DNA of 64,000 nt. Origin: Salarchaeum sp. JOR-1. Lineage in GTDB: Archaea; Halobacteriota; Halobacteria; Halobacteriales; Halobacteriaceae. Below are positions 1-64,000 of the stretch, piece after piece. Both the position numbers and the translations under genes were made by a program. The notes beneath the pieces were generated by a model, which ran no database searches, was not told the DNA's origin, and worked only from the letters and a program-made list of their open reading frames with translations. How positions within the stretch are numbered: position 1 is the first letter of the stretch; each line of letters starts with the position of its first letter. The stretch spans positions 1,426,001 through 1,490,000 of the forward strand of contig NZ_CP042241.1 of the NCBI RefSeq assembly GCF_007833275.1, in the 5' to 3' direction.

Positions 1-79
1 TAATCCGCCATTTCGATTTTTACTGGTGTGTTCGGGGCCGCCCCTGGGATTTATCATCATCATTGAAAAATGATACCGT

Positions 80-1738
80 ATGACAGTATCCGACCGGCTC
101 GACCCGTACCACTTCTACGAGGACGACTGGGACGATTACGACGCCCTGCGCGACGCCTTCGAGTGGGAGGTTCCGGATCGGTTCAACATGGCGCACTACG
201 TCTGCGACCGCTGGGACGACGACGAGCGGGTCGCGCTGTACGCGGAGGACGGCGACCGCGAACGCACGCTCACGTTCGGCGACCTCGCGGACGCGACCGA
301 CCGGCTCGCGAACCACCTCGCCGCACGGGGCGTCGAACCCGGCGACCGCGTCGGCGTGAACGCCCCGCAGAAACCGGAGACGGTCATCGCGCACGTCGCC
401 GCGTGGAAACTCGGCGCCGTCTCCGTCCCCCTCAGTACGCTGTTCGGCGTCGACGGCCTCTCCTATCGCCTCGACGACTCCGGAACCGTCGCGTGCGTGG
501 TCGACGCGTCCAACGTCGACACGCTCCGGGACGTCCGCGACGACCTCGACGACCACCACACCGTCCTCACCGTGGACGTCGACGACCCCACCGGGGACGA
601 GGCCGACCTCTGGGACGCCATCGACGATTCCTCCGCCGACTTCGATACCGCAGACACGGACGCCGAGGACGACGCGATCATCATCTACACGTCCGGCACC
701 ACCGGCGACCCGAAAGGCGTCCGGCACGCCCACCGCCTCCTCCTCGGCCACCTCCCACTCTTCCTCACCACCTTCTGCAACCTCGACCTCCGCGAGGACG
801 ACGTCGCGTGGACGCCCTCCGAGTGGGCGTGGGTCGCCTCCCTCTTCGACGTCGTCTTCCCCGCGCTCTACTACGGCCGGCCGGTCGTCGCCTCCGCCGG
901 CGGCCAGTTCGACCCCGCGGACGCCTTCGAAACTATCGAGCGGTACGACGTCTCCCTCCTCTTCGCACCGCCGACCGCGCTCCGAATGATGATGCGGGTC
1001 GACGACCCCGACGAGACCTACGACACGGACGCGGTGCGCGTAATCTCGAGCGGCGGCGAATCCCTCGGGCAGAGCATCGTCGACTGGGGCGAAGACGTCT
1101 TCGCGGGCGCGGCCGTCCACGAGGGGTACGGCCAGACGGAGGCCAACCTCCTCATCGGGGACTGCACCGCGCTCACCGAGTTCCGCGAGGGGAAGATGGG
1201 GCTCGCCGGCCCCGGACACGACGTCCGCATCGTCGACACCGAAACGGCGGAACCCACGGTCGACTCCGGGGCGGTCGGCGAGATCGCGGTTCGGTACGAC
1301 GGCGACCCCGTCTGCTTCAAGTCCTACCTGAACAAGCCCGAGAAGACGGAGCGGAAGGTCCGGAACGGCTGGCTGCTCACCGAGGACCTCGGGCGGATGG
1401 ACGCTGACGGCTACGTCTCCTTCGTGAGCCGGAAGGACGACGTGATCATCTCTGCGGGCTACCGCATCGGCCCCGAGGAAATCGAGGAGAGCCTCGCCGG
1501 TCACGACGCCGTCGCGGACGCGGCCGTCATCGGCGTGCCGGACGACGAACGCGGCGAAATCCCGAAGGCGTTCGTCGTGCTCGCCGACGGCTACGACCCG
1601 AGAGACGACCTCCGCGAACGCCTGCAGTCGCACGTGAAGGAACGGCTCGCGAAGTACGAGTACCCGCGTGAGCTCGAGTTCATCGACGCCCTCCCGAAAA
1701 CGACGACCGGGAAAGTACGGCGCGCGGACCTCCGCTAG
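80..1738 (+). CDS. AMP-forming acyl-CoA synthetase (ACSM/acetyl-CoA-synthetase-like)
   Basis: ANL-superfamily ligase that activates a carboxylic acid with ATP and passes the acyl group to CoA in the cytoplasm. Seen: 552 residues, phosphate loop YTSGTTGDPKGV at about 203-214, GYGQTE at about 349-354, and the C-terminal catalytic lysine in TTTGKVRR (Lys545). The overall layout resembles acetyl- or medium-chain acyl-CoA synthetases more than the long-chain type; the substrate cannot be read from sequence. The ATG at 80 opens the family-like frame, while the ATG at 70 belongs to another frame. Its stop shares CTAG with the convergent iron-dependent dehydrogenase, so a role in the same carboxylate or lactone pathway is a reasonable inference. 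Confidence 0.9.
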   Translation: MTVSDRLDPYHFYEDDWDDYDALRDAFEWEVPDRFNMAHYVCDRWDDDERVALYAEDGDRERTLTFGDLADATDRLANHLAARGVEPGDRVGVNAPQKPETVIAHVAAWKLGAVSVPLSTLFGVDGLSYRLDDSGTVACVVDASNVDTLRDVRDDLDDHHTVLTVDVDDPTGDEADLWDAIDDSSADFDTADTDAEDDAIIIYTSGTTGDPKGVRHAHRLLLGHLPLFLTTFCNLDLREDDVAWTPSEWAWVASLFDVVFPALYYGRPVVASAGGQFDPADAFETIERYDVSLLFAPPTALRMMMRVDDPDETYDTDAVRVISSGGESLGQSIVDWGEDVFAGAAVHEGYGQTEANLLIGDCTALTEFREGKMGLAGPGHDVRIVDTETAEPTVDSGAVGEIAVRYDGDPVCFKSYLNKPEKTERKVRNGWLLTEDLGRMDADGYVSFVSRKDDVIISAGYRIGPEEIEESLAGHDAVADAAVIGVPDDERGEIPKAFVVLADGYDPRDDLRERLQSHVKERLAKYEYPRELEFIDALPKTTTGKVRRADLR

Positions 1739-3048
1739 TCCCAGTTGTGGAGCGCGTCGGCGAACACCTCCCGCACGTCCTCCTCGGTGACGGGCCGCGG
1801 ATTCGTTCTGAGGAGGCGTTTCTGGGTGTCGACGGTCTGTTTCGCGAGCCAGTCCAGGTCGTCCTCGGTGACGCCCGCGAGTTCGTGGAGGCCGCTCGGC
1901 AGGACGTTCAGGTCTTTCTGTAGCTGAATGTACTGCTCCTTGAGCGCGTCCGCGGCTTCGCGGTTCGTCATGCCCGCGGTGTCCACGTCGAACATCTCCG
2001 CGAGGTCCGCGAACCGGCCGGGGTCGCTCGCGGAGTTGTAGTCGATAGTACTCGCGGGTGTGAGAACCGCGATCGTCTCGCCGTGGTTCGTGTGGTAGCG
2101 GTTCCCGACCGGGTACGCCATCGCGTGACAGAGGCTCGCGCCCGCCGTTAATCCCGCGATGGCGCCGAACAGCGCTCCCTGCAGCATGTTCTCCCTCGCT
2201 TCGAGGTCGTCGCCGTTGTGGACGGCGGTTCGGACGTTGTTCGAGAGGAGGTCGATGGCCTTCTCCGAGAACATCTCAGTCAGGGGCGTGCGGCCCGCGT
2301 AGACGGGGCGTTCGGCGGGGTCGGTCGCGCGCATCAGCGAGTCGTACTCGTGGGTCGTATAGCCCTCGATGGCGTGCCCGAGCGCGTCCATCGCCGTCTT
2401 CGCGGTGAGATCCGGCGGAAGCGTCGTGGTGAACGTCGGGTCGATCACCGCGGCGTCGGCGCGCACGTGATTGCTGGAGATGCCTTCCTTGATGTCTTTC
2501 TCCTCCACGGAGAGAATCGCGACGGGCGAGATCTCCGCGCCCGTTCCGGCGGTCGTCGGCATCAGCACGAGCGGCGGCCCCGAGTCCGTGACGGGTTCGC
2601 CCGCGCCCGTCGGCTCGGCGACGTAGTCCAGTGGCTCGCCGCCGTTCGCGACGATGGTGCGCGCGATTTTCGCCGTGTCCATGCAGCTTCCGCCGCCCAG
2701 TCCGACGTAGAAGTCGTAGCCGTCCTCGCCCTTCTCGTCACGCACGAACGCGACGCAGTCCTCCACGTCGGAGACGGACGGTTCGCGCTGTGAGTCGTCG
2801 TACACGTCCACCGCGAACCCGGCGTCGGTGAGGTTGTCGACGACGCGGTCGGCGTGCCCGAGTTCCACGAGCGTCTCGTCGGTGACGACGAGTCCGTGCG
2901 CGTCCTCCGGGACGCCGAGGTCGCCGAGCTGGAAGCCGAGTTCCTGTACCGAGTCTCGTCCGAACCGTATCTCCGGCATCTGGATGTGCCAGACCGACTC
3001 CGGGGAGAGGTCGTGGGAGTCAGCGGACACGGACCGCTCGTAGCTCAT
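1735..3048 (-). CDS. Iron-containing alcohol dehydrogenase (hydroxyacid dehydrogenase/transhydrogenase-like)
   Basis: Group III (iron-activated) NAD(P)-dependent alcohol dehydrogenase, expected to interconvert a primary alcohol or 4-hydroxy acid and its aldehyde. Seen in 437 residues: nucleotide-binding GGGSCMDTAK at 118-127 and the four family metal ligands at the usual spacing, Asp221, His225, His308 and His322. The length and insertions recall the hydroxyacid-oxoacid transhydrogenase branch (ADHFE1/HOT), which uses gamma-hydroxybutyrate. It starts one base after the stop of the upstream lactonase gene, so the two form an operon like the bacterial lactonase plus 4-hydroxybutyrate dehydrogenase pair (BlcC/BlcB). 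Substrate assignment is inference. Confidence 0.9.
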   Translation of the reverse strand: MSYERSVSADSHDLSPESVWHIQMPEIRFGRDSVQELGFQLGDLGVPEDAHGLVVTDETLVELGHADRVVDNLTDAGFAVDVYDDSQREPSVSDVEDCVAFVRDEKGEDGYDFYVGLGGGSCMDTAKIARTIVANGGEPLDYVAEPTGAGEPVTDSGPPLVLMPTTAGTGAEISPVAILSVEEKDIKEGISSNHVRADAAVIDPTFTTTLPPDLTAKTAMDALGHAIEGYTTHEYDSLMRATDPAERPVYAGRTPLTEMFSEKAIDLLSNNVRTAVHNGDDLEARENMLQGALFGAIAGLTAGASLCHAMAYPVGNRYHTNHGETIAVLTPASTIDYNSASDPGRFADLAEMFDVDTAGMTNREAADALKEQYIQLQKDLNVLPSGLHELAGVTEDDLDWLAKQTVDTQKRLLRTNPRPVTEEDVREVFADALHNWD

Positions 3049-3852
3049 CTACGCCCACCCCTCCTGTATCCGCTCGAACTGCGCGGGGTCGTGTCCGTAG
3101 ACGACCTCGGCGTCGTGGCGCCGTTCGAGGTCTTTGAGCCGCTGGAGGCTCTCGAACCAGTGCTGGTGGCTCCAGAGGAGGCCCGCGCCGAGCGGGGTCT
3201 CGTCGTCGTAGTTCTCGCTCTGGTAGATCTCGTCGCCCGCGAACACCACGGTTCCGTCGTCGTCGAGGTGAATCATCGTCCCGGTGAGCCCGGGCGTGTG
3301 GCCGGGGAGTCGGATGAACTCCGTGTCCTCGAAGTGCGACTCGCGGTCTTGGTGAATGATCTGCCAGTTCAGGTCGTGGTCGAAGTCGCCGAGGATGTAC
3401 GCGCTACTTCCCTTGTCGGTCTTTGCGCTGTAGTACGCGAACTTCACCTCTTCCTCGTGGACGTAGACGGGAACGTCCGTGCCGTCGAAGTGGTGGAGAC
3501 CGCCCGCGTGGTCGAGGTGGAGGTGCGTCTGAAACACCGCGTCGATGTCGTCCAGGCTGTATCCGGCGTCGTCGAGGTCGCCCTCGAGCGTGTGCTCGCG
3601 TACGTCGTGGGGGTAGAACGCCTGTTTCAGCCCCTCCGGCCAGTGACCGTCGAGGGCGTCCTCGTGGTTTCCGGTGTCCCAGAGGATGGTCGCCTCCGGG
3701 TGGTCGATGACGAGGTTCCACACCGGGATTTCGGCGTAGTCGGTGTCCGGATTCGGTTCGTCGTGTGACCCGAGTGTGTTCCCCTCGATGAGGTAGTTCA
3801 GGTCGCACTTCAGGCCGCCACGGTCGATAACGTCAATGGTAGCATCTACCAT
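3049..3852 (-). CDS. Metallo-beta-lactamase-fold lactonase, AiiA/AttM (BlcC) type
   Basis: N-acyl-homoserine-lactonase-like hydrolase, predicted to open a gamma-lactone ring with a dinuclear metal centre. Seen: 267 residues, HLHLDH metal motif at 110-115 (His110, His112, Asp114, His115), LPGHTPG with the next metal His, FAGDEIY with the bridging Asp, and a C-terminal YGHDPAQF His. The ATG at 3852 follows an AT-rich stretch (3853-3882 on the minus strand), consistent with a short or absent leader. First gene of a two-gene operon with the Fe-ADH. Family members cleave either quorum-sensing lactones or gamma-butyrolactone; the dehydrogenase partner favours a catabolic role (inference). Confidence 0.85.
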   Translation of the reverse strand: MVDATIDVIDRGGLKCDLNYLIEGNTLGSHDEPNPDTDYAEIPVWNLVIDHPEATILWDTGNHEDALDGHWPEGLKQAFYPHDVREHTLEGDLDDAGYSLDDIDAVFQTHLHLDHAGGLHHFDGTDVPVYVHEEEVKFAYYSAKTDKGSSAYILGDFDHDLNWQIIHQDRESHFEDTEFIRLPGHTPGLTGTMIHLDDDGTVVFAGDEIYQSENYDDETPLGAGLLWSHQHWFESLQRLKDLERRHDAEVVYGHDPAQFERIQEGWA

Positions 3853-3882
3853 ACAATTATGTTGGAAAATATTCGTAATAGT
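3853..3882 (-). promoter_or_regulatory. AT-rich promoter of the lactonase/Fe-ADH operon
   Basis: Read on the minus strand, this stretch holds CTATTA followed by GAATATTTT, in contrast to the GC-rich surroundings. The first element is centred about 26 nt before the ATG at 3852, the archaeal TATA distance for a leaderless transcript. Assignment is by composition and spacing only. Confidence 0.5.
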
Positions 3883-3908
3883 TCTAGGGGCGCTACCGGT
3901 ACCGAGCG

Positions 3909-4325
3909 CTACTCGACCGGCCGGAACTTCACGCCGTACCGCGGCACGCCCTCCTGCTCGTAGAGTCGGCGCACCACGGCCTCGACGCGGTCGCCGCGCG
4001 AAACCTCGCTCGGGTCGCAGTCGCAGAACATCCCGGGGAGTCGCGCGCCCTCCGCCAGTTCGACGATGCCGGTGGCGAACGCGCCCTCCCGGGTCTGGTA
4101 CTCGTCGAATTCGGGCGGCGCGCCGCCGGAGATGACCGTCACGGCCTGCACGGTTCCGGTGCCCTCGGGTTCGACTTCTTCGAAGTCGGCGTCCGCGTTA
4201 CAGGACGCGCAGACGCCCTCGGCGGGGAAGTTGTGCGCGCCGCACTCAGGGCACTTCCCGAGCACGAGACGGTACCGGGAGTCGTTGCTCCGCCACCACG
4301 TCGGGAGGCTGACGTACGCTCCCAT
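3909..4325 (-). CDS. Zn-ribbon/OB-fold acyl-CoA-binding partner protein (DUF35)
   Basis: 138-residue DUF35 protein: rubredoxin-like zinc ribbon followed by an OB fold. Seen: CPEC and CASC (Cys25, Cys28, Cys39, Cys42) in the N-terminal third, then a beta-rich OB segment with GDRVEAVVRRL. In archaea this family bridges acetoacetyl-CoA thiolase and HMG-CoA synthase and provides a shared CoA-binding site. Here it is the third gene of that same arrangement, its ATG overlapping the stop of the HMG-CoA-synthase-like gene by one base. It is likely non-catalytic and needed for assembly of the thiolase complex. Confidence 0.85.
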   Translation of the reverse strand: MGAYVSLPTWWRSNDSRYRLVLGKCPECGAHNFPAEGVCASCNADADFEEVEPEGTGTVQAVTVISGGAPPEFDEYQTREGAFATGIVELAEGARLPGMFCDCDPSEVSRGDRVEAVVRRLYEQEGVPRYGVKFRPVE

Positions 4326-5272
4326 CAGGCGTCACCCCCGATGTGACCACGCTTGCGAGCGTACTGCGGGTAGTCGATACTCACGGTGTCGCGCTCGTCC
4401 GGAACGTCGAGTCGGCCGTCGAGGTGGACGGCGTCCGCGCCGTTCCCGCACCCGACGACGGCCACGTCCGTCTCGCCGGCGTCCCACGCGGCGAGCAGTC
4501 CGAACAGGGGGCTGGCCGCGCCCGTGTCGCCGAGGTCGTGCGCGCGCTCGTAGACCGCCGCGTCGCCCGCGACGGCCCGCGCGCCCCGGTAGGGGAGGCC
4601 GCCGTCGGGCGCGGTCGGTGCGAGCGCGTCCGGCGCCCCACTGAGTCCCGCGACGGCTTTCGCGAGACTGGTGCGGTATGCGTCGCGCTCGTACTCGGTC
4701 GCGCCGTACGTCTCCACGTCCCGCGACCCCCGCGGACGGTACCGCGTTCCCGGGAACTCCTCGGTGTAGGACGCGGTATCCCGAACGGTCACGTCGCCGT
4801 CGGGGCCGGCGACGAACGCCACCGCGCCCGCGCCGGCCGCGTGGTCGATTCCCTCGCTCGGGTCGCCGAACGGGCTGTCCGCCGCGACCGCGAGCGCCGG
4901 GCCGTCCGCGTCGAGCGCGTCCCGGAGCGCCCCCACGCCGCCCCGCGGACTCTGCGTGTGCGCGACCGCCGCGGCGTCGCGGGGGAGGCCGAGCAGTTCC
5001 GCGAGCGCGCCCGCCACGTCGCCCTCCGCGAGCGGCGGCGTCGTGGTGGCGAACGCGACGCGTTCGAGTTCTCTCCGGTCGGCCGTGCTGGCTTGGATGG
5101 CGTCCTGCGCCGCGGCGTGCGCCATCGTCACCGCGTCCTCGTCCGCGGCCGCGACGGCCTTCGTGTCGATGCCGCGCGCGTGAACGGACGCGAGCGCCGC
5201 GTCCAGTTCCTCGGTGCTGATGCGCGCTCGGGGCGTGTACACCCCGAGGGAGTCGAGCGCGTTCACGCCCAT
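4325..5272 (-). CDS. HMG-CoA synthase-like protein lacking the catalytic cysteine
   Basis: 315-residue thiolase-fold protein related to archaeal HMG-CoA synthase. Seen: an N-terminal SLGVYTPRARIS segment and DEDAVTMAHAA, both typical of the family. The segment that should carry the nucleophile reads HTQSPRGGVGAL, with Ser108 where the family has Cys, and the usual general-base region reads FATTTPPLAEG with no Glu. Only one Cys is present, near the C-terminus (VVGCGNG). It is also shorter than active synthases. I infer a non-catalytic structural or acyl-binding partner of the thiolase. The start at 5272 overlaps the thiolase stop by 10 nt; a longer open frame to 6055 only reads through the thiolase gene. 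Confidence 0.75.
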   Translation of the reverse strand: MGVNALDSLGVYTPRARISTEELDAALASVHARGIDTKAVAAADEDAVTMAHAAAQDAIQASTADRRELERVAFATTTPPLAEGDVAGALAELLGLPRDAAAVAHTQSPRGGVGALRDALDADGPALAVAADSPFGDPSEGIDHAAGAGAVAFVAGPDGDVTVRDTASYTEEFPGTRYRPRGSRDVETYGATEYERDAYRTSLAKAVAGLSGAPDALAPTAPDGGLPYRGARAVAGDAAVYERAHDLGDTGAASPLFGLLAAWDAGETDVAVVGCGNGADAVHLDGRLDVPDERDTVSIDYPQYARKRGHIGGDA

Positions 5273-6432
5273 CCCTCCTCGAAGACATGCACCGCGACGG
5301 CGCCACCGCTCCCCCCGACGTTGTGCGTCAGGCCGCGGGAGAGCCCCGAGACCTGACGGTCGCCGGCCTCGCCGCGGAGTTGTTTGAACACCTCCACCAC
5401 CTGCCCGCCGCCGGTCGCGCCGATGGGGTGGCCCTTCGCCTTCAGGCCGCCGGAGAGGTTCACGGGGCGCTCGCCGTCGGGTTCGGTCGCGCCGGACGCG
5501 ACGTACGGCCCGCCCTCGCCGCGCTCGCAGAACCCGAGATCCTCGTACGCGAGGAGTTCCGCGATGCTGAAGCAGTCGTGGACCTCCGCGAACTCCACGT
5601 CCTCGGGGCCGATGTCGGCCTCGTCGTACGCCTGTTCGGCGGCGCGCTGGGTCGCCGGAATCTCGGTGAGGGTCGGCCGCTGGAACAACCCGACGCGGCC
5701 GCTCGACTGGCCCGCGCCCGCGATGCGAATCGGATTGTCGGTGAGTTCCTCCGCGGCGTCCCGGGACGCCACCAGGACCGCGCTCGCGCCGTCCGAGGTC
5801 GGACAGCAGTCGAACAGGTTCAGGGGATCCGCGACCGCGGGCGCGTTCATCGCGTCCGCCAGGGTCGTCTCGAACCCCAACTGGGCGTGCGGGTTCTTCG
5901 CGCCGTTCGCGTGGTTCTTCACCGCGACTCGCGAGAGGTGTTCGCGCGTCGTTCCGTGCTCGGCCATGTGCGCGTCCGCCATCTGCGCGTACACGCCGGA
6001 GAACGTCGTGCCGGCCATGCGCTCCCACTCCGTCTCGCCGGAGACGCCGAGCCACTCGCCGGTGCGCTCGCTACTCACGTCGTTCATCACCTCGAACCCG
6101 CCCGCGAGCGCCACGTCAGCGACGCCCGCGCGCACGGCGAGCACGGCCTGTCGGAGCGCGACGCCGCTCGCCGCACAGGCGTTCTCGACGCGCGTCGTCG
6201 CCGTGCCGTTCAATCCCGCGAACTCCGTGACGGCGGGGCCGGGAAGCCCCAGCTGGCGGCCGCCGACGCCGAGCGTGCCGACGTACGCCTCGTCCACCGA
6301 CTCGCGGTCGAACTCCGCGTCGACGGAGTCGACCGCCGTGTCCACGGCCTCCTTGAACAGGGAGCGATACGACTCGCGCGGGAACGACCCGTAATCCGTC
6401 TGACCCGCGCCCACGACGTACACGTCGTTCAT
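5263..6432 (-). CDS. Thiolase family protein (archaeal acetyl-CoA acetyltransferase / SCP-x type)
   Basis: 389-residue thiolase, catalysing reversible Claisen condensation or thiolysis of acyl-CoAs. Seen: nucleophilic Cys86 in VENACAASG, the EVHDCFS motif, and the second catalytic His in GGLKAKGHPIGATG (about residue 335). It heads a three-gene operon (thiolase, HMG-CoA-synthase-like, DUF35) that copies the order of the archaeal mevalonate-entry complex. Because the middle gene looks catalytically dead, this copy may serve beta-oxidation thiolysis rather than mevalonate synthesis (inference). Start ATG at 6432. Confidence 0.9.
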   Translation of the reverse strand: MNDVYVVGAGQTDYGSFPRESYRSLFKEAVDTAVDSVDAEFDRESVDEAYVGTLGVGGRQLGLPGPAVTEFAGLNGTATTRVENACAASGVALRQAVLAVRAGVADVALAGGFEVMNDVSSERTGEWLGVSGETEWERMAGTTFSGVYAQMADAHMAEHGTTREHLSRVAVKNHANGAKNPHAQLGFETTLADAMNAPAVADPLNLFDCCPTSDGASAVLVASRDAAEELTDNPIRIAGAGQSSGRVGLFQRPTLTEIPATQRAAEQAYDEADIGPEDVEFAEVHDCFSIAELLAYEDLGFCERGEGGPYVASGATEPDGERPVNLSGGLKAKGHPIGATGGGQVVEVFKQLRGEAGDRQVSGLSRGLTHNVGGSGGAVAVHVFEEGWA

Positions 6433-6498
6433 ACGGTCGGGTTTCCCGGGGCTGATTCAAAACGGTTCCTCCTGCGGTCACCAACGGGGACGACCGCC

Positions 6499-7407
6499 CT
6501 ACGCCCGCAGGCGACCCGCGACCGCCGCCATCGCGTCGTCCGCGACGGCCACGCTGTCCGTGAGGCTGAGGAAGCCGTGCGCCATCGAGGGATAGTGGTG
6601 GTGTTCGACCGGCGTTCCCGCGTCGCCGAGCGCGTCGGCGTACGCCGCACCGTCGTCCCGGAGCGGGTCGTGGCCCGCCGTCACCACTGTCGCGTCTGGG
6701 AGGCCCGAGTGGTCGCGGGCGCGGAGCACGCTCGCGTACGGGTTCGCGGCGTCCACGGGACTCCGCACGTACTGCTCCCAGAACCACTCCATGTCCGCCC
6801 GGGTGAGTAACGGGCCGTCGGCGTTCTCGCGGTAGGAGTCGGTGTCGAACGCGTGGTTCGTGATGGGGTAGAGGAGCGCCTGCTGGGAGATATCCGGGCC
6901 GTCGTGGTCGCGGGCGCGGAGCGCGACGGCGGCGGCGAGGTTCCCACCCGCGCTCGTTCCCGCGACCGCGAGGTCGCCCGCGCCGCCGAACGTCCCGGCG
7001 TGCTCGCTCACCCACGCCAGGGCGGCGTACGCGTCGTCCAAGCCCGCCGGGAACGGGTGTTCGGGCGCGAGCCGGTAGTCCACGGACACGACGACGCGGT
7101 CGGTGCGCGCCGCGAGTTCCCGGCAGAGGTCGCCCGCCGAGTCGAGCGTTCCGAGCGTCCACCCGCCGCCGTGGTAGAACACGAGCGTCCCCGCCGGGCC
7201 GTCCGTATCGCGGTAGACGCGCAGGGGTATCTCGCCGCGCGGCCCCGGGATTGCGAGGTCACGCGTGAACGCGACGGTTCTCGACGCACCGCCGAACACG
7301 TCGTCCTCCACGCGGCGCGCGGACGCGACGCTCATCGCGTGCCACGGCGGAACGCCCGTCGCCGCTATCTCCCGAATTTCGGCCGCCAGGTCGTCGTCCA
7401 GCGTCAC
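6499..7407 (-). CDS. Alpha/beta hydrolase, hormone-sensitive-lipase-like carboxylesterase
   Basis: 302-residue esterase of the HSL/bacterial family IV type, hydrolysing short acyl esters. Seen: oxyanion motif HGGG at 79-82, nucleophile elbow GTSAGG with Ser152, the acid residue in HDPLRDDG, and the catalytic His in MAHGFLS near the C-terminus. The GTG at 7407 is chosen because it gives the full N-terminal cap; an internal ATG 24 codons later is possible. The gene lies 22 nt downstream of the methyltransferase-like gene on the same strand, so co-transcription is likely. Natural substrate unknown. Confidence 0.87.
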   Translation of the reverse strand: MTLDDDLAAEIREIAATGVPPWHAMSVASARRVEDDVFGGASRTVAFTRDLAIPGPRGEIPLRVYRDTDGPAGTLVFYHGGGWTLGTLDSAGDLCRELAARTDRVVVSVDYRLAPEHPFPAGLDDAYAALAWVSEHAGTFGGAGDLAVAGTSAGGNLAAAVALRARDHDGPDISQQALLYPITNHAFDTDSYRENADGPLLTRADMEWFWEQYVRSPVDAANPYASVLRARDHSGLPDATVVTAGHDPLRDDGAAYADALGDAGTPVEHHHYPSMAHGFLSLTDSVAVADDAMAAVAGRLRA

Positions 7408-7429
7408 GGGCGACCCGACGCGGCCCCGC

Positions 7430-8017
7430 CTAATAGACTCCCGGGACGAGGCGGTCGGGGACGCGCTCGCAGTAGTCGTCGTAGCCGTCGAGTTCGCGGC
7501 GGAGCGCGCGCTCCTCCACGCGGATGCGGTACGCGTATCCCGCGCTGACGCCCGCGGCGACCGCGGCGACGCCCGGCCACGTGCCGAGCGAGAGCGCGAC
7601 GCCGAGGAGTGCGACGAACCCGCCCGTGTAGGCGGGATGGCGGACGACGGCGTACGGCCCGCGCGCCACGACCGACTGGTCGTCTCTCACGGTCACCGAC
7701 CGGTCGAAGGCGTCGCCGAGCGTGCGGATGCTGTACCAGCGGAGTGCGACCCCCGCGAGCGTCGCGAGCACGCCCGTCCAGAACGCGGGAACTGCGAGCC
7801 CGCCGAACGTCGCCCACGCCGGCGCGCGGAACGCGAGCCAGAACGCGACCGCGAACCCCGCTCCTACCGCGACGGACAGCACGACCCGCGAGTTCGCGTC
7901 GAGGTCGGGGCCGCCCTCGCTCCCGCGCGCGTCGTCCACCAGTTCGGGGACGATCCAGGCGGCGTACACCGCGCCGAGCACGTACACGTACGGCGACGTG
8001 AGGCCGACGACAGTCAC
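7430..8017 (-). CDS. Isoprenylcysteine carboxyl methyltransferase (ICMT/PEMT)-like integral membrane protein
   Basis: 195-residue protein with about five hydrophobic segments and the C-terminal signature of the ICMT/phospholipid methyltransferase family: GPYAVVRHPAYTGGF, then a paired EERAL...YDDYCERV tail that contributes the SAM site. Members methylate membrane-associated small molecules or prenyl-cysteines. In archaea the substrate is unknown; a quinone, lipid or prenyl compound are all possible. Likely in one transcription unit with the upstream 38-aa membrane peptide (31-nt gap) and the downstream esterase. Confidence 0.8.
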   Translation of the reverse strand: MTVVGLTSPYVYVLGAVYAAWIVPELVDDARGSEGGPDLDANSRVVLSVAVGAGFAVAFWLAFRAPAWATFGGLAVPAFWTGVLATLAGVALRWYSIRTLGDAFDRSVTVRDDQSVVARGPYAVVRHPAYTGGFVALLGVALSLGTWPGVAAVAAGVSAGYAYRIRVEERALRRELDGYDDYCERVPDRLVPGVY

Positions 8018-8048
8018 GTCCGTGGCGTCGCCGCCCGCGGTGAAAAAG

Positions 8049-8165
8049 TCACTCCTCCAGCAACTGCGGTTTCCCGAACGGCAGACTCCCGAACAGGGCG
8101 TAGTGGACGAGGGTTGCCGCGACGAACAGGACGGCGAGCACCGACAGCAGGCGTTTCGCGTTCAT
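8049..8165 (-). CDS. Predicted 38-residue single-span membrane peptide
   Basis: Short open frame with an ATG at 8165, encoding MNAKRLLSVLAVLFVAATL as its first 19 residues and ending in an acidic LLEE. It has a basic N-terminus, one hydrophobic span and a short polar tail, so it is probably a small inner-membrane protein. It lies 31 nt upstream of the methyltransferase-like gene on the same strand and divergent from the permease. Composition fits coding sequence, but there is no homology that I can recognise. It could be noise. Confidence 0.5.
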   Translation of the reverse strand: MNAKRLLSVLAVLFVAATLVHYALFGSLPFGKPQLLEE

Positions 8166-8253
8166 ACCCGTACGTGGTTGTCGATCGCCATAACCGTTGT
8201 CCGACGACCGGAATCCCACATCGCTAAACGTCGCCGGACGATACCGGTGGGTG

Positions 8254-9681
8254 ATGTCCGAGAGAGACCTCGAACGGAACCTGACGTCCATACACAGCAT
8301 CGCCGTCATCGTCGGCACCATGATCGGCGCCGGCATCTTCGTCGTCACCGGCGAAGCCGCCGCCATCATGGGGCCGGCGGTGCCGCTCGGCTTCCTCGTC
8401 GGCGTCCCCGTCGTCCTCGCGACCGCAGTCGTCTACTCCGTGTACATGAGCGGCCCGCTCGGCGACCACCCGGGCGGCGCGTACATGCACATCTCCAGGA
8501 CGTGGAACTCCACGCTCGTCGGGTACGTCTTCATCTGGCTGAAGACGGTGGCGTTCATCGGCGCGCAGGCCGTCTTCGCCACCGGGTTCGGGAACGCGAT
8601 GGGGTACTGGCCCGTCTTCGACTTCCTCGGCGCGACCGAGTGGGCGGTCGTCTTCCTCACCGCGTTCTACCTGATTCACCTCGTCGGCGTGGACGTGTTC
8701 GGGCGCACGCAGGCCGCGATGACCGGCGTCCTCGTCGCCATCCTTCTCCTGCTCGGCCTCCCCGGACTGCTCTACGTCCAACCCGGGAACTTCACGCCGC
8801 TGTTCCCCGCGGAGAAGTTCGGGAGCGGGTTCGTCGCGCCCTTCGTCGCCGGGACGAGCGCCATCTTCTTCTCCTACATCGGCTTCGAGTCGCTCGCGCA
8901 GACCGCGGGCGAGACCGAGAACCCCCGCGAAACCCTCCCGAAGGTGTTCACGGGGAGCGTGCTCGTCGTCGGCGCTATCTACCTCCTCGTGAGCGTCGTC
9001 GTCATCGGCGTCCTCCCCTGGCCGGCCGTCGCCGCGTCCAGCACGCCGCTCACCGACGCCGCCGCGACGTACTTCCCGGTCGGGACGGCCGGCATCGTCG
9101 CCGTGGGGAGCATCCTCGCGTACGCCACCACCGCGAACTCGGGGTACGTCGCCCCCTCCCGCATCCTCTACAGCCTCGGCCGCGACGGCCTCATCCCGGA
9201 CGCCCTCACGCACGTCAACGACCGGTTCGGCACGCCCGACGTTGGCCTCACCATCACGTGGGGAATCTCGGTCGCGCTCGTCGCCACGTCCACGTTCAGT
9301 TACGCGCTGAACGTCGCGCTCGGCGCGCTCGTCCTGATGTACCTCGCGCACTCCCTCTCCGCCGTCGCGCTCCCGCACGTCAACCCCGGCCTCTACGAGC
9401 GCAGCAACCTCCAGCTCTCCCCCGCCGCCCTCGCCGGTGTCGGCCTGTTCAGCGCCGCAGCGATGGCCGTGTTCGCCTGGCAGACGCTCTCCGTCGGCTC
9501 CATCGGGAGCGCGCTCGACCTGCTCGCCGCCGGCCGACTCGGCGACGCGCTCCTCGCGAACAACGTCCTCCTCCTCGCCGCCTGGCTGCTCGTCGGCCTC
9601 ACACTCTACGCCGGCTACCGCGCCCGCACCGACGACGCGATCCCGGACGCGCTCCCCGTCGGCTTCCTCGACGAGGAGTGA
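8254..9681 (+). CDS. APC-family amino acid permease
   Basis: 475-residue secondary transporter of the amino acid-polyamine-organocation superfamily with about 12 hydrophobic segments. Seen: the family's first-helix motif VGTMIGAGIFVVTG close to the N-terminus, and IGFESLAQTAGE in the helix-6 region. The ATG at 8254 is preferred to a TTG 19 codons upstream because SERDLERNLTS is the usual short cytoplasmic lead into helix 1. The gene is followed 35 nt later by kynureninase, which suggests transport of tryptophan, kynurenine or another aromatic amino acid (inference from context). Confidence 0.88.
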   Translation: MSERDLERNLTSIHSIAVIVGTMIGAGIFVVTGEAAAIMGPAVPLGFLVGVPVVLATAVVYSVYMSGPLGDHPGGAYMHISRTWNSTLVGYVFIWLKTVAFIGAQAVFATGFGNAMGYWPVFDFLGATEWAVVFLTAFYLIHLVGVDVFGRTQAAMTGVLVAILLLLGLPGLLYVQPGNFTPLFPAEKFGSGFVAPFVAGTSAIFFSYIGFESLAQTAGETENPRETLPKVFTGSVLVVGAIYLLVSVVVIGVLPWPAVAASSTPLTDAAATYFPVGTAGIVAVGSILAYATTANSGYVAPSRILYSLGRDGLIPDALTHVNDRFGTPDVGLTITWGISVALVATSTFSYALNVALGALVLMYLAHSLSAVALPHVNPGLYERSNLQLSPAALAGVGLFSAAAMAVFAWQTLSVGSIGSALDLLAAGRLGDALLANNVLLLAAWLLVGLTLYAGYRARTDDAIPDALPVGFLDEE

Positions 9682-9716
9682 GGAAGGCATACGGCGCTTC
9701 CGTCCCCAGGTTCGGT

Positions 9717-10976
9717 ATGGACACGACACGGGAGGCCGCCCGCGAGCGCGACGCGGCCGACCCCCTCGCCGCGTACCGCGACCGCTTCAGCGTGCCCGAC
9801 GACTACTACGTCGACGGCAACTCCCTCGGCCCGCTCTCGCAGGACGCCGAAGCCGCGCTCGACCGCGTCGTCGAGGAGTGGCGCGACCTCGGCATCCGCG
9901 GCTGGCTCGACGGCGACCCGCCGTGGTTCCGGTACGGCGAGTATCTGGGAAGCCGCCTCGCCCCGCTCGTCGGCGCGCGCGAGCACGAGGTCGTCGCCGC
10001 GAACAGCACCACCGTCAACATCCACACGCTCGTCGGAACGCTCCTCAACGGCCTCGACGACCCGTTGGTGCTCGTGGACGAACTCAACTTCCCCACGGAC
10101 ACGTACGCGGTTCGCGCCCAGCTCCGGAATCGCGGGTTCGACCCCGACGACCACACCGTCGTCGTCGAGAGTTCGGACGGGCGGACCATCGACGCGGCGG
10201 ACGTAGAAGCCGCCCTCACCGACGACGTGGACCTCGTCTTCCTGCCATCGGTGCTCTACCGGAGCGGCCAGCTCCTCGACCTCGGACGCATCACGGCGGC
10301 CGCACACGCCCACGACGCGTACGTCGGGTTCGACCTCGCGCACTCCGTCGGCGTCGTCCCCCACGCCCTCCACGACCTCGGCGTCGACGTCGCCGTCTGG
10401 TGCAGCTACAAGTACCTGAACGCCGGCCCCGGCTCTATCGCCGGACTCTACGTCCACGAGCGCCACTACGAGCGCACGCCCGCGCTCGCCGGCTGGTGGG
10501 GTCACGAGAAGGACACCCAGTTCGAGATGCGGGACACCTACACGCACGCGCACACGGCGGGCGCGTGGCAGATCGGCACCGTCCCCGTGTTCGCCGCCGC
10601 CCCCCTCGACGGCAGCCTCGACGTGGTCACGGACGCCGGCATCGATGCCATCCGCGAGAAATCCGTTGCGCTCACCGACTACCTCATCAGCCTCGTGGAC
10701 GACCGCCTCGGCGGCGACTTCTCGGTGGGGACGCCCCGCGACCCCGACCAGAGGGGCGGCCACGTCGCCGTCGAACACCCCGACGCCGCCCGCATCACCG
10801 AAGCCATGAAAGACCGAGGCGTCGTCGGCGACTTCCGCCCGCCGAACGTCTTCCGCGTCTGCCCGAGCCCGCTCTATACGCGCTTCGAGGACGTGTACGA
10901 CGTCGTCGAGGAACTCCGGACGGTCGCGGAGACCGACGCGCACCGGGCGTACTCGCTCGACGGGAGCGTCACCTAG
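9717..10976 (+). CDS. kynU: Kynureninase
   Basis: PLP enzyme cleaving L-kynurenine to anthranilate and alanine (or 3-hydroxykynurenine to 3-hydroxyanthranilate). 419 residues, as expected for the family. Seen: YVDGNSLGPL near the N-terminus, the cofactor Asp in VGFDLAHS, and the Schiff-base lysine in CSYKYLNAGPGS (Lys232). The ATG at 9717 is chosen over in-frame read-through from further upstream because it starts directly before the family N-terminus. No tryptophan dioxygenase or formamidase gene is present in the window, so the source of kynurenine must lie elsewhere or be imported by the adjacent permease. Confidence 0.9.
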   Translation: MDTTREAARERDAADPLAAYRDRFSVPDDYYVDGNSLGPLSQDAEAALDRVVEEWRDLGIRGWLDGDPPWFRYGEYLGSRLAPLVGAREHEVVAANSTTVNIHTLVGTLLNGLDDPLVLVDELNFPTDTYAVRAQLRNRGFDPDDHTVVVESSDGRTIDAADVEAALTDDVDLVFLPSVLYRSGQLLDLGRITAAAHAHDAYVGFDLAHSVGVVPHALHDLGVDVAVWCSYKYLNAGPGSIAGLYVHERHYERTPALAGWWGHEKDTQFEMRDTYTHAHTAGAWQIGTVPVFAAAPLDGSLDVVTDAGIDAIREKSVALTDYLISLVDDRLGGDFSVGTPRDPDQRGGHVAVEHPDAARITEAMKDRGVVGDFRPPNVFRVCPSPLYTRFEDVYDVVEELRTVAETDAHRAYSLDGSVT

Positions 10977-11006
10977 GGCTAAGTCCCTCCCCCGACGATG
11001 GCGGGT

Positions 11007-11765
11007 ATGGAGTTCGACCTCTCCGGGAAGACGGTAGTCGTCACGGGCGGGACGCGCGGCATCGGTCGTGCCATCGCCGAAACGTTCGCGGACGCGGGCG
11101 CCGACGTGGTTCCGACCTCGCGCAGTCACGACGACGTGCAGGACGCCGCGGACGCGATGCGGGAGTACGGCGTCGAGTCGCTCGCCGTCCCGACGGACGT
11201 GACCGACGAAGCCGCTATCGAGCGCCTGTTCGCCGACACCGCCGCCGAACTCGGGAGCGTGGACGTGGTCGTGAACAACGCCGGCGTCAACCCCGACGGC
11301 GCGCTCGGCCCGCCGGAGGACGTGGAGACCGAGGACTTCGACTTCGTGACGGACGTGAACCTCCGCGGCGCGTTCCTCTGCGCGAAACACGCCGCCGAAC
11401 ACCTCCAGGACGCGGGCGGGTCGCTCGTGAACGTCGCCAGCGTCGGCGGGCTGGTGGGACTGCCGCGCCAGCACCCCTACGTCGGGTCGAAGCACGGCCT
11501 CGTGGGGCTGACGAAGTCGATGGCGCTCGACTGGGCGCCCGACGTGCGCGTGAACGCGCTCGCCCCCGGGTACGTCAGCACCGACCTCACGGAGGAACTG
11601 GAGGAGAACGACCGCCTCCGGGAGTCCATCGAGCGCCGCACGCCGCTCGGGCGGTTCGCGGAGCCCGCGGAGATCGGGGGGCCGGCGGTGTTCCTCGCGA
11701 GCGACGCGGCCGCGTACGTCACGGGCGAAGTCCTCAGCGTGGACGGCGGGTGGACCGCGCGCTGA
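11007..11765 (+). CDS. Short-chain dehydrogenase/reductase (FabG-like)
   Basis: Classical SDR of about 252 residues, NAD(P)-dependent oxidoreductase for hydroxy- or ketoacyl substrates. Seen: TGGTRGIG cofactor loop, NNAG, catalytic serine in NVASVGG, YVGSK catalytic Tyr/Lys, and a C-terminal SVDGGWTAR as in FabG-type enzymes. The ATG at 11007 (MEFDLSGK) fits family N-termini; an ATG at 10998 adds three residues. It follows kynureninase by 30 nt and may share its transcript. Substrate unknown. Confidence 0.85.
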   Translation: MEFDLSGKTVVVTGGTRGIGRAIAETFADAGADVVPTSRSHDDVQDAADAMREYGVESLAVPTDVTDEAAIERLFADTAAELGSVDVVVNNAGVNPDGALGPPEDVETEDFDFVTDVNLRGAFLCAKHAAEHLQDAGGSLVNVASVGGLVGLPRQHPYVGSKHGLVGLTKSMALDWAPDVRVNALAPGYVSTDLTEELEENDRLRESIERRTPLGRFAEPAEIGGPAVFLASDAAAYVTGEVLSVDGGWTAR

Positions 11766-11809
11766 CCCGGCCTGCTACGCGCCACCACACACTCCTCGAC
11801 ACGCTTCAG

Positions 11810-11833
11810 TATGGCGAAAAGTCGCATGCCATA
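11810..11833. promoter_or_regulatory. Inverted repeat upstream of the first Liv operon
   Basis: TATGGC at 11810-11815 is mirrored by GCCATA at 11828-11833, with a 12-nt spacer. It lies just upstream of the proposed TATA element of the ABC operon, where an activator or repressor dimer could bind. Evidence is symmetry and position only. Confidence 0.35.
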
Positions 11834-11838
11834 CAGCA

Positions 11839-11848
11839 ACATACTTAT
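11839..11848 (+). promoter_or_regulatory. TATA element of Liv-type operon 1
   Basis: ACATACTTAT, about 42 nt before the ATG of the binding-protein gene. The identical decamer precedes the second Liv-type operon (28354-28363, minus strand), and both genes also share the start context TACCAATGGTTAACGA. The duplicate context is the main support. Confidence 0.55.
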
Positions 11849-11889
11849 TGTTCATGGGGGTTCTACGTGCTACCGGGTGCGGATTACCA

Positions 11890-13212
11890 ATGGTTAACGA
11901 CTCCCACGAAGACATGCATCGCGCGACGGACGACCGTCGCTTCGCCGAGTTCGACCGCCGAGACTTCCTGAAGGCAAGCGGAGTCGCGGGGGCCGCGGGC
12001 CTCACCGGATTCGCTGGCTGCATGGGTGGCGGCGGCAGCGACACGATAACGTTTGGCGCTATCCACCTGCTCTCCGGGTTCGCCGCGGTCTACGGCGAAT
12101 CCGCCCAGCTCGGGTACGAGATGGCTCGCGAGGAGATAAACGACGCCGGCGGCATCGACGGGAAGCAGATCGACGAACTCCTCTACCGGGACAGCGAGGG
12201 CGACGGCCCGACCGGCGTGGAGGCCGCGCGCTCGCTCGTCCAGGAGGAGAACGTCGACGGCCTCGTCGGCCTCGACTCAAGCGGCGTCGCGCTCTCCGTC
12301 GCGCCCGTCGTGAAGCAACTCCAGACGCCGTTCATGGTCACGCACGCCGCGACGCCCTTCGTCACCGCGACGAACGGCCCGAACGCGGTCGGCAACGACT
12401 ACGTCTTCCGCGACGGCGTGAACCTCGCGCAGAACGTCTACGGCGCGTCCGTCACCGCGAGCGAGACCGACGCGACGACGTGGACGACCATCGGCCCGAA
12501 CTACGCCTTCGGAACCCAGACGTGGGACTACTTCAAGGCGTTCACGCAGGGCATGGACCTCGGGTACGAGTACCTGGAGGACGCGACCGCGTACCCGGCG
12601 CTCGGCGCCGGTGACTTCACGCCGTACATCAACAAGGTGTTGAACGCGGATCCGGACGGCGTCATCACGAGCCTCTGGGGCGGCGACCTCATCACGTTCA
12701 TCAACCAGGCGAAGAACTCGAACTTCTTCGAGCAGATAGACAACGTCCTCATGACGGTCGGCGCGGCGACGGACGTGCTCCGCCCGATGGGGAACAACAT
12801 GCCGAACGGCCTGCAGGCCGGGACGCGGTACTGGTTCGGGGCACCCGAAACCGAGGAGAACAATACGTTCGTCCAGAACTTCCGCGACCGGAACAACGGC
12901 CGCTACCCCTCGTACAACGCGCAGAACGCGTACACCGCGCTCTACCTCTACAAGGAAGCGATCGAGGCCGCGGGGAGCACGTCGCCCGACGACATCATCA
13001 GCCAGTGGGACGGCATGGAGTACGGCGCGCCCGTCGGGGACTTCACGATCAACTCCCAGAGCAACCAGGCCGTTCTGCCCGCGGTCTGGGGGACGACGAG
13101 TTACTCCCAGGAGAAGGGCATCACCGTCCTCGACCCCGTCAACCGCATCGACGCACCGGCGGAGGATCTGCGGACGCTCCTCGAAGGAACCGACCTGCCT
13201 GCTGGAGTCTAA
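11890..13212 (+). CDS. ABC transporter substrate-binding lipoprotein, branched-chain amino acid/HAAT type
   Basis: Extracellular receptor of a LivJ-type importer, 440 residues. Seen: Tat motif RRDFLKASG at 23-31, lipobox GFAGC with Cys44, a Gly-rich linker, then a type I periplasmic-binding fold (GAIHLLSGFAAVYGES). The Tat plus lipobox arrangement means export in folded form and lipid anchoring on the outer membrane face, typical of haloarchaea. The ATG at 11890 gives a complete signal; a read-through upstream does not. First gene of a six-gene unit ending in an acyl-CoA ligase, which suggests a carboxylic acid ligand rather than Leu/Ile/Val (inference). Confidence 0.9.
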   Translation: MVNDSHEDMHRATDDRRFAEFDRRDFLKASGVAGAAGLTGFAGCMGGGGSDTITFGAIHLLSGFAAVYGESAQLGYEMAREEINDAGGIDGKQIDELLYRDSEGDGPTGVEAARSLVQEENVDGLVGLDSSGVALSVAPVVKQLQTPFMVTHAATPFVTATNGPNAVGNDYVFRDGVNLAQNVYGASVTASETDATTWTTIGPNYAFGTQTWDYFKAFTQGMDLGYEYLEDATAYPALGAGDFTPYINKVLNADPDGVITSLWGGDLITFINQAKNSNFFEQIDNVLMTVGAATDVLRPMGNNMPNGLQAGTRYWFGAPETEENNTFVQNFRDRNNGRYPSYNAQNAYTALYLYKEAIEAAGSTSPDDIISQWDGMEYGAPVGDFTINSQSNQAVLPAVWGTTSYSQEKGITVLDPVNRIDAPAEDLRTLLEGTDLPAGV

Positions 13213-13218
13213 CCCAGC

Positions 13219-14085
13219 ATGGCGCTACCGATTCAAGAGATACTCACCGGACTGAGCCTGGGGAGTCGCTACTTCCTCGTCGCCATCGGCCTCAGTCTCA
13301 TCTTCGGCGTGCTCGGCGTGCTGAACTTCGCGCACGGCGCGCTCTACATGATCGGCGCGTACGTCTCCCTGACGGTCGTGCAGAACGCCACCGGAAACTT
13401 CTGGGTGGGGCTGATCGCGGCCGGTCTCGCGGTCGGCGCGGTCGGCGCGATCATCGAGATGGGGCTGATTCGGCGCGTGTACGACCGCGACGAACTCGAC
13501 CAGCTCATCCTCACGTTCGCGCTGGTACTCATCATCTCCGACCTCACGCGAACCGTCTGGGGGTCGGGAAACCAGACGATGGCGACGCCCGAACTCCTCG
13601 CGTCGAACGTCCAGTTCCTCGGCACGAGCTACCCCGCGTACCGGCTGTTCGTCATCGTCGTCGGGTTCGCCGCGATGGGCGTGTTCTGGTACGCCATCCA
13701 GCGAACCTACCTCGGACGGCTCGTGCGCGCCACGTCCAGCGACCGCGACATGGCCGCGTTGCTCGGCGTGAACGTCCCACGGCTCTACACGGGCGTGTTC
13801 TTCGCCGGGAGTTTCCTCGCCGGTATCGGGGGCGCGCTCGCCGCCCCGATGCAGGCGTTTACGCCCGCGCTCGGCGACCAAGTCATCATCAACGCGTTCA
13901 TCATCGTCGTCATCGGCGGCCTCGGATCGTTCACCGGGGCGTTCGTCGGCGCGATGTTCATCGGCCTCCTGCAGAGCTTCGGCGTCCTCGTCGCATCGGG
14001 CGTCGGCCAACTCCTCCCGTTCCTCGCAATGATTCTCGTACTCATCTTCAGACCGGAAGGACTGTTCGGGGGTGAAGAACAGTGA
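13219..14085 (+). CDS. livH: ABC transporter permease, LivH family
   Basis: Membrane subunit of the importer, 288 residues with about eight hydrophobic segments. Seen: LSLIFGVLGVLNFAHGALY, the LivH/LivM hallmark near the N-terminus, and GGLGSFTGAFVGA in the coupling region near the C-terminus. It starts 6 nt after the binding-protein stop, and its own stop overlaps the LivM start (GTGA), showing translational coupling. Confidence 0.9.
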   Translation: MALPIQEILTGLSLGSRYFLVAIGLSLIFGVLGVLNFAHGALYMIGAYVSLTVVQNATGNFWVGLIAAGLAVGAVGAIIEMGLIRRVYDRDELDQLILTFALVLIISDLTRTVWGSGNQTMATPELLASNVQFLGTSYPAYRLFVIVVGFAAMGVFWYAIQRTYLGRLVRATSSDRDMAALLGVNVPRLYTGVFFAGSFLAGIGGALAAPMQAFTPALGDQVIINAFIIVVIGGLGSFTGAFVGAMFIGLLQSFGVLVASGVGQLLPFLAMILVLIFRPEGLFGGEEQ

Positions 14086-15110
14086 GCAACGAAACGATTC
14101 TCGGGCTTCCCGCGCGACGCACCGCAATCGTCGCGTTCGCCCTGCTCGTCGTCGCCCCGTTCGTCCTCCCCACGTTCCAGACGTACGTACTGTCGGAGGT
14201 GCTCGTGCTCGCGCTGTTCGCGACGGCCTTCAACCTCCTCTACGGGTACACCGGACTGCTGTCGTTCGGGCACGCGATGTTCTACGGGGGCGCCGGCTAC
14301 GCGCTCGGCATCTTCCTCCGTGACGTCGCGCCCAGCCTCCCGTTCGGCGGCGCGACGCCGCTCGTCGCGTTCGTCGTCGCGGCGGTCCTCGGCGTTCTCG
14401 TCGCGACGGCCATCGCGATTCCGGTCGGCTACCTGAGCGTTCGACTGGAGGAGATCTACTTCGCGATGCTGACGCTGTCGTTCAGCATGGCGCTGTATAC
14501 GCTCGTGAATCAGAACTACTTCGGCGTCACGAACGGCAGCGACGGGATTCTCGTCCTGCTCAACACGGCGAACCTGTTCGGGTTCACGCTCTCGCTCTAC
14601 GACAGGGTGACGTACTACTTCGTCATCCTGCTCGTCGTCGCGCCCGCGATGTACATCCTCTGGCGGGTGGCGAACTCGCCGTTCGGCCTCGTTTCGGAGG
14701 CCATCCGGGAGAACTCGGAGCGCGCGTCCGGCCTCGGCATCGACGTTCGGCGCCACCAGTGGGCGGCGTTCGTGCTCTCGGCCGTGTTCACGGGTATCGC
14801 GGGCGTGCTCGTCGCGCCACTGCACAGTTCGCTCTCGCCCGGCGCGAGCCTGCACTGGTCGATCAGCGCCGAACCCGTCATCATGACCGTGTTCGGCGGG
14901 CCGTACTCGTTCATCGGCCCAACGGTCGGTGCGCTGTTCTACCGGTACATCCGGTGGGGCATCACGCAGTTCCCGATGCTCGAAGCGCACTGGCAGCTCG
15001 TGTTCGGGGCGCTCATCCTCGTCATCGTGGTGTTCGCGCCGCGCGGCGTCTCCGGCCTCCTGAAGTGGGCCGTCAAGCGCGTTCGCGGGGACGGAGGTGA
15101 GTCGACGTGA
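14082..15110 (+). CDS. livM: ABC transporter permease, LivM family
   Basis: Second membrane subunit, 342 residues with about nine hydrophobic segments. Seen: LLYGYTGLLSFGHAMFYG at the N-terminus and FGGPYSFIGPTVGA in the coupling region. It uses a GTG start inside GTGA overlapping the LivH stop, and its own stop overlaps the LivG start by four bases. Confidence 0.9.
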   Translation: MSNETILGLPARRTAIVAFALLVVAPFVLPTFQTYVLSEVLVLALFATAFNLLYGYTGLLSFGHAMFYGGAGYALGIFLRDVAPSLPFGGATPLVAFVVAAVLGVLVATAIAIPVGYLSVRLEEIYFAMLTLSFSMALYTLVNQNYFGVTNGSDGILVLLNTANLFGFTLSLYDRVTYYFVILLVVAPAMYILWRVANSPFGLVSEAIRENSERASGLGIDVRRHQWAAFVLSAVFTGIAGVLVAPLHSSLSPGASLHWSISAEPVIMTVFGGPYSFIGPTVGALFYRYIRWGITQFPMLEAHWQLVFGALILVIVVFAPRGVSGLLKWAVKRVRGDGGEST

Positions 15111-15874
15111 CGACCGTTCTCAGGACGGAAGACTTGCGCCGCGAGTTCGGCGCGCTCTGCGCGGTCGACGACGTCAGCGTCGAGATAGACTCGGAGGAAG
15201 TCACGTCCATCATCGGGCCGAACGGCGCGGGGAAGACGACGTTCTACAACCTCCTCTCCGGCCGCCTCGACCCGACCGCGGGCGAGGTGTTCCTCCGGGG
15301 GCGCAGCGGCGACCTGGAGAACGTCACCGGCCTGCCGCCGCACGACATCGCACAGCGCGGCCTCTCCCGCGCGTACCAGATTAACAACAACTTCGAGGGG
15401 TTGTCCGTGCTGGACAACCTCCGGGTCGCGCGCGTCAGCGCGACCGACCGCTCGTCCGAACTCCTCTCGCGGTACCACGAGGACGAGGAACTCCGGGATG
15501 CCGCCGAGGAGGTTCTCGAACTCACCGGTCTCTCCGACGTGGCCGAGACGGAGGCGTCGAACCTCAGTCACGGCGACAAGCGGAAGGTCGAGATAGCGCT
15601 CTCGCTCGCGACCGACCCCGCGGTCGTCCTCCTCGACGAACCGACCGCGGGCATGAACCCCTCGGAGTCCGAGGAGATGGTCGAACTCATCAAGGAACTG
15701 GACGAGACGACGGACACGACGTTCGTCCTCACCGAACACGACATCGACATGGTTCTCGAAATCAGCGACCGCATCCTCGTCCTGCACCGGGGCGAACTCA
15801 TCGCGAACGGCACGCCGGACGAAGTGATGGCGAACGAGGACGTGACCACGGCCTACCTGGGTGAGCGCCAATGA
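15107..15874 (+). CDS. livG: ABC transporter ATP-binding protein, LivG family
   Basis: ATPase subunit of 255 residues. Seen: Walker A GPNGAGKTT at 37-45, the LivG-type signature LSHGDKRKVE, Walker B VVLLDEPTAGM followed by the Q/H switch TEHD. It pairs with LivF as a heterodimer under the LivH/LivM pore. Start and stop each overlap the neighbouring genes by four bases, so the five transporter genes are one tightly coupled unit. Confidence 0.92.
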   Translation: MTTVLRTEDLRREFGALCAVDDVSVEIDSEEVTSIIGPNGAGKTTFYNLLSGRLDPTAGEVFLRGRSGDLENVTGLPPHDIAQRGLSRAYQINNNFEGLSVLDNLRVARVSATDRSSELLSRYHEDEELRDAAEEVLELTGLSDVAETEASNLSHGDKRKVEIALSLATDPAVVLLDEPTAGMNPSESEEMVELIKELDETTDTTFVLTEHDIDMVLEISDRILVLHRGELIANGTPDEVMANEDVTTAYLGERQ

Positions 15875-16602
15875 CGGAGGGCGACCGCGTGCTCACCGTC
15901 GAGGGAGTGCACGCCTACTACGGGAACAGCCACATCCTCCACGGGGTCGATCTCGACCTCGACGAGGGCGAAGTCGTCACGCTCCTCGGACGGAACGGCG
16001 CGGGGAAGACGACGACGATGCGGAGTATCGTCGGCGTCGTCCCGCCCCGCGAGGGAACCGTGACGTACCGCGGCCAGCAGATAAGCGGGATGGACGTGGA
16101 CGCCATCTCCGACCTCGGCGTCAAACTCGTGCCGGAAGACCGGCGCGTGTTCCCGACGCTCACCGTGCAGGAGAACCTCTCGCTCGCGAAGCGCCTCGCG
16201 CCCGCGAGCGACCGCACGGTCGACGAGATGTACGACATCTTCCCGGTGCTCGCGGAACTGAAGTCGAGCAACGGACAGAACCTCAGCGGGGGCGAACAGC
16301 AGATGCTGTCCGTCGCCCGCGCGCTCGTCCAGGATCCGGACGTGCTCCTCCTCGACGAACCGACGGAGGGCCTCGCGCCCGTCATCGTGGACGACCTGCG
16401 CGAGGTTCTCAACGACGTCGTGGAGCAGAACGTCACGGTGCTCCTGACCGAACAGAACGTCCAGTTCGCGTTCGACCTCGCGGAACGCGGCTACATCATC
16501 GACAAGGGCGAAATCGTCTTCGACGGCGAAATCGAGGAGATAGAGCAGCGCGAGGATCTCCTCGAGGACTACCTCTCGGTCTCCAGTGGTGAACTCGAAT
16601 AG
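15871..16602 (+). CDS. livF: ABC transporter ATP-binding protein, LivF family
   Basis: Second ATPase subunit, 243 residues. Seen: GRNGAGKTT at 40-48, signature LSGGEQQMLSVARAL, Walker B VLLLDEPTEGL, and the LivF-specific LLTEQNVQFA switch region. Its stop codon directly abuts the ATG of the acyl-CoA ligase with no intervening base, tying import to CoA activation. Confidence 0.92.
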   Translation: MTEGDRVLTVEGVHAYYGNSHILHGVDLDLDEGEVVTLLGRNGAGKTTTMRSIVGVVPPREGTVTYRGQQISGMDVDAISDLGVKLVPEDRRVFPTLTVQENLSLAKRLAPASDRTVDEMYDIFPVLAELKSSNGQNLSGGEQQMLSVARALVQDPDVLLLDEPTEGLAPVIVDDLREVLNDVVEQNVTVLLTEQNVQFAFDLAERGYIIDKGEIVFDGEIEEIEQREDLLEDYLSVSSGELE

Positions 16603-18263
<1,661 letters not shown>

Positions 18264-18267
<4 letters not shown>

Positions 18268-18932
18268 GGGTCGAGCGCCGCCACGTCTTCTTCTGTCGCC
18301 TCGACGAGACCGCCGTGATAGCAGAGCACGCGGTCGTACTCGTACTCCGCGAGGTGAGTCACCGACTCGTACGCTCGTTCGAGGTCGGGCGTCACGCGCT
18401 CGTTCGGCCCCTCCACGCCGTTCTCGCCGCCGATGAGCGCGTCCCCGGCGAGCAGGAGGTCGGCGTCGGGGACGTGCAGGGAGACGTGGCCGGGCGTGTG
18501 ACCGGGCGTCTCCACGACCTCGACGGGGCCGGCGCTCGCGGTGAACGTGACGCCCTCGACGAGTTCCACCGCCACGTCCACGGGCGGGTAGCGTTCGCCG
18601 CCGCCCTTGATGGGCTCCTGGCGGCCGTCGATGGCGGGTACGTCGCTCCCGTGCGCCATCGTCACCGCGTCGGTGTCCGCGAGGAGGTCGGCGGCCGCGC
18701 CGACGTGGTCGCCGTCCTGATGCGTGAACAGGAGGATGGACACGTCGTCCACGTCGTGCCCGAGTTCGTCGAGCGCCGCTCGCACGTCGTCGGACTGGTT
18801 CGGGAGGCCGGCGTCCACGAGGACGACGCCGTGGTCGGTCTCGATGGCGACCGCGTGGAACACGCGCGTCCCGTCGTCGGTCGTCAGCGGTAGTTCGAGG
18901 TCGTAGACGCCCGTGGCGAGTTCCGTGACCAT
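18264..18932 (-). CDS. Metallo-beta-lactamase-fold hydrolase with HxDxDH motif (YflN-like)
   Basis: 222-residue hydrolase of the glyoxalase II-like superfamily. The metal motif reads THQDGDH, with Asp in place of the second His of the classic HxHxDH. Further ligands are visible in TPGHTPGHVSL, LAGDALIGG and the C-terminal CYHGG. The same substitution occurs in the YflN-like subfamily, so it is probably functional with altered metal binding. ATG 18932 (MVTELATGVY) is chosen because it begins the first beta strand. Substrate unknown. Confidence 0.82.
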
Positions 18933-19027
18933 AGCGGGGTGTCGCGCGCCCACTGGGTAAAGCCACCCGCCGCTGCGGCGCTCACCGGGACGCGAACACC
19001 GATACGGCTCGATGCCGTACGGCGCGT

Positions 19028-19543
19028 GTGAGCCTCAGGATTCGACGGTACGAACCCGGCGACCGCGACGCCGCGGACGCCGTCATCGAAGCCGCGCTCC
19101 GGCACGCGAACGCCTACTTCGAGGACGCGCCCGCGCTCGTGGACGGCGACCGCATCGCGGAGTACGTCGAGTCCGGCGGCGAGTTCCTCGTCGGACTGCT
19201 GGACGGCGAGCTGGTGGCGACCGCCGCGTTCCGCCCGCCGAAGGGCGTCGCCGCCGACCTCGTCACTGTCACCGAGCACACTGCGGAGGTGAAGCGGATG
19301 CACGTCCATCCGGACCACCACCGCCGGGGGTTCGGGCAGGCGATGTACGACGAACTCGAAGCGCGTGCGGCGGACGCCGGACACGCGCGACTCGCCCTCT
19401 CCACGAGTGCCCGCCAGGAACCCGCGCACGCCTTCTACCGGCAGAACGGCTACGAGCAGACCGCGCGCACCAGCGTCGAAATCGACGGCGGCGACCTCGG
19501 GATTCTCGTGTTCGAGAAATCCCTTTCGACTCGGCGTTCCTGA
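19028..19543 (+). CDS. GNAT-family N-acetyltransferase
   Basis: 171-residue acetyl-CoA-dependent transferase. Seen: the core strand-loop VKRMHVHPDHHRRGFGQA, carrying the R/QxxGxG/A pyrophosphate loop, and HAFYRQNGYEQ of motif B near the C-terminus. The start is GTG at 19028 (MSLRIRRYEPGD), the standard GNAT beginning. No neighbour indicates a substrate; it may modify a small amine, a peptide N-terminus or a protein. Confidence 0.85.
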   Translation: MSLRIRRYEPGDRDAADAVIEAALRHANAYFEDAPALVDGDRIAEYVESGGEFLVGLLDGELVATAAFRPPKGVAADLVTVTEHTAEVKRMHVHPDHHRRGFGQAMYDELEARAADAGHARLALSTSARQEPAHAFYRQNGYEQTARTSVEIDGGDLGILVFEKSLSTRRS

Positions 19544-19633
19544 TACGTGCTGGACGACGCTGATATCGTGTAACCCGCATACTCACACGTACACTATGGT
19601 GGAGGGCCCTGGCGAGATGACGAACACCCGCGC

Positions 19634-20050
19634 ATGCCGGACTCGGTTCCCGACGAACTGCTAGCGTATCTGCGCGAATCGCTCGGCGCGAACTTCCACG
19701 GGGTCGCACACTACGACCGAGAAACAGTCACCACCCAGCTCTCGCCCGACGTGAGCGGGTCACTCGGCGAGGAAACGCTGGCGGATATCGCGGACGACCT
19801 CCGCCTCATGGACGTGGGGCGGACCGCGCAGGAGTCGCTCTACAGCCTCGGATCGCTATACTGCACCATCCGCGCGTTCGACGACGCGCTCCTCCGCCAC
19901 TTCATTCAGGGTGACGAACGCGGCACGCTCGTCTCGCTCGAACCCGAGACCGCGCCCGGACTCACCGACTTCATCTACGACGTCCTCCACATCCTCCACG
20001 AACACTCCGCGCAGGAGATATCGCGCGCGCCACACTGGCGCGCCGAGTGA
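19634..20050 (+). CDS. Haloarchaeal protein of unknown function (138 aa)
   Basis: Not recognised. The 138-residue protein is acidic, with no membrane segment and no metal motif. It has the feel of a small alpha/beta sensor-like domain: LGANFHGVAHYDRETVTTQL, then a helix with ADDLRLMDVGRTAQESLYS and a strand SLYCTIRAFDDALLRHF. It sits alone between a GNAT gene and msrB, ending 5 nt before the convergent msrB stop. Codon usage and composition support a real gene. Confidence 0.65.
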   Translation: MPDSVPDELLAYLRESLGANFHGVAHYDRETVTTQLSPDVSGSLGEETLADIADDLRLMDVGRTAQESLYSLGSLYCTIRAFDDALLRHFIQGDERGTLVSLEPETAPGLTDFIYDVLHILHEHSAQEISRAPHWRAE

Positions 20051-20055
20051 GCGGC

Positions 20056-20442
20056 CTACGTTTCTTCGAAGTCGAGCGCGGCGGAGTTGATGCAGTAGCG
20101 CTTCCCGGTCGGATCCGGGCCGTCTTCGAAGACGTGACCGAGATGGCCGCCGCACTCCGCGCATCGAACCTCGATGCGGCGCATCCCCATGCTGTCGTCG
20201 TCCCGGAACTCCACGCTTCCCTCGACGGCGTCGTAGAAACTCGGCCAGCCCGACCCCTCGTCGTCGAACTTCGTCTCGGAGTCGAACAGCGTCGTCCCAC
20301 AGCCCGCGCAGACGTACGTGCCGTCGTCGTCCTTCCCGACGAACTCGCCCGTGAACTTTCGCTCGGTTCCCGCCTCGCGGAGGATGCGGTACTCTTCGTC
20401 CGTGAGTTCCGCGCGCCACTCCGCGTCGGATTTCTCGACCAT
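20056..20442 (-). CDS. msrB: Peptide-methionine (R)-S-oxide reductase MsrB
   Basis: 128-residue MsrB that repairs methionine-R-sulfoxide in proteins. Seen: two zinc CxxC pairs (CAGC and CAEC), [10 protein letters not shown], and the catalytic Cys in RYCINSAAL. The ATG at 20442 (MVEKSDAEW) fits family length; an upstream in-frame extension is non-conserved and rejected. It is divergent from threonine synthase, with an 80-nt shared upstream region. Confidence 0.95.
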
Positions 20443-20522
20443 ACCCCGTGTAGTGCGTGGAGGGTAAGGAGGGTTGCGTCCGACCCCCCGAGGTTTTGCC
20501 GGTAGTCCGCGAACCACGGGGT

Positions 20523-21674
20523 ATGTCCGACCTCGTCTGCGACGCCTGCGGGAACACGTACCCCGACGGCGACCGCCAGCACTGCGACTGCGGGGAGACG
20601 CTCTGGTACGAACTCGCGACCGACTTCGCGTGGCCCGAGACTTCGGGAAGTCTCTGGGCGTACAGCGACCTCCTGCCGGCGAGCAATCCCGTGGGAATCG
20701 AGCGCGCGGCCGGGGGCACGCCGCTCGTGCGTGCGCCCCGTCTCGACGACTACGCCGGCTGTCGGGTGCGCGTGAAGGACGAGTCCGCGAACCCGACCGG
20801 GTCGTTCAAGGATCGGGGAACGGCGGTCGCCACGGCCGCGCTCCGCGAACGCGGCGCGGACGCAATCGGCACCGTCAGTCACGGGAACATGGCGATGAGC
20901 ACCGCCGCGCACGCCGCGAGCGCCGGCATGGACGCCGTCGTGCTCGTCCCCGACGGGATCCCCGAGGAACGCCTCGGGCACATCGCGCGCTACGACCCCG
21001 AACTGTACGCCGTCTCTGGCGACTACGGACGGCTCTACGAGGCATCGTTCTCGCTCTCGCCGACGTTCGTCAACTCCGACTCCCCGCTCCGCGTCGCCGG
21101 TCAGAAGACCACCGTCGTCGAACTCCTCCACCAGTTCGACGGCGTCCCGGACGCCGTCGTCGTCCCCGTCTCCTCCGGCGGGCACGCGAGCGGCACGTGG
21201 AAGGCCGTGCGGGAACTCGACGCCGCCGGCGCAATCGAGTCCGTTCCCGAACTCCACTTCGCGCAGGCCGCCGCCTGCGACCCCATCGCACGCGCCTACC
21301 GGAACGGCGACGAGACCATCTCGCCCATCGACAATAGTACGGAGACTGTCGCGTACTCCATCGCGAACGCCGACCCGCCGAGCGGGACTCGAGTGCTTCG
21401 CGCCGCCCGCGACACCGGCGGGAGCGTGCGCTCCGTGGACGACGACGCCATCCTCGACGCGCAGCGCGCGCTCGCCGAACGCGCCGGGCTCGCTGTCGAG
21501 GCCGCGTCCGCCACGTCGCTCGCCGCCGTCCGCGAACTCACCGAGTCGGGACGACTCGACGAGGCCGACGACGTGGCGGTCGTCGCCACCGGCACGGGCT
21601 TCCGCGAACGCCCGCCGACGCCCGACACCGTCGCGCGCGTCACACAGACTGCGCTCCGCGAACGCCTCCGCTAG
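20523..21674 (+). CDS. thrC: Threonine synthase (or threonine-synthase-like PLP lyase)
   Basis: 383-residue fold-type II PLP enzyme converting O-phosphohomoserine to threonine. Seen: an N-terminal zinc-ribbon-like [19 protein letters not shown], the PLP lysine in [20 protein letters not shown] for phosphate contacts, and the glycine loop [10 protein letters not shown]. The ATG at 20523 begins the ribbon. Several paralogues are usual in haloarchaea and a related lyase cannot be excluded. The stop overlaps the helicase stop by CTAG. Confidence 0.85.
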
Positions 21675-23482
21675 TCCCGGAACGCGACCGCCTGCGCGTC
21701 CGCCTCCCGCACCCGCACGCCCTTCTCGGAGAGATGGCGCGTCCGCCGCCGCGCGTGGTCTTCTTCTTCCGTGCCCCGGGTGGCGAGGACGTAGACGAGC
21801 GCGCGGCCGGCCGGCCGCATCGTCCGGCCCGCGCGCTGCGCGCCCTGCCGTCGACTCCCGCCGAGGCCGGACGCGACGATAGCGAGTTCGGCGTCCGGGA
21901 GGTCGATTCCCTCGTCGCCCACCCGGGAGACGATGAGCGCGTCCCGCTCCCCGCTCCGGAACTGCCCGAACAGCCGTTCTCGTCGCGGATGCGGCGTCTC
22001 CCCGCTCACGAACGGGACGTTCAGGGCGTCCGCCAGTCGGTCGCCCTGGTCGAGGTAGTCCGCGAAAATCAGCGTCTTCGCCTCCGAGTGCGCCGCGCGC
22101 AGGTGTCGGATCTCCTCGACCTTCGCGGGGTTCGAGGCCGCGCGCTTCCGGCGCTCGTGACCGTCAGCGGACGCCCACTCGTAGCGGTCGTCCTCGGAGC
22201 GCCACGGCACGTACCGGATTTCGACTTCGGGCTCCTGCACGAACCCCGCGTCGAACAGCGCGTCCCAGTCCGTCCCGATCGGCGGCCCGACGAGCGTGTA
22301 GATGTCGGTCTCGCGGTCGTCCTCCCGGATCGGCGTCGCGCTCAAGCCCAGTCGGTGCTTGCTCTGGAGATTCGCCGCGCGCCGGAACACCGGGCTCGGG
22401 ATGTGATGGGCTTCGTCGAGGATGATGAGCCCCCACTCCCGCGAGTCGAACAGCTGTCGGTGTCTGTCCATCCCCGCCGTCTGGTAGGTCGCGATGGTCA
22501 CAGAGCGCAGCTCCTTCCGGCCGCCGTGGTACTCGCCGATTTGGTCGTCGGTGAGCGTGGTGTGTTCGAGCAGGTTCTCCCGCCACTGCGACGCCAGCTC
22601 GCGGGACGGAACGAGGATGAGGGTCTCGCCGCCGACGGACGCCATCACGCCCATCCCGGCGACGGTCTTCCCGCTCCCCGGCGGCCCGACGAGCACGCCC
22701 GACCCCTGGCGCTCGAAGCGCGCGACCCAGTCCGCCTGGTAGTCCCGCAGGTCGAGGGTGAGTTCGACGTCGAGCGGTTCGCCGCCGTCGAGGTCGCGTT
22801 CGTCCCGCACGGGATACCCGGCCTCGTAGAGGACGCGCTTCACTTCCGAGACCTTCTCCGCGTTCACCCAGGACGTGTCGTCGCTGATGGGCGCGCGAAG
22901 GTGGGAGTCGTCCAATTTCTGTCGGGCGACGTTCCCCATCACGTCGTCCGACGCGGCCTCCAGCACGGTGTACCCTTCCTCGTGCGTGCGGAGCGTGAAC
23001 TGGTGGGCGCGCCGCCACTGGCCCTCCACGAACTCCTCGATGGGGTCGGAGCGGCGGTTCGTCACCTCCCGAACCGCCGCGAGCAGGTCGTCGAGGGAGT
23101 CGTAGGGCGAACTCCACACGTCCTCCTTCCTGACTCGGTACCGGTACGCGCCGTCCCGCGTCGTGTCCGCCAGGTGCGCGAACTGGCTGAGGCGGGCGCG
23201 CGTGAACTGCCGGGGCTGGTCGACGACGACCTCGCGCTGCTCGGGGAACACGACGACGCGCTCGGTCTCCGCGGTCGCCGCGTAATCCGAGGGATAGTAG
23301 ACAACGGGGTCGTTCGACACGTCCCGGCGTTCCACGCCCTCTCCCACGAGGTCGTCGAGGCCGTCGCTCGCGTCGGCCTGCGACTCCTCGCGGTGGGTCG
23401 CCACGTCCGTCGCGGTGACGACGGGACTCCCGACGGATTCGAGCGCGTCGTAGAACGCGGACAGCGAGAACTCCTCTGACAC
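21671..23482 (-). CDS. rad25: XPB/Rad25-type DNA repair helicase
   Basis: 603-residue superfamily 2 helicase related to eukaryotic XPB. Seen: an N-terminal haloarchaeal extension and damage-recognition-like region (about 1-245), Walker A GPPGSGKT at 266-273, DEAH box at about 356-359, motif III GLSATPIRE, and motif VI QRAGRTMRP in the second RecA domain. Archaeal XPB acts in nucleotide excision repair, often with the Bax1 nuclease; no Bax1 gene is visible here. Its 40-nt separation from the Liv operon 2 end suggests its own transcript. Confidence 0.92.
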   Translation of the reverse strand: MSEEFSLSAFYDALESVGSPVVTATDVATHREESQADASDGLDDLVGEGVERRDVSNDPVVYYPSDYAATAETERVVVFPEQREVVVDQPRQFTRARLSQFAHLADTTRDGAYRYRVRKEDVWSSPYDSLDDLLAAVREVTNRRSDPIEEFVEGQWRRAHQFTLRTHEEGYTVLEAASDDVMGNVARQKLDDSHLRAPISDDTSWVNAEKVSEVKRVLYEAGYPVRDERDLDGGEPLDVELTLDLRDYQADWVARFERQGSGVLVGPPGSGKTVAGMGVMASVGGETLILVPSRELASQWRENLLEHTTLTDDQIGEYHGGRKELRSVTIATYQTAGMDRHRQLFDSREWGLIILDEAHHIPSPVFRRAANLQSKHRLGLSATPIREDDRETDIYTLVGPPIGTDWDALFDAGFVQEPEVEIRYVPWRSEDDRYEWASADGHERRKRAASNPAKVEEIRHLRAAHSEAKTLIFADYLDQGDRLADALNVPFVSGETPHPRRERLFGQFRSGERDALIVSRVGDEGIDLPDAELAIVASGLGGSRRQGAQRAGRTMRPAGRALVYVLATRGTEEEDHARRRTRHLSEKGVRVREADAQAVAFRD

Positions 23483-23522
23483 TACCGCGGCTTGGAGCGC
23501 GACGGAAAAGAAGGGCGCGGAA

Positions 23523-24221
23523 TTAGCCGCCGAGGTAGGCGTCCCGGATGTAGTCGTCGCCCCGCAGGTCGTCCGGCGTGCCGTCCTTCTCGATGCGGCC
23601 GTTCTCCAGGAGGTAGATGTGGTCGGCGTGGTTCATCGCGAACGTCACGTTCTGCTCGCACAGCAGGACGGTGACGCCGTCCGCTCGGATCTCCTCGATG
23701 GCGTCGGAGATGTCTTCGAGGATGACGGGCGCGAGGCCGAGCGTCGGTTCGTCCAGGATGAGCAACTCGGGGTCGCCCATCAGGGCGCGGCCGATGGCGA
23801 GCATCTGTTGCTCGCCGCCGCTCATCGTGCGCGCGTTCTGTCCCTTGCGCTCTTCGAGCGTCGGGAACACGTCGTAGACGTACTCCAACCGTTCGGCCTC
23901 GCCGTCGCCGTGGCGGTACGCGCCGAGCGTGAGGTTGTCCTCGACGCTCATGTACCCGAAGAGGTCGCGGTCTTCCGTGCAGTGGATGAGGCCGTCGGCG
24001 ACGAGGTCGCTCGCGTCCACGGACGCCACTTCCGTGCCGTCGTACGTGACGCTCCCGTCGTACGGCCGGAAGCCCGTCACGGTGTTCGCGAGCGTGGATT
24101 TCCCGGCGCCGTTCGGCCCGATGACGCTCACGATACTCCCCTCCTCGACGCCGAGGCTGACGCCGCGGAGCGCCGTCACTTCCCCGTACGACACGGCGAG
24201 GTCGTCGATGTTCAGAATCAT
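23523..24221 (-). CDS. livF: ABC transporter ATP-binding protein, LivF family (operon 2)
   Basis: 232-residue ATPase, last gene of the second HAAT importer. Seen: GPNGAGKST at 35-43, signature MSGGEQQMLAIGRAL, Walker B LLILDEPTLGL, and LLCEQNVTFA. Its start overlaps the LivG stop by four bases. It is clearly diverged from the LivF at 15871, so the two importers are not a recent duplication. Confidence 0.92.
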   Translation of the reverse strand: MILNIDDLAVSYGEVTALRGVSLGVEEGSIVSVIGPNGAGKSTLANTVTGFRPYDGSVTYDGTEVASVDASDLVADGLIHCTEDRDLFGYMSVEDNLTLGAYRHGDGEAERLEYVYDVFPTLEERKGQNARTMSGGEQQMLAIGRALMGDPELLILDEPTLGLAPVILEDISDAIEEIRADGVTVLLCEQNVTFAMNHADHIYLLENGRIEKDGTPDDLRGDDYIRDAYLGG

Positions 24222-24973
24222 ATCTCGTCCCCTCCCAGGTAGGCTTCCTGCACGGTCTCGTCGTTCCGTATCTCCTCGGGCGTTCCCTCCGCGATTTTCG
24301 CGCCGAACTGGATGACGATTGCGCGGTCGATGAGGGAGAGCAGGCCGCGCATGTTGTGGTCGACGACGACCAGCGTGATGCCCTCGTCGCGGAGGTCGGT
24401 GAGGAGGTCGCTTAGCTCCGTGACCTCGCCGCTCGACAAGCCCGCGAACGGTTCGTCGACCAGGAGGAGGTCGGGGTCGGTCGCGAGCGCACGCCCCAGT
24501 TCGAGGCGGAGCAGTCCGGCGTGCGGGAGTTCGTCCGGCGTCTGGTGGAGGCGGTCGCCGAGGCCGACGCGCTCGCAGAGTTCGCGTGCGCGCTCTTCGG
24601 TCTCCCCGCGGAGCCCGGAGAGCGAGAACAGCTTGTCGGGTGCGAGCGCGAGCGCGACGTTCCGGAGGACGGTTCGGTCGTCCAGCGGCTTGAACGACTG
24701 GAAGGTGCGCGCCATTCCGCGCTTCACCATCTCGTAGGCGGGTTCGCCGGTCACGTCCTCGCCGTGGTAGTGGACGCTCCCGCTCGTCGGTTCGTACGCG
24801 CCGGTGACGCAGTTGAACGTCGTGGACTTCCCCGCGCCGTTCGGGCCGATGAACCCGAGGATTTCTCCCGCCTCCACGACGAAGGAGAGGTCGTCCACGG
24901 CGGTGAGGCCGCCGAACTCCTTCCGGAGGTTGTTCAGGACGAGCAGGCCGTCGTCGGGCGCGTACTCAGTCAT
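24218..24973 (-). CDS. livG: ABC transporter ATP-binding protein, LivG family (operon 2)
   Basis: 251-residue ATPase. Seen: Walker [10 protein letters not shown] at 43-51, the LivG-style signature region [16 protein letters not shown], Walker [12 protein letters not shown] and the VVDHNM switch. The ATG at 24973 (MTEYAPDDG) is preferred to an in-frame GTG/ATG pair nine bases upstream. The gene overlaps the LivM stop by 8 nt. Confidence 0.9.
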
Positions 24974-26096
24974 CCCGACCACCCCGGAAGAACTCGCGGA
25001 ACCGCTCCAGCGTCTGCTCGACGGGCGTCCGGCCGCCGTCCGCGGCCGCGCCGTCCGCGCCGATGAGGCTGCGGCCCGTGACGATACCCCAGCGGAGCAC
25101 GCCGCCCGGGAGCGCGAACAGGATGAACAGGGTGACGACTGCGAAGATGACGAGGTCGAGGTCGCCGACGCTCACGCCGAGACCCGGAACGGTCGCGTTC
25201 ACGTTGCTGAGCTGGCTGCGGAAGACGCTGAGGAACATCCCGCCGAGCGCCGCGCCGACGATGGTTCCCATCCCGCCCAGCACGGACGCGATGATGACCT
25301 CGATGCTCACCGTCTGCGCGAGCAACTGACTCGGCGTCGGACTCGCCATCGGCGTGTGCACGAACACCGCGCCCGCGAGACCGCCGACGCTCGCGGACAG
25401 CACGAACGCGAACGTCTTGAACTTCGCCGGGTTCAGGCCGGACGCCGCGACGGCGTCCTCGTCCTCTCGGATCGCGGTGAGGATGGATCCGGCGTCCGAG
25501 CGCGTCACCGCGAGCAGCACGGCGAGTATCAGGACGAACAGCGCGAACCCGACGTAGAAGTACACGTACGTCTCCTGTGCGAACCCGCTGGTCGCCACGA
25601 GCGGGTCGGGGTTGGAGACGCCGAGTTCGCCGCCGAACACGTCGCTGCGCCAGATGAAAACCTGGAGCAGGATGAGCGGCGCGACCAGCGTCACGAGCGA
25701 CAGATAGGGGCCTTCGAGGCGGAGCGCGGGCACGCCGATGAGGAGGCCCGCGACCGCCGCGAGCACCGTGCCGAGCGCGACCGCGGCGACCGGCGGGACG
25801 CCCCAGCCGAGGTTCAACAGCGCGCTCCCGTAGCCGCCGATGGCGAAGAAGAGCGCGTGCCCGAAGCTTATCTGGCCCGTGTAGCCCGACACCGAATCCC
25901 AGCTCATCGCGAACATCCCGATGAACATCGCGATCGTGATCGTGCGGATGTGCAGGAGGCCCTGGTCGCCCGCGTACAGGAGCTCCATCCAGAACGGCGT
26001 GAGCCCCAGGAGCGCGAGCGCGAGCAGTCCCAGTTGTTGGCGGAGCGGGAGCGACAGCGGATTCAGCTTCGAAGTGAGTGTGTCCGACATCGTCAC
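24966..26096 (-). CDS. livM: ABC transporter permease, LivM family (operon 2)
   Basis: 376-residue permease with about nine or ten hydrophobic segments. Seen: [20 protein letters not shown] in the first third and [14 protein letters not shown] in the coupling region. The C-terminus extends about 40 charged residues past the last membrane span. A GTG start at 26096 overlaps the LivH stop as GTGA, like its counterpart in operon 1; an ATG two codons later is the alternative. Confidence 0.9.
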
Positions 26097-26956
26097 TCGG
26101 TGAATTCACGGCCGAACAGGCCTTCGGGTTTCGCGAGCAGTATCAGTACCAGTACCACCAGTGACGCCAGTCCGCTGAGCGAGGAATCGACGTACGACAT
26201 CGTGAACGTCTCGAGGAAGCCGATGATGTACGCGCCGATGACGCTCCCGCGGATGGAGCCGATGCCCCCGAGGACGACGATGCTGAACGACAGGACGAGC
26301 GGCGCACGTCCCATGCTCCAGGACGCGGTCTGAATCGACCCGAGGAAGAGGCCGGCGAGGCCGGCGAACGCGCCCGCGAGCACCCACGTGTAGAGGTACA
26401 TGCGGTCGCTTTCGATACCGACGAGGGACGCCCCCTTCGTCGACATGCTCGTCGCGAGGATGGCCTTCCCGGTCTTCGTGTAGTTGATGGCGAAGAACAG
26501 GAGGCCGATGATGACCCAGGAGAGCGCGAACACGAGGAGGCTGTTCGCCTGGATGCCGCCCGCGATGGAGACCTGTCCCGTCAGGAGGGAGGAGATGACC
26601 GCGGGCTGCGTGCCGAACCCTTGCTTGATGATCTCTTCGACGGCGATGGCGGTGACGAGCGTGAGAATCATCACCGTTATCGGGTCGTCCTCGACGCGCT
26701 GAATCATCCCCTTGTAGAGCGCCGCGCTGAACAGCCCGGGTACGAGGATGGCGGCGAGCGCGCCGACCCAGATGCTAAAGCCGAACACTTCCGAGGCGTA
26801 GTACGCGCTGAACGCGCCGATGGTGACGGTCGCGCCGTGCGCGAGGTTGAGGACGCCGCCCACCCCGAAGATGAGGGTGAAGCCGATGGCGACGAGCGCG
26901 TACAGCGCGCTCATCATCACGGCGTTCGCGACGACGTCGATCAGTGGCAGCGCCAT
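26093..26956 (-). CDS. livH: ABC transporter permease, LivH family (operon 2)
   Basis: 287-residue permease. Seen: [19 protein letters not shown] near the N-terminus and [14 protein letters not shown] near the C-terminus, with about eight hydrophobic segments. One base separates it from the binding-protein stop. It is the pore partner of the adjacent LivM. Confidence 0.9.
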
Positions 26957-26957
26957 C

Positions 26958-28322
26958 TTATACCCAGGGCGGACTCTCGTACTCGCCGGCTGCGAGGCTG
27001 TCCGGGTAGATGGTGGTCTGCTTGCCGCCGTCCCCGCTCTCGGTCGGCTTCCACTGGAGCCAGAGCGGACGGACGCCGTTCTCGCCGGTTCGGTCGTACA
27101 CGACGTCGTGCGGGTACTCCGCGTTCTTCCCGTAGTACCGAACCGTGCCGGCAGTTCCGGTGAAGCTCATGCTCTCCAGTTCGGCGACCACGTCGTCGGG
27201 GTTCCGAGACCCCGCGTTCTCGGCCGCGGCCGCGTAGTTCTTCACGGCGTCGTACGCGATGTAGCCCGTGTAGACGGGGTACTTTCCGACCATATCGTGG
27301 TACGCGTTCGCGTACGGAACCGTCTTCTCCGTGATTTCGGAGTTCGGCGTCGCGGTGTTCTGGGTGACGCCGTACGCGCACGCGCCGTTGACGAGCCCCC
27401 AGTAGGAGGGGAGCTGCATCGGCACGTGGATGCCGCCGAACGCGAACGGACGCTGCTGTTTCGCGTACTGGACGAGCGCCGTGCTTCCGGAGTGCGCCAT
27501 CGCGACGAACGCGGCGTCCGCGCCGGACGCCTCCACCTGGTCGTAGATGGTGGAGAAGTCCTTCGTTTCGCCCGAGTACCGCTTCATCCCCGCGACTTCG
27601 ACGCCGGCGTCCGCGAGCTGGTTCCGGAGGACTTCGTCCACGGGCTCGGTCCACGTGTAGTCCTCGGTGAGGACGTAGACGGAGTCCCAGCCCATGTCGG
27701 AGAAGTTCGCTTCCGCGAAGTCCACCATGTTCGCGCCGAGGAAGTGCGCGTTCACGGGGCCGGTTCGGAACCAGTACTTGTACTTCTCGTACTCGTCCTT
27801 CAGCATCGTGGAGGCCTCGGGCGTCGCTGCGCCCGCGGTCATGTGGACTTTCTGCTGGCCCGCGATGCTGTCCATGAGGTTGAGGAGAACCTCGCTCGTG
27901 AACACGCCGGTCGTGAAGTCGACGTTCTCGCTGACGGTGAGCTCCTCGTACTTCGTCTTCCCGCGCTGGGGCTGTTCGTTCGTCGTCTTCACGAACACCT
28001 CGACGTCGTTTCCGAGGACGCCGCCGTTCGCGTTCAGCTCCTCGGCGGCGAGCTCCGCGGAGCGCGCGATAGAGTTCCCGATCGGGTTCTCCGTGCCCGT
28101 GTGTGAGGTGAGGACGCCGACTTTGAACGTGCCGCTCGGCGCGTCACTGCTGCTGCCGCCGCCGAGACAGCCGGCGGACGCCGCGAGGCCGGCCGCACCC
28201 GTTCCCTTGAGGAACGTCCGCCGATCCGCACTCGCCCCTATAGCGCTAACGATGTTTCGTTCCCCCTCGACTTCGTTACCAGAACAACGCCCATTGTCGT
28301 TCTGACTACCTTCGTTAACCAT
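26958..28322 (-). CDS. ABC transporter substrate-binding lipoprotein, HAAT type (operon 2)
   Basis: 454-residue receptor. Seen: an N-terminal polar region, Tat motif DRRTFLKGTG at 33-42, lipobox ASAGC with Cys52, then a type I binding fold beginning FKVGVLTSHTGTENPIG. First gene of the second importer. The first codons and the bases before them match the receptor gene of operon 1 exactly (TACCAATGGTTAACGA), although the proteins have otherwise diverged, pointing to shared ancestry of promoter and start. Ligand unknown; an amino acid or a carboxylate are both possible. Confidence 0.9.
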   Translation of the reverse strand: MVNEGSQNDNGRCSGNEVEGERNIVSAIGASADRRTFLKGTGAAGLAASAGCLGGGSSSDAPSGTFKVGVLTSHTGTENPIGNSIARSAELAAEELNANGGVLGNDVEVFVKTTNEQPQRGKTKYEELTVSENVDFTTGVFTSEVLLNLMDSIAGQQKVHMTAGAATPEASTMLKDEYEKYKYWFRTGPVNAHFLGANMVDFAEANFSDMGWDSVYVLTEDYTWTEPVDEVLRNQLADAGVEVAGMKRYSGETKDFSTIYDQVEASGADAAFVAMAHSGSTALVQYAKQQRPFAFGGIHVPMQLPSYWGLVNGACAYGVTQNTATPNSEITEKTVPYANAYHDMVGKYPVYTGYIAYDAVKNYAAAAENAGSRNPDDVVAELESMSFTGTAGTVRYYGKNAEYPHDVVYDRTGENGVRPLWLQWKPTESGDGGKQTTIYPDSLAAGEYESPPWV

Positions 28323-28330
28323 TGGTACGG

Positions 28331-28354
28331 TGTGGTCTTACAGGACGGACCACA
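28331..28354. promoter_or_regulatory. Perfect 7-bp inverted repeat in the operon 2 promoter
   Basis: TGTGGTC at 28331-28337 is mirrored by GACCACA at 28348-28354, with a 10-nt spacer. A third related half-site, TGTGGTG, lies at 28363-28369. The repeat lies between the TATA element and the start codon of the binding-protein gene, so bound protein would block initiation: a candidate repressor operator. Confidence 0.5.
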
Positions 28355-28363
28355 TAAGTATGT
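28354..28363 (-). promoter_or_regulatory. TATA element of Liv-type operon 2
   Basis: On the minus strand this reads ACATACTTAT, identical to the element of operon 1, and lies 32-41 nt before the ATG at 28322. The identical element plus identical start context is the support. Confidence 0.55.
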
Positions 28364-28460
28364 GTGGTGGTATCACTCGAAGACCGGGGCAAAAACTGCT
28401 CCGAGTGTCGCGCGGGCGTTCACGATCGGCGGTCGGCGAGTTTTTTAGACGTACACGTGT

Positions 28461-28490
28461 GCGAATATATAAAAAATATTTATCTAAAAA
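28461..28490 (+). promoter_or_regulatory. Strong AT-rich promoter of the microgene
   Basis: A run of almost only A and T (GCGAATATATAAAAAATATT and the bases after it) in a region of otherwise very high GC. The TTTATCTA part (28479-28486) is about 26-33 nt before the ATG at 28512, the spacing of an archaeal TATA box for a leaderless mRNA. One of the most AT-rich stretches in the window. Confidence 0.65.
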
Positions 28491-28511
28491 TGGGTGATAT
28501 AAACGATTGCA

Positions 28512-28652
28512 ATGTCCGAAAGCAACCAGGGCAAGATCGCATCGTTCCTCACTGACAACCCCCGCATGATCGGCGTCCTCTTCACGATGACGCTCCTCCT
28601 CGCCCAGACGGGCGCCGTCTCCGCAAGCAACGTCGCCATCAACGGCCCCTAA
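28512..28652 (+). CDS. 46-residue hydrophobic microprotein (DUF7503-like)
   Basis: Short gene encoding a 46-aa peptide: polar N-terminus MSESNQGKIASFLTDNPR, then a hydrophobic stretch GVLFTMTLLLAQTGAVSA and a short tail ending NGP. It looks like a signal-anchored or membrane-inserting peptide with a possible AxA-type cleavage site. From memory it resembles the haloarchaeal DUF7503 microproteins; I could not check this. It has a strong AT-rich promoter, appears leaderless, and its TAA overlaps the stop of the convergent CHAT protease by four bases (CTAA). Possible roles are protease substrate, membrane effector or sensor; none is shown. Confidence 0.75.
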   Translation: MSESNQGKIASFLTDNPRMIGVLFTMTLLLAQTGAVSASNVAINGP

Positions 28653-30739
28653 TCCAACCGCGAGAAATCGAACGTATCGGCCCAGTGTAACGACCCGTCG
28701 AACCGAATCGGCGTTCTTCTGTCGACGAACTCCACCAGCTCCTCTACGCTCAGCGTGTACTCCAGCCCGTCCCTCACCGGCGCGAGGTAGTACATCGACT
28801 CGCTCCGTATCGTCGGCGCCATCATCGTCCCGAGATCGAACGACCGTGTCAGGAACGTCCGGTACGTGATATCCACGGTGCCGTCCCGCACGTCAGTAAT
28901 TTCAACGAGATCCGGGAGGTTCGACTCCGGCTGGACGATGCCGAGGCCGCCGTCGCCGATAGTGACGTACTGGCCGCCCGCGTAACTCTCGTTTCGCGCG
29001 GTTTCGAGCGCGACGTTCAGCGGGTACCCGACGTTCAGGAGGCGGGCGAGCGCCTTCCCCATCGTCACGGCCGCGTTGTTCAGCACGTCGCTCAGCGTGA
29101 CGATACCGCCGATTGCGCCCGCCTCGACGAGCTTCGCGCCGACCCGATACGAGGAACACGCGTTCAGGAAGAACGCGTCGACGCCCGTCGTCTCGATGCT
29201 GTCGAGCGCGAGTTTCCCGTCCGCGCACTCGATTCCCTCCTCGTCGATGTGCCCGATGTAGTGGAGGAAGTCCGTGTCCGCAGCCAGCACCTCGCGGAGT
29301 TCCGCCTGGGTGAGGTTCTCGTGCTGGCGCACGTCGAACGGGAGCTCGTCCCGCGACCCGTACACCGTGTTCGTCATGTCCCGCTCCTCTATCATATCCG
29401 TCTCGTTACATACTACGGTGATGCCGATGTCGCCGGGCGCGAGCGAGCGGTTCACGCGGTTCTCGTACGCCGCGACCATCGCTTTGCTCGCGCCGATCGG
29501 CGTCCCCTCGCCAGCCCACGTCTGCTCGACGGAGTCGGCCGCGGTCGGCCGGACGTACCGCCCGCCGTTCGTCCCGCCGTCCGTCGCGCGGTAGAACTCG
29601 CGAACCGACTCCGCCTGCTCGGTCGCGCTCGCGACGGCGTCGTCCGTCGGCGTCCGCACGACCGCGAGTTCGTCCACGAGGTAGGGAACGAGTTCGAGGT
29701 ACTCCGCGCTCGGCGTCACGTCCGCGGTGAGCTTCCACGTCGGACAGTACGGCTCCACGGACTCGAACGGCACCGAGAGGTAAGTGGCGAGTCGCTCCGT
29801 CGGCGACGCCGCGCGCGCCTCCGAGAACGAGATGTCGAGCGACGCTTCGAGGGCGGCGCGCTCGAACAGCGGCACCTCGTAGTACCCCTCTGTGCGGGCT
29901 ACACAGTCCAGTACGAACACTTGCTTCAGGGTGCGCGCGACTGTCGCCTCGTACCCGCCCTCGCGGTCGAGCGAGTACGTGAACCCGTCCGCCGTCCGAA
30001 TCTCGGGCGTCTCGCCGGGCACCAGTCGCGCGCCGAGGTAGTACGCGAGCGACACCGCCGGATAAATGTACTCGAAACGCGGCGGCACGGCCATCCGGAC
30101 GTCCGTCTCGGGGGCTTCCAGGCCCGGCGGAATCACGAGTTCGTCCCCGCGCTCCAGCCGCGGCGGGTGGCCGCGGAGCGTCGGGTACGACCGCGCGGGC
30201 TCCTGCGTCTTCAGCGCGTGCCCGAACGCGTTCACGGCCTCCATCACGTCCCGGGGGTCGTCGGTCGTCGTCACCGTCCCAGCCGGCGAGTCGTGGAACG
30301 ACCGCGCGCCGACCGCCACCCGCGTCTCGCGGTCGAACTCGATGACCGTGGTGTCCGCGTCCGACCGAACCGTCATCGGTCCCGACGCGCGGACGTAGAG
30401 CTTTATCGGGGCCGCGAGGTCGAGCACGTACTCGCCCGCGGGGAACTCCTCGAACGCGAAGTGGTCGGTCTGCGTGACGTGCGTCCCGTCGGCCTGCCGG
30501 ACGTGAACCGCGACCACCACCGGAAACGTGATCGCGTCCGTTCGGAACGAAACCGCCGCGTCGAGCGGCATCGGGAACCGGTCTTCGGCACCCTGCTCTC
30601 GGACGTTCTCCGCGTCGGTCTCGACGCGAATCCGCGTGCGAGCTATCGGGTCGTACACCGACAGCCCTCCGTGCGGGGGCGTGTCGATTCGCGCGCCGAT
30701 TCCGGCGGCGTCGAACGTATCCCCGGTTCGCTCCTCCAT
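28649..30739 (-). CDS. CHAT-fold (caspase-like) cysteine protease with haloarchaeal N-terminal module
   Basis: 696-residue protein. The C-terminal part carries the CHAT dyad: His497 in FLHYIGHIDEEG and Cys528 in AFFLNACSSYRVG, followed by GAIGGIVTLSDVLNN, the usual strand after the Cys. CHAT peptidases are caspase relatives (separase, gasdermin-activating proteases). The first 330 or so residues form a beta-rich module not known to me, containing RVAVGARS and YPTLRGHPP, that is shared with the protein at 46436-48385. The ATG at 30739 is preferred to a TTG ten codons upstream. An accessory gene lies 45 nt upstream and the microgene is convergent. No membrane span or signal seen, so it is probably cytoplasmic. 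Confidence 0.85.
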   Translation of the reverse strand: MEERTGDTFDAAGIGARIDTPPHGGLSVYDPIARTRIRVETDAENVREQGAEDRFPMPLDAAVSFRTDAITFPVVVAVHVRQADGTHVTQTDHFAFEEFPAGEYVLDLAAPIKLYVRASGPMTVRSDADTTVIEFDRETRVAVGARSFHDSPAGTVTTTDDPRDVMEAVNAFGHALKTQEPARSYPTLRGHPPRLERGDELVIPPGLEAPETDVRMAVPPRFEYIYPAVSLAYYLGARLVPGETPEIRTADGFTYSLDREGGYEATVARTLKQVFVLDCVARTEGYYEVPLFERAALEASLDISFSEARAASPTERLATYLSVPFESVEPYCPTWKLTADVTPSAEYLELVPYLVDELAVVRTPTDDAVASATEQAESVREFYRATDGGTNGGRYVRPTAADSVEQTWAGEGTPIGASKAMVAAYENRVNRSLAPGDIGITVVCNETDMIEERDMTNTVYGSRDELPFDVRQHENLTQAELREVLAADTDFLHYIGHIDEEGIECADGKLALDSIETTGVDAFFLNACSSYRVGAKLVEAGAIGGIVTLSDVLNNAAVTMGKALARLLNVGYPLNVALETARNESYAGGQYVTIGDGGLGIVQPESNLPDLVEITDVRDGTVDITYRTFLTRSFDLGTMMAPTIRSESMYYLAPVRDGLEYTLSVEELVEFVDRRTPIRFDGSLHWADTFDFSRLD

Positions 30740-30784
30740 ACGAATCGCCTTACGCGGCGAACCCGTCAAAAGAGTGTTGTCGTC

Positions 30785-31459
30785 TCAGGCGTCGAGAGAA
30801 ACCCACTCAGAGACCACGTTCTCGTCCCGGAGACTCCAGCGCTGTTCCACGCTGTCGGTCACGCGGAGTTCGACGACGGCGTCGAACAGCGGTTCGAGCA
30901 GGCGGACGTGCCGGTTCTCGCGTGGTTGCGGGAGGCGGAAGTGCGCCATTCCGCGCTCCCGGCGGACGCGCTCGGAGAGCAGGTCGACGGTGCGGAACGT
31001 CTGGAACTCGCCCGCGGTGTCGAGGAGGGGCTGGAGGGTGTCGACGCCGAGGCGGAGTTCGCCCGGTTCGAACGCGCCGTCGAACGCGTCGATGCGGTCG
31101 AGAACCGCGCGGCCGAGCGCGTTCGCGTCACCGGCGGGGACGTGCTCGTGGGGCGTCACCGGCGGCGTGACGCTCGCCGACGCGACGGCAGTGCGGGCGT
31201 TCGTGCCGTGCGTGATGACGGTGTCGCTGTCGCCACAGCGCGTTTCTCCGACGCGCGTGGGGAGCGTGCTGCCGGCGCTACTGCCGACCACGAGCACGCG
31301 CTGCCTGGGGGCGTGATCGCCGTCACCGAACATTCGGCGGGACGCGCGGGCGTACGCCTCTCCGGGGACGTCCCCGACGACGAGGAGTGAACTCCCCTCC
31401 TCCTTCAGCCGTTCGAGGATCTCCTCGAACTCCCCGTCCGTTCGCCCCGCTCTATACAT
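30785..31459 (-). CDS. DUF7504-like accessory protein of the CHAT locus
   Basis: 224-residue acidic protein with a RecA/KaiC-like secondary-structure feel but no Walker A lysine: it opens EEILERLKEEGSSLLVVGDV, then RVLVVGSSAG and a domain ending in a winged-helix-like or strand-rich tail. It recalls the haloarchaeal DUF7504 family (memory only). The ATG at 31459 is preferred to an in-frame GTG at 31474 because a TATA box (GTTTATTT, 31484-31491 minus) lies about 28 nt before the ATG, which would make the transcript leaderless. Placed directly upstream of the protease, it may sense or regulate it (inference). Confidence 0.65.
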   Translation of the reverse strand: MYRAGRTDGEFEEILERLKEEGSSLLVVGDVPGEAYARASRRMFGDGDHAPRQRVLVVGSSAGSTLPTRVGETRCGDSDTVITHGTNARTAVASASVTPPVTPHEHVPAGDANALGRAVLDRIDAFDGAFEPGELRLGVDTLQPLLDTAGEFQTFRTVDLLSERVRRERGMAHFRLPQPRENRHVRLLEPLFDAVVELRVTDSVEQRWSLRDENVVSEWVSLDA

Positions 31460-31483
31460 CGGATAAGACGTCACAGTGACAGC

Positions 31484-31491
31484 AAATAAAC
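31484..31491 (-). promoter_or_regulatory. TATA box of the CHAT-locus operon
   Basis: GTTTATTT on the minus strand, centred about 28 nt before the ATG at 31459. It lies in the short gap after the stop of the TPP enzyme gene, giving the accessory and protease genes their own start of transcription. Confidence 0.55.
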
Positions 31492-31501
31492 GTTTGGTTC
31501 G

Positions 31502-33172
31502 CTACTCGTCGTGGACGAGTACGTCGACAACGGTGGGGCCTGACTGGGCGAGCGCGTCGTCGAGCGCGGCGTCGAGGTCGTCCTCGGGGTCGACGCGAAC
31601 GCCGGTCGCGCCGTGGCTCTCGGCGTTCTTCGGGATGTCCACGGGCGGGTCGAAGTCCATCCCGACGTACTCGTAGTCCCCCTCGCCGAACAGCCCCTGC
31701 ATGTTGTTCTTGAGGATGCGGTAGTTCCGGTTGTCGGGAACGACGACGGTGAGGTCGAGGTCGTAGCGGGCCGCCGAGTAGAGGCTCTGCGGGTAGTAGA
31801 GGTAGGAGCCGTCACCGACGTGCCCGACGACCTGCCGGGGGTCGTCGCGCATCGACTCGGCGAGCGCCGCACCCACGGACGCGGGCAGGCCGTACCCCAG
31901 GCCGCCGCCCTTGTTCGAGATGGCTTGCTCGGGTTCGAGCGGCCACCGCGTGAGCAGTTCGTACTTCGCGGTCACGCCCTCGTCCACGATGTACGCGTCG
32001 GGCGCGGCGTCCCGGAGCGCGTCCACGAGTTCGCCCTTCGACCGCCGCGGGTCGTCGACGTCGTCGTCGCCCGCCATCTCCGCCTGCGCCATCTGCTTCA
32101 TCGCGGCGACGCGCTCCAGGCGGCTCTGGCGTTCGCCGTCGCTCACGCGGGACTCGACCGCAGCGGCGATCTCGGCCATCGTCTCGCCGGGGTCGCCGAG
32201 CACGGCCACGTCAGCGGGCTGGTTCTTCCCGAGCTGCCACGCGTCGTCGCCGACGTGGACGAACGTCGCGTCCGGCACGAGGTCGCCCGAGTGCGCGGTG
32301 AGCGTCGTGTTCGTCGAACACCCGACGAACGCGACCGTGTCGGTGTCGAGGAGCGTGCGCGCGGTGTCCTCGTCCGGCGGGATGTAGGACACCCACTGGT
32401 CGTGGCTCGCCGGGAAGTCCACCTCGCAGGCGAGAATTTCGGCGTGCACGCGCGCCCCCGCCGCCTCCGCCAACTCGACCGCGGCGTCCACGGCGTCCGT
32501 CCCGGCGCGCGCGACGCCGTCACCGACGACGAGCACGGGGTTCTCCGCGTCCGCGAACGCGTCGGCCGCCCGCTCGACCTGACTGCGGTCGCCGCGGCCG
32601 CCGCTCGGAACCGCGCCCAGGCGCTCGGGCGCGGCGTCCGTCTCCGCCATCATCACGTCCAGCGGGAGGCCGAGGAAGACGGGGCCGGTCGGCGGCGTCA
32701 GCGCGACGCGGAACGCCCGGCGGAGCATCGACGGGAGCGCCTCGACGTCGAGGACGTCCGCGCTCCACTTCGTGAACTGCTGGGTCATCTCCACGAGGTC
32801 GCCGGAGAGAATCGGCTCCTCGTGACGGAACTCGGTGGAGTGGTTGCCCGCGGTGACGACGAGCGGCGCGCCCGCGACGCTCGCGCCGTAGATGTTGCCG
32901 AGTCCGTGCGCGAGTCCGGGCGCGACGTGGAGGTTCGCCACCCCCACGGGGAGCACGGACTCGTCGTCGTCCGCGTGATAGCGCCGCGTGCTCGCGTACC
33001 CCGCCGCCATCCCGACCGCCACGTCCTCGTGCAGGCCGAGCACGTAGTCGAGGTCGCTGCCCGCGAGCGCGTTCATCACGGGAAGCTCGGTGGTGCCGGG
33101 GTTCCCGAAGACGTGCTGGACGCCGTACTGTTCGAGGGCGTCGACGAAGAGGTCCGCGCCCGAGTACCCCAT
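31502..33172 (-). CDS. Thiamine-diphosphate enzyme, benzoylformate decarboxylase-like
   Basis: 556-residue TPP enzyme of the pyruvate decarboxylase/acetolactate synthase superfamily. Seen: catalytic Glu in LGLHEDVAVGMA, the N-terminal PYR domain (FGNPGTTELPVM), a central domain ending VFVHVGDD-like, and the TPP/Mg motif from VGHVGDGSYLYY to VVPDNRNYR. NPGTTELP is characteristic of benzoylformate decarboxylases, suggesting non-oxidative decarboxylation of an aryl 2-oxo acid. Start overlaps the SDR stop by one base; a longer open frame upstream reads through the SDR and is rejected. Substrate is inference. Confidence 0.85.
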   Translation of the reverse strand: MGYSGADLFVDALEQYGVQHVFGNPGTTELPVMNALAGSDLDYVLGLHEDVAVGMAAGYASTRRYHADDDESVLPVGVANLHVAPGLAHGLGNIYGASVAGAPLVVTAGNHSTEFRHEEPILSGDLVEMTQQFTKWSADVLDVEALPSMLRRAFRVALTPPTGPVFLGLPLDVMMAETDAAPERLGAVPSGGRGDRSQVERAADAFADAENPVLVVGDGVARAGTDAVDAAVELAEAAGARVHAEILACEVDFPASHDQWVSYIPPDEDTARTLLDTDTVAFVGCSTNTTLTAHSGDLVPDATFVHVGDDAWQLGKNQPADVAVLGDPGETMAEIAAAVESRVSDGERQSRLERVAAMKQMAQAEMAGDDDVDDPRRSKGELVDALRDAAPDAYIVDEGVTAKYELLTRWPLEPEQAISNKGGGLGYGLPASVGAALAESMRDDPRQVVGHVGDGSYLYYPQSLYSAARYDLDLTVVVPDNRNYRILKNNMQGLFGEGDYEYVGMDFDPPVDIPKNAESHGATGVRVDPEDDLDAALDDALAQSGPTVVDVLVHDE

Positions 33173-33948
33173 CAGATTTCGGGGGACTCCTCGATGCGCG
33201 GGACGCCCGCCGCGGTCACCGTCTCGCCGACGATGTACGAGGAGGCGGGGCTGGCGAGGAACTGCGCGAGGTCGGCGATCTCCTCGCTCGTGCCGATGCG
33301 GCGCTCGACGTCGTCGCGCTCGATGTTGTCCGCGCTGACGCCCATCTGGGACTCGACGCCGGGCGTGGCGACGAACCCGGGCGCGATGCAGTTCACGCGC
33401 ACGTCGTCGCCCGACCACTCGTAGGACAGCGTCTTGGTGAGGTTGATGACGCCGGCTTTCGCCGCGCCGTAGTGACTCATCATCGGACTGCCGCGCTGGC
33501 CCGCGACGGACGCGAGGTTGACGACGCGGCCGCCGCCGTTCTCCCGCATGTGCTCGCCGGCGGCCTGCGTGCAGTGGTAGGTGCCGGTGAGGTTGATGTC
33601 CACTATCGTCTCCCAGCCGTTCTCGCTGATGTCCTCGAAGGGCGCCATGAAGGACGCGCCCGCGTTGTTCACGAGCACGTCCACCGACCCGAACTCCTCG
33701 ACGGTCGCCTGAACGAGCGCGTCGACGGCGTCCCGGTCGGTCACGTCGCACTCGACCGCGAGGGCGGTTCCGTCGTAGTCGCCGTCGTTGATGTGGTCGC
33801 TGACGGGGTCGACGTTCTCCTGTTCGCGCGAGCAGACGACGACGTTCGCGCCGTCGTCGGCGAACCGTTCCGCGATTGCTCGGCCGATGCCCGACGACGC
33901 GCCGGTGACGATGGCGGTGTCGCCCGCCACGCTGAATCTGCTTACCAT
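33172..33948 (-). CDS. Short-chain dehydrogenase/reductase
   Basis: 258-residue SDR. Seen: TGASSGIG, NNAG, catalytic Ser in NLASVAGQ, YGAAK and a C-terminal YIVGETVTAAG. The final segment lacks the usual VDGG motif and instead ends AAGVPRIEESPEI. The ATG at 33948 (MVSRFSVAG) is chosen over an upstream ATG ten codons earlier because a TATA-like TTTATTACC lies about 35 nt upstream. Operon with the benzoylformate-decarboxylase-like gene; a role in hydroxy/keto-acid conversion before decarboxylation is plausible. Confidence 0.85.
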   Translation of the reverse strand: MVSRFSVAGDTAIVTGASSGIGRAIAERFADDGANVVVCSREQENVDPVSDHINDGDYDGTALAVECDVTDRDAVDALVQATVEEFGSVDVLVNNAGASFMAPFEDISENGWETIVDINLTGTYHCTQAAGEHMRENGGGRVVNLASVAGQRGSPMMSHYGAAKAGVINLTKTLSYEWSGDDVRVNCIAPGFVATPGVESQMGVSADNIERDDVERRIGTSEEIADLAQFLASPASSYIVGETVTAAGVPRIEESPEI

Positions 33949-33960
33949 TGTTAAGACAAT
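33947..33960. promoter_or_regulatory. Inverted repeat at the SDR start codon
   Basis: ATTGTTAAGACAAT: ATTGT, a 4-nt centre, ACAAT. It overlaps the ATG of the minus-strand SDR and lies in the 97-nt divergent region before the CoA-ligase operon. A dimeric regulator bound here would sit at the SDR transcription start. Confidence 0.4.
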
Positions 33961-34045
33961 TACCCGTTTTCGGTTCATCGGTAATAAATCCGCGTCCGCC
34001 GGAGCGACCGGTAAGATAATGGCAAATGTTACAGAATGTCATGGT

Positions 34046-35593
34046 ATGGACGTTCCGGCATACCTACAGAACGCCGAGCGAACGAACGCCGCCGCGCTGT
34101 TCGACGCGACGGCCGACCAGCGACCCGACGCCACAGCAATCGAGGGCGAGAACCGCTCGTTCACGTTCAGCGACCTCCGCGAGCGCTCGCGCGCGCTCGC
34201 CGGCGGCCTCCACGACCGCGGCCACACCGAGGGCGACCGCCTCCTCCTCTACCTCCCGAACTGCCCCGAGTACGTCACCACCATCCTCGGGGGCCTCCGC
34301 GCCGGCGTCGTCGTCTCCCCCGTCAACCCCCAGTACAAGGCCCGCGAACTCGCACACCAGCTCGACGACACCGACGCGAGCGCCGTCGTCACCCACCCCG
34401 CCCTCGTCGAATTCGTCCACGAGGCCGCCACCGACATCGGCGCGGATCCCGACGTGCTCACCGTCAGCGAATCCACCGCGGACACGACCGCGCTCCACGG
34501 GGTGTCCGGCGACCCGACGACGGTGGACGTGGCCGCGGACACGACCGCGATGCAGCCCTACACCTCCGGAACCACCGGACAGCCGAAGGGCGTGCTGCTC
34601 ACGCACGGCAACCTCCGCGCACAGGCGTTCTCGGGGTTCCAGTTCACCACCCTCCCGCCCGAGGAGCAGCGCGAACTCGTCTTCCTCCCGCTCTACCACA
34701 TCACGGGGTTCACGCACTCCACGTGGCAGACCCTGATTCGCGGCGGTACGGCGTTCGTCCGGAACCCCGCGGAGTGGAGCGCCGAACGCTGCATGCGGGA
34801 AATCGAAGACCACGAGATCACGAGCTTCATCGGCGTCGCGACGATGTTCGTGGACATGGTGAACGACGAGTCCTTCGGCGAGTACGACCTCTCCTCGCTC
34901 GACACCGTCAACGAGGGCGGCGCGAAGATGCCCGTCGCCGTCCAGGAGCGATTCGAGGACAGCACGGGCGTCGCGATGAGCGAAGGCTACGGGCTCACCG
35001 AGACCACCGCCGCCACCCACACCGGCGTCGGGTCGTCGTTCGGGTACAAGCCCGGCACCATCGGTCAGCCGCTCCGCATGACGGACGCGAAAATCGTGGA
35101 CGCCTCGGGGAACGAGGTCGAACCCGGCGAGACCGGAGAACTCCTCGTGCGCGGCCCCCAGGTGATGAAGGGCTACCACGACCTCCCGGACGCGACCGAC
35201 GAAGCGTTCACCGACGAAGGCTACTTCCGCACCGGCGACATCGCGCGCCGGGACGCCGAGAACTACTACGAGATCGTCGACCGAAAGAAGCACATGATCA
35301 ACACCGCGGGCTACAACGTCTACCCGAGCGAGGTCGAATCCCTCCTCTACGAACACCCCGCCGTGGCCGACGCCGCCGTCGTCGGCATCCCGGACGACCG
35401 CCGGAACGAGACCGTGAAGGCGTTCGTCGTCCGAACAGCCGACGCGGACGTGACCGCGGACGACATCCGGGAGTTCTGCCTCGACAACCTCGCGGAGTAC
35501 AAACACCCCCGGGAGGTCGAGTTCGTCGACGACCTGCCGCGGACGGCGAGCGGGAAGGTGCAGAAGTTCAAACTGGTGACCGACGATGCGTGA
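34046..35593 (+). CDS. Acyl-CoA synthetase (ANL superfamily)
   Basis: 515-residue AMP-forming ligase. Seen: YTSGTTGQPKGV from residue 172, GYGLTETT, IVDRKKHMINTAGYNVYP hinge, and TASGKVQKFK with the catalytic Lys at the C-terminus. Layout is of the 4-coumarate/fatty-acyl-CoA ligase group. The ATG at 34046 (MDVPAYLQN) is chosen because TAAGATAA-like bases lie about 30 nt upstream; an ATG nine codons earlier is less likely. First gene of a four-gene unit with an SDR, a HAD phosphatase and a membrane protein, divergent from the TPP enzyme operon. Confidence 0.9.
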   Translation: MDVPAYLQNAERTNAAALFDATADQRPDATAIEGENRSFTFSDLRERSRALAGGLHDRGHTEGDRLLLYLPNCPEYVTTILGGLRAGVVVSPVNPQYKARELAHQLDDTDASAVVTHPALVEFVHEAATDIGADPDVLTVSESTADTTALHGVSGDPTTVDVAADTTAMQPYTSGTTGQPKGVLLTHGNLRAQAFSGFQFTTLPPEEQRELVFLPLYHITGFTHSTWQTLIRGGTAFVRNPAEWSAERCMREIEDHEITSFIGVATMFVDMVNDESFGEYDLSSLDTVNEGGAKMPVAVQERFEDSTGVAMSEGYGLTETTAATHTGVGSSFGYKPGTIGQPLRMTDAKIVDASGNEVEPGETGELLVRGPQVMKGYHDLPDATDEAFTDEGYFRTGDIARRDAENYYEIVDRKKHMINTAGYNVYPSEVESLLYEHPAVADAAVVGIPDDRRNETVKAFVVRTADADVTADDIREFCLDNLAEYKHPREVEFVDDLPRTASGKVQKFKLVTDDA

Positions 35594-36341
35594 GGGCGTC
35601 GCGTTCGTCACCGGCGCGAGCCAGGGCATCGGCGAGGCCATCGCGCGGCGGTTCGCGGAGGGCGATTTCGCGGTCGCGCTCGCCGCGCGCAGCGACACCA
35701 CGACCCTCGCCGACGAACTCGGGGACGCGCTCGCCGTCGAGTGCGACGTGACCGACGAAGCGAGCGTCGAATCAGCCATCGACGCGACCGTCGCGGAGTA
35801 CGGCGGACTGGACGTGCTCGTGAACAACGCCGGAATCGCCGGCCCGACGCAGCCGGTCGAAGACGTCGAGCGCGAGGAGTGGGCTGCGACCCTCGAGACG
35901 AACCTCACCGGCCCCTTCCTCTGCGCGAAACACGCGGCGAGCGCGCTCCGCGACAGCGACGAGGGGAGCATCGTCAACGTCTCCTCGGTGGGCGGGAAGC
36001 GCCCCTACCCGAACCGAAGCCCGTACGCCGCCTCGAAACTCGGCCTCGTCGGACTCGGCCGTACGCTCGCCGCCGAGTTCGGCGAGGACGGAGTCACCGT
36101 GAACACCATCTGTCCCGGTCCGGTCGCCGGCGACCGCATCGAGAACGTCATCGAGAAGCAGGCCGAAGCGCGCGACACCACGCCCGAGGACGTGAAACGC
36201 CAGGAGTACCTCGGGGATCTCATGCTGGACGAGATGGTGACGCCCGCGGAAGTCGCCGACGTCGCGTACCGCCTCGCCGTCCAGCACCGACACGTCACCG
36301 CCCAAGACGTTAACGTGGACGCGGGCATGACGTGGTACTAG
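35586..36341 (+). CDS. Short-chain dehydrogenase/reductase
   Basis: 251-residue SDR. Seen: TGASQGIG, NNAG, NVSSVGG, YAASK, and a C-terminal NVDAGMTWY in place of VDGG. It overlaps the CoA-ligase stop by 8 nt and abuts the HAD gene exactly, so it is co-translated. Likely a 3-hydroxyacyl-CoA or hydroxyacid dehydrogenase in the same acid-degradation route, by context only. Confidence 0.87.
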   Translation: MREGVAFVTGASQGIGEAIARRFAEGDFAVALAARSDTTTLADELGDALAVECDVTDEASVESAIDATVAEYGGLDVLVNNAGIAGPTQPVEDVEREEWAATLETNLTGPFLCAKHAASALRDSDEGSIVNVSSVGGKRPYPNRSPYAASKLGLVGLGRTLAAEFGEDGVTVNTICPGPVAGDRIENVIEKQAEARDTTPEDVKRQEYLGDLMLDEMVTPAEVADVAYRLAVQHRHVTAQDVNVDAGMTWY

Positions 36342-37037
36342 ATGGAGTACGACGCGGTCTTCTGGGACATCGGTGGCGTGCTGCTCGACGTGGACTCGGT
36401 GCGCGAAGCCCACACGCGGTTCATGGAGCGCTTCGTCGCCGCGCACGGTCTCGACGCCGACCCGCGAGCGGCGCTCGAGGAGTGGCGCGGCGTCGTCGGC
36501 CGCCAGTTCCGCGAACGAGACGGGAACACGTACCAGTCCGCGTACGAGGCGTACGCGCTCGCGCTCTCCGAGGTCGTCGGCCGCGACCTCGACGACAGCG
36601 AGTGGGTCTCGCTCTTCCGCGCGACCTCCCGGCGGTACCTCCGACCGACCCCGCACGCACGCGAGGTCGTCGCCGCGCTCGCCGACGCCGGCGTCTATCA
36701 GGGAATCGTGAGCGACGTTGACACTGATGAGGGCGAGTTCATCCTCTCCTTGTTCGGCGTTCTCGACCACGTTGACGACGTGACGACGAGCGAGGCCGTC
36801 GGCCGTACGAAACCCGACGACGCGATGTTCGAGACCGCGCTCGCGAAGAGCCGCGCCGCGCCCGAGCGAACGGTGATGGTCGGGGATCGCTACGACCACG
36901 ACGTGGCCGGGGCCGCCCGCCACGGAATCAGCGGCGTCGCGTTCGGCCCCGACGCACACGGCCCGGACGCGAGTCACCGAATCCACGATCTCCGCGACGT
37001 ACTCGACATCGTCGGCGTCCCGCGGGGTGACCGATGA
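36342..37037 (+). CDS. HAD-superfamily hydrolase
   Basis: 231-residue phosphatase-type HAD enzyme with a helical cap. Seen: motif I FWDIGGVLLDVD, motif II IVSDVDTD, motif III Lys in GRTKPDD, motif IV MVGDRYDHDVAGA. The beginning of motif I is DIGGV rather than DxDGT, as in the epoxide-hydrolase-N/ACAD10-type HAD group. Such a HAD is fused to APH kinase and acyl-CoA dehydrogenase in animal ACAD10; here those two are separate genes 2-3 kb away. The direct substrate is not known. Confidence 0.85.
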   Translation: MEYDAVFWDIGGVLLDVDSVREAHTRFMERFVAAHGLDADPRAALEEWRGVVGRQFRERDGNTYQSAYEAYALALSEVVGRDLDDSEWVSLFRATSRRYLRPTPHAREVVAALADAGVYQGIVSDVDTDEGEFILSLFGVLDHVDDVTTSEAVGRTKPDDAMFETALAKSRAAPERTVMVGDRYDHDVAGAARHGISGVAFGPDAHGPDASHRIHDLRDVLDIVGVPRGDR

Positions 37038-37309
37038 CGCTCCCCGAACCGTCCACGGTCGCCGCCGCGCTCCACGAACGCCTGCTTCGACCAGTGCGGC
37101 GCGACCTCCGGCCGTTCCTCCACGAGACCGTGGAACGCGGCGACCCAGTGAGTCACGTCGTCCTCGCTCTCCTCGCGGGGCTGGTCGCGTTCGCGGTTAC
37201 GACACTCGCCGCGGCGCTTGTTGTCGTCCCGGCAGCGCTCTACGCGGTCGTGTACGGGTTCGTCGCGGCTACCTTACGCCTCGTGAACGCGTTCCGCTAT
37301 CGCCGGTAG
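37034..37309 (+). CDS. Small membrane protein of unknown function (91 aa)
   Basis: 91 residues: a soluble basic N-terminal helix (about 1-40), then a long hydrophobic stretch with one or two membrane spans and a basic tail NAFRYRR. Not recognised. It overlaps the HAD stop by four bases (ATGA), so it is translationally coupled to that operon, and its 3' end overlaps the convergent sirtuin gene by 36 nt. Confidence 0.65.
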   Translation: MTLPEPSTVAAALHERLLRPVRRDLRPFLHETVERGDPVSHVVLALLAGLVAFAVTTLAAALVVVPAALYAVVYGFVAATLRLVNAFRYRR

Positions 37310-38029
37310 CGCGTCCGTCACGTCCGCCTGGAGCACGACAGACGCGAGTTCGTCCGCCCGCGTCTCGTCGAGGTTCACCACGACCAGACTGCCGTCGCGC
37401 GCGGCGGTCGCCGGGAGCGAGGCCGCGGGGTCGACCGTCAGCGAGGATCCGACGGCGAGGAAGGCGCCGCTGCGCTCCGCGAGGTCGCGGGCGTCGTGCA
37501 GCGCATTCGCCGGGAGTTGCTCGCCGAACAACACCACGTCGGGTTTGAGAACGCCGCCGCACTCGCAGGTCGGCGGGAGCTCGCCGTCCGCTGCGCGCCG
37601 TCGCGCGTCGGCCGCGTCGCTCCGCCGACCGCACTCCTCGCAGGCGACGCGCTCGGCGTTCCCGTGGAGTTCGATGACGCGGTCGCTCCCCGCGTCTTGG
37701 TGGAGGCCGTCCGTGTTCTGGGTGATGACGCCGTCGATGGCACCCGTGGCTTCGAGGTCTGCGAGCGCGCGGTGGGCGGCGTTCGGTTCGACGCCGTCTG
37801 GCCGCATCGCGTCGTAGAGGTCGAGCCGGTCGCGCCAGAACCCCGCGGGGTCGCGGTCGAACCGCCGCCGGTGGAAGTCCTGCGGGTCGAACTTTTCGCC
37901 CCAGATGCCGTCCTCGCCGCGGAAACTTGGGATGCCGGACGCGGTGGAGACGCCCGCCCCAGTGAGCACACTCACGGTCTCCGCGTCCCGCACCAGCGCC
38001 GCGACGCGCGCTATCGCTTCGTCGTCCAT
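37274..38029 (-). CDS. Sir2-family NAD-dependent protein deacylase (sirtuin)
   Basis: 251-residue sirtuin removing acyl groups from protein lysines with NAD. Seen: GAGVSTASGIPSFR at 24-37, TQNTDGLH at 103-110, catalytic His122 in ELHGN, zinc Cys130, Cys133, Cys155 and Cys157, and the NAD motif VGSSLTVDP. The ATG at 38029 is preferred because upstream in-frame sequence is not conserved-looking. In other prokaryotes sirtuins reactivate acyl-CoA synthetases; three such ligases are in this window, so regulation of them is a sensible hypothesis. Confidence 0.93.
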   Translation of the reverse strand: MDDEAIARVAALVRDAETVSVLTGAGVSTASGIPSFRGEDGIWGEKFDPQDFHRRRFDRDPAGFWRDRLDLYDAMRPDGVEPNAAHRALADLEATGAIDGVITQNTDGLHQDAGSDRVIELHGNAERVACEECGRRSDAADARRRAADGELPPTCECGGVLKPDVVLFGEQLPANALHDARDLAERSGAFLAVGSSLTVDPAASLPATAARDGSLVVVNLDETRADELASVVLQADVTDALPAIAERVHEA

Positions 38030-38215
38030 ACCTGTGGGTGGGCGTTCTCGCGGAAAAGTGGCGTGCAGGCGACACGGCCAGTCGCGCACGGGAGTGTGTC
38101 GCCGTCACCGAACCGGACTCCCGCACGCCGCTCGTCAGTACATCACCCGCCGCTGGCCGCGCCCTCCTATTTGAACGTTCACCTCTGTGTGGGGCGGCGC
38201 GGAAGCGGAGCCGTC
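38030..38215. other. Non-coding region between the sirtuin gene and the hairpin array
   Basis: Part of a 298-nt gap between two minus-strand genes. It contains the upstream region of the sirtuin gene and no convincing open frame. Composition stays GC-rich and I see no clear TATA box. Confidence 0.4.
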
Positions 38216-38313
38216 AGCGCGCCTCTGGCGCGCTGTTCTCGCGAGCGCGGAGCGCTCGCGTCTTTTTCCCTCCAGGTTTTTTGGGTGAGGGGGTCGCGAA
38301 GCGACCCCCTCAC
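38216..38313. terminator. Array of three perfect hairpins downstream of acyl-CoA dehydrogenase gene
   Basis: Three perfect stem-loops, each with a 3-nt loop. First: AGCGCGCC-TCT-GGCGCGCT (38216-38234). Second: CGCGAGCGC-GGA-GCGCTCGCG (38240-38260). Third: 13-bp arms, GTGAGGGGGTCGC at 38285-38297 and GCGACCCCCTCAC at 38301-38313. T-runs (TTTTT and TTTTTT on the plus strand) separate the second and third. On the minus strand, a CTTTTTAC tract lies between the dehydrogenase stop and the first stem. Likely transcription termination or 3'-end protection; a dispersed repeat is an alternative. Confidence 0.6.
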
Positions 38314-38327
38314 AGTAAAAAGGTGGG

Positions 38328-39542
38328 CTAGAAGCGCGTGAGGGCTTCGAGTTCGAACTCGTGTTGGTCTGCGTCGCTGAGTGCGTCGCGGGCGATGACG
38401 CGTTTGTGGACTTCGTCCGCGCCGTCGACGATGCGGAACTGGCGGACGCTCTCGTAGAAATCGGCGAGCGGGAGGTCTTTGCCGATGCCGTTCCCGCCAC
38501 ACATCTGAATGGTCTGGTCGATGACGTTCTGGCAGGTGTTCGCGGCGAACACTTTCGTCATGGCGACGGGGATGCGGGCCTCGTTGCCCTGATTGATCTG
38601 GCGGGCGGCGTGCCGGACCATGGTGCGGGCGGCGTGGAGGTTGATTTCGGCGTCCGCGATTTCGAATCGGAGGGCTTGTTTCTCGCTGAGCGGCTCGCCG
38701 AAGGCTTCGCGTTCCGAGATGTAGGCTTTCGCGATGTCGAGCGCGCGCTGGGCCATCCCGGAGTACCGCATGCAGTGGGTGAGGCGGGCGGGGCCGAGGC
38801 GGGCTTGTGCGTGACTGAAGCCTTCGTTGCGCTCGCCGAGCAGCGCGTCCTCGGGGACGCGCACGTCGTCGTATTCGATTTCGGCGTGGCCGATGCCGGT
38901 GACGTTCCCGCCGGTGTGGGGGATGTCGCGAACGACGTTCACGCCGTCGGTGTCCGCATCGACGAGGAAGAGCGAGCAGCCGTTGTAGGGGTGGGCGTCG
39001 GGGTCGGTGACGGCCATGACGATGAGCACGTCGGCTTCGGTGCCCTGCGTCGTCCACCACTTGTGGCCGTTGATGACCCATTCGTCGCCGTCTTTTTCGG
39101 CGGTGGTCGCCATCATCTTCGGGTCGCTCCCGCCGCCCTGAATCGGTTCGGTCATCGAGAACGCGCTCCGGATTTCGCCCTGGACGAGTGGACGGAGGTA
39201 CTCCTCCTTCTGGGCTTCCGTGCCGAATGTTTCGAGGGTGTGCATGTTGCCCTCGTCGGGGGCTTCGACTTTGATCGCGGGCGCGCCGAGGAGGCTGCGG
39301 CCGGCTTCCTCGAACACGGGGAGCATGTCGCGGTAGCTGAGGCCGTGACCCCCGTACTCCTCCGGAAGGTGGGGCGCGTACACGCCGTAGTCGCGCGCTT
39401 CCTCGCGGAGTGCGTCCAGTTGGTCGTCGCTGATGGGGTCACCGCCCAGCACGTCGCGCTCGACGGGGATGACGACCTCGTCGACGAACTCACGGGTCTT
39501 CTCGGCGAACTCGACCGCACGCTCGGAATCGTCGTACTCCAT
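38328..39542 (-). CDS. Acyl-CoA dehydrogenase, ACAD11/LvaC type
   Basis: 404-residue flavoprotein. Seen: SAFSMTEP and the WWTTQG-type substrate/FAD region, a central REAFGEPL motif, and the C-terminal MCGGNGIGKDLPLADFYE with VDGADEVHKR. These C-terminal features match the ACAD10/ACAD11 and bacterial LvaC group, which act on 4-phosphoacyl-CoA intermediates, rather than classic short-chain dehydrogenases. The ATG at 39542 follows a minus-strand TATA (CTTTTTACAT, 39563-39572) by about 25 nt, so the mRNA is probably leaderless. Divergent from the APH-type kinase gene, with which it shares a 102-nt control region. Confidence 0.88.
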   Translation of the reverse strand: MEYDDSERAVEFAEKTREFVDEVVIPVERDVLGGDPISDDQLDALREEARDYGVYAPHLPEEYGGHGLSYRDMLPVFEEAGRSLLGAPAIKVEAPDEGNMHTLETFGTEAQKEEYLRPLVQGEIRSAFSMTEPIQGGGSDPKMMATTAEKDGDEWVINGHKWWTTQGTEADVLIVMAVTDPDAHPYNGCSLFLVDADTDGVNVVRDIPHTGGNVTGIGHAEIEYDDVRVPEDALLGERNEGFSHAQARLGPARLTHCMRYSGMAQRALDIAKAYISEREAFGEPLSEKQALRFEIADAEINLHAARTMVRHAARQINQGNEARIPVAMTKVFAANTCQNVIDQTIQMCGGNGIGKDLPLADFYESVRQFRIVDGADEVHKRVIARDALSDADQHEFELEALTRF

Positions 39543-39562
39543 ACGCTCTCTTGGTGAATACA

Positions 39563-39572
39563 ATGTAAAAAG
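39563..39572 (-). promoter_or_regulatory. TATA box of the acyl-CoA dehydrogenase gene
   Basis: CTTTTTACAT on the minus strand, 21-30 nt before the ATG at 39542. It lies in the divergent region shared with the kinase gene, whose own TATA-like ATACCTATTC is near 39611-39620. Confidence 0.55.
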
Positions 39573-39644
39573 ATTCGTCCTAGTTGGCATCGATCGGTAA
39601 TTCCTATCCATACCTATTCGTACGAGGAGCTAGAACCCCCGGGT

Positions 39645-40718
39645 ATGGCAGACGATACGAGCGAGGCCTACTTCGCTCGGCTCGTGGACGAGGACGCGTT
39701 GCGGGCGTTCCTCGAAGCGGAACTCGGGCCGACGGACGCCTACGATGTCGAGCGGCACGCGGAAGGACACTCGAACGAGACGCTGTTCGTCCAGTGGGGC
39801 GACGACGATCTCGTAATCCGGCGACCGCCGCCGGGCGAGACGGCGGACACCGCGCACGACGTGCTCCGAGAGTACCGCGTCATCGACGCCCTCCAAGACA
39901 CGGACGTGCCGGTGCCGCCGACGGTCGCGGCGTGTGACGACCACGCCGTCATCGGGAGCGACTTCTACGTGATGGAGCGCGTGCCCGGCGACGTGCTGCG
40001 CGACGACGAGCCCGAGCGGTTCGCGAACCTCGACTCCCGGCAGCGAATCGGCGAGGAGCTCGCGGACACGCTCGCGGCCATCCACGGCGTGGACTACGAG
40101 GCGGTCGGGCTCGGCGAACTCGGGCGGCCCGCGGGCTACACGCGCCGACAGGTCGACCGCTGGGGAAAACAGCTCTCGTGGGCGTTCGAGGTCACCGCGG
40201 ACGACCGCGAGGTTCCGAAGCTGAAGCGCGTCGGCGACTGGCTGGACGAGCACTGCCCCGAAGACCACCCGAAGACACTCGTCCACGGCGATTACAAGCT
40301 CGACAACGTCCTGTACGCGCCGGGTACGCCCCCCGAACTGACGGGCGTGTTCGACTGGGAGATGAGCACGCTCGGAGACCCGCGGGCCGACCTCGGGTGG
40401 ATGCTCTCCTACTGGCGGGACGCGAAAGACCCCGAGCCCGCCGTCCCCGAACTGGAGGCGACGTTCATGCAGCGAGAGGGGTATCCGACCCGGGTCGAAC
40501 TCGTGGCGCGCTGGGAGAACCAGACTGGCTTCGACTTCGAACACGAGCGGTTCTACCGCGCGCTCGCCGTCTACAAGCTCGCCGGACTCGGCGAGATGTT
40601 CTACCGGCGCTACCTCGAGGGGAACTCGGACGACCCGATGTATCCGCTGATGGAGGAACGCGTGCCCGCGCTCGCAGACCGCGCCGTCCGCATCATCGAG
40701 GGGGAGGAGCCGCTGTGA
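39645..40718 (+). CDS. APH/choline-kinase-fold phosphotransferase, LvaA/ACAD11 kinase type
   Basis: 357-residue kinase of the aminoglycoside-phosphotransferase fold. Seen: Brenner-type catalytic loop LVHGDYKLDNVLYA (His214, Asp216, Asn221) and metal site FDWEMSTLGDPRADLGW (Asp237). The DWExSTLGDPxADL string is typical of ACAD10/11 kinase domains and LvaA, which phosphorylate the 4-hydroxyl of 4-hydroxyacyl-CoA. It is not an antibiotic-resistance gene by this evidence. Stop overlaps the MaoC start (GTGA), coupling it to a hydratase, and the matching acyl-CoA dehydrogenase is divergent. Confidence 0.88.
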   Translation: MADDTSEAYFARLVDEDALRAFLEAELGPTDAYDVERHAEGHSNETLFVQWGDDDLVIRRPPPGETADTAHDVLREYRVIDALQDTDVPVPPTVAACDDHAVIGSDFYVMERVPGDVLRDDEPERFANLDSRQRIGEELADTLAAIHGVDYEAVGLGELGRPAGYTRRQVDRWGKQLSWAFEVTADDREVPKLKRVGDWLDEHCPEDHPKTLVHGDYKLDNVLYAPGTPPELTGVFDWEMSTLGDPRADLGWMLSYWRDAKDPEPAVPELEATFMQREGYPTRVELVARWENQTGFDFEHERFYRALAVYKLAGLGEMFYRRYLEGNSDDPMYPLMEERVPALADRAVRIIEGEEPL

Positions 40719-41164
40719 CGTACTACGAGGACTTCGACGTGGGCGACGTTGAGGAGTTCGGGTCGTACACGGTGTCGAAGGAGGAAATCGTGGAGTTCGC
40801 GGAGCAGTTCGACCCGCAGCCGTTCCACGTGGACGAGGAGGCGGCGGCGGAGTCGCCCTTTGGCGGGCTCATCGCGTCCGGCTGGCACACGGCGTCGCTC
40901 TGGATGAAGCTCATGGTCGAACACCACTACGACGACGCGGCGAGCCTCGGATCGCCGGGCGTGGAGGAGATTCAGTGGACCGAACCCGTTCGGCCCGGTG
41001 ACACGCTCTCCGTCCGCCTCGAAGTCGCGGAGAAACGCCCGCTGGAGAGCGACCCCTCGCGGGGATTGCTCACCACGGACACCGCGATGTTCAACCAGGA
41101 CGACGAGGTCGTGATGACGATGCGCGGAAAAGCGTTCTACGAGCGGCGGAACCCCGACGCCTAG
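40715..41164 (+). CDS. MaoC-like hydratase/dehydratase
   Basis: 149-residue single hotdog-domain protein. Seen: FAEQFDPQPFHVDEEAA, carrying the catalytic Asp and His of the (R)-specific enoyl-CoA hydratase/MaoC family, then PFGGLIASGWHT. The GTG at 40715 overlaps the kinase stop, so the two are translationally coupled. Predicted to hydrate the enoyl-CoA released by the kinase/dehydrogenase pair (inference). Its stop shares CTAG with the convergent crotonase gene. Confidence 0.88.
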   Translation: MTYYEDFDVGDVEEFGSYTVSKEEIVEFAEQFDPQPFHVDEEAAAESPFGGLIASGWHTASLWMKLMVEHHYDDAASLGSPGVEEIQWTEPVRPGDTLSVRLEVAEKRPLESDPSRGLLTTDTAMFNQDDEVVMTMRGKAFYERRNPDA

Positions 41165-41958
41165 CGCCCCTCGAACTCGGGATCTCTGTCTTCGAGGAAC
41201 GCCCGGACGCCTTCTTCGTGGTCGTGCGTGTCGAAGACGACGCCCTGCGCGACGGCCTCGTCCGTCATCGCCTGGTCGATGGTCTTCTCGAACCCTTCGT
41301 CGATGAGGCGTTTCGCGTGCCGGAACGCCGCCGTCGGGCCGGACGCGATTCGTTCGACCATCGCGTCCGCCTTCGCGTCGAACTCCTCGCTCCCGTAGAC
41401 GTGGTTGAACAGCCCGAGGTCGTGCGCGCGCTCCGCGCCCATGATCTCGCCGGTGTAGACGAGTTCCTTCGCGACGTTCGTCCCCACCACGCGCGGCAGG
41501 AGGTAGGACGTGCCGGCGTCCACGGAGAGGCCGACCTGCCGGAACACGAACCCGATGCTCGCGTCCTCGGTCGCGAGCTGGACGTCGCACGCGATGGCGA
41601 GGTTCGCGCCCGCGCCCACGGCGGGGCCGTCCACCTTCGCGATGGTGGGGAGCGGGAACTCGACGAGGAGCGCGAGCGTCTCGCTCGTCGTGCGCTCCAG
41701 GGTCTTCACGGCCTCCTCCAGGGATTCGTCGGAGTCGAGTCGGTTCTTCATCGCGGCGATGTCGCCGCCGGCGCTGAACGCGCCGCCCGACCCCTGCACG
41801 ACGACGGCGCGGGCGTCGTCGACCTCGTCGCGGACGTGTTCGAGGCGGTCGCGCAGGCCCGCGGTTAGCTCGCGGGAGAGCGCGTTCCGGCGCTCGGGCT
41901 GGTCGAGCGTGATGGTCGCGACACCGTCCTCCACGTCGAGCGTGACTGCGTCACTCAT
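41161..41958 (-). CDS. Enoyl-CoA hydratase/isomerase (crotonase) family protein
   Basis: 265-residue crotonase. Seen: GSGGAFSAGGDIAAM, the first oxyanion-hole segment; GPAVGAGANLAIACD, the second; and FRQVGLSVDAGTSYLLPR, where the typical second catalytic Glu region carries Asp, as in PaaG-type isomerases. Activity could be hydration or double-bond isomerisation. The ATG at 41958 (MSDAVTLDV) is chosen over an in-frame start four codons upstream. Next to MaoC, dehydrogenase and kinase, it completes a small beta-oxidation set. Confidence 0.87.
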   Translation of the reverse strand: MSDAVTLDVEDGVATITLDQPERRNALSRELTAGLRDRLEHVRDEVDDARAVVVQGSGGAFSAGGDIAAMKNRLDSDESLEEAVKTLERTTSETLALLVEFPLPTIAKVDGPAVGAGANLAIACDVQLATEDASIGFVFRQVGLSVDAGTSYLLPRVVGTNVAKELVYTGEIMGAERAHDLGLFNHVYGSEEFDAKADAMVERIASGPTAAFRHAKRLIDEGFEKTIDQAMTDEAVAQGVVFDTHDHEEGVRAFLEDRDPEFEGR

Positions 41959-42035
41959 ACCGCGACCCACACCGCGAACCCCGAAAAACCTTCCCCAGAG
42001 CTGTTAGGAATCTTCGCTAGTTCGCTTTACAGTGC

Positions 42036-43406
42036 TTATTCTTCGGGGATGACTTTTCCGGGGTTGAGCAAGCCCTTCGGGTCGATGGCGTCCTTCACGG
42101 CCCGCATCACGTCCACGGTGTTCGCGTGCTCGTCGCTCATGAAGCCGCGTTTTCCGATGCCGACGCCGTGTTCGCCGGTCGCGGTGCCGCCCATCTCGAT
42201 GGCGGCCTGCACGACCTCGTTGTTGTACGCCATCGCGCGAACCACGTGGTCTTCGTCGTCCCGGTCGACGAGCGGCGTGTAGTGGAGGTTGCCGTCTCCC
42301 GCGTGCCCGACGAGCGGGACGAGCAGGTCGTACTCGTCGGCGAGTTCGTGCGCGCGCTCCACGATGTCGGGGTAGTTCGTGATCGGGACGACCACGTCGC
42401 CGATGACGGCCACGTCGAGGTCGGGGTCGTACGCGCGCGCCGCGGGCAGGGCCTCGCGGCGGGCCTCCCAGACGTCCGCCATCTCGTCGCCGGGCTCGAT
42501 CCACTCGACGACCCCGTGGTCGCGGCAGAGGTCCTCGACGAACGCGTAGTCCTCGTCGATGCCGCTGGTGTTTCCGTGGAGTTCGACCAGGAGGGTCGGG
42601 CGCTCGGCGAGCGTGAGGTCGTCGCGGTTCTCGTTCAGGAGTTCGATGGACTGCGCGTCCATGAACTCGATCGCGCCGGGTTTCACGCCCGCGCCGATGA
42701 CGTCGCTGACGGCGCGGCAGGCGTCGCGCGCGCTCTCGAACGCGACGAGCGCCGCCCGCTTCTCCGCGGGGATGCCGGCGAGTTCGACGGTCGCGTCCGT
42801 CACCACGCCGAGCGTGCCCTCGCTCCCGACGAGCAAGTCCGTGATGCTGTACCCCGACGAGGTCTTCACGACGTTCCGGCCGGCCTCCACGACCTCGCCG
42901 TCGGGGAGGACGGCTTCGATGCGGCGGACGTGGTCGCGGGTCTCGCCGTACCGGACGGCGTTGAACCCGCTCGCGTTCGTCGCGATCATCCCGCCGATGG
43001 TCGCCACGTCGCCGCTGGAGATGCCGGGCGGGAAGCGGAGGCCGTCGCCGGCGAGCGCCTCGTTCAGGTCGTCGTAGACGACGCCGGGGCCGACGCGCGC
43101 GGTGAGCGTGTCCGGGTCGGCGTCCACCCACGTCATCTCCTTCGTCGAGAGGACGATCCCGCCCTCGACCGGGATGGCGTTCCCTTCGAGGCCGCTCCCG
43201 CCGCTCCACGGCGTCACCGGAACGTCCCGCTCGTACGCCGCCGCGAGCACGTCCGAGACCTCGTCGGTGGTCTCCGGCCACACGACCGCGTCGGGCGTCG
43301 ACGGGTGGTGTGGGCTGGCGTCCCGGGCGTACTGCTCGCGCCGCGATTCGGTGAACGAGCACTCGGCGTCGAGGTCTCGGAGGAACGAGACGTCGTGGTC
43401 GGTCAT
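42036..43406 (-). CDS. FAD-linked oxidase, GlcD/D-lactate dehydrogenase type
   Basis: 456-residue flavoprotein of the VAO/PCMH family, oxidising a 2-hydroxy acid such as glycolate or D-lactate. Seen: FAD segment VTPWSGGSGLEGNA and ISSGDVATIGGMIATNASG, the substrate/metal site VPLVGHAGDGNLHY, and TGEHGVGIGKR close to the C-terminus. No Fe-S domain is attached, so a separate electron acceptor is needed. It is divergent from the TPP enzyme gene at 43488 across 81 nt. The start ATG at 43406 fits family length. Confidence 0.88.
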   Translation of the reverse strand: MTDHDVSFLRDLDAECSFTESRREQYARDASPHHPSTPDAVVWPETTDEVSDVLAAAYERDVPVTPWSGGSGLEGNAIPVEGGIVLSTKEMTWVDADPDTLTARVGPGVVYDDLNEALAGDGLRFPPGISSGDVATIGGMIATNASGFNAVRYGETRDHVRRIEAVLPDGEVVEAGRNVVKTSSGYSITDLLVGSEGTLGVVTDATVELAGIPAEKRAALVAFESARDACRAVSDVIGAGVKPGAIEFMDAQSIELLNENRDDLTLAERPTLLVELHGNTSGIDEDYAFVEDLCRDHGVVEWIEPGDEMADVWEARREALPAARAYDPDLDVAVIGDVVVPITNYPDIVERAHELADEYDLLVPLVGHAGDGNLHYTPLVDRDDEDHVVRAMAYNNEVVQAAIEMGGTATGEHGVGIGKRGFMSDEHANTVDVMRAVKDAIDPKGLLNPGKVIPEE

Positions 43407-43458
43407 ACACGGTCGTTCGTGTACGTGTCCCTAAAGGTTCGCCCGGGCATCGCCAACA

Positions 43459-43466
43459 GTTATTGC
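43459..43466 (+). promoter_or_regulatory. TATA box of the TPP enzyme gene
   Basis: GTTATTGC, centred about 26 nt upstream of the ATG at 43488, predicting a leaderless mRNA. Supported by spacing and the local dip in GC only. Confidence 0.5.
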
Positions 43467-43487
43467 GCTCCCCGCGACTCACTCGGT

Positions 43488-45119
43488 ATGCGCGTGAGCG
43501 AGGCCGTCGTCGACCGATTGGTCGCACACGGCATCGATACGGTGTTCGGCATTCCCGGAAAGCAAACCCTCCCCCTGAACGACGGCATCGGGTCGCGTGA
43601 CGGCATCGACTTCGTCGTCGCCCGCCACGAGACCGCCGTCACGCACGAGGCGTGGGGGTACGCCGAGACGTCCGGTGAGATGGCGGCGACATGCGTCGTC
43701 CCCGGTCCCGGCGACATGAACGCGATGAACGGCCTGAAGAACGCGCTGAACGACTGCACGCCCCTCCTCCACCTCGCCGTGGAGACCGAACCCGAGGTTC
43801 GGGGCGGCGACGGCATCCACGAGACGCCGCCCGACACGTACGACAACGTCGTGAAGGAGAACGTCCTCGTGGAGAACCCCGAGGCCGCGCTCGCGGAAAT
43901 CGAGCGCGCCATCGCGATCGCCCAGACCGCGCCGAAGGGCCCCGTCCGCGTGGGCATCCCGAAGAACTTCCTCCCGATGGACGTGACGCTCGCCGAACCC
44001 GGAGACTACGCGACGGAGTCCGTGCGCGGCGTGGACGAGGCCGCGCTCGGCGACGCCGCCGAGCACCTGAACGAGGCCGAGAACCCCGTGGTGCTCGCGG
44101 GCGGCGGCGTGCGCTCCGCGGACGCGTCCGGCGCGCTCGTCGGCGTCGCGGAGGCCCTCGACGCGCCCGTCGTCACCACGTACAAGGGAAAGGGGACGAT
44201 TCCGGAAGACCACGACCTCTCCGCGGGCGTGCTCTGCGGCGGCGCGAGCCCCGACCTCCTCGCCCTGCTCTCGGAGTCGGACGCCATGCTCGCGGTCGGC
44301 ACGGACTTCGACGCGGTCGCCACCCGCTCGTGGACGGTCGACGTTCCGGACACCCTGGTGCACGTCACGCTCGACCCCGAGGACGTGGGGACGGGATACG
44401 AGCCGTCGGTGGCGCTCGTCGCGGACGCGGGCGCGGCGCTCGCCGGTCTCGCGGGTCGCCTCGAACACACCGAGACCCGGGACGGCGCGGCGCGCGCGCA
44501 GGCCGTGCGGGAGGCGGACGCCGACCGGATGGCCGACCTCCGCGACACCGCACAGGCGCCGCTCACGTCGGTCGCCGCGCTCTCGGCCGTCCGCGACGCC
44601 ACCCCCCGCGACGCGCCCGTCTCCGCGGACGCCGGCGGCTTCCGCATCTGGACGCTCGTCTCCTTCCCCGCGTACGGCCCGCGCTCGTACGTCAATCCGG
44701 GGTCGTGGGCGACGATGGGAACCGGCCTCCCCGCGGCCATCGGCGCGGCGCGCGCGAACCCCGGCGAGGGCGTGCTCGCGCTCTCCGGCGACGGCGGCCT
44801 CATGATGTGCGTTCACGAACTCCACACCGCCGCCGTCGAAGACCTTCCGGTGGTGCTCGTCGCGTTCAACAACAGCGACTACGCCATCATCTCCGAGGAG
44901 GCCGAGCGCTCGTACGGCCTCGACGCCTACGACTGGCCGGAAACCCCGCTCTCGCTCTCGACGATTGCGGAGGGAATGGGCGTGACGACCGCGCGCGCCG
45001 AGACGCCCGACGAGATTCGCGAGGCCGTCGACGCGGCGTTCGACCGGGACGGCCCGACGCTCGTCGAGGTGCCGACCGACCCGGCCGAACCGCAGGCGAG
45101 CGTCCACATGCGCGACTAA
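43488..45119 (+). CDS. Thiamine-diphosphate enzyme (acetolactate synthase large-subunit-like)
   Basis: 543-residue TPP enzyme. Seen: N-terminal FGIPGKQTLPLND, catalytic Glu in VVARHETAVTHEA, central FAD-like domain without clear FAD residues, and the TPP motif ALSGDGGLMMCVHEL to VAFNNSDYA. There is no regulatory small subunit nearby, so it is probably not the biosynthetic acetolactate synthase; 2-oxo acid decarboxylation or carboligation is more likely. An in-frame extension back to 42126 runs antisense through the oxidase gene and is rejected. Confidence 0.85.
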   Translation: MRVSEAVVDRLVAHGIDTVFGIPGKQTLPLNDGIGSRDGIDFVVARHETAVTHEAWGYAETSGEMAATCVVPGPGDMNAMNGLKNALNDCTPLLHLAVETEPEVRGGDGIHETPPDTYDNVVKENVLVENPEAALAEIERAIAIAQTAPKGPVRVGIPKNFLPMDVTLAEPGDYATESVRGVDEAALGDAAEHLNEAENPVVLAGGGVRSADASGALVGVAEALDAPVVTTYKGKGTIPEDHDLSAGVLCGGASPDLLALLSESDAMLAVGTDFDAVATRSWTVDVPDTLVHVTLDPEDVGTGYEPSVALVADAGAALAGLAGRLEHTETRDGAARAQAVREADADRMADLRDTAQAPLTSVAALSAVRDATPRDAPVSADAGGFRIWTLVSFPAYGPRSYVNPGSWATMGTGLPAAIGAARANPGEGVLALSGDGGLMMCVHELHTAAVEDLPVVLVAFNNSDYAIISEEAERSYGLDAYDWPETPLSLSTIAEGMGVTTARAETPDEIREAVDAAFDRDGPTLVEVPTDPAEPQASVHMRD

Positions 45120-45655
45120 TCTTCGGGCTGCGTGCCGACGCCCTCGGGCCACCCGGGCGGCTGTTCGGGCGACACGCTCGCGTGCTCGCGCTTGCGCACC
45201 ATCGGCGTTCGCTCAAGCGACAGCACCTTCGTCCCGTCCTGATTGTACGCCCGCAGTTCCGTGGTGACGACGCCGACGTGGTCTCTGCTGTCGAGTTCGC
45301 GCTTCGAGAGGACCTCCGACTCCGCGAAGATGGTGTCCCCGTGGAAGACGGGCGCGTGGTGCTGGACGCCGTCGTATCCGAGGTTCGCGGTGGCGTTCAT
45401 CGACACGTCCACGACGCTCATTCCCACCGCGAGCGCGATGACGAACGTCCCGTCCACGAGGCGTTCGCCGAACTCCGTCTCCGACGCGTAGGCCTCGTTG
45501 AAGTGCATCGGATTCACGTTCATGGTGAGGTTCGTGAACCAGACGTTGTCCGTCTCGGTGACGGTCCGCCCGTACGGGTGCTTGTACACGTCGCCCGTCT
45601 CGAAGTCCTCGTAGAACCGTCCCTGCCAGCCCTCGACTACGGTCGTGTCCGACAT
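45116..45655 (-). CDS. MaoC family dehydratase
   Basis: 179-residue hotdog protein. Seen: GDVYKHPYGRTVTETDNVWF and NLTMNVNPMHFNEAYA with the catalytic Asn/His region, then HGDTIFAESEV. The N-terminal string is typical of the MaoC branch that includes mesaconyl-CoA and methylmalyl-type hydratases, but the exact substrate cannot be assigned. The ATG at 45655 (MSDTTVVEGW) fits the family. It overlaps the convergent TPP enzyme stop by CTAA. Confidence 0.86.
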   Translation of the reverse strand: MSDTTVVEGWQGRFYEDFETGDVYKHPYGRTVTETDNVWFTNLTMNVNPMHFNEAYASETEFGERLVDGTFVIALAVGMSVVDVSMNATANLGYDGVQHHAPVFHGDTIFAESEVLSKRELDSRDHVGVVTTELRAYNQDGTKVLSLERTPMVRKREHASVSPEQPPGWPEGVGTQPED

Positions 45656-45722
45656 GGCGCGCCGTACGACACCGCGGCGCAAAGAACGCGGTGTTTTTCA
45701 CGGCACGCCGCCCACTCGAACC

Positions 45723-46394
45723 ATGTTCGCGTCAGTCGCCGCGGGCGTCGCGTTCGGCCTCGCGCTCGCAGCGCCGCCGGGGCCGATGAACGCCGTCATC
45801 GCCGAGGAAGCCGTGCAGCGCGGCTGGCGGAAGGGCGCGCGCGCCGGTCTCGGCGCGGCGACCGCCGACTTCTGTTTCTTCCTGCTCGCGCTGGTGGGCG
45901 TGGTCGCCGTCGTCACCGACCTCCCGCTCCTCCACGCGGGCCTGCTCGCCGTCGGCGGCGTCCTCATGCTGTACTTCGCGTACGGCGCGTACCGCGGCGT
46001 CTCCGAGTCGTTCCGTGAGGCCGGCACGGGCCGAGTCGCGGGGACGGGCTTCCAGCGCGCGTTCGTCCTCGCTATCACCAACCCCTACCAGCTCGCGTTC
46101 TGGCTGTCCGCCGGCGTCGCACTCGTCGAACCCGGCACGCTCGACCTCCTCAGCTACACGCCCTACCTCGGCGACTCGCTCGCGGGCGCGCTCGTCGTCC
46201 ACACCGGCAGCCCCGCCCTCGTCGCCGGGTTCTTCACGGGCGTGCTCGGCTGGGTGGTCGCGTTCCCGCTCGCGTTGGCCGCCGCCGAACGACGCGTCGA
46301 AGCCCTCGCGCCCGCCGTCAGCGCGCTCTCCGCCCTCCTCCTCGCCGGATTCGGCGTCCTCTTCCTCGTCGACGCCGTGCGAACCGTCGCGTAG
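45723..46394 (+). CDS. LysE/RhtB-family exporter
   Basis: 223-residue membrane protein with about six hydrophobic segments. Seen: AAPPGPMNAVIAEEAVQRG, the family signature at the N-terminus, and ITNPYQLAFWLSAGVAL in the middle. Members export amino acids or other small zwitterions. The ATG at 45723 follows a TTTTTCACGG stretch and starts directly with the first hydrophobic segment. No substrate clue in the neighbours. Confidence 0.87.
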   Translation: MFASVAAGVAFGLALAAPPGPMNAVIAEEAVQRGWRKGARAGLGAATADFCFFLLALVGVVAVVTDLPLLHAGLLAVGGVLMLYFAYGAYRGVSESFREAGTGRVAGTGFQRAFVLAITNPYQLAFWLSAGVALVEPGTLDLLSYTPYLGDSLAGALVVHTGSPALVAGFFTGVLGWVVAFPLALAAAERRVEALAPAVSALSALLLAGFGVLFLVDAVRTVA

Positions 46395-46435
46395 AGACGA
46401 CACGCTCAAACCATTCGGCATCCTGACTGAACGCG

Positions 46436-48385
46436 ATGACCTCCCGAGACGTCTCCTCACTCGTCTCGTTCTCCCTCGACGCCGACACCGGCGAACTCAC
46501 CATAAGCGACGACCTCGCCGGGCTCTCCTTCTCGGTCACCCTCGCCGACCCGGGAACGCTCACGGCCGCGCCGCAGTCGCTCCTGTTTCCCGTCGATGAC
46601 GCCGTGGCGCTCACGACCGACGAACTCGTGATTCCGCCAGACGCGAACGCCCGCCTCCGCGACGAGACCGGTGAGTACCGCGGCGAATTCTCCACGACGC
46701 CCCGTGAGATCCCCGAGGGAACCCACTACATCGAACTCGGCCGAATCGTGAAGACGTACGTCGTCCTCCCGCGAACGTCCGCGACCGCCGGGTACGACGC
46801 GCCCCACGCGGACGGCGGGTCGCTCCGCGTGTCGTTCCCCGAGCGCACTCGCGTCGTCGTCGGCGCGCGCTCCAGGCACAACCGCCCGCACGCCACTATC
46901 ACCGTGCCGGACGACCCGCGCGCGCTCATGTCCGCCGTCGGCGCGCTCGGCGCGTCCGTGAAGGAGTGGTCGGCCGAGCGGTCGTGGCCGACGCTCCGCG
47001 GCCACCCGCCCGCCATCGAACGCGGGGACGAACTCGCGATTCCCGACGGCCTTTCCGTGCCGGACACCGGCGTTACAATCACCGTCCCGGAGACGTACGC
47101 GGACGTGTATCGGATCGCGCCGCTCGCGTTCTACCTCGGCGCGACCGTCGAACCCGGCGAGCCCGCCATCCGCCTCGACAACGGCTATACGCACGCCCTC
47201 AGCCGCCCGCTCGAACCCGCTGTCGACCGCGCGCTTGCGCGCTGTCTCCTCCTCGACACGCTCGTGCGAACGAACGGCTACTACTCCTTCCCCCGGTACG
47301 AGTACGACGAAATCGCCGCCGCCCTCCCGTTCTACCCGCCGAAACTCTACGACCGCCCGATACCCGACCAACTCCTTGAGTACTTCGAGGTGTCCTGGGA
47401 GACGCTCGCACCCGTCGTCCCGCGGTGGCCCGCGACCGCCGTTCTCGCCCCGTCAATCGAGGACGCCCCCCTCCTCCCGCACGCCCTGAACGGCCTCTGG
47501 CGCGTCCGCATCGACGACAGCGCTCCCACGCCGTCGCCGACCATCGCCACCATGGCGACGCGCGGTTCGCCGGACGCCGACACCGGCCGCCTCGTCCGCG
47601 AGGCGTTCGACCCCGAGCGGGTCGAGAGCCGAGCGACGCCCGACACCGCCACCGTAGCCGTCGCCACCGACGACCCCGACCGCGCCGCCGCCTTCCGCAA
47701 CCGCCTCGACACGACCGCCCTCGACCCAGACAACGTCACCGTTGGCCGCCCCGGGGCGTCCGTTCCCACCGCCGTCGACCTCTACTACGACGACACCCGA
47801 GACGGAACCGCGACCCCTGCCCGCGGAGACGAACCGACAGTCGCGGTCACCACCGGGGACGCGGCGGGTGACACCGCGCTCGAACTCGTCCGCGCGCGCT
47901 CGGTCGCGGCGCTCGCGCTCCCCGACCGCCCCGCAACCGACGTGGCGACCGGCACACTCGAACTGCTCGCGGACGGCCATCCCCCCGCGAGCGTCGCCGA
48001 CTACGGCGAAGTCAATGACGCTGTGGTTGTCGGCCGTCCGAACTATACGCCGGTTGTTCAGCCGGCCGGCTACGTTCCGGCGGTTGGGCTAGTCGATTCT
48101 CAAAGCACAACAGAGCACATACTACGATACCGTGTCAATCCGTCCGACGACCGGCCCCTGGGCGGGAGCACTCGAAATACAGACGATTTTTCGGCCGAGG
48201 TCTACCGCCTTACGGGAGTCGACTTCCGCGAACCCGGCGTGTATTCGACTGACGAAATCGTAGATGTCGCGAACCGCGACCACCACGCCTGCTGGATCAA
48301 CAGCCAACTGGTCTATCCCTCGGAGACGGTCACAGCGTCGATGGTTCGGAAGTCCGCCAGGAACGCGCTCCAGGATTCGGCCTAG
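46436..48385 (+). CDS. CHAT-protease paralogue without catalytic residues
   Basis: 649-residue protein homologous over its length to the CHAT protease at 28649-30739. Shared: RVVVGARS (about 140-146), SWPTLRGHPP (183-192), FYLGATVEPGE, TNGYYSFPRYE, and the C-terminal VVQPAGYVPAV...YRV block. The region matching the protease dyad has no HYIGH and no NACSS equivalent; instead DLYYDDTRDGTA and VTTGDAAGDTALE are found. I infer a pseudoprotease that may act as receptor, decoy or regulator. The last 350 bases are visibly less GC-rich. No microgene sits beside it. Only 41 nt separate it from the LysE gene. Confidence 0.75.
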   Translation: MTSRDVSSLVSFSLDADTGELTISDDLAGLSFSVTLADPGTLTAAPQSLLFPVDDAVALTTDELVIPPDANARLRDETGEYRGEFSTTPREIPEGTHYIELGRIVKTYVVLPRTSATAGYDAPHADGGSLRVSFPERTRVVVGARSRHNRPHATITVPDDPRALMSAVGALGASVKEWSAERSWPTLRGHPPAIERGDELAIPDGLSVPDTGVTITVPETYADVYRIAPLAFYLGATVEPGEPAIRLDNGYTHALSRPLEPAVDRALARCLLLDTLVRTNGYYSFPRYEYDEIAAALPFYPPKLYDRPIPDQLLEYFEVSWETLAPVVPRWPATAVLAPSIEDAPLLPHALNGLWRVRIDDSAPTPSPTIATMATRGSPDADTGRLVREAFDPERVESRATPDTATVAVATDDPDRAAAFRNRLDTTALDPDNVTVGRPGASVPTAVDLYYDDTRDGTATPARGDEPTVAVTTGDAAGDTALELVRARSVAALALPDRPATDVATGTLELLADGHPPASVADYGEVNDAVVVGRPNYTPVVQPAGYVPAVGLVDSQSTTEHILRYRVNPSDDRPLGGSTRNTDDFSAEVYRLTGVDFREPGVYSTDEIVDVANRDHHACWINSQLVYPSETVTASMVRKSARNALQDSA

Positions 48386-49137
48386 GTCGCGTTGAACCCG
48401 CCGTCGACGAGGAGGCCGTGGCCGGTGATGTAGGAGGAGTTCTCGCTGGCGAGGAAGGAGACGGCGTCAGCGACTTCGTCGGGGTGGCCGAGTCGGCGGA
48501 GGGGATACTGGCGTTCCATGCGTTCGCGGGCTTTCTCGGGGTCGTCGCTGCCCGCGAAGAACTCGTCGGCCATGCTGGTTTCGACGAACCCGGGGCAGAC
48601 GGCGTTCGCGCGGACGCCGGCGGGGCCGAGTTCGGCGGCGATGGCGCGCGTGAAGTTCAGGACGGCGCCCTTGGTGAGGGAGTAGGTGGCGATGCGGGGG
48701 GAACCGACGACGCCGGCGAGAGAAGAGATGTTGACGATGCGTCCCTCGCCGGCCCGTTTCATGTGGGGGATTGCAGCGTGACAGCCGTTCCAGACGCCGT
48801 CGACGTTGACGGAGATGAGGCGGTCGCGGTCGGCGACGGAGACGTCTTCGACGAGCGCGGGTTCGTGGCCGACGCCGGCGTTGTTCACGAGCACGTCGAG
48901 GCCGCTGTACTCTTCGACGGTGGCGTCGATGGTGGCTTCGACGGCGTCGTGGTCGGTCACGTCGAGTTCGGTGAACGTCGCGCGTCCGCCGTCGTCCTCG
49001 ACGATGTCGACGGTTTCCTGTCCGCCGTCGGGGTCGATGTCGGTGACGACGACGTGGTAGCCGTCGTCCGCGAGTTGTCGAGCGATTGCGCGGCCGATTC
49101 CGGCGCCGGCGCCGGTGACGAGAGCAGTCTCTGCCAT
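48382..49137 (-). CDS. Short-chain dehydrogenase/reductase (3-hydroxybutyrate dehydrogenase/FabG-like)
   Basis: 251-residue SDR. Seen: TGAGAGIG, NNAG, NISSLAG, YSLTK and the C-terminal GLLVDGGFNAT typical of FabG/BDH enzymes. Complete in length. Convergent with the CHAT paralogue by CTAG and divergent from the aldo-keto reductase over 96 nt. Substrate unknown. Confidence 0.88.
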   Translation of the reverse strand: MAETALVTGAGAGIGRAIARQLADDGYHVVVTDIDPDGGQETVDIVEDDGGRATFTELDVTDHDAVEATIDATVEEYSGLDVLVNNAGVGHEPALVEDVSVADRDRLISVNVDGVWNGCHAAIPHMKRAGEGRIVNISSLAGVVGSPRIATYSLTKGAVLNFTRAIAAELGPAGVRANAVCPGFVETSMADEFFAGSDDPEKARERMERQYPLRRLGHPDEVADAVSFLASENSSYITGHGLLVDGGFNAT

Positions 49138-49233
49138 ACCCGGCGTGCGTGGCGGAACCCTAAAACGGTACGCCCCCGCGACGACGTGGCCGATTACTGA
49201 ACTGTTTTCACGGCGGTCGTCCAAGGGCCGGTG

Positions 49234-50241
49234 ATGGCAGTCAGTGACCTCGACCTCGACTTCGTGTCCTTCGGCGGAACCGGCCTCAAATCGAGCGAAC
49301 TCCAGTTCGGGACGTGGCGGTTCGGCAAGCAGACCGAGGAGGGGAACGTCGAAATCGGCGAGGAGCGCGCGAAGGAACTCCTCACCGCGTACGCGGACGC
49401 CGGCGGCCGATACATCGACACCGCGGACGTGTACGGCGGCGGCGCGAGCGAGGAGTGGATCGGCGACTGGCTCAGCGACCGCGACCGGGAGCGATACACC
49501 ATCGCCTCCAAGATCTACTGGCAGATCCGGGAGAACGACCCGAACAGTCGAGGGACGAACCGGAAGAACGTCCGCGACCGCATCGACGCGCTCCTCGAAC
49601 GGCTCGGCACGGACTACGTGGACGTGCTCTACATCCACCGCTGGGACGACCAGACGCCGACGCGGGAGATGATGAAGACGCTGAACCGACTCGTCGAGGA
49701 CGGGAAAGTCCACTACCTCGGCGCGTCCACGCTGCGGCCGAACGCGTGGAAGGTCGCGAAGGCGAACGAACTCGCGCGCGCCGAGGGCTGGGAGCCGTTC
49801 TCGGTGCTCCAGCCGCGGTACAACCTCGTCGACCGCGAAATCGAGGGAGACTACCTGGAGTTCGCGCGGAGCGAAGACCTCGCGGTGTGTCCGTGGAGCC
49901 CGCTCGGCCAGGGCTTCCTCACGGGGAAGTACACGCGCGAGGACGGCCTGACCGGCGAGTCGCGCGCGGCGGAGTCCAGTCGGTTCGAGGACGCCTACCT
50001 CACCGAGGAGAACTTCGACGTGCACGACGAACTCGAAGCGGTCGCCGAGGAGGTCGACGCGACGCCCGCGCAGACCGCGCTCGCGTGGCTCAGCCACCGC
50101 GACGGCGTCACCGCGCCAATCGTCGGCGCGCGCACCGTCGACCAGCTGGAGGAGAACCTCGGTGCGGCCGCCATCGACCTCAGCGACGACCAGGTCGACC
50201 GACTGACCGAAGCGAAGGGCGGCCCGTACAGCGGCCTCTAG
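49234..50241 (+). CDS. Aldo/keto reductase
   Basis: 335-residue TIM-barrel NADPH-dependent oxidoreductase. Seen: the catalytic Asp/Tyr pair in YIDTADVYGGG, Lys in IASKIYW, His in YIHRWD, and the C-terminal GARTVDQLEENL. The family reduces aldehydes and ketones. ATG at 49234 chosen over GTG at 49231. The stop overlaps the cydB stop by CTAG. Confidence 0.88.
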   Translation: MAVSDLDLDFVSFGGTGLKSSELQFGTWRFGKQTEEGNVEIGEERAKELLTAYADAGGRYIDTADVYGGGASEEWIGDWLSDRDRERYTIASKIYWQIRENDPNSRGTNRKNVRDRIDALLERLGTDYVDVLYIHRWDDQTPTREMMKTLNRLVEDGKVHYLGASTLRPNAWKVAKANELARAEGWEPFSVLQPRYNLVDREIEGDYLEFARSEDLAVCPWSPLGQGFLTGKYTREDGLTGESRAAESSRFEDAYLTEENFDVHDELEAVAEEVDATPAQTALAWLSHRDGVTAPIVGARTVDQLEENLGAAAIDLSDDQVDRLTEAKGGPYSGL

Positions 50242-51224
50242 TAGGTCTCTCCCGCTTCTATCGGCCCGCTGAACGTATTGTAGAGCACGACGAAGTACCC
50301 GAGCACGAGCGGCAGGAAGACCGCCATCATCAGCGTGACGAGGTTCAGTGGGAGCGTGGAGACGACGGTCTCGGAGACCGTGAGCCCGCTCGCTCGATCG
50401 ATAACCGGGTACATCACGACCGCGACGAGCGCGACGAGACCGAACACCAGCCCGGCGACGGCCGCGAACGCCGCGAGGTAGGTCTCGCGGCGGATCGAGA
50501 CGACGTAGGCCGCGCCGAGCACGACCGAGAGGGCGAGCAGTCCGAGAACCGGGAGCGACGTGAGCGCCGTCCGGAGACCGGGTTCCGTGACGTACATCGC
50601 GGCGACGAGCGCGACGGCGAGCGCGAGGTACGCGGCGAGCGCGGGCGGGCCGTACCGGGTGGCGTCGTCGGTATCGGCGGGGAGTTTCAGTCCGAGGAAG
50701 GCGACGGCGTCGACGACGCAGAGCGCGAGCACCGCGAGCCCGCCGACGACGCCGGGGAGCGTGACGATAGCGGGCGCGCCGACGAGCCAGTTCACGACGA
50801 ACACGCCGAGCAGGAACGGCGTGACTGTGCTTCCGACGACGAAGGACGCGCTCCAGAACCGCCGCCACTGGTCGTCCTCGCGCTGTTCGTACAGCTCGGG
50901 CGCGAGGCCGCGGAGGCCGAGGCCGGCGAGGATGGCGAACATCAGGAGGTAGTACCGGCTGAACAGGGCGGCGTACACCTCGGGGAAGACGGCGAACAGC
51001 AGGCCGCCGAAGACGACGAGCCACACCTCGTTACCGTCCCAGAACGGCCCGATTGCGGAGAGGTACTGCTCTCGGTCGTGGTCGTCCGCGAGCGCGAACA
51101 GGACGCCGACGCCGAAGTCGAACCCGTCCAGCAGGAGGAACGTCCCGAGAACCAAGAACACGGCCGCGAACCAGATGTCGGGCAGCGGCAGGCCGAGCAG
51201 GGGGCCGGCGGAGAGACTACTCAT
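50238..51224 (-). CDS. cydB: Cytochrome bd-type quinol oxidase subunit II
   Basis: 328-residue integral membrane protein with about eight or nine hydrophobic segments. Seen: the family's N-terminal LLLDGFDFGVGVLFAL and FWDGNEVWLVVFGG. It forms the inactive-haem partner that stabilises subunit I. It overlaps the cydA 3' end by 8 nt, so the pair is translationally coupled. No CydX-like peptide is visible downstream. Confidence 0.93.
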   Translation of the reverse strand: MSSLSAGPLLGLPLPDIWFAAVFLVLGTFLLLDGFDFGVGVLFALADDHDREQYLSAIGPFWDGNEVWLVVFGGLLFAVFPEVYAALFSRYYLLMFAILAGLGLRGLAPELYEQREDDQWRRFWSASFVVGSTVTPFLLGVFVVNWLVGAPAIVTLPGVVGGLAVLALCVVDAVAFLGLKLPADTDDATRYGPPALAAYLALAVALVAAMYVTEPGLRTALTSLPVLGLLALSVVLGAAYVVSIRRETYLAAFAAVAGLVFGLVALVAVVMYPVIDRASGLTVSETVVSTLPLNLVTLMMAVFLPLVLGYFVVLYNTFSGPIEAGETY

Positions 51225-52635
51225 CGGCCGCCACCTCCGCGTTCGCGCCGCCTGCGGTGTTTCGGAGGTCGTCGCCGGTCGGCGGCCCCTGCGTGATGAT
51301 GCGGCGGACGACGTAGACGTAGAGCGTGAGGAGGAGGGCGTACCCGCCCGCGAACCCGAGGAGCGTGAACAACGCTTCGGTGCCCGTGAGCGACTGGGAG
51401 ACGCCCGCGGCGGTCTTGAGGACGCCGTAAATCAGCCAGGGTTGACGCCCGACTTCGGTGACGATCCAGCCGACCTCGACGGCGACGAACCCGAGCAGCG
51501 ACGTCCCCATCAGCGCCTTGTGGAGGAGGTCGTCCTCCATCAGCTCGCCGCGCCGCCACCGAACCCCGCCCCAGAACCCGAGGAGGATGAACCAGAAGCC
51601 GAGCGCGACCATGATGCGGAACGCCCAGAAGACGATTGCGACGGGCGGGTTTTCGGCGGGAATGGCTTCGAGGCCGGTGATGACGGCGCTCGCGTTCCCC
51701 CCGCTCGCGAGCCAGGACGCCATCCCCGGGATTGCGATGCCGACGAGGTCTTTCGGTCCGGGTTCGAAGATGGCGTCGACGCTCGTCGGGAACGCGACGA
51801 TGTACTCGGGGACGTACGCTTCGGTGTGCCAGACGGCTTCCATCGCGGCGAACTTCTGCGGCTGGGTCTCGTAGACGTGCCGGGCGTACGCGTCCCCGTG
51901 GAGGACCTGCAGCGGCGCGGTGATGATGACGACGCCGAGCGCTATCTTCAGCGTCGCCTCCCAGAACTCGACGCTGTCGATGTCGTTGCCGCGCACGTGG
52001 TGTTTGAACACGTAGTAGGCGGCGACGCCGGCCATGAAGAGCGCGACGGAGAGCACGGCCGCGTTCTGCATGTGGACGAACATGTACGTGAAGCGCGGCG
52101 TGAAGTAGGCGGCGAGCGGGTCGGTGAGGTGGACGACGCGCCGGCCGTCCTCCACGACGACCTCGAACCCGCGCGGCGTCTGCATCCACGAGTTCGCGAT
52201 GAGGATCCACACCGCCGACAGCCACGTTCCGAGACCGACGGCGACGCTGGAGAGGAAGTAGACGGCGTCGCCGACGCGTTCGCGGCCGAACAGGAACACG
52301 CCGAGGAAGGTCGCCTCCAGCATGAACGCCATCATGCCTTCGGTCGCCAGCGGGCCGCCGAACAGTTCGCCCGCCATCGTCGCGAACGCCGCGAAGTTCG
52401 TCCCGAACTCGAATTCGAGGACGAGTCCGGTGACGGTGCCGACGACGAAACTCACCGCGAATATCTTCGTCCAGAACCGCCGTAGCTGCTCGTATCGCGG
52501 GCGGCCCGTGCGGATGTCCTTGTACGTGAAGTAGACGATGAAGGGCGCGAGCCCCATGCTCATCACGGGGAAGATGATGTGGACGATCGTCGTCAGCGCG
52601 AACTGAAGCCTGCTCGCGAGCACCGGATCGACCAT
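51217..52635 (-). CDS. cydA: Cytochrome bd-type quinol oxidase subunit I
   Basis: 472-residue catalytic subunit that reduces oxygen to water with quinol. Seen: haem ligands His19 (TTIVHIIFP) and His188 (YMFVHMQN), proton-channel Glu99 and Glu107 in TEGMMAFMLEATF, and GRQPW near the C-terminus. The quinol loop is short, as in the cyanide-insensitive (CIO) branch. The ATG at 52635 is chosen as it begins the first helix; the ATG shares its A with the stop of a possible leader peptide (TAATG). It supports respiration at low oxygen. Confidence 0.93.
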   Translation of the reverse strand: MVDPVLASRLQFALTTIVHIIFPVMSMGLAPFIVYFTYKDIRTGRPRYEQLRRFWTKIFAVSFVVGTVTGLVLEFEFGTNFAAFATMAGELFGGPLATEGMMAFMLEATFLGVFLFGRERVGDAVYFLSSVAVGLGTWLSAVWILIANSWMQTPRGFEVVVEDGRRVVHLTDPLAAYFTPRFTYMFVHMQNAAVLSVALFMAGVAAYYVFKHHVRGNDIDSVEFWEATLKIALGVVIITAPLQVLHGDAYARHVYETQPQKFAAMEAVWHTEAYVPEYIVAFPTSVDAIFEPGPKDLVGIAIPGMASWLASGGNASAVITGLEAIPAENPPVAIVFWAFRIMVALGFWFILLGFWGGVRWRRGELMEDDLLHKALMGTSLLGFVAVEVGWIVTEVGRQPWLIYGVLKTAAGVSQSLTGTEALFTLLGFAGGYALLLTLYVYVVRRIITQGPPTGDDLRNTAGGANAEVAADE

Positions 52636-52694
52636 TACGGACACCCCTCCGCGCGTACGCGGCGGGTTCGCCGAACGGCTCCGTACGTGCTCAT
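52635..52694 (-). CDS. Possible 19-codon leader peptide upstream of cydA
   Basis: Reading on the minus strand from an ATG at 52694 gives MSTYGAVRRTRRVRAEGCP and a TAA whose last A is the first base of the cydA ATG. A T-rich TATA-like element (52719-52729) lies about 30 nt upstream, so the mRNA may start near this ATG. Five arginines in 19 residues are unusual for an acidic haloarchaeal proteome. Stop-start overlap suggests coupling to cydA translation. It may also be chance. Confidence 0.4.
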   Translation of the reverse strand: MSTYGAVRRTRRVRAEGCP

Positions 52695-52718
52695 ACGCGG
52701 CAGTTCGTTCGACAGCCG

Positions 52719-52729
52719 TATCAAAAAAA
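52719..52729 (-). promoter_or_regulatory. TATA box of the cydAB operon
   Basis: T-run followed by GATA on the minus strand, the only AT-rich element between cydA and the aldehyde dehydrogenase gene. Spacing predicts a start of transcription near 52697, about 60 nt before the cydA ATG. Confidence 0.5.
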
Positions 52730-52898
52730 CGGTCGTTCCCGGCGGGTGGGAGCTCGGTGTTCCGCGGTCGTGTGCGGCGGACGACGCGGCGGCCCGTGCG
52801 AGCCGAACGGCCACAACACTCTTCGCCGCGACTGTCTGTTTCCCGTTTGAACATGGGGGTTTCAGTCCTCCTCGCCCGTTGACGCCCGCCTATGTGTT
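52730..52898. other. Rest of the divergent intergenic region between cydA and the aldehyde dehydrogenase gene
   Basis: Central part of a 287-nt gap. It shows no credible open frame. A CCTATGTG element near 52888-52895 could be the TATA box of the plus-strand dehydrogenase gene. Confidence 0.4.
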
Positions 52899-52915
52899 CG
52901 ACGCGTCAAGCGTCG
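52899..52915. promoter_or_regulatory. Inverted repeat just before the aldehyde dehydrogenase start
   Basis: CGACGC at 52899-52904 is mirrored by GCGTCG at 52910-52915, with a 5-nt centre. It lies 8 nt before the ATG and just after the presumed TATA box, a position suited to a repressor operator. Confidence 0.4.
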
Positions 52916-52922
52916 GGTACGG

Positions 52923-54410
52923 ATGCCCGAGTACACCATCGACGCCGACTGGAGCGACCTCTTCATCGACGGGGAGTGGGTGGCGAGCGAGAGCGGCGAC
53001 ACCATCGCGGTCGAAGACCCCTCGACGCGCGAGACGGTCACGGAGGTGCCCGCGGCGGTCGAGGCGGACGTCGACGCCGCCTACGACGCCGCCGAAGCCG
53101 CGCAGGATGAGTGGGCGGACGCGCCGCCCGCGCGACGCGAGCAGGTCGTGCAGGACTTCCTCGACGCCCTGCACGAACACGAGGACGAGATCATCGACCT
53201 CCTGGCGCACGAGGCCGGCGGGTCGACCATCATGGGCGAGACCTCGGTGCAGATCGCGTCCGACCACGCGGCGGAAGCGGCGACGCTCCCGCGGCGGACG
53301 AAGGGCGAGCACGCGGACTCCAACATTCCCGGGAAGGAGAACATCGTGCGCCGGGAGCCGAAGGGGACGGTGACGGTCATCAGTCCGTGGAACTTCCCGC
53401 TGAACCTCTCGATGCGCGCCGTTGCGCCCGCCATCGCGTCCGGGAACACGGTCGTCCTGAAGCCCGCGACGAACACGCCCATCACGGGCGGCCTCCTGTT
53501 CGCAAAACTGTTCGAGGAGGCCGGTCTGCCGGACGGCGTGCTGAACGTCGTCGTCGGCGAGGGCTCCGAGATCGGCGACCGAGTCGCCGGCCACCCCGCC
53601 AGCGACGCGGTCGCGTTCACCGGGTCGACGTCGGTGGGGCGGCGCGTCGCCGCGACCGCCGCGGAGAACCTCGCCGTCCCCGCGATGGAACTCGGCGGGA
53701 ACAACGCCCACATCGTCACCGCGGACGCCGACCTCGACCGCGCGCTCGACGGCGGGACGTTCGGGACGTTCGTCCACCAGGGCCAGGTCTGCATCTCCAT
53801 CAACCGCCACCTCGTCCACGAGGACGTGTACGACGAGTACGTCGAACGGCTCACCGAGCGCGCTGAAGACCTGCCGGTCGGGAGCGCGCACGCCGACGAC
53901 ACCGTCGTCGGCCCCATCATCGACGAGAGCCAGCGCGACGAGATGCTCGGGTACGTGAACGAGTCCGTGGCGGAGGGCGCGACGCTCGAAACGGGCGGCG
54001 AAACCGCCGATATCGACGGCATCGAGGACTCGCTCGTCGTGAAGCCGACCGTCCTCTCCGGCGTGACGAACGACATGCCCGTCGCGGCGAACGAGCACTT
54101 CGGCCCGATCGCGCCCGTCATCCCGTTCAGCGACATCGACGAGGCCGTCGCACTCGCGAACGACACCGAGTACGGCCTCTCCGGCAGCGTACACGCGGGC
54201 GACCTCCAGACGGGCACGGAGATCGCGGAGCGCGTCGAGACCGGGAACGTGCACGTGAACGACCAGCCGATCAACGACGAGGCGCACGTGCCCTTCAGCG
54301 GCATCGGCGCCTCGGGTATCGGGACGTACAACAGCGACGCGTTCCTCGACGAGATAACCGAGGCGAAGTGGATCAGCCTCCAGCGCGACGAGCGCGAGTA
54401 CCCGTTCTAA
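52923..54410 (+). CDS. NAD(P)-dependent aldehyde dehydrogenase
   Basis: 495-residue ALDH superfamily enzyme oxidising an aldehyde to its acid. Seen: catalytic Cys290 in HQGQVCIS, general-base Glu256 in MELGGNNA, cofactor segment FTGSTSVGRR, and SPWNFPLNLSMRA in the N-terminal domain. Layout resembles benzaldehyde/succinate-semialdehyde type enzymes. The start ATG at 52923 sits after a putative operator. It could supply the missing semialdehyde step for the lactonase/Fe-ADH operon, but nothing here proves that. Confidence 0.9.
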   Translation: MPEYTIDADWSDLFIDGEWVASESGDTIAVEDPSTRETVTEVPAAVEADVDAAYDAAEAAQDEWADAPPARREQVVQDFLDALHEHEDEIIDLLAHEAGGSTIMGETSVQIASDHAAEAATLPRRTKGEHADSNIPGKENIVRREPKGTVTVISPWNFPLNLSMRAVAPAIASGNTVVLKPATNTPITGGLLFAKLFEEAGLPDGVLNVVVGEGSEIGDRVAGHPASDAVAFTGSTSVGRRVAATAAENLAVPAMELGGNNAHIVTADADLDRALDGGTFGTFVHQGQVCISINRHLVHEDVYDEYVERLTERAEDLPVGSAHADDTVVGPIIDESQRDEMLGYVNESVAEGATLETGGETADIDGIEDSLVVKPTVLSGVTNDMPVAANEHFGPIAPVIPFSDIDEAVALANDTEYGLSGSVHAGDLQTGTEIAERVETGNVHVNDQPINDEAHVPFSGIGASGIGTYNSDAFLDEITEAKWISLQRDEREYPF

Positions 54411-54448
54411 CCCCATCTTTTTTGCTGGGGGTCTGCGGAGTTCGGCGC

Positions 54449-54955
54449 GTGCCATCGCTTCCGCTCGCCGACCTCGAAGCCCAGGTCGGCGACACGCACC
54501 GGACAGTCGAGGGGTTCAGTGTCGAACGGGGGAAGGTCGCGGAGTTCGCGCGCGCCGTCGGCGACCCCGACGACGTGTATCTGGACGAGCGGGCCGCGCG
54601 CGACGCGGGCCACGACGCGATTCCCGCGCCGCCGACGTTCGCCCGCACCTCCTTTTTCCCCCGGTACCGCCCGGACGGCATCGACCACACCCTCGGATTC
54701 GAGCTGGGGTTCGACCGCTCGCGGGTCGTCCACGGTGAGCAGCGCTACGAGTACGAGCGCCCGCTCTACGTCGGCGACACGCTCACCGGCGACACCACGC
54801 TCACGGAGGTCTACCAGCGCGAGGGGCGGGGCGGCGGAACGATGACGTTCGCAGTCCTCCGCACTGACTTCAGCGACGAGTCCGGCAGTCACGTGCTCTC
54901 CGACTACAACACCCGCATCGAGACCGGGCGGGCCATCCGGGGTGACGGAGAATGA
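54449..54955 (+). CDS. MaoC-like N-terminal dehydratase subunit (HadA-like)
   Basis: 168-residue hotdog protein of the FAS1-type dehydratase/MaoC-N group. Seen: the VGDTHRTVEGFSVERGKVAE opening, RAVGDPDDVYLDERAARDAG and a long helix region PAPPTFARTSFF. Its start is GTG at 54449; an in-frame extension to 54368 runs into the aldehyde dehydrogenase gene. It overlaps the next gene by four bases (ATGA). Such proteins pair with a catalytic partner, as mycobacterial HadA does with HadB. Confidence 0.8.
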   Translation: MPSLPLADLEAQVGDTHRTVEGFSVERGKVAEFARAVGDPDDVYLDERAARDAGHDAIPAPPTFARTSFFPRYRPDGIDHTLGFELGFDRSRVVHGEQRYEYERPLYVGDTLTGDTTLTEVYQREGRGGGTMTFAVLRTDFSDESGSHVLSDYNTRIETGRAIRGDGE

Positions 54956-55353
54956 CGGACTCGTTCGCGGTCGGTGATACGTTCGAGCGCGTCACGGAGG
55001 ACGTGTCCCGCGAGGACTTCGTGCGGTACGCGGGCGCGAGCGGCGACTTCAATCCGATTCACTACGACGACCCGCACGCCCGGGACGCGGGCTACCCGTC
55101 CGTGTTCGGACAGGGGATGTTCACCGCGGGCGTCGCGTCCGGTCTCGTCCGGGAGACGTTCGGGCTCGCGGGCCTCCGCGAGTACGACACGCGGTTCGTC
55201 GCGCAGGTGTGGCCGGGCGACACGCTCACGACGACGCTCGAAGTCACCGGCGTCGCCGAAACCGCGGACGGCACGCGCGTCGAGGCGGACCTCGTGGTGA
55301 CGAACGGCGACGGCAAGCGCGTCGTGGACGGCGGCGCGGTCGCGGTCGTGTAG
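54952..55353 (+). CDS. MaoC-like catalytic hydratase subunit (HadB-like)
   Basis: 133-residue hotdog protein. Seen: ASGDFNPIHYDDPHARDAGY, with the catalytic Asp/Asn and His of (R)-hydratases, and VFGQGMFTAGVASGL. It forms a heterodimer candidate with the preceding HadA-like protein; the overlapping reading frames point to equimolar synthesis. Predicted reaction is reversible hydration of a trans-2-enoyl-CoA to the (R)-3-hydroxyacyl-CoA. Confidence 0.88.
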   Translation: MTDSFAVGDTFERVTEDVSREDFVRYAGASGDFNPIHYDDPHARDAGYPSVFGQGMFTAGVASGLVRETFGLAGLREYDTRFVAQVWPGDTLTTTLEVTGVAETADGTRVEADLVVTNGDGKRVVDGGAVAVV

Positions 55354-55442
55354 TCCGCCGTGAGCGGACGCCCGCCTCCACCATCATACGTGAGACGCAA
55401 CCCAAAACCGATAAACGCGGGGCGCGCTGAACTCCGCGTATC

Positions 55443-56201
55443 GTGACGAACACGCAGCTCACGCTCGTCCAACTCGACAACTACGGCCCGTGGACCGTCA
55501 CCCCGAACCCCCGGCGAGAGGTCGACCTCCAGACCCTCCAGTCGCGGCTGTACGCCGACCTCTCCCAGCTGTTCGGCACGCGGGACGGCTACGTCTTCTT
55601 CACGCGCTTCGACAACATGGTCGCCGTGACGAACGGCGTCGACGCCGAAGACCACGCGCGCATCCAGGAGTCCATCCGGAACCGCTACCCGGTCACTATC
55701 AGCCTCTCCACCGCCGCCGCGGCCAGCCCCGCGGACGCGCTCGGCCACGCCACCGCCCGCCTCCAGGAGGAAGGGAGCGCGCAGGACGAAGACCGCACGG
55801 AAGCCCTGCTCGGCGCTCCCCTGGAGGACGACGAGCGCAGCGACGACGACGTGCAGATCGCGCACTTCGACGTGAACGACGCCACCGGCGAGTACACCGA
55901 CGAACTCGACGCCTACTCCACGTTCATCCACATCGAGCAAGCGTACGCCAGCCTCATGCGGCACATGCACGAAGAACACGACTCCCTCTCCTTCTTCGTC
56001 GGCGGCGACAACATCATCGCCGTCTGCCCCGCGATGGGCGAACCCGCGTACCGCGACGCCATCGACGCCGTCCGCGACGACACCGGCGTCGACCTCAAGG
56101 TCGGCGTCGCCCGCGGCGCCACCGCCCACGACGCCGGCATGGGCGCGAAACACGCCCTCGAAGTCTGCCGCGACGACGGCACCGTCGTCGAGTACGAATA
56201 G
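55443..56201 (+). CDS. gch3: GTP cyclohydrolase III
   Basis: 252-residue archaeal enzyme that hydrolyses GTP to formylaminopyrimidine nucleotide, the first step to riboflavin/F420. Seen: a duplicated cyclase-like fold, with QLTLVQLDNYGPWT at the start and FFVGGDNIIAVCPAMG in the second half, and metal residues in FTRFDNMVAV and GGDN. The start is GTG at 55443. Stand-alone, with no F420 or riboflavin genes beside it. Confidence 0.9.
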   Translation: MTNTQLTLVQLDNYGPWTVTPNPRREVDLQTLQSRLYADLSQLFGTRDGYVFFTRFDNMVAVTNGVDAEDHARIQESIRNRYPVTISLSTAAAASPADALGHATARLQEEGSAQDEDRTEALLGAPLEDDERSDDDVQIAHFDVNDATGEYTDELDAYSTFIHIEQAYASLMRHMHEEHDSLSFFVGGDNIIAVCPAMGEPAYRDAIDAVRDDTGVDLKVGVARGATAHDAGMGAKHALEVCRDDGTVVEYE

Positions 56202-56319
56202 GCCTCGCTCCTCGGAACGCCGAGCCCGCGAGCGACCGCGGGCCGGCCGCTACCCCCGTGTAGGCCAGCGCGCCTCCCGGTACTACTTTGACCTGCCCGC
56301 TCGACATATCACCTACCGG

Positions 56320-56859
56320 ATGGGAATCCAGTCCGCCGACCGTGGCCAACTCGGAATCGAGACCATCGTCGTCTTCGTCGCGATGGTTCTCGTCGCGGCG
56401 TTAGCCGCAGGTCTCCTCGTCAATACGGCAGGCGTCCTGCAACAGGCGTCCACGAGTACCGGCCAGGAGAGCCAATCGATGGTCACCGACCGGGTCTCCC
56501 TGGTCAGCATTGTCGGAAACGTCTCCGAGAGCGGGAACTACGTCGAGCACGTTCGAGTATTGATCGGGCTGTCTCCGGGTTCAGGAACGGTGAATCTCTC
56601 ACAAGCAGTAGTCTACACGAAAACGGACGAGTGGAGTCGGTGGACAGAGTTCAACAGCGACGACATTGTATTGGCGAGCGAAGACGAAGACTGCTACGCA
56701 CTTACAGAAGGCGAACTCTGCACCACGGGCTTCGATGGGCGTCTGGAACCCGGTGAAGAAATCACCATCAAAATCGTCACCGCCTCGGGAGCGGTCACGC
56801 ACGCCAGATTCGCGATTCCACAAGCCATTCAGGGCGAGGAAGCCGTCGTACTGCGCTAA
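56320..56859 (+). CDS. Archaellin/flagellin-like protein (orphan, 179 aa)
   Basis: 179-residue protein with a class III signal peptide: MGIQSADRG, cleavage after Gly9 by a preflagellin peptidase, then QLGIETIVVFVAMVLVAALA as the assembly helix. The mature part is beta-rich with N-glycosylation sequons at Asn67 and Asn92. It matches archaellins (FlaB/FlgA) at the N-terminus, but no archaellum assembly genes are nearby. From about 56500 to 56860 GC falls to around half, unlike its neighbours, which hints at acquisition or variable surface-protein evolution. It could be a pilin-like subunit. Confidence 0.82.
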   Translation: MGIQSADRGQLGIETIVVFVAMVLVAALAAGLLVNTAGVLQQASTSTGQESQSMVTDRVSLVSIVGNVSESGNYVEHVRVLIGLSPGSGTVNLSQAVVYTKTDEWSRWTEFNSDDIVLASEDEDCYALTEGELCTTGFDGRLEPGEEITIKIVTASGAVTHARFAIPQAIQGEEAVVLR

Positions 56860-57087
56860 CGCGCACTCCACATCTCCTACTCCGAAAAGCGCTCCGCGGC
56901 CACCGGGAGTTGATACCTCCCCGTCAACGTCTTCACCGTACAGTCCCAACGTCTCGTTTAGTGTGCCGGGTTCCAGTTCGGCTCGGTGTATCCGACGCGG
57001 CCCGCACGCGGGTCGGTTCGAGACGGGCCGACACCGACCGCGAGTGGATTCATTCGGGCGGACTCCCGGAACTCGGGGTGACTCGCC

Positions 57088-58320
57088 GTGACATTGGACG
57101 AATACGCACACGACGCGAGCACGACGCGCGAGAGTCGGGTAGTGCTTCACGTCGACATGGACTGCTTTTACGCGAGCTGTGAGCGCCGCCGGGAGCCCGA
57201 GCTTCGAGGCGAGCCGGTCGTGGTGGGGATGGGGTACGAGGACGGCGAGACGACGGGCGCCGTCGCGACCGCGTCCTACGAGGCGCGGGCGTACGGCGTG
57301 GAGAGCGCGCAAGCGATCACGAGCGCGCTCGACCGGCTCCCGCGGAAGGCCGCGAACCCCGGGGATCCGGACGCGGGCCACTATCGGCCCGTGGACATGG
57401 AGTACTACCAGTCGGTCGCGGACGAGGTGAAGGAGATCCTGCACGACCTCGGGGACACCGTTCGGGAGGTGTCCATCGACGAGGCGTACCTCGACATCAC
57501 GGAGCGGACGGCGTGGTCGGTCGCGGCGGGGTTCGGGCGGCACGTGAAACAGCGGATCGCGCGCGAGGTCGGGGTGCCGGCGTCCGTGGGCGTCGCGCCG
57601 AACATGAGCACGGCGAAGATCGCGAGCGACCACGACAAGCCCGACGGCCTCACCGTCGTCCCGCCGGACGACGTGAACGAGTTTCTCGCGCCGCTGGACG
57701 TGGCGCGGTTGCACGGCGTCGGGCCGGTGCGAGCGCGCGACCTGCGCGCGGAGGGCGTGCACACAATCGGCGACCTCGCCGAGACGCCGAAACACGAGGT
57801 GTCGGGCTGGTTCGGCGACCGCGGCCGCGAGCTTCACGAGCGCGCGAACGGCCGGGACGCGCGGCCGGTGGAGCCGCGCGGGAAGCCGAAGAGCCTGAGC
57901 CGGGAGTCGGCGTTCGACGGCGCGACCGACGACTTCGACCGGGTTCGGGAGCGAGCGGACGCGCTCGCGGAGGCGGTCGCGGAGCGCGCGACCCGGACGG
58001 ACGCGCTCTACCGAACCATCGGAATCAAGGTCGTGACGCCGCCGTTCGACGTGAACACGCGCGCGAAGAGCCTCCCCGGGCCGGTGGACGAACCAGCGCT
58101 CGTGCACGACGTGACGCGAGAGTTGCTCGCGGAGTTCGCGGACGAGGACGTCAGAAAGGTCGGCGTCCGCGTCTCCAACCTCTCCTTCTCCGACGCGGAT
58201 CAGGCGAAACTCGAGTCGTGGGCGGGGAGTTCGGAACCGCCGGGCGTCCGAGAACGGGAGTCCGACCCGGATACGGCGAACGGGATCGACGGTCAGGCGA
58301 GCCTGGGTGAGTTCGAGTGA
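57088..58320 (+). CDS. dinB: DNA polymerase IV (Y-family translesion polymerase)
   Basis: 410-residue Y-family polymerase that bypasses DNA lesions. Seen: catalytic Asp23 and neighbours in LHVDMDCFYAS, SIDEAYLD (Asp131, Glu132), palm-to-thumb LHGVGPVRARDL helix-hairpin-helix, and a C-terminal PCNA-binding PIP box QASLGEF (Gln403-Phe409). The start is GTG at 57088. Stop overlaps the next gene (GTGA). The 228-nt upstream gap holds no other gene. Confidence 0.93.
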   Translation: MTLDEYAHDASTTRESRVVLHVDMDCFYASCERRREPELRGEPVVVGMGYEDGETTGAVATASYEARAYGVESAQAITSALDRLPRKAANPGDPDAGHYRPVDMEYYQSVADEVKEILHDLGDTVREVSIDEAYLDITERTAWSVAAGFGRHVKQRIAREVGVPASVGVAPNMSTAKIASDHDKPDGLTVVPPDDVNEFLAPLDVARLHGVGPVRARDLRAEGVHTIGDLAETPKHEVSGWFGDRGRELHERANGRDARPVEPRGKPKSLSRESAFDGATDDFDRVRERADALAEAVAERATRTDALYRTIGIKVVTPPFDVNTRAKSLPGPVDEPALVHDVTRELLAEFADEDVRKVGVRVSNLSFSDADQAKLESWAGSSEPPGVRERESDPDTANGIDGQASLGEFE

Positions 58321-58589
58321 ACAAACTCCCGCGAGTATCGGAGGGCGAGTGGCAGCTAGACCGGCACACGCGCATCGTCGTCTACGAGGCCGAGGACGGA
58401 AACGAACTCCTCACCGTCTACGACTGCGCGGCCGCGCAGAAACCGCCGTCGGCGCAGGTGCGCGGAAACCTCGTCCGAATCGACGCCGACCACGCGCTTC
58501 GCCGCGCGCCGACCGGCTACCTGGTGGACATGCGGGAGAAAGCGGTGTTGGAGGCGCAGGCGGCGTCGCACTACGTGGTGCGCGCCTAG
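58317..58589 (+). CDS. Haloarchaeal protein of unknown function (90 aa) coupled to dinB
   Basis: 90-residue protein, GTG start at 58317 overlapping the dinB stop. Composition is that of a small beta-rich domain: [20 protein letters not shown], then [13 protein letters not shown] and [20 protein letters not shown]. One Cys, no metal motif, no membrane span. Not recognised. Translational coupling to dinB suggests a link with lesion bypass, untested. The stop shares CTAG with tpiA. Confidence 0.65.
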
Positions 58590-59227
58590 AGGTCGGTGAC
58601 GAGGTCGCGGAGCGCGGCCTCGGGGTCGTCGGCCTTCGCGACGCCTGACGCGAGGAGCACGCCCTCCGCGCCGAGGTCGCGCGCGGCGGTCACGTCGTCG
58701 CCGGTGGAGATGCCCGCGCCGCAGTAGACTGGCACGTCCCCGACCTCGCCCGCGGCGTCGACGGCGGCGCGCACCACGTCCGGGTCGGCCTGACTCACCG
58801 GCGTTCCCGTCCCGATGAGTTCCGGGGGTTCGACGGCGACCGCGTCCGGCGAGAGCTGGGCGGCCGCACCGACCTGCGCGGGGTTGTTCGCGCACACGAC
58901 GGTGTCGAGGTCGGCGCGCTCCGCGGCCGCGACCGCGTCGTCGATGTCCGCGAGGCGGAGGCGTTTCTCGCTGTGGTTCAGGAGCGTGCCCGCAGCACCC
59001 GCGGCGGCGGCGCGCTCCGCGAGCGTGCTTCCGGTGTGACTGCCGTGGTCGACTGGACTGACGTGCTGCGCCCACGTCTCCACGCCCGTCTCGGCGACCG
59101 CGCGCAGGTCGGCGGCCTGCGGTGCGACCGCGATTCGCGCACCAGTCTCCGCGGCGACCGCTTCGGCGGCCGTCCCGATTTCCACGGGATCACAGGGGTA
59201 GGCCTTCAGGTTCACGAGAACGAACAT
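58586..59227 (-). CDS. tpiA: Triosephosphate isomerase, archaeal type
   Basis: 213-residue enzyme interconverting dihydroxyacetone phosphate and glyceraldehyde 3-phosphate; shorter than bacterial forms, as is normal in archaea. Seen: Asn6/Lys8 in VNLKAY, catalytic His85 in LLNHSEKR, catalytic Glu133 in [10 protein letters not shown] and the phosphate loop [10 protein letters not shown]. Essential for glycolysis and gluconeogenesis. Downstream of the PRC-barrel gene on the minus strand. Confidence 0.95.
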
Positions 59228-59266
59228 GACCGAACGCGCGTCCCGGGGGAGAAAAGTCCTGTCGGA

Positions 59267-59557
59267 TTAAATCGCCAGTTCGGTCTCGTCCTCGGTTCCC
59301 TTCATGCGCTCGACGATGTCGTTCACGAGCACGATATCGCCGACGGCGCGAACCCACCGGTAGGGGATGATGACGCCCTTGTTCCCGGTCGCGTGATCCG
59401 TGAACAGGTCGCCGTTCAGCTGTCCGAGCGCGAGCCCGTTCACGACCTCTGCGTCGAGGTCGAGGCGGAGGTCTTCGATTTCACCGACGAACACACCGTT
59501 GTTGGAGTAGACCTCGCGGCCGACGAGGGTCGTGATCTCCTGCGGAGTCTCGTCCAT
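59267..59557 (-). CDS. PRC-barrel domain protein
   Basis: 96-residue PRC-barrel. Seen: LVGREVYSNNGVFVGEIEDL at the N-terminus and VIIPYRWVRAVGDIVLVND, the two strand sets of the barrel. In archaea such small PRC proteins bind RNA, ribosomal proteins or the cell-division apparatus (CdpB family); this one has the 90-100 residue length of that group. Cytoplasmic. Between tpiA and an aminotransferase gene, each with its own small gap. Confidence 0.85.
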   Translation of the reverse strand: MDETPQEITTLVGREVYSNNGVFVGEIEDLRLDLDAEVVNGLALGQLNGDLFTDHATGNKGVIIPYRWVRAVGDIVLVNDIVERMKGTEDETELAI

Positions 59558-59597
59558 GTCCCCGGCGATGCGTCCGCGGCCCTTAACTCTTGTAGGC

Positions 59598-60683
59598 TCA
59601 GCGGAAGCGGTCGAGCACGTCCCCGAACGTGTCGAGCGCGGCCGCCATCTCGTTCGGCGCGAGCCCGAGGCTCACGCGCACCCGTTCGCTATCGCCGAAG
59701 AACCGGCCGGGAACGACGAGCAGTCCGTTCTCCCACGCGCGCTCCGCGACCGCGTTCCCGTCCGCGTTCGCGGGGTCGAGGAACGCGAACGTGCTCCCGG
59801 GCGCGACCGACCCCGCGAGGTCGTCGCGCTCTGCGACGAACGACGAGAGCAATTCGGCGTTCTCCGCGAGCAGCGTCCGCGAGCGCTCGGCGAGCGGGTC
59901 TCGGTTGTGGAGCGCGCGCATCGCGAGCGTCCGGCTCGGCCCGGCGACGGCGCGGACGTGATGACTGACCGCCCGCGCGCGCTCCACGAACGCCTCGTCC
60001 GCGACGAGCCAGCCGATGCGGAGGTCGCCCAGTCCGAAGAACTTCGTCAGCGACCCCGTCACCGCGGCGTTCTCGAACTCCACTGCGCTCGGGCCGCCGA
60101 ACGGCCCGTCTTCCGCCTCGGGGAGGTAGGGCGCGTACACCTCGTCTACGAGCAGGCGTGCGCCGCCGTCCCGCGCGACCGTCGCGGTCTCGGCGAGCGT
60201 CTCCCGCGCCGCGAGCCGGCCCGACGGATTGTGGCGGTTCGTCACCGTCACCAGTGCGGTGTCGGGCGTGAGCGCCTTCCTGACCCGGCTCGGGGAGAGA
60301 GCGTCGTCCTCGTCGCGGCGGAACCGGTCGACGTGCGCGCCGAGCGCGCGCGGCGACGCCACCAGCGGTTCGTACCCCGGTTTCTCCACGAGCGCTCGCG
60401 GCCCGTCCGCGTCGCTGGCGTCGAGTGCGGCCGCCGCGGCGAGGAAGTTCGCCTGCGTCGCGCCGCCGGTCACGAGGACTTGCTCGGGTTCGACGCCGTA
60501 CTCGCCCGCAATCTGCATCTCCAGGCTCGCGCCCGTCGGCGGGTCGTCCAGGCCCTCCAGGGGCGCGGGGACGACTTCGCCGCCGCGGTCGCGGTCGCCG
60601 CGGAGGTCGCTCGTTCCGAGGTCGTACATCGCGACCTCCGGCCGGCCGGTCTTCCACGTCAGGTAGTCGATGTCGGGGAACAC
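59598..60683 (-). CDS. PLP-dependent aminotransferase, class I/II
   Basis: About 361-residue fold-type I aminotransferase. Seen: VTGGATQANFLAAAA near the N-terminus, NRHNPSGRL, LLVDEVYAPYLPE with the cofactor Asp, and the Schiff-base Lys in VTGSLTKFFGLGDLRIG. The GTG at 60683 (VFPDIDYLTW) is preferred because it matches haloarchaeal relatives; a GTG at 60737 would add 18 residues and overlap the neighbouring gene. The substrate is not clear. Confidence 0.85.
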   Translation of the reverse strand: MFPDIDYLTWKTGRPEVAMYDLGTSDLRGDRDRGGEVVPAPLEGLDDPPTGASLEMQIAGEYGVEPEQVLVTGGATQANFLAAAAALDASDADGPRALVEKPGYEPLVASPRALGAHVDRFRRDEDDALSPSRVRKALTPDTALVTVTNRHNPSGRLAARETLAETATVARDGGARLLVDEVYAPYLPEAEDGPFGGPSAVEFENAAVTGSLTKFFGLGDLRIGWLVADEAFVERARAVSHHVRAVAGPSRTLAMRALHNRDPLAERSRTLLAENAELLSSFVAERDDLAGSVAPGSTFAFLDPANADGNAVAERAWENGLLVVPGRFFGDSERVRVSLGLAPNEMAAALDTFGDVLDRFR

Positions 60684-60714
60684 ACCGGGCGTTCTCTCCG
60701 CGCGCTGATAGGCG

Positions 60715-61617
60715 TTACCGAACCCGGAACTCGGCACCCGAGGCGTCCAATACGAGCAGGGAGTGATACCGGAGGTAGGTCGTCACCGGCACCTGCACGG
60801 CGACGAGGAGGGCGAGTGCGACCAGCAGGGCGAGCACGCCCACCGCCGCCAGAACGGCGGTGGCGACGCCGGTGAGTGCGAGCCCGGAGAACGCGAGCGC
60901 CACGGGCACGGCGAACGCGCCCGCGACGATGCTCGTCAGGAGGCCGGCGAGCACGGTGAGCGTGAACCGCACCACCGCGTACACGACGAACTGCGGGAGC
61001 TCCGCGCGGAGCGTCGGCCAGAACGCCCGCCATCCCTCTATCACCTCGAGGTCGCGGTCCGCCATCAGCGGAACGACGAACGCCGTCGTCGCCGCGCTCG
61101 CTACGACCGCGCCGACCGCGACCACCGCGACGACTGGAACGAGGAAGACGCCGCCGAGCGCGAACACCACGGACTCCCGCGTGAGTGCGGCGAACAGGAA
61201 CGCCGCGACGACCGCGAGCGGGAGCAGTACCAGGACGCCGAGGGCCGCGCGGAACGCGAACAACCGCGTCCCCCACCCCAGCGACCGCTTGAACGGACCC
61301 CACAGGCGGACCGTGCGCGACCGGAGCGCGTGCACGAGCACGAATTCCAGCACCGACCCCAGCCAGAGGACGACGACTCCCAGGACGAGCGCCGCCCCGA
61401 CCACGAGCACCAGGCGGGGCAGGTACTCGAGTGCCCGCGGCCCCAGCCACGTCGGCGTGACGTTCACCGACAGCGACGGCGTCCGCGTCCCCACGGACCC
61501 GCCGGCGAACAGCGACACCACCGCGAGCCGCAGCCACACAGACACCGAGAACGGCATCAGGAGCGTCCGCGCCTCGTCCAGCGCGTCGTCCAGCAACTCC
61601 ACCGCGTAGTAGCTCAT
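60715..61617 (-). CDS. Polytopic membrane protein of unknown function
   Basis: 300-residue protein with about six hydrophobic segments separated by short loops, for example PRLVLVVGAALVLGVVVLWL and the VPVVAVVAVGAVVAS stretch. The N-terminus MSYYAVELLDDALDEAR is amphipathic and cytoplasmic-looking. It resembles haloarchaeal DUF4013-like integral membrane proteins, but this is by pattern only. Transport, lipid or stress roles are possible. Confidence 0.7.
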   Translation of the reverse strand: MSYYAVELLDDALDEARTLLMPFSVSVWLRLAVVSLFAGGSVGTRTPSLSVNVTPTWLGPRALEYLPRLVLVVGAALVLGVVVLWLGSVLEFVLVHALRSRTVRLWGPFKRSLGWGTRLFAFRAALGVLVLLPLAVVAAFLFAALTRESVVFALGGVFLVPVVAVVAVGAVVASAATTAFVVPLMADRDLEVIEGWRAFWPTLRAELPQFVVYAVVRFTLTVLAGLLTSIVAGAFAVPVALAFSGLALTGVATAVLAAVGVLALLVALALLVAVQVPVTTYLRYHSLLVLDASGAEFRVR

Positions 61618-61658
61618 ACTCCCCGTACTTTCCTCGCCGAAATAAAAGAGGCGGGCCG

Positions 61659-62969
61659 CTACTCCGTGACGGCGGCGTACGGGTCGAGAACGCCCTTACC
61701 GTAGTACGTCTTGTCCGCCGGATAGTCGCCGTCAGCGGTGCGTTCGAGCCGTCCACGCACCTGATTCGCGTTCAGTCCCGGGTCGGTACTCTTCACGAGC
61801 GCCGCCGCGCCCGCGACCTGCGGCGCGGCCATCGACGTCCCGGCGACCCAGGAGTACGTGTACTCCGCGCCCTGATACTCGCCGTCCGCGAACGTCGGAA
61901 GCGCGACTGTGTTCAGCACCATGTCGTAGTACCATCCGGCCGGCTGGGAGAGGTCGTAGTTCCCGCCGGGTGCGGCGATGTTAATGGCGTTCGTGCCGTA
62001 GTTCGTGTAGTTCGCCGGGGTGTCGTACGGGGACTCGAGTCCGGCCTCCCCGTGCGCGAACCCGATGGGGCCGGTGGCGCTGATGGAGAGGACGTTCGCC
62101 GCCTCGTTCGGGAGGCTGATGACGGGGCCGTCGTGCTGGAGGTCGGCGGCGTCGTTGCCGGCGGAGACGACGACGAGCGTGCCCTGGCGGCGCGCGTACG
62201 ACATCGTCTTGTTCACGACTTTCCCGTAGAACGACCCGAACCCGCGCCGGGAGACGGGGTACGCGCCGATGCTGAGGTTCGCGGCGTCACAGCCGATATT
62301 CGCGCTGTAGACGACGGCCGCGAGGATGTCCGCGAACGACGCGAGCGCGTCGGGCGAGAACACGCGGCAGTCGACGATCTCGGTGCCGGGCGCGGTGCCG
62401 ACGACGCCCGCGTCGTTCTGGTCGTTCGCGGCGACGATGCCGGCGACGTGCGTGCCGTGGTAGCCGCCGTACGGGCCGCCCGCCCCGTAGCCGTCTCCCG
62501 TGAAGTTCCGGGAGAGGTCCACGTTGACGGCGTGTTTGAGGTCGGGATGGCAGGCGGCGACGCCGGTGTCGACGATGGCGACGCGCGTCCCCTCCCCCCG
62601 CGTCACCTCGTGGGCCTCCGGGATGTTCTGCGTCTGCTTGTCCCACTGGAGCGGATACAGCGGTTCGTCGGTGGCTTCCTCGGCGTCCTCGGTCGTGATG
62701 GGGTCGGTCGGGAGGTCGAGTTCGTAGACGACGTCGGGCGCGTACTTCCCGAGGCGTTTCACCTCGCTCTCCGCGCCCTCGACGACGGCGAACCCGATCT
62801 CGCTGAGGTCGTGGACGACGGTGACGTCGCTCTTCTCCAGTTTCTTCCCCTTCGCCTTGACGATGAACCGTTCCGTCGATTCGGCGGCCGTGACGGTGGA
62901 TCCGACCGCGATGCCGCCGAGCGCTGCCCCGCTGAGCGTGAGGAACTCTCGCCTGGTATGTTCTACCAT
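61659..62969 (-). CDS. Secreted subtilisin-like serine protease (halolysin-like, Tat-exported)
   Basis: 436-residue S8 protease. Seen: Tat motif TRREFLTLSG, inhibitor-like propeptide (about 30-105), then Asp134 (AIVDTGVAAC), His171 (GYHGTHVAGI), oxyanion Asn (SAGNDAAD) and Ser379 (AGTSMAAP). Unlike several characterised halolysins it has no C-terminal extension. Twin-arginine export in folded form suits high salt. The ATG at 62969 lies about 28 nt after a TATA element. Confidence 0.93.
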   Translation of the reverse strand: MVEHTRREFLTLSGAALGGIAVGSTVTAAESTERFIVKAKGKKLEKSDVTVVHDLSEIGFAVVEGAESEVKRLGKYAPDVVYELDLPTDPITTEDAEEATDEPLYPLQWDKQTQNIPEAHEVTRGEGTRVAIVDTGVAACHPDLKHAVNVDLSRNFTGDGYGAGGPYGGYHGTHVAGIVAANDQNDAGVVGTAPGTEIVDCRVFSPDALASFADILAAVVYSANIGCDAANLSIGAYPVSRRGFGSFYGKVVNKTMSYARRQGTLVVVSAGNDAADLQHDGPVISLPNEAANVLSISATGPIGFAHGEAGLESPYDTPANYTNYGTNAINIAAPGGNYDLSQPAGWYYDMVLNTVALPTFADGEYQGAEYTYSWVAGTSMAAPQVAGAAALVKSTDPGLNANQVRGRLERTADGDYPADKTYYGKGVLDPYAAVTE

Positions 62970-62993
62970 CGTTCGTGATATTCACTCTCCAGG

Positions 62994-63000
62994 ACATATA
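62994..63000 (-). promoter_or_regulatory. TATA box of the subtilase gene
   Basis: TATATGT on the minus strand, 25-31 nt before the ATG at 62969, predicting a leaderless transcript. It lies in the 109-nt divergent region shared with the CNNM-type gene. Confidence 0.55.
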
Positions 63001-63078
63001 GTTTCCGACAACTCACCTCTCGTTTTTGGAGGGGAGCGGCCGGCCGTTTTCTGCCCGGTCGCGAACCACGCCCTGGCG

Positions 63079-64000
63079 ATGGATACACTCGCGCTCGTCC
63101 TCCGCCTCGTCGGGGGCGTTATCCTCCTCGGCATGAACGGCTTCTTCGTGGTGACGGAGTTCGCGCTGACGCGCGTCCGCCAGTTCTCCGAGTCCGAGTT
63201 CGACGAACCCGGACTGCGGCGAGCGTGGGAGATGACGGAGGAACTCGAAATCTACCTCTCCGGCTGCCAGGTCGGCATCACCGTCTCCTCGGTCAGCCTC
63301 GGCGTCGTCGCCGAACCCGCGGTCGCCGCGCTGTTCGCGATCCCCGCGGGCGTCTCGCACGCCGTCTCCGCGGTACTCGCGCTCGCCGTCATCAACTTCT
63401 TTCACGTCGTCGTTGGCGAACAGATCCCCACGTATCTCGGCGTCGAACGCACGAAACAGGTCGCGCGGTACGGCGCGCCCGGCCTCTACTACTGGACGCG
63501 CCTCCTCGCGCCCGTCATCAGGTTCGCTGACTGGGTCGCGAAACGCGTGCTCAGTCTCGCCGGCGTCGAGATGACGCGGTCGTGGACCGAGGAGGAGGAC
63601 GTCCCGACGTCGCGCGCCGAACTCCGCCGCGAGATAGGCGACGTGCTCGCCACCGACGTCCTCACCGAGGAACGCCGCCAGGAAGTCCTCGCCGCCCTTG
63701 AGATCGGGCAGACGCCCGTCCGCGAGATCGCCATCGACCGCGACGAGATCGTCGCGCTCAGCACCGACCAGTCGTTCGACGAGAACCTCGCCGTGATGGA
63801 GACCCATCCCCACGTCCGCTTCCCCCTGGTCGGGGAGAGCCTGGAGGACTTCCACGGCATCGTCTACACGCCGGTCGTCCTCCGGGAGTTCGACCACCTC
63901 CGGAACGACGACATCGCGCTCTCCGAACTCGCCCACGACACGATGACCGTGCAGGCCGACGCCCCCGTCAGCCAGGTCATCGACGCCTTCCAGGCGCGCC
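63079..64000 (+). CDS. CNNM-type membrane protein with CBS domains (partial, cut by the window end)
   Basis: Hemolysin-C/CorC-like or CNNM magnesium/metal efflux protein; 307 codons are visible, with no stop before the window ends. Seen: four hydrophobic spans in the first 150 residues with GMNGFFVVTEFALTRVRQ and SGCQVGITVSSVSLGVV, then an acidic helical stretch and the start of the CBS pair (VREIAIDRDEIVAL, HVRFPLVGE). The ATG at 63079 begins the first span. Members move Mg2+ or other divalent ions. Confidence 0.85.
   Translation, partial: MDTLALVLRLVGGVILLGMNGFFVVTEFALTRVRQFSESEFDEPGLRRAWEMTEELEIYLSGCQVGITVSSVSLGVVAEPAVAALFAIPAGVSHAVSAVLALAVINFFHVVVGEQIPTYLGVERTKQVARYGAPGLYYWTRLLAPVIRFADWVAKRVLSLAGVEMTRSWTEEEDVPTSRAELRREIGDVLATDVLTEERRQEVLAALEIGQTPVREIAIDRDEIVALSTDQSFDENLAVMETHPHVRFPLVGESLEDFHGIVYTPVVLREFDHLRNDDIALSELAHDTMTVQADAPVSQVIDAFQAR

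What the first reader, a model, noticed from the sequence alone, without database searches (positions are those of the whole stretch)
28461..31491. Candidate new module: CHAT protease, hydrophobic microprotein and accessory protein
Seen: an intact CHAT dyad (His497, Cys528) in a 696-aa protein with a large N-terminal module I do not recognise, a 224-aa upstream accessory gene, and a convergent 46-aa hydrophobic microgene sharing the last four bases. Known: CHAT proteases are caspase relatives; in bacteria some cleave small or membrane-acting partners (for example gasdermins) in defence. Inference: the locus may be a haloarchaeal protease-triggered membrane or stress module in which the microprotein is substrate, trigger or effector.
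Basis: partly seen in the sequence, partly recalled or inferred. Interest (0 to 1): 0.85.

Follow-up and report, generated by a model that had tools for sequence, protein, structure and literature searches.

The report
Haloarchaeal caspase-like protease with peptide precursor
Nearly every salt-loving archaeon examined carries a caspase/separase-like protease gene facing, tail to tail, a gene for a tiny signal-peptide-like protein whose short C-terminal tail looks like the active part, so this seems to be an undescribed peptide-and-protease switch, possibly the first peptide signal system found in archaea.

Summary
The microgene is Pfam DUF7503, the accessory gene DUF7504 (degenerate KaiC-like fold), and the protease an unnamed CHAT/separase-like family. 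DUF7503 occurs in 337 of 394 class genomes, all of which also have the protease. Of 159 distinct microgenes, 158 sit tail to tail with a CHAT gene (median gap 4 bp). The catalytic His-Cys dyad is intact in 182/182 associated CHAT sequences. DUF7504 is in every genome in several copies and adjoins under half of the loci, so it is optional. The microprotein has signal-peptide anatomy (invariant R/K, hydrophobic core, Ala at -1, Val/Ala at -3) and an almost uncharged 7-10-residue tail ending in Gly-Pro in 92%. In Haloplanus and Halococcus the hydrophobic segment is gone but the tail remains; in Haloplanus it is a 2-13-copy tandem array. One genus has about ten CHAT-micro pairs with divergent tails. 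A membrane-acting effector is therefore less likely than a tail peptide that is the ligand or substrate of its CHAT partner. Best reading (0.4): a peptide-precursor/receptor-protease pair working like Rap-Phr signalling but unrelated to it. A pseudosubstrate inhibitor is the main rival. Mechanism untested.

The parts
28512..28652 (+). DUF7503 microgene, 46 aa: N-terminal region, hydrophobic signal-like core, tail SNVAINGP; stop included
   Evidence: Pfam PF24335 E 2.3e-17; convergent with CHAT in 158/159 relatives; purifying selection
28512..28568 (+). N-terminal region MSESNQGKIASFLTDNPRM, with the invariant P-[RK]-[ML] motif at its end
   Evidence: column counts over 147 sequences: P 147/147, R/K 147/147, M/L 147/147
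28569..28625 (+). Conserved hydrophobic core and cleavage region IGVLFTMTLLLAQTGAVSA, resembling a signal-peptide h- and c-region
   Evidence: positions -1 (A/G) and -3 (V/A, rarely G/T/S/I) nearly fixed; pN/pS 0.16; no charged residues
28626..28649 (+). Predicted mature tail SNVAINGP with C-terminal Gly-Pro
   Evidence: tail 7-10 residues in the family, 143/155 end GP; D/E 0.7%, K/R 1.1%
28461..28511 (+). A+T-rich promoter region of the microgene (tatataaaaaatatttatctaaaaatgg) in a GC-rich genome
   Evidence: sequence; A+T content about 0.9 at -38..-28 across 155 upstream regions
28649..30739 (-). CHAT/separase-like cysteine protease, 696 aa, with beta-rich N-terminal region, middle alpha/beta region, catalytic domain (His497, Cys528) and C-terminal beta region
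   Evidence: alignments A1 and A2; AlphaFold model pLDDT 88.7 and Foldseek hits; dyad 182/182
30785..31459 (-). DUF7504 gene, 224 aa, inactivated KaiC/RecA-like domain; optional neighbour upstream of the protease
   Evidence: Pfam PF24336 E 1.3e-47; KaiC fold matches; adjoins CHAT in under half of the loci

Best explanation
The two constant genes form a peptide-precursor/receptor-protease pair. The microprotein is a pre-peptide: a specialised Sec-type signal sequence carries a 7-10-residue uncharged tail ending in Gly-Pro. Signal peptidase would release the tail outside. It would return, or act before export, and bind its own cytosolic CHAT protease, setting that protease's activity; the CHAT output then acts on cell targets. 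DUF7504 (an inactivated KaiC-like regulator) and, in some genomes, a HalX response regulator would tie this to haloarchaeal signalling. Shown: the pairing, intact catalytic dyad, signal-like anatomy, tail-only variants including tandem arrays, and paired duplication with tail divergence. Inferred: export, re-entry, binding and the direction of control. This works like Rap-Phr or PlcR-PapR signalling but is not a member of that family.
For: Pairing: 337 genomes have both genes, none has DUF7503 alone; 158/159 microgenes are tail to tail with CHAT, median gap 4 bp. Signal-peptide logic: R/K before the core in 147/147, Ala/Gly at -1 in 147/147, Val/Ala at -3 in 139/147, helix-breaking Gly nearby. 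Tail: fixed short length, 143/155 end GP, 132 distinct tails among 146, nearly no charge although haloarchaeal proteomes are acidic. Tail is the functional part: Haloplanus keeps the same site but has lost the core and repeats the tail 2-13 times, 39-bp units 83-97% identical; Halococcus also keeps only a core-less form ending GP. Pairs multiply and tails diverge: about ten CHAT-micro pairs per genome in G124 and G348. Micro genes accompany intact CHAT; dyad-less paralogues (window 46427-48382, L221, L222, L228) have none. Precedents: Phr propeptides with up to 8 pheromone copies (PMC11343458) and ComS acting without export (PMC6211226).
Against: The signal-like core is more conserved (pN/pS 0.16) than the tail (0.37), which a plain export tag would not need. 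Core-less forms cannot use Sec, so export cannot be essential in those lineages. No peptide importer is a constant neighbour. CHAT has no TPR domain and no recognised peptide-binding domain. About 8% of tails lack GP. Many CHAT-B paralogues with an intact dyad have no micro.
Confidence: 0.4

Rival explanations
1. The microprotein is a pseudosubstrate inhibitor or regulatory subunit of CHAT, like securin for separase or calpastatin for calpain. Its tail plugs the active site; tandem-repeat forms are multi-site inhibitors. Release of the inhibitor frees the protease.
For: The fold is closest to separase and gingipain, and separase is controlled by a bound partner. Strict pairing, and micro presence only with dyad-intact CHAT. 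Tail-only and repeat forms work naturally as soluble inhibitors.
Against: Signal-sequence anatomy predicts that the tail of the common form ends outside the cell, away from a cytosolic protease. Inhibitors are usually co-transcribed with their enzyme, whereas these genes are convergent. Tails are very varied (132 of 146 distinct) for one conserved active site, unless only GP matters.
Confidence: 0.25
2. One reading: the microprotein is a membrane-anchored substrate or effector. CHAT cuts it, for instance after the invariant Arg/Lys, and the hydrophobic piece acts on the membrane or the cut ends a signal.
For: Hydrophobic core very conserved with conserved G, T, Q, G positions. Invariant R/K just before it, and Foldseek matches to Arg/Lys-specific gingipains and Arg-specific separases.
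Against: The core is absent in Haloplanus and Halococcus forms, and several of those lack an equivalent basic residue. The R/K is equally explained as the n-region charge of a signal peptide.
Confidence: 0.2
3. CHAT is the maturation protease of the precursor: it cuts tails free (after Gly-Pro in the arrays), and another protein is the receptor.
For: Tandem arrays end each unit with SGP, as if cut there. Micro genes accompany dyad-intact CHAT only.
Against: Most forms already end in GP and need no cut there. No other constant receptor gene is at the locus.
Confidence: 0.1
4. The convergent layout is the point: overlapping 3' ends give antisense control, or the genes are neighbours by chance.
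For: Tail-to-tail layout in 158/159; 27 overlap.
Against: Protein-level selection on the microgene. Most pairs do not overlap, and gaps reach 225 bp. Class-wide association rules out chance.
Confidence: 0.03

Closest known systems
RRNPP/RRNPPA peptide signalling pairs of Gram-positive bacteria (Rap-Phr, PlcR-PapR, ComR-ComS)
   Same: Adjacent genes for a 40-50-residue precursor with a signal-like part and a short C-terminal tail and for a large soluble partner; pairs duplicate in one genome; precursors with repeated tails are known (PMC11343458, PMC10075063).
   Different: Partner is a 700-aa caspase-like protease without TPR; genes are convergent; host is archaeal; tail almost uncharged with C-terminal Gly-Pro; the signal-like part is more conserved than the tail.
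CHAT protease with gasdermin (bacteria)
   Same: CHAT-family protease next to a small partner gene.
   Different: No gasdermin-sized partner (46 aa), core dispensable in two lineages, near-universal chromosomal presence instead of patchy defence distribution.
Separase-securin (eukaryotes)
   Same: Best structural matches of the protease include separase catalytic domains; a small partner may control it.
   Different: Relation between the microprotein and securin was not tested and none is apparent; the archaeal protein has a beta-rich N-terminal region.
TPR-CHAT Csx29/Csx30 (Craspase) and SAVED-CHAT
   Same: CHAT catalytic fold.
   Different: No TPR, SAVED or CRISPR genes; partner unrelated.
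Pfam DUF7503 and DUF7504
   Same: Micro and accessory genes are members.
   Different: These are families of unknown function; no open-access paper naming them was found.

Membership tests
RRNPP signalling pair | Small propeptide (10-100 aa; validated ones 21-50) | tested here: met
   41-48 aa in most members; criteria from PMC10075063
RRNPP signalling pair | Propeptide secreted by Sec | tested here: inconclusive
   signal-peptide anatomy by column statistics, but no SignalP and no experiment; Haloplanus/Halococcus forms lack it
RRNPP signalling pair | Receptor of 250-500 aa | tested here: not met
   696 aa
RRNPP signalling pair | Receptor with tetratricopeptide repeats | tested here: not met
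   no TPR match in Pfam; model has no helical repeat array
RRNPP signalling pair | Receptor and propeptide genes directly adjacent | tested here: met
   158/159
CHAT/clan CD cysteine protease | His-Cys catalytic dyad | tested here: met
   182/182; His497, Cys528
CHAT/clan CD cysteine protease | Caspase-like fold | tested here: met
   Foldseek matches to separase, gingipain, SAVED-CHAT, TPR-CHAT, E 1e-8 to 1e-5
CHAT/clan CD cysteine protease | Curated Pfam PF12770 score | tested here: not met
   15.5 bits against 24: a divergent family
CHAT/clan CD cysteine protease | Proteolytic activity | not testable with these tools
   needs an assay
Bacterial gasdermin defence | Gasdermin-fold partner | tested here: not met
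   partner is 46 aa, DUF7503
Known anti-phage systems (PADLOC) | Match to a defence protein model | tested here: not met
   no hit for any of the three proteins
KaiC/RecA-like ATPase (DUF7504) | KaiC-like fold | tested here: met
   E about 1e-6 to KaiC and PH0250
KaiC/RecA-like ATPase (DUF7504) | Walker A lysine-threonine motif | tested here: not met
   VGDVPGEAY at the loop, no GKT: inactivated form

The most novel reading that the evidence does not exclude
A peptide-based cell-to-cell communication system in archaea in which a caspase/separase-like protease is the receptor: secreted xxxxxxGP peptides of 7-10 residues, present in most haloarchaea, expanded to about ten private peptide-protease channels in one genus, and short-circuited to an intracellular tandem-array form in Haloplanus.
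Probability: 0.3. Interest if true: 0.96.

Novelty: categorically new. Interest (0 to 1): 0.85.

Why it matters
A protease-peptide pair kept by 86% of sampled haloarchaeal genomes, whose micro family is also present in Haloferax volcanii, has no assigned function in Pfam or in the open literature searched. If the tail is a signal, it would be a first peptide signalling system for archaea as far as the searched literature shows, and one using a caspase relative. It also offers a gene-level candidate for an old puzzle: H. volcanii extracts show very strong caspase-like activity although archaeal genomes were said to lack clear caspase homologues (PMC3615174). A knockout would test that directly. 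The label 'categorically new' refers to the module as a whole, which fails the membership tests of every known system considered; the protease fold and the DUF names are known, and unseen subscription or preprint work may exist.

Tried and rejected
Defence module: no PADLOC match, no viral relatives, not patchy. Three-gene module: DUF7504 is universal and multicopy and absent next to most CHAT genes. Shadow ORF or chance ORF: rejected by selection, promoter and synteny. Membrane effector as the essential feature: weakened by core-less forms. CHAT-only genomes as exceptions: of the 31, the six in genus g44 and two in g74 carry diverged microgenes the Pfam model misses, and G109, G124 and G348 too; most of the rest hold only CHAT-B paralogues without a micro. 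An invariant R/K as proof of a cleavage site: rejected, since it is also the expected signal-peptide charge. An obligatory C-terminal GP: rejected, 12 of 155 lack it. My first translation of the window paralogue used a wrong frame and was redone.

Full report
Observation. The microgene at 28512-28652 (+) encodes 46 aa, the protease at 28649-30739 (-) 696 aa, and the accessory gene at 30785-31459 (-) 224 aa; the first two share four bases at their 3' ends. Pfam names the microprotein DUF7503 (E 2e-17) and the accessory protein DUF7504 (E 1e-47), both of unknown function; the protease gives only a sub-threshold CHAT match. NCBIfam and PADLOC give nothing for the three. No open-access paper names either DUF.

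Association. DUF7503 is in 337 of 394 genomes of the class, mostly once. The protease is in 368. The 31 protease-only genomes were checked, so by the counts every DUF7503 genome also has the protease. In all loci L002-L101 the microgene lies tail to tail with a CHAT gene, including extra copies in multi-copy genomes, each with its own CHAT. A separate scan with named genomes gave 80 loci from Haloferax, Haloarcula, Halorussus, Halococcus, Haloplanus and others, nearly all with the same layout. Over 159 distinct microgenes, 158 are convergent with CHAT; the median gap between stop codons is 4 bp. No relative was found in viral contigs.

The microprotein. The family motif is [YF]Lxx[HN]P[RK]MxG[VA]LFTxxLLL[ST]QAGx[VA]AA followed by 7-10 residues ending GP. 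Ala or Gly at the -1 position in 147/147 and Val/Ala at -3 in 139/147 fit a signal-peptidase site. The tail is nearly uncharged (D/E 0.7%, K/R 1.1%) with 132 distinct sequences among 146. pN/pS is 0.16 in the core, 0.37 in the tail and 0.47 in the N-terminal part. Upstream regions peak in A+T at -38 to -28, as expected for a TATA box and a short leader.

Variants that point to the tail. In six genomes of one genus (g44; the named loci L141 and L146 with the same form are Haloplanus) the same syntenic site, between DUF7504-CHAT and a HalX-type regulator, encodes a protein without hydrophobic core. It consists of MSxxDSGT... followed by repeats such as (YTADGNGGGISGP)n; a sister genome with the ordinary form ends in GNSGAISGP. 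The repeats are 39-bp units, 6.7, 9.7 and 13 copies in three genomes, 83-97% identical, and two copies in L141. Two Halococcus species have another core-less form ending ACTYSGP. In a protease tree both nest among ordinary forms, although some supports are moderate. About 8% of tails lack GP, in at least three clades.

Expansion. Genomes G124 and G348 hold about ten CHAT paralogues each, and most have their own convergent microgene with a related hydrophobic part and a very different tail. CHAT paralogues without the catalytic dyad have no microgene, including one inside this window at 46427-48382. CHAT-B paralogues with an intact dyad mostly lack one too, so the micro belongs to one branch of the family and its satellites.

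The protease. His497 and Cys528 are invariant in 54 aligned sequences, and the dyad is present in 182/182 CHAT sequences of the micro-bearing set. The model (pLDDT 88.7) has a beta-rich N-terminal region, a middle alpha/beta region, a caspase-like domain and a C-terminal beta region. It matches separase, gingipain R and K, SAVED-CHAT and TPR-CHAT. TM-scores over the whole chain are low (0.2-0.3), so the match concerns part of the chain, the catalytic half; the N-terminal region remains unassigned.

The accessory protein. DUF7504 folds like KaiC without the Walker A lysine, in line with the inactivated KaiC-like domains described in archaeal signalling (PMC5847659). It is in all 394 genomes in one to nine copies and adjoins 17 of 40 loci in one set and about 37 of 80 in the other. 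Several loci also have a HalX response regulator behind the microgene. Both suggest a tie to signalling but neither is a constant part.

Mechanism. The tail is the element kept when everything else changes; it is amplified in arrays and diverges when pairs multiply, while its partner keeps an active site. That is the pattern of a peptide ligand and its receptor, and the precursor anatomy is that of Gram-positive signalling propeptides, whose tandem forms are documented (PMC11343458). Core-less forms need an intracellular route, for which ComS is a precedent (PMC6211226). I therefore favour a peptide-precursor/receptor-protease pair (0.4) over a securin-like inhibitor (0.25), a membrane substrate or effector (0.2) and a maturation protease (0.1). 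Export, binding and the direction of control are inferred, not shown. The strong conservation of the core is the main unexplained point: it suggests a dedicated partner in the membrane or in export.

Membership. Of the five RRNPP criteria (PMC10075063), size of the propeptide and adjacency are met, Sec secretion is likely but untested, and receptor size and TPR are not met. So it is not an RRNPP system even if it works like one. It is a clan CD protease by dyad and fold, but a divergent one. It is not a gasdermin, Craspase or known anti-phage system on the tests made.

Limits. The haloarchaeal caspase-like activity (PMC3615174) is offered as a link to test, not as evidence.

Noticed in passing
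46427-48382 (+): A CHAT-family paralogue: its first ~360 residues are 37% identical to the protease's N-terminal half, but the catalytic domain is gone. The ORF ends against a convergent SDR-type gene and has no microgene; no Pfam family above threshold.
   Followed up: partly
G000:C2:2196703-2198376 (outside the window; L233): A further CHAT paralogue in the same genome (35% identical) without a microgene.
   Followed up: partly
24966-28322 (-): Branched-chain amino acid type ABC transporter: two permeases and a Tat-signal substrate-binding protein, divergent from the microgene. Whether it could import the peptide is unknown; it is not a constant neighbour elsewhere.
   Followed up: partly
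L073, L053, L058: Single microgenes with a CHAT gene on each side, suggesting that one micro may serve two proteases or that a duplication is in progress.
   Followed up: no
L081/L091 (G011): Two DUF7503 genes in direct tandem beside one CHAT gene.
   Followed up: no
upstream of the microgene in L003, L007, L132, L149-L173 and in L102-L107: Besides the TATA region, a CAGATAT/CAGAACT...CGAAAA-like element recurs upstream of ordinary and repeat-type microgenes of one family; it may be a regulator site.
   Followed up: partly
L134, L210: Copies of the CHAT-micro pair on plasmids of Halorussus aquaticus and Haladaptatus halobius.
   Followed up: no
L111 (G109) and L127/L212 (G124): Convergent micro-type ORFs (open frames of 160-233 aa) with tails of about 20-50 residues still ending in GP, one containing cysteines and a Trp-containing stretch; may be a distinct longer-peptide subtype.
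   Followed up: partly

Follow-up and report, generated by a model that had tools for sequence, protein, structure and literature searches.

A predicted two-gene, unfused ACAD11-type system for 4-hydroxy acid degradation in haloarchaea

The question raised by this locus is whether a haloarchaeon degrades 4-hydroxy acids through phosphorylation of their CoA esters. In animals (ACAD10/11) and Pseudomonas (LvaA/LvaC), a kinase phosphorylates 4-hydroxyacyl-CoA and a dehydrogenase-like enzyme then removes the phosphate, which allows beta-oxidation; the bacterial enzymes were reportedly identified in 2017. The window analysed, a stretch of 64,000 nucleotides from Salarchaeum sp. JOR-1, contains an APH-fold kinase gene and an acyl-CoA dehydrogenase (ACAD) gene in divergent orientation. 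As far as sequence can indicate, this pair very probably represents a two-gene, unfused ACAD11 acting in 4-hydroxy acid degradation. The genes named in the initial annotation were all present, at the following positions:

38328-39542, minus strand: LvaC/ACAD10/11-family acyl-CoA dehydrogenase, predicted to eliminate phosphate from 4-phosphoacyl-CoA (Pfam ACAD domains, PDB relatives, residues, tree)
39559-39567, no strand assigned: TACAATGTA, palindromic operator-like site (ACAWTGTAA; recurrence upstream of module genes)
39645-40718, plus strand: ACAD11-type kinase with an APH fold, predicted to phosphorylate 4-hydroxyacyl-CoA (Pfam APH, PDB relatives, residues)
40715-41164, plus strand: MaoC-type enoyl-CoA hydratase, overlapping the kinase stop codon by 4 bases
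41161-41958, minus strand: crotonase-family enoyl-CoA hydratase/isomerase, convergent with MaoC

The ACAD (404 aa, with its ATG start codon at 39542) carries the VDGADEVHKR motif already noticed. All eight diagnostic positions (in ACAD11 numbering a Pro, R626, R631, H634-C-M-R637 and D753) were present and, when aligned, matched those of LvaC from the P. aeruginosa lva operon and of mouse ACAD11. These positions were identical in 57 of 57 haloarchaeal relatives and in none of 25 conventional paralogues; the phosphate pocket formed by R626, H634 and R637, with its HCMR motif, was found in the window protein and was distributed in the same way (57/57 versus 0/25). The Asp of VDG aligned with D753 of mouse ACAD11, a catalytic Asp that replaces Glu, and the Pro of APDEGNM (motif APDxGNM) also aligned with the mouse enzyme; we take it to be the helix-breaking Pro named for ACAD11. 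In ACAD10/11, mutation has shown R626, H634 and R637 to be essential (PMC12440821). By both sequence and predicted fold, the nearest PDB relatives were 4hr3 and ACAD11 (2wbi, 8v3u).

In the phylogeny that the initial annotation had proposed as a check (all trees were quick maximum-likelihood trees with SH-aLRT support only), LvaC, mouse ACAD11, the bacterial ACAD11-type enzymes and the window ACAD formed one clade, with conventional ACADs outside it (SH-aLRT 100). The haloarchaeal ACADs formed a single, deep and separate clade inside this family (SH-aLRT 100), weakly sister to the LvaC type (SH-aLRT 87). No closer bacterial donor was found among plasmid relatives (42-45% identity), which grouped with LvaC or ACAD11. 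Since the haloarchaeal clade is deep and separate, the window ACAD sharing 36-41% identity with bacterial ACAD11-type enzymes and about 44% with P. aeruginosa LvaC, substrate preference may have shifted. A conventional ACAD was rejected on residues and tree: the window protein belongs to the LvaC/ACAD10/ACAD11 phosphate-eliminating family, and would be expected to catalyse that elimination. We know of no haloarchaeal enzyme of the LvaC/ACAD11 family for which an assay exists. Two alignments in the analysis left out rows with internal stop codons.

The kinase (357 aa) carries HGDYKLDN and DWEMSTLGDPRADL, as first noted, and its alignment revealed equivalents of the alphaC R-E pair, R176, the catalytic D220 and N225; besides D220 and N225, the two CoA-contact arginines are retained. 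Residues D220, N225, alphaC R-E and R176 and a conserved Trp were common to 53 of 53 haloarchaeal kinases, ACAD11, 3dxp and 9o56. Sequence matches in the PDB were 9o56 (210 bits), 3dxp (185 bits) and 9fsg (62 bits), along with the ACAD11 kinase domain; the predicted fold matched 3dxp best and 9fsg, a 25-hydroxy steroid kinase, second. In the tree the window protein grouped with ACAD11-type kinases, not with unrelated APH kinases, and the haloarchaeal kinases formed a single, deep and separate clade. LvaA and the LvaB-linked kinases formed a clade of their own (support 99), apart from the haloarchaeal ones. When LvaB was sought with PF19802 (DUF6285), which annotated LvaB matches, it was found in 0 of 117 haloarchaeal genomes, while two control genomes matched; an LvaA/LvaB-type kinase was rejected on this absence and the tree. 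An aminoglycoside resistance kinase was likewise rejected, by the tree and by the NCBIfam score: curated APH resistance models were not reached (NF033068, 43 bits versus a cut-off of 205). Thus, of the split ACAD11/LvaA-LvaC pair originally proposed, the LvaC/ACAD11-type ACAD and an ACAD11-type kinase stood, and the LvaA part did not: the kinase is ACAD11-like, not LvaA-like, and is predicted to phosphorylate 4-hydroxyacyl-CoA.

The distribution of the two genes was then considered, with genome counts that are lower bounds over genomes that are not mutually independent. Among the matches listed, kinase and ACAD occurred together in at least 119 of 244 haloarchaeal genomes, and one without the other in six; both were found in the same genera (at least 44 of 75). 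Head-to-head neighbours were seen in at least 26 haloarchaeal genera, where about 0.1 chance neighbours would be expected; in 46 of the 119 genomes, among the matches listed, the two were not close neighbours. This recurrence, together with a co-occurrence that only six genomes break, places the pair far beyond chance. In a search elsewhere in the phylum, matches at E ≤ 1e-70 were obtained in at least 17 of 217 genomes, every one haloarchaeal.

The same phosphorylation and elimination chemistry might act on some other hydroxyacyl-CoA (branched, isoprenoid, cyclic, or with the hydroxyl at another position), as the 25-hydroxysteroid kinase illustrates. The rank of 9fsg as second-best fold match, the depth and separateness of both haloarchaeal clades, and the several catabolic systems of unclear substrate in the window would fit such a reading, but all phosphate-pocket and CoA-contact residues are those of the characterised 4-hydroxyacyl-CoA enzymes, and 9fsg is much farther by sequence (62 bits versus 210 for 9o56 and 185 for 3dxp); we regard it as unlikely. 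That an ordinary acyl-CoA dehydrogenase neighbours an unrelated APH-type kinase for small molecules or antibiotics, with an ACAD11 likeness at the level of fold alone, agrees with the names that database records give the two genes ('Isovaleryl-CoA dehydrogenase' and 'aminoglycoside phosphotransferase') but is extremely improbable given the catalytic Asp in place of Glu, the intact HCMR pocket, the clades to which both proteins belong, the 43 bits against a cut-off of 205 in NCBIfam aminoglycoside kinase models and the co-occurrence in exactly the same 44 or more genera, and in its strong form it is refuted by trees and motifs. Degradation of 4-hydroxy acids by an unfused ACAD11 is the preferred reading; the substrate may be short (4-hydroxyvalerate or 4-hydroxybutyrate) or longer.

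The ACAD and kinase genes are separated by a divergent intergenic region of 102 bp (39543-39644). The operator-like site, 17-25 nt ahead of the ACAD start codon, adjoins a TATA-like stretch rich in T on the ACAD strand; a palindromic site of this kind (ACAWTGTAA) is often carried by head-to-head haloarchaeal kinase/ACAD pairs. Across 1.25 Mb of related loci, 26 of 28 related sites fell at most 260 bp upstream of module genes. Because the motif was originally spotted in the intergenic set, independent support comes from places where kinase, ACAD and SDR genes stand apart and the motif again lies upstream of them (loci L080, L087, L090, L092, L093, L096, L041 and L045). The own genome holds three exact sites; the two others (TACAWTGTA) lie within an unrelated ORF and upstream of an ORF without assigned role near a CoA ligase, and no wider regulon is claimed from this search for one outside the module. 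The coupling of MaoC to the kinase, already pointed out, was confirmed by the 4-base overlap, which recurs in Haladaptatus salinisoli; a MaoC relative is also close to the kinase in loci L048, L054, L072 and L081. The crotonase, which had been assigned to the same divergent unit, was excluded on orientation, since it converges with MaoC and a glycolate-oxidase-like FAD gene (42036-43406, minus strand) lies 78 bp upstream of it. The divergent control region serves just two units, ACAD in one direction and kinase-MaoC in the opposite one.

On the other side of the ACAD lie further genes of the module and a Sir2 gene:

33172-33945, minus strand: SDR1, short-chain dehydrogenase, candidate 4-oxo/4-hydroxyacyl-CoA oxidoreductase with a putative LvaD-like role (linkage)
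34019-35593, plus strand: AMP-binding acyl-CoA synthetase with a putative LvaE-like role, leading an apparent FACS-SDR2-HAD operon
35586-36341, plus strand: SDR2, overlapping the synthetase gene and abutting the HAD gene
36342-37037, plus strand: HAD-like protein, candidate kinase partner acting as restraint or phosphatase (FWDIGGV, kinase association)
37274-38089, minus strand: Sir2-family deacylase (Pfam SIR2), directly downstream of ACAD on the same strand

SDR1 is 81% identical to the SDR adjoining the kinase/ACAD pair in Haloferax mediterranei pHME132, and 79 of its 116 orthologues among the matches listed lie no more than 10 kb from kinase or ACAD. Linkage of kinase/ACAD to an SDR, a synthetase, an HCDH-hydratase fusion and the HAD gene was seen in named haloarchaea. 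The Sir2 gene is directly downstream of ACAD in at least 10 genomes. In the window, module genes are interleaved with the Sir2 gene and genes of other catabolic routes, several catabolic systems being present whose substrates are uncertain. Scanning the window for Rfam families and tRNAs gave no match.

The HAD protein (closest NCBIfam model, TIGR02253) has in its FWDIGGV motif a Gly in place of the second Asp of DxD, and FWD(I/V)GGV was found in 15 of 15 haloarchaeal HADs examined. Its relatives, among the matches listed, were confined to kinase-bearing genomes, and in at least 31 genomes its gene immediately preceded that of the kinase on the same strand. We tentatively suggest, as a possibility that falls short of even odds, that it is a free-standing equivalent of the ACAD10 HAD which restrains the kinase or dephosphorylates stalled 4-phosphoacyl-CoA; a need for a counter-acting partner would then recur, answered by a HAD in animals and haloarchaea and by a histidine phosphatase in bacteria.

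In the proposed pathway, the synthetase would join CoA to a 4-hydroxy acid, or to a 4-oxo acid that is reduced by an SDR. The kinase would phosphorylate the 4-hydroxyl at the expense of ATP, and the ACAD-like FAD enzyme, with its Arg/His/Arg phosphate pocket and Asp base, would eliminate the phosphate without net oxidation to give trans-2-enoyl-CoA. Beta-oxidation could be finished by MaoC, crotonase, 3-hydroxyacyl-CoA dehydrogenase and thiolase; alternatively, MaoC may send (R)-3-hydroxyacyl-CoA to polyhydroxyalkanoate. The divergent pair is expected to be under a regulator that binds the palindrome. The own genome holds downstream beta-oxidation genes, which with the trees and the phosphate-pocket signature argue for the 4-hydroxy acid degradation initially suggested.

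No report of this pathway in archaea, haloarchaea included, was found in the literature searched, in agreement with the initial annotation. The mammalian enzymes were identified in 2024-2025, and neither paper mentions archaea (PMC12440821, PMC11342911). A third domain, represented by a third deep clade, would be added to the range of the predicted pathway, and the names 'isovaleryl-CoA dehydrogenase' and 'aminoglycoside phosphotransferase' would be corrected for genes in at least 44 of 75 sampled haloarchaeal genera. In making bioplastic, Haloferax mediterranei obtains 4-hydroxybutyrate from gamma-butyrolactone that it takes up (PMC3880725), and it is predicted to be able to use 4-hydroxyvalerate and other 4-hydroxy acids. 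A genetically tractable archaeon whose HAD, kinase and eliminase genes are separable offers a route to asking what the HAD unit does; if the HAD reading is true, the unexplained function of the ACAD10 HAD becomes directly testable.

Compared with animal ACAD11/ACAD10 (PMC12440821, PMC11342911), the haloarchaeal proteins share the kinase alphaC R-E, R176, D220 and N225 and the ACAD residues R626, R631 and H634-C-M-R637 with base D753, and phosphorylation followed by elimination is expected in both; however, the animal enzymes are single polypeptides, while the haloarchaeal ones come from two divergently transcribed genes and form a distinct clade. The HAD part, within ACAD10 alone of the animal pair, is a separate gene in haloarchaea, and in the 31 or more genomes with this gene just before the kinase the arrangement mirrors the ACAD10 order HAD-kinase-ACAD; the ACAD10 HAD likewise lacks a complete DxD. 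The Pseudomonas lva operon (LvaA/LvaB kinase, LvaC, LvaD SDR, LvaE synthetase) resembles the haloarchaeal system in its LvaC-type ACAD and linked SDR and synthetase. It differs in that LvaA lacks the two arginines that haloarchaeal kinases keep, in having LvaB/DUF6285, and in being a single operon, whereas the haloarchaeal pair is divergent and has an additional HAD and MaoC. Bacterial ACAD11-type clusters (Deinococcus, Planctomycetes, Acidobacteria, Burkholderia) also encode kinase and ACAD separately, with neighbouring SDR and MaoC genes; their ACADs fall in subclades separate from the haloarchaeal ones, and in several a histidine phosphatase gene lies beside the kinase, where the haloarchaeal partner is the HAD protein.

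The acyl-CoA dehydrogenase (ACAD) and APH-fold kinase genes lie head-to-head in the window, separated by 102 bp, in the following setting:

33172-33945 (-): SDR1, divergent from the synthetase-SDR2-HAD operon
34019-35593: acyl-CoA synthetase, in an apparent operon
35586-36341: SDR2, same operon
36342-37037: HAD, same operon
37034-37309: small ORF, last of the operon
37274-38089 (-): Sir2 gene, downstream of ACAD
38328-39542 (-): ACAD, 404 aa
39645-40718 (+): APH-fold kinase, 357 aa
40715-41164 (+): MaoC, overlapping the kinase stop
41161-41958 (-): crotonase, convergent with MaoC
42036-43406 (-): GlcD-like FAD gene

The operon is suggested by gene ends that overlap or abut. The sequence motifs quoted in the initial annotation are exact in the window genes, but the crotonase does not share the divergent control region proposed for it, since it converges on MaoC and has the GlcD-like gene 78 bp upstream.

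The top PDB relatives of the ACAD were Mycobacterium abscessus 4hr3 (279 bits) and ACAD11 (212 and 211 bits), while MCAD-like enzymes scored ∼190 bits or less. An AlphaFold model (pLDDT 84.5) gave 4hr3 and ACAD11 (2wbi and 8v3u) as the three best Foldseek matches. In mouse ACAD11, R626, H634 and R637 (HCMR motif) form the phosphate pocket, and their replacement by alanine or leucine is the most disruptive; the diagnostic set further includes R631 and D753, the base (PMC12440821), as well as a helix-breaking proline (PMC11342911). The eight aligned diagnostic positions read PRRHCMRD in the window ACAD, in 57/57 haloarchaeal members, in 23/23 bacterial relatives, in mouse ACAD11 and in a Pseudomonas aeruginosa plasmid LvaC (from an lva operon with annotated lvaB), and in none of the 25 conventional haloarchaeal ACAD paralogues aligned. 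A maximum-likelihood tree (83 rows) separated the LvaC/ACAD10/11 family from conventional ACADs (SH-aLRT 100), with the haloarchaeal proteins as a single clade inside it (SH-aLRT 100). Their weak sister is a bacterial clade containing LvaC (SH-aLRT 87); mouse ACAD11 and further bacterial relatives fall on the opposite side of the family (SH-aLRT 96). The public names of Halar_0303 and Halar_0304 (CP002989.1), 'aminoglycoside phosphotransferase' and 'Isovaleryl-CoA dehydrogenase', are probably misannotations.

The haloarchaeal kinases also form a single clade (support 99). All 53 keep both ACAD11 CoA-contact arginines (R176 and that of the alphaC R-E pair, placed via the adjacent conserved Glu, since the PDB-chain count is two residues off the published R86), the catalytic Asp and Asn, and an ACAD11-like Trp. 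A kinase of the LvaA/LvaB type was ruled out: LvaA and two kinases from loci bearing DUF6285 (LvaB) form a separate clade (support 99), and LvaB was found in 0/117 haloarchaeal genomes. Both arginines are missing in LvaA and one LvaB-linked kinase, and one is missing in the third; the kinases of the LvaB-bearing loci L099, L190 and L194 lack one or both arginines that LvaB-free kinases retain. LvaB may, judging from these sequences, stand in for the arginine-CoA contact. Because of the two trees, the arginines and the absence of LvaB, the window system is best read as a split ACAD11-type kinase plus LvaC/ACAD11-family eliminase, not an lva operon; of the split ACAD11/LvaA-LvaC system first suggested, the likeness to LvaA did not hold.

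Strong matches to the kinase were present in at least 124, to the ACAD in at least 120, and to both in at least 119 of 244 haloarchaeal genomes (Fisher 2e-62, genomes not being independent), including Haladaptatus salinisoli, halophilic archaeon DL31 and Haloferax mediterranei ATCC 33500. Among the matches listed, the two occur in exactly the same genera (44/75), and 62 of 76 close pairs, from 26 genera, are divergent (∼0.1 neighbours expected by chance). In a phylum-wide sample, 17/17 matches were haloarchaeal.

An operator-like site, TACAATGTA (39559-39567), lies in the intergenic region, adjoining a T-rich, TATA-like stretch on the ACAD strand and preceding the ACAD start by 17-25 nt; it is one of three exact sites in the organism's genome. 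Related loci totalling 1.25 Mb contain 28 ACAWTGTAA-type sites, of which 26 lay ≤260 bp upstream of module genes (kinase, ACAD and associated genes); these make up 6% of the sequence. Such sites also precede kinase, ACAD and SDR genes that stand outside the head-to-head arrangement; these genes had played no part in deriving the motif.

Plasmid pHME132 of H. mediterranei groups kinase, ACAD, HAD, an SDR (81% identical to SDR1), a conventional ACAD, an acyl-CoA ligase and a 3-hydroxyacyl-CoA dehydrogenase-hydratase fusion. Among the matches listed, 79 of 116 SDR1 orthologues lie ≤10 kb from kinase or ACAD. HAD relatives occur in at least 80 genomes, all kinase-bearing (p 1e-32); among the matches listed, it lies ≤10 kb away in 62/80, and in all 31 cases where HAD and kinase genes are ≤1 kb apart, the HAD gene immediately precedes the kinase gene on a common strand. 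Its motif, FWD(I/V)GGV, lacks the second Asp; some HAD enzymes of this kind are active phosphatases. The ACAD10 HAD domain, likewise without this Asp, holds back its kinase and has negligible phosphatase activity (PMC11342911). In several bacterial lineages a histidine phosphatase gene adjoins that of the kinase. Together, the haloarchaeal HAD, the ACAD10 restraint and the bacterial phosphatase suggest that a counter-acting partner may be a recurring component of kinase-eliminase systems. The phosphatase is a frequent neighbour in bacteria (loci L102, L104, L110, L115, L126, L168, L190 and L194), and Thermus brockianus has the order ACAD, kinase, DUF6285, histidine phosphatase. In at least 10 haloarchaeal genomes (that of the window, G142, G072, G210, G239, G128, G030 and others), ACAD is immediately followed on its own strand by a gene for a Sir2-family deacylase. 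Among kinase-bearing genomes for which a Sir2 match was listed, 20 of 77 have it ≤5 kb from kinase or ACAD (∼0.2 expected).

We infer both catalysis and substrate as follows. A 4-hydroxy (or 4-oxo) acid would be converted to its CoA ester, any 4-oxo group being reduced by an SDR; the kinase would phosphorylate the 4-position with ATP, and the FAD-assisted ACAD would eliminate the phosphate, yielding a 2-enoyl-CoA for hydration, oxidation and thiolysis. The genome has eight ACADs, along with four strong 3-hydroxyacyl-CoA dehydrogenases and five matches to thiolase. The substrate may be levulinate or 4-hydroxyvalerate, or a lipid-derived 4-hydroxy acid; H. mediterranei takes up gamma-butyrolactone as a source of 4-hydroxybutyrate (PMC3880725). 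On either side of the module is a thiamine-diphosphate enzyme, 31502-33169(-) and 43572-45119(+). Since the first of these has relatives (66-69%) close to the module in loci L041 and L087 too, the module may include a step on a 2-oxo or 2-hydroxy acid. Window positions 80-6432 and 11848-28322 are a broad organic-acid catabolic region, with a CoA ligase, an iron alcohol dehydrogenase, a thiolase-like protein and parts of two branched-chain-type ABC transporters.

The chemistry and protein families are known. In agreement with the initial annotation, no report of the pathway in archaea was found in the open-access literature searched, and both mammalian ACAD10/ACAD11 papers leave archaea unmentioned (PMC12440821, PMC11342911). 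What is new, as far as could be found, is the occurrence in archaea, the divergent arrangement of two unfused genes, the use of an ACAD11-type kinase in the absence of LvaB, a HAD partner encoded on its own and the operator-like site that the loci share. Whereas ACAD11 is one fused protein, the haloarchaea concerned carry kinase and predicted eliminase on two genes.
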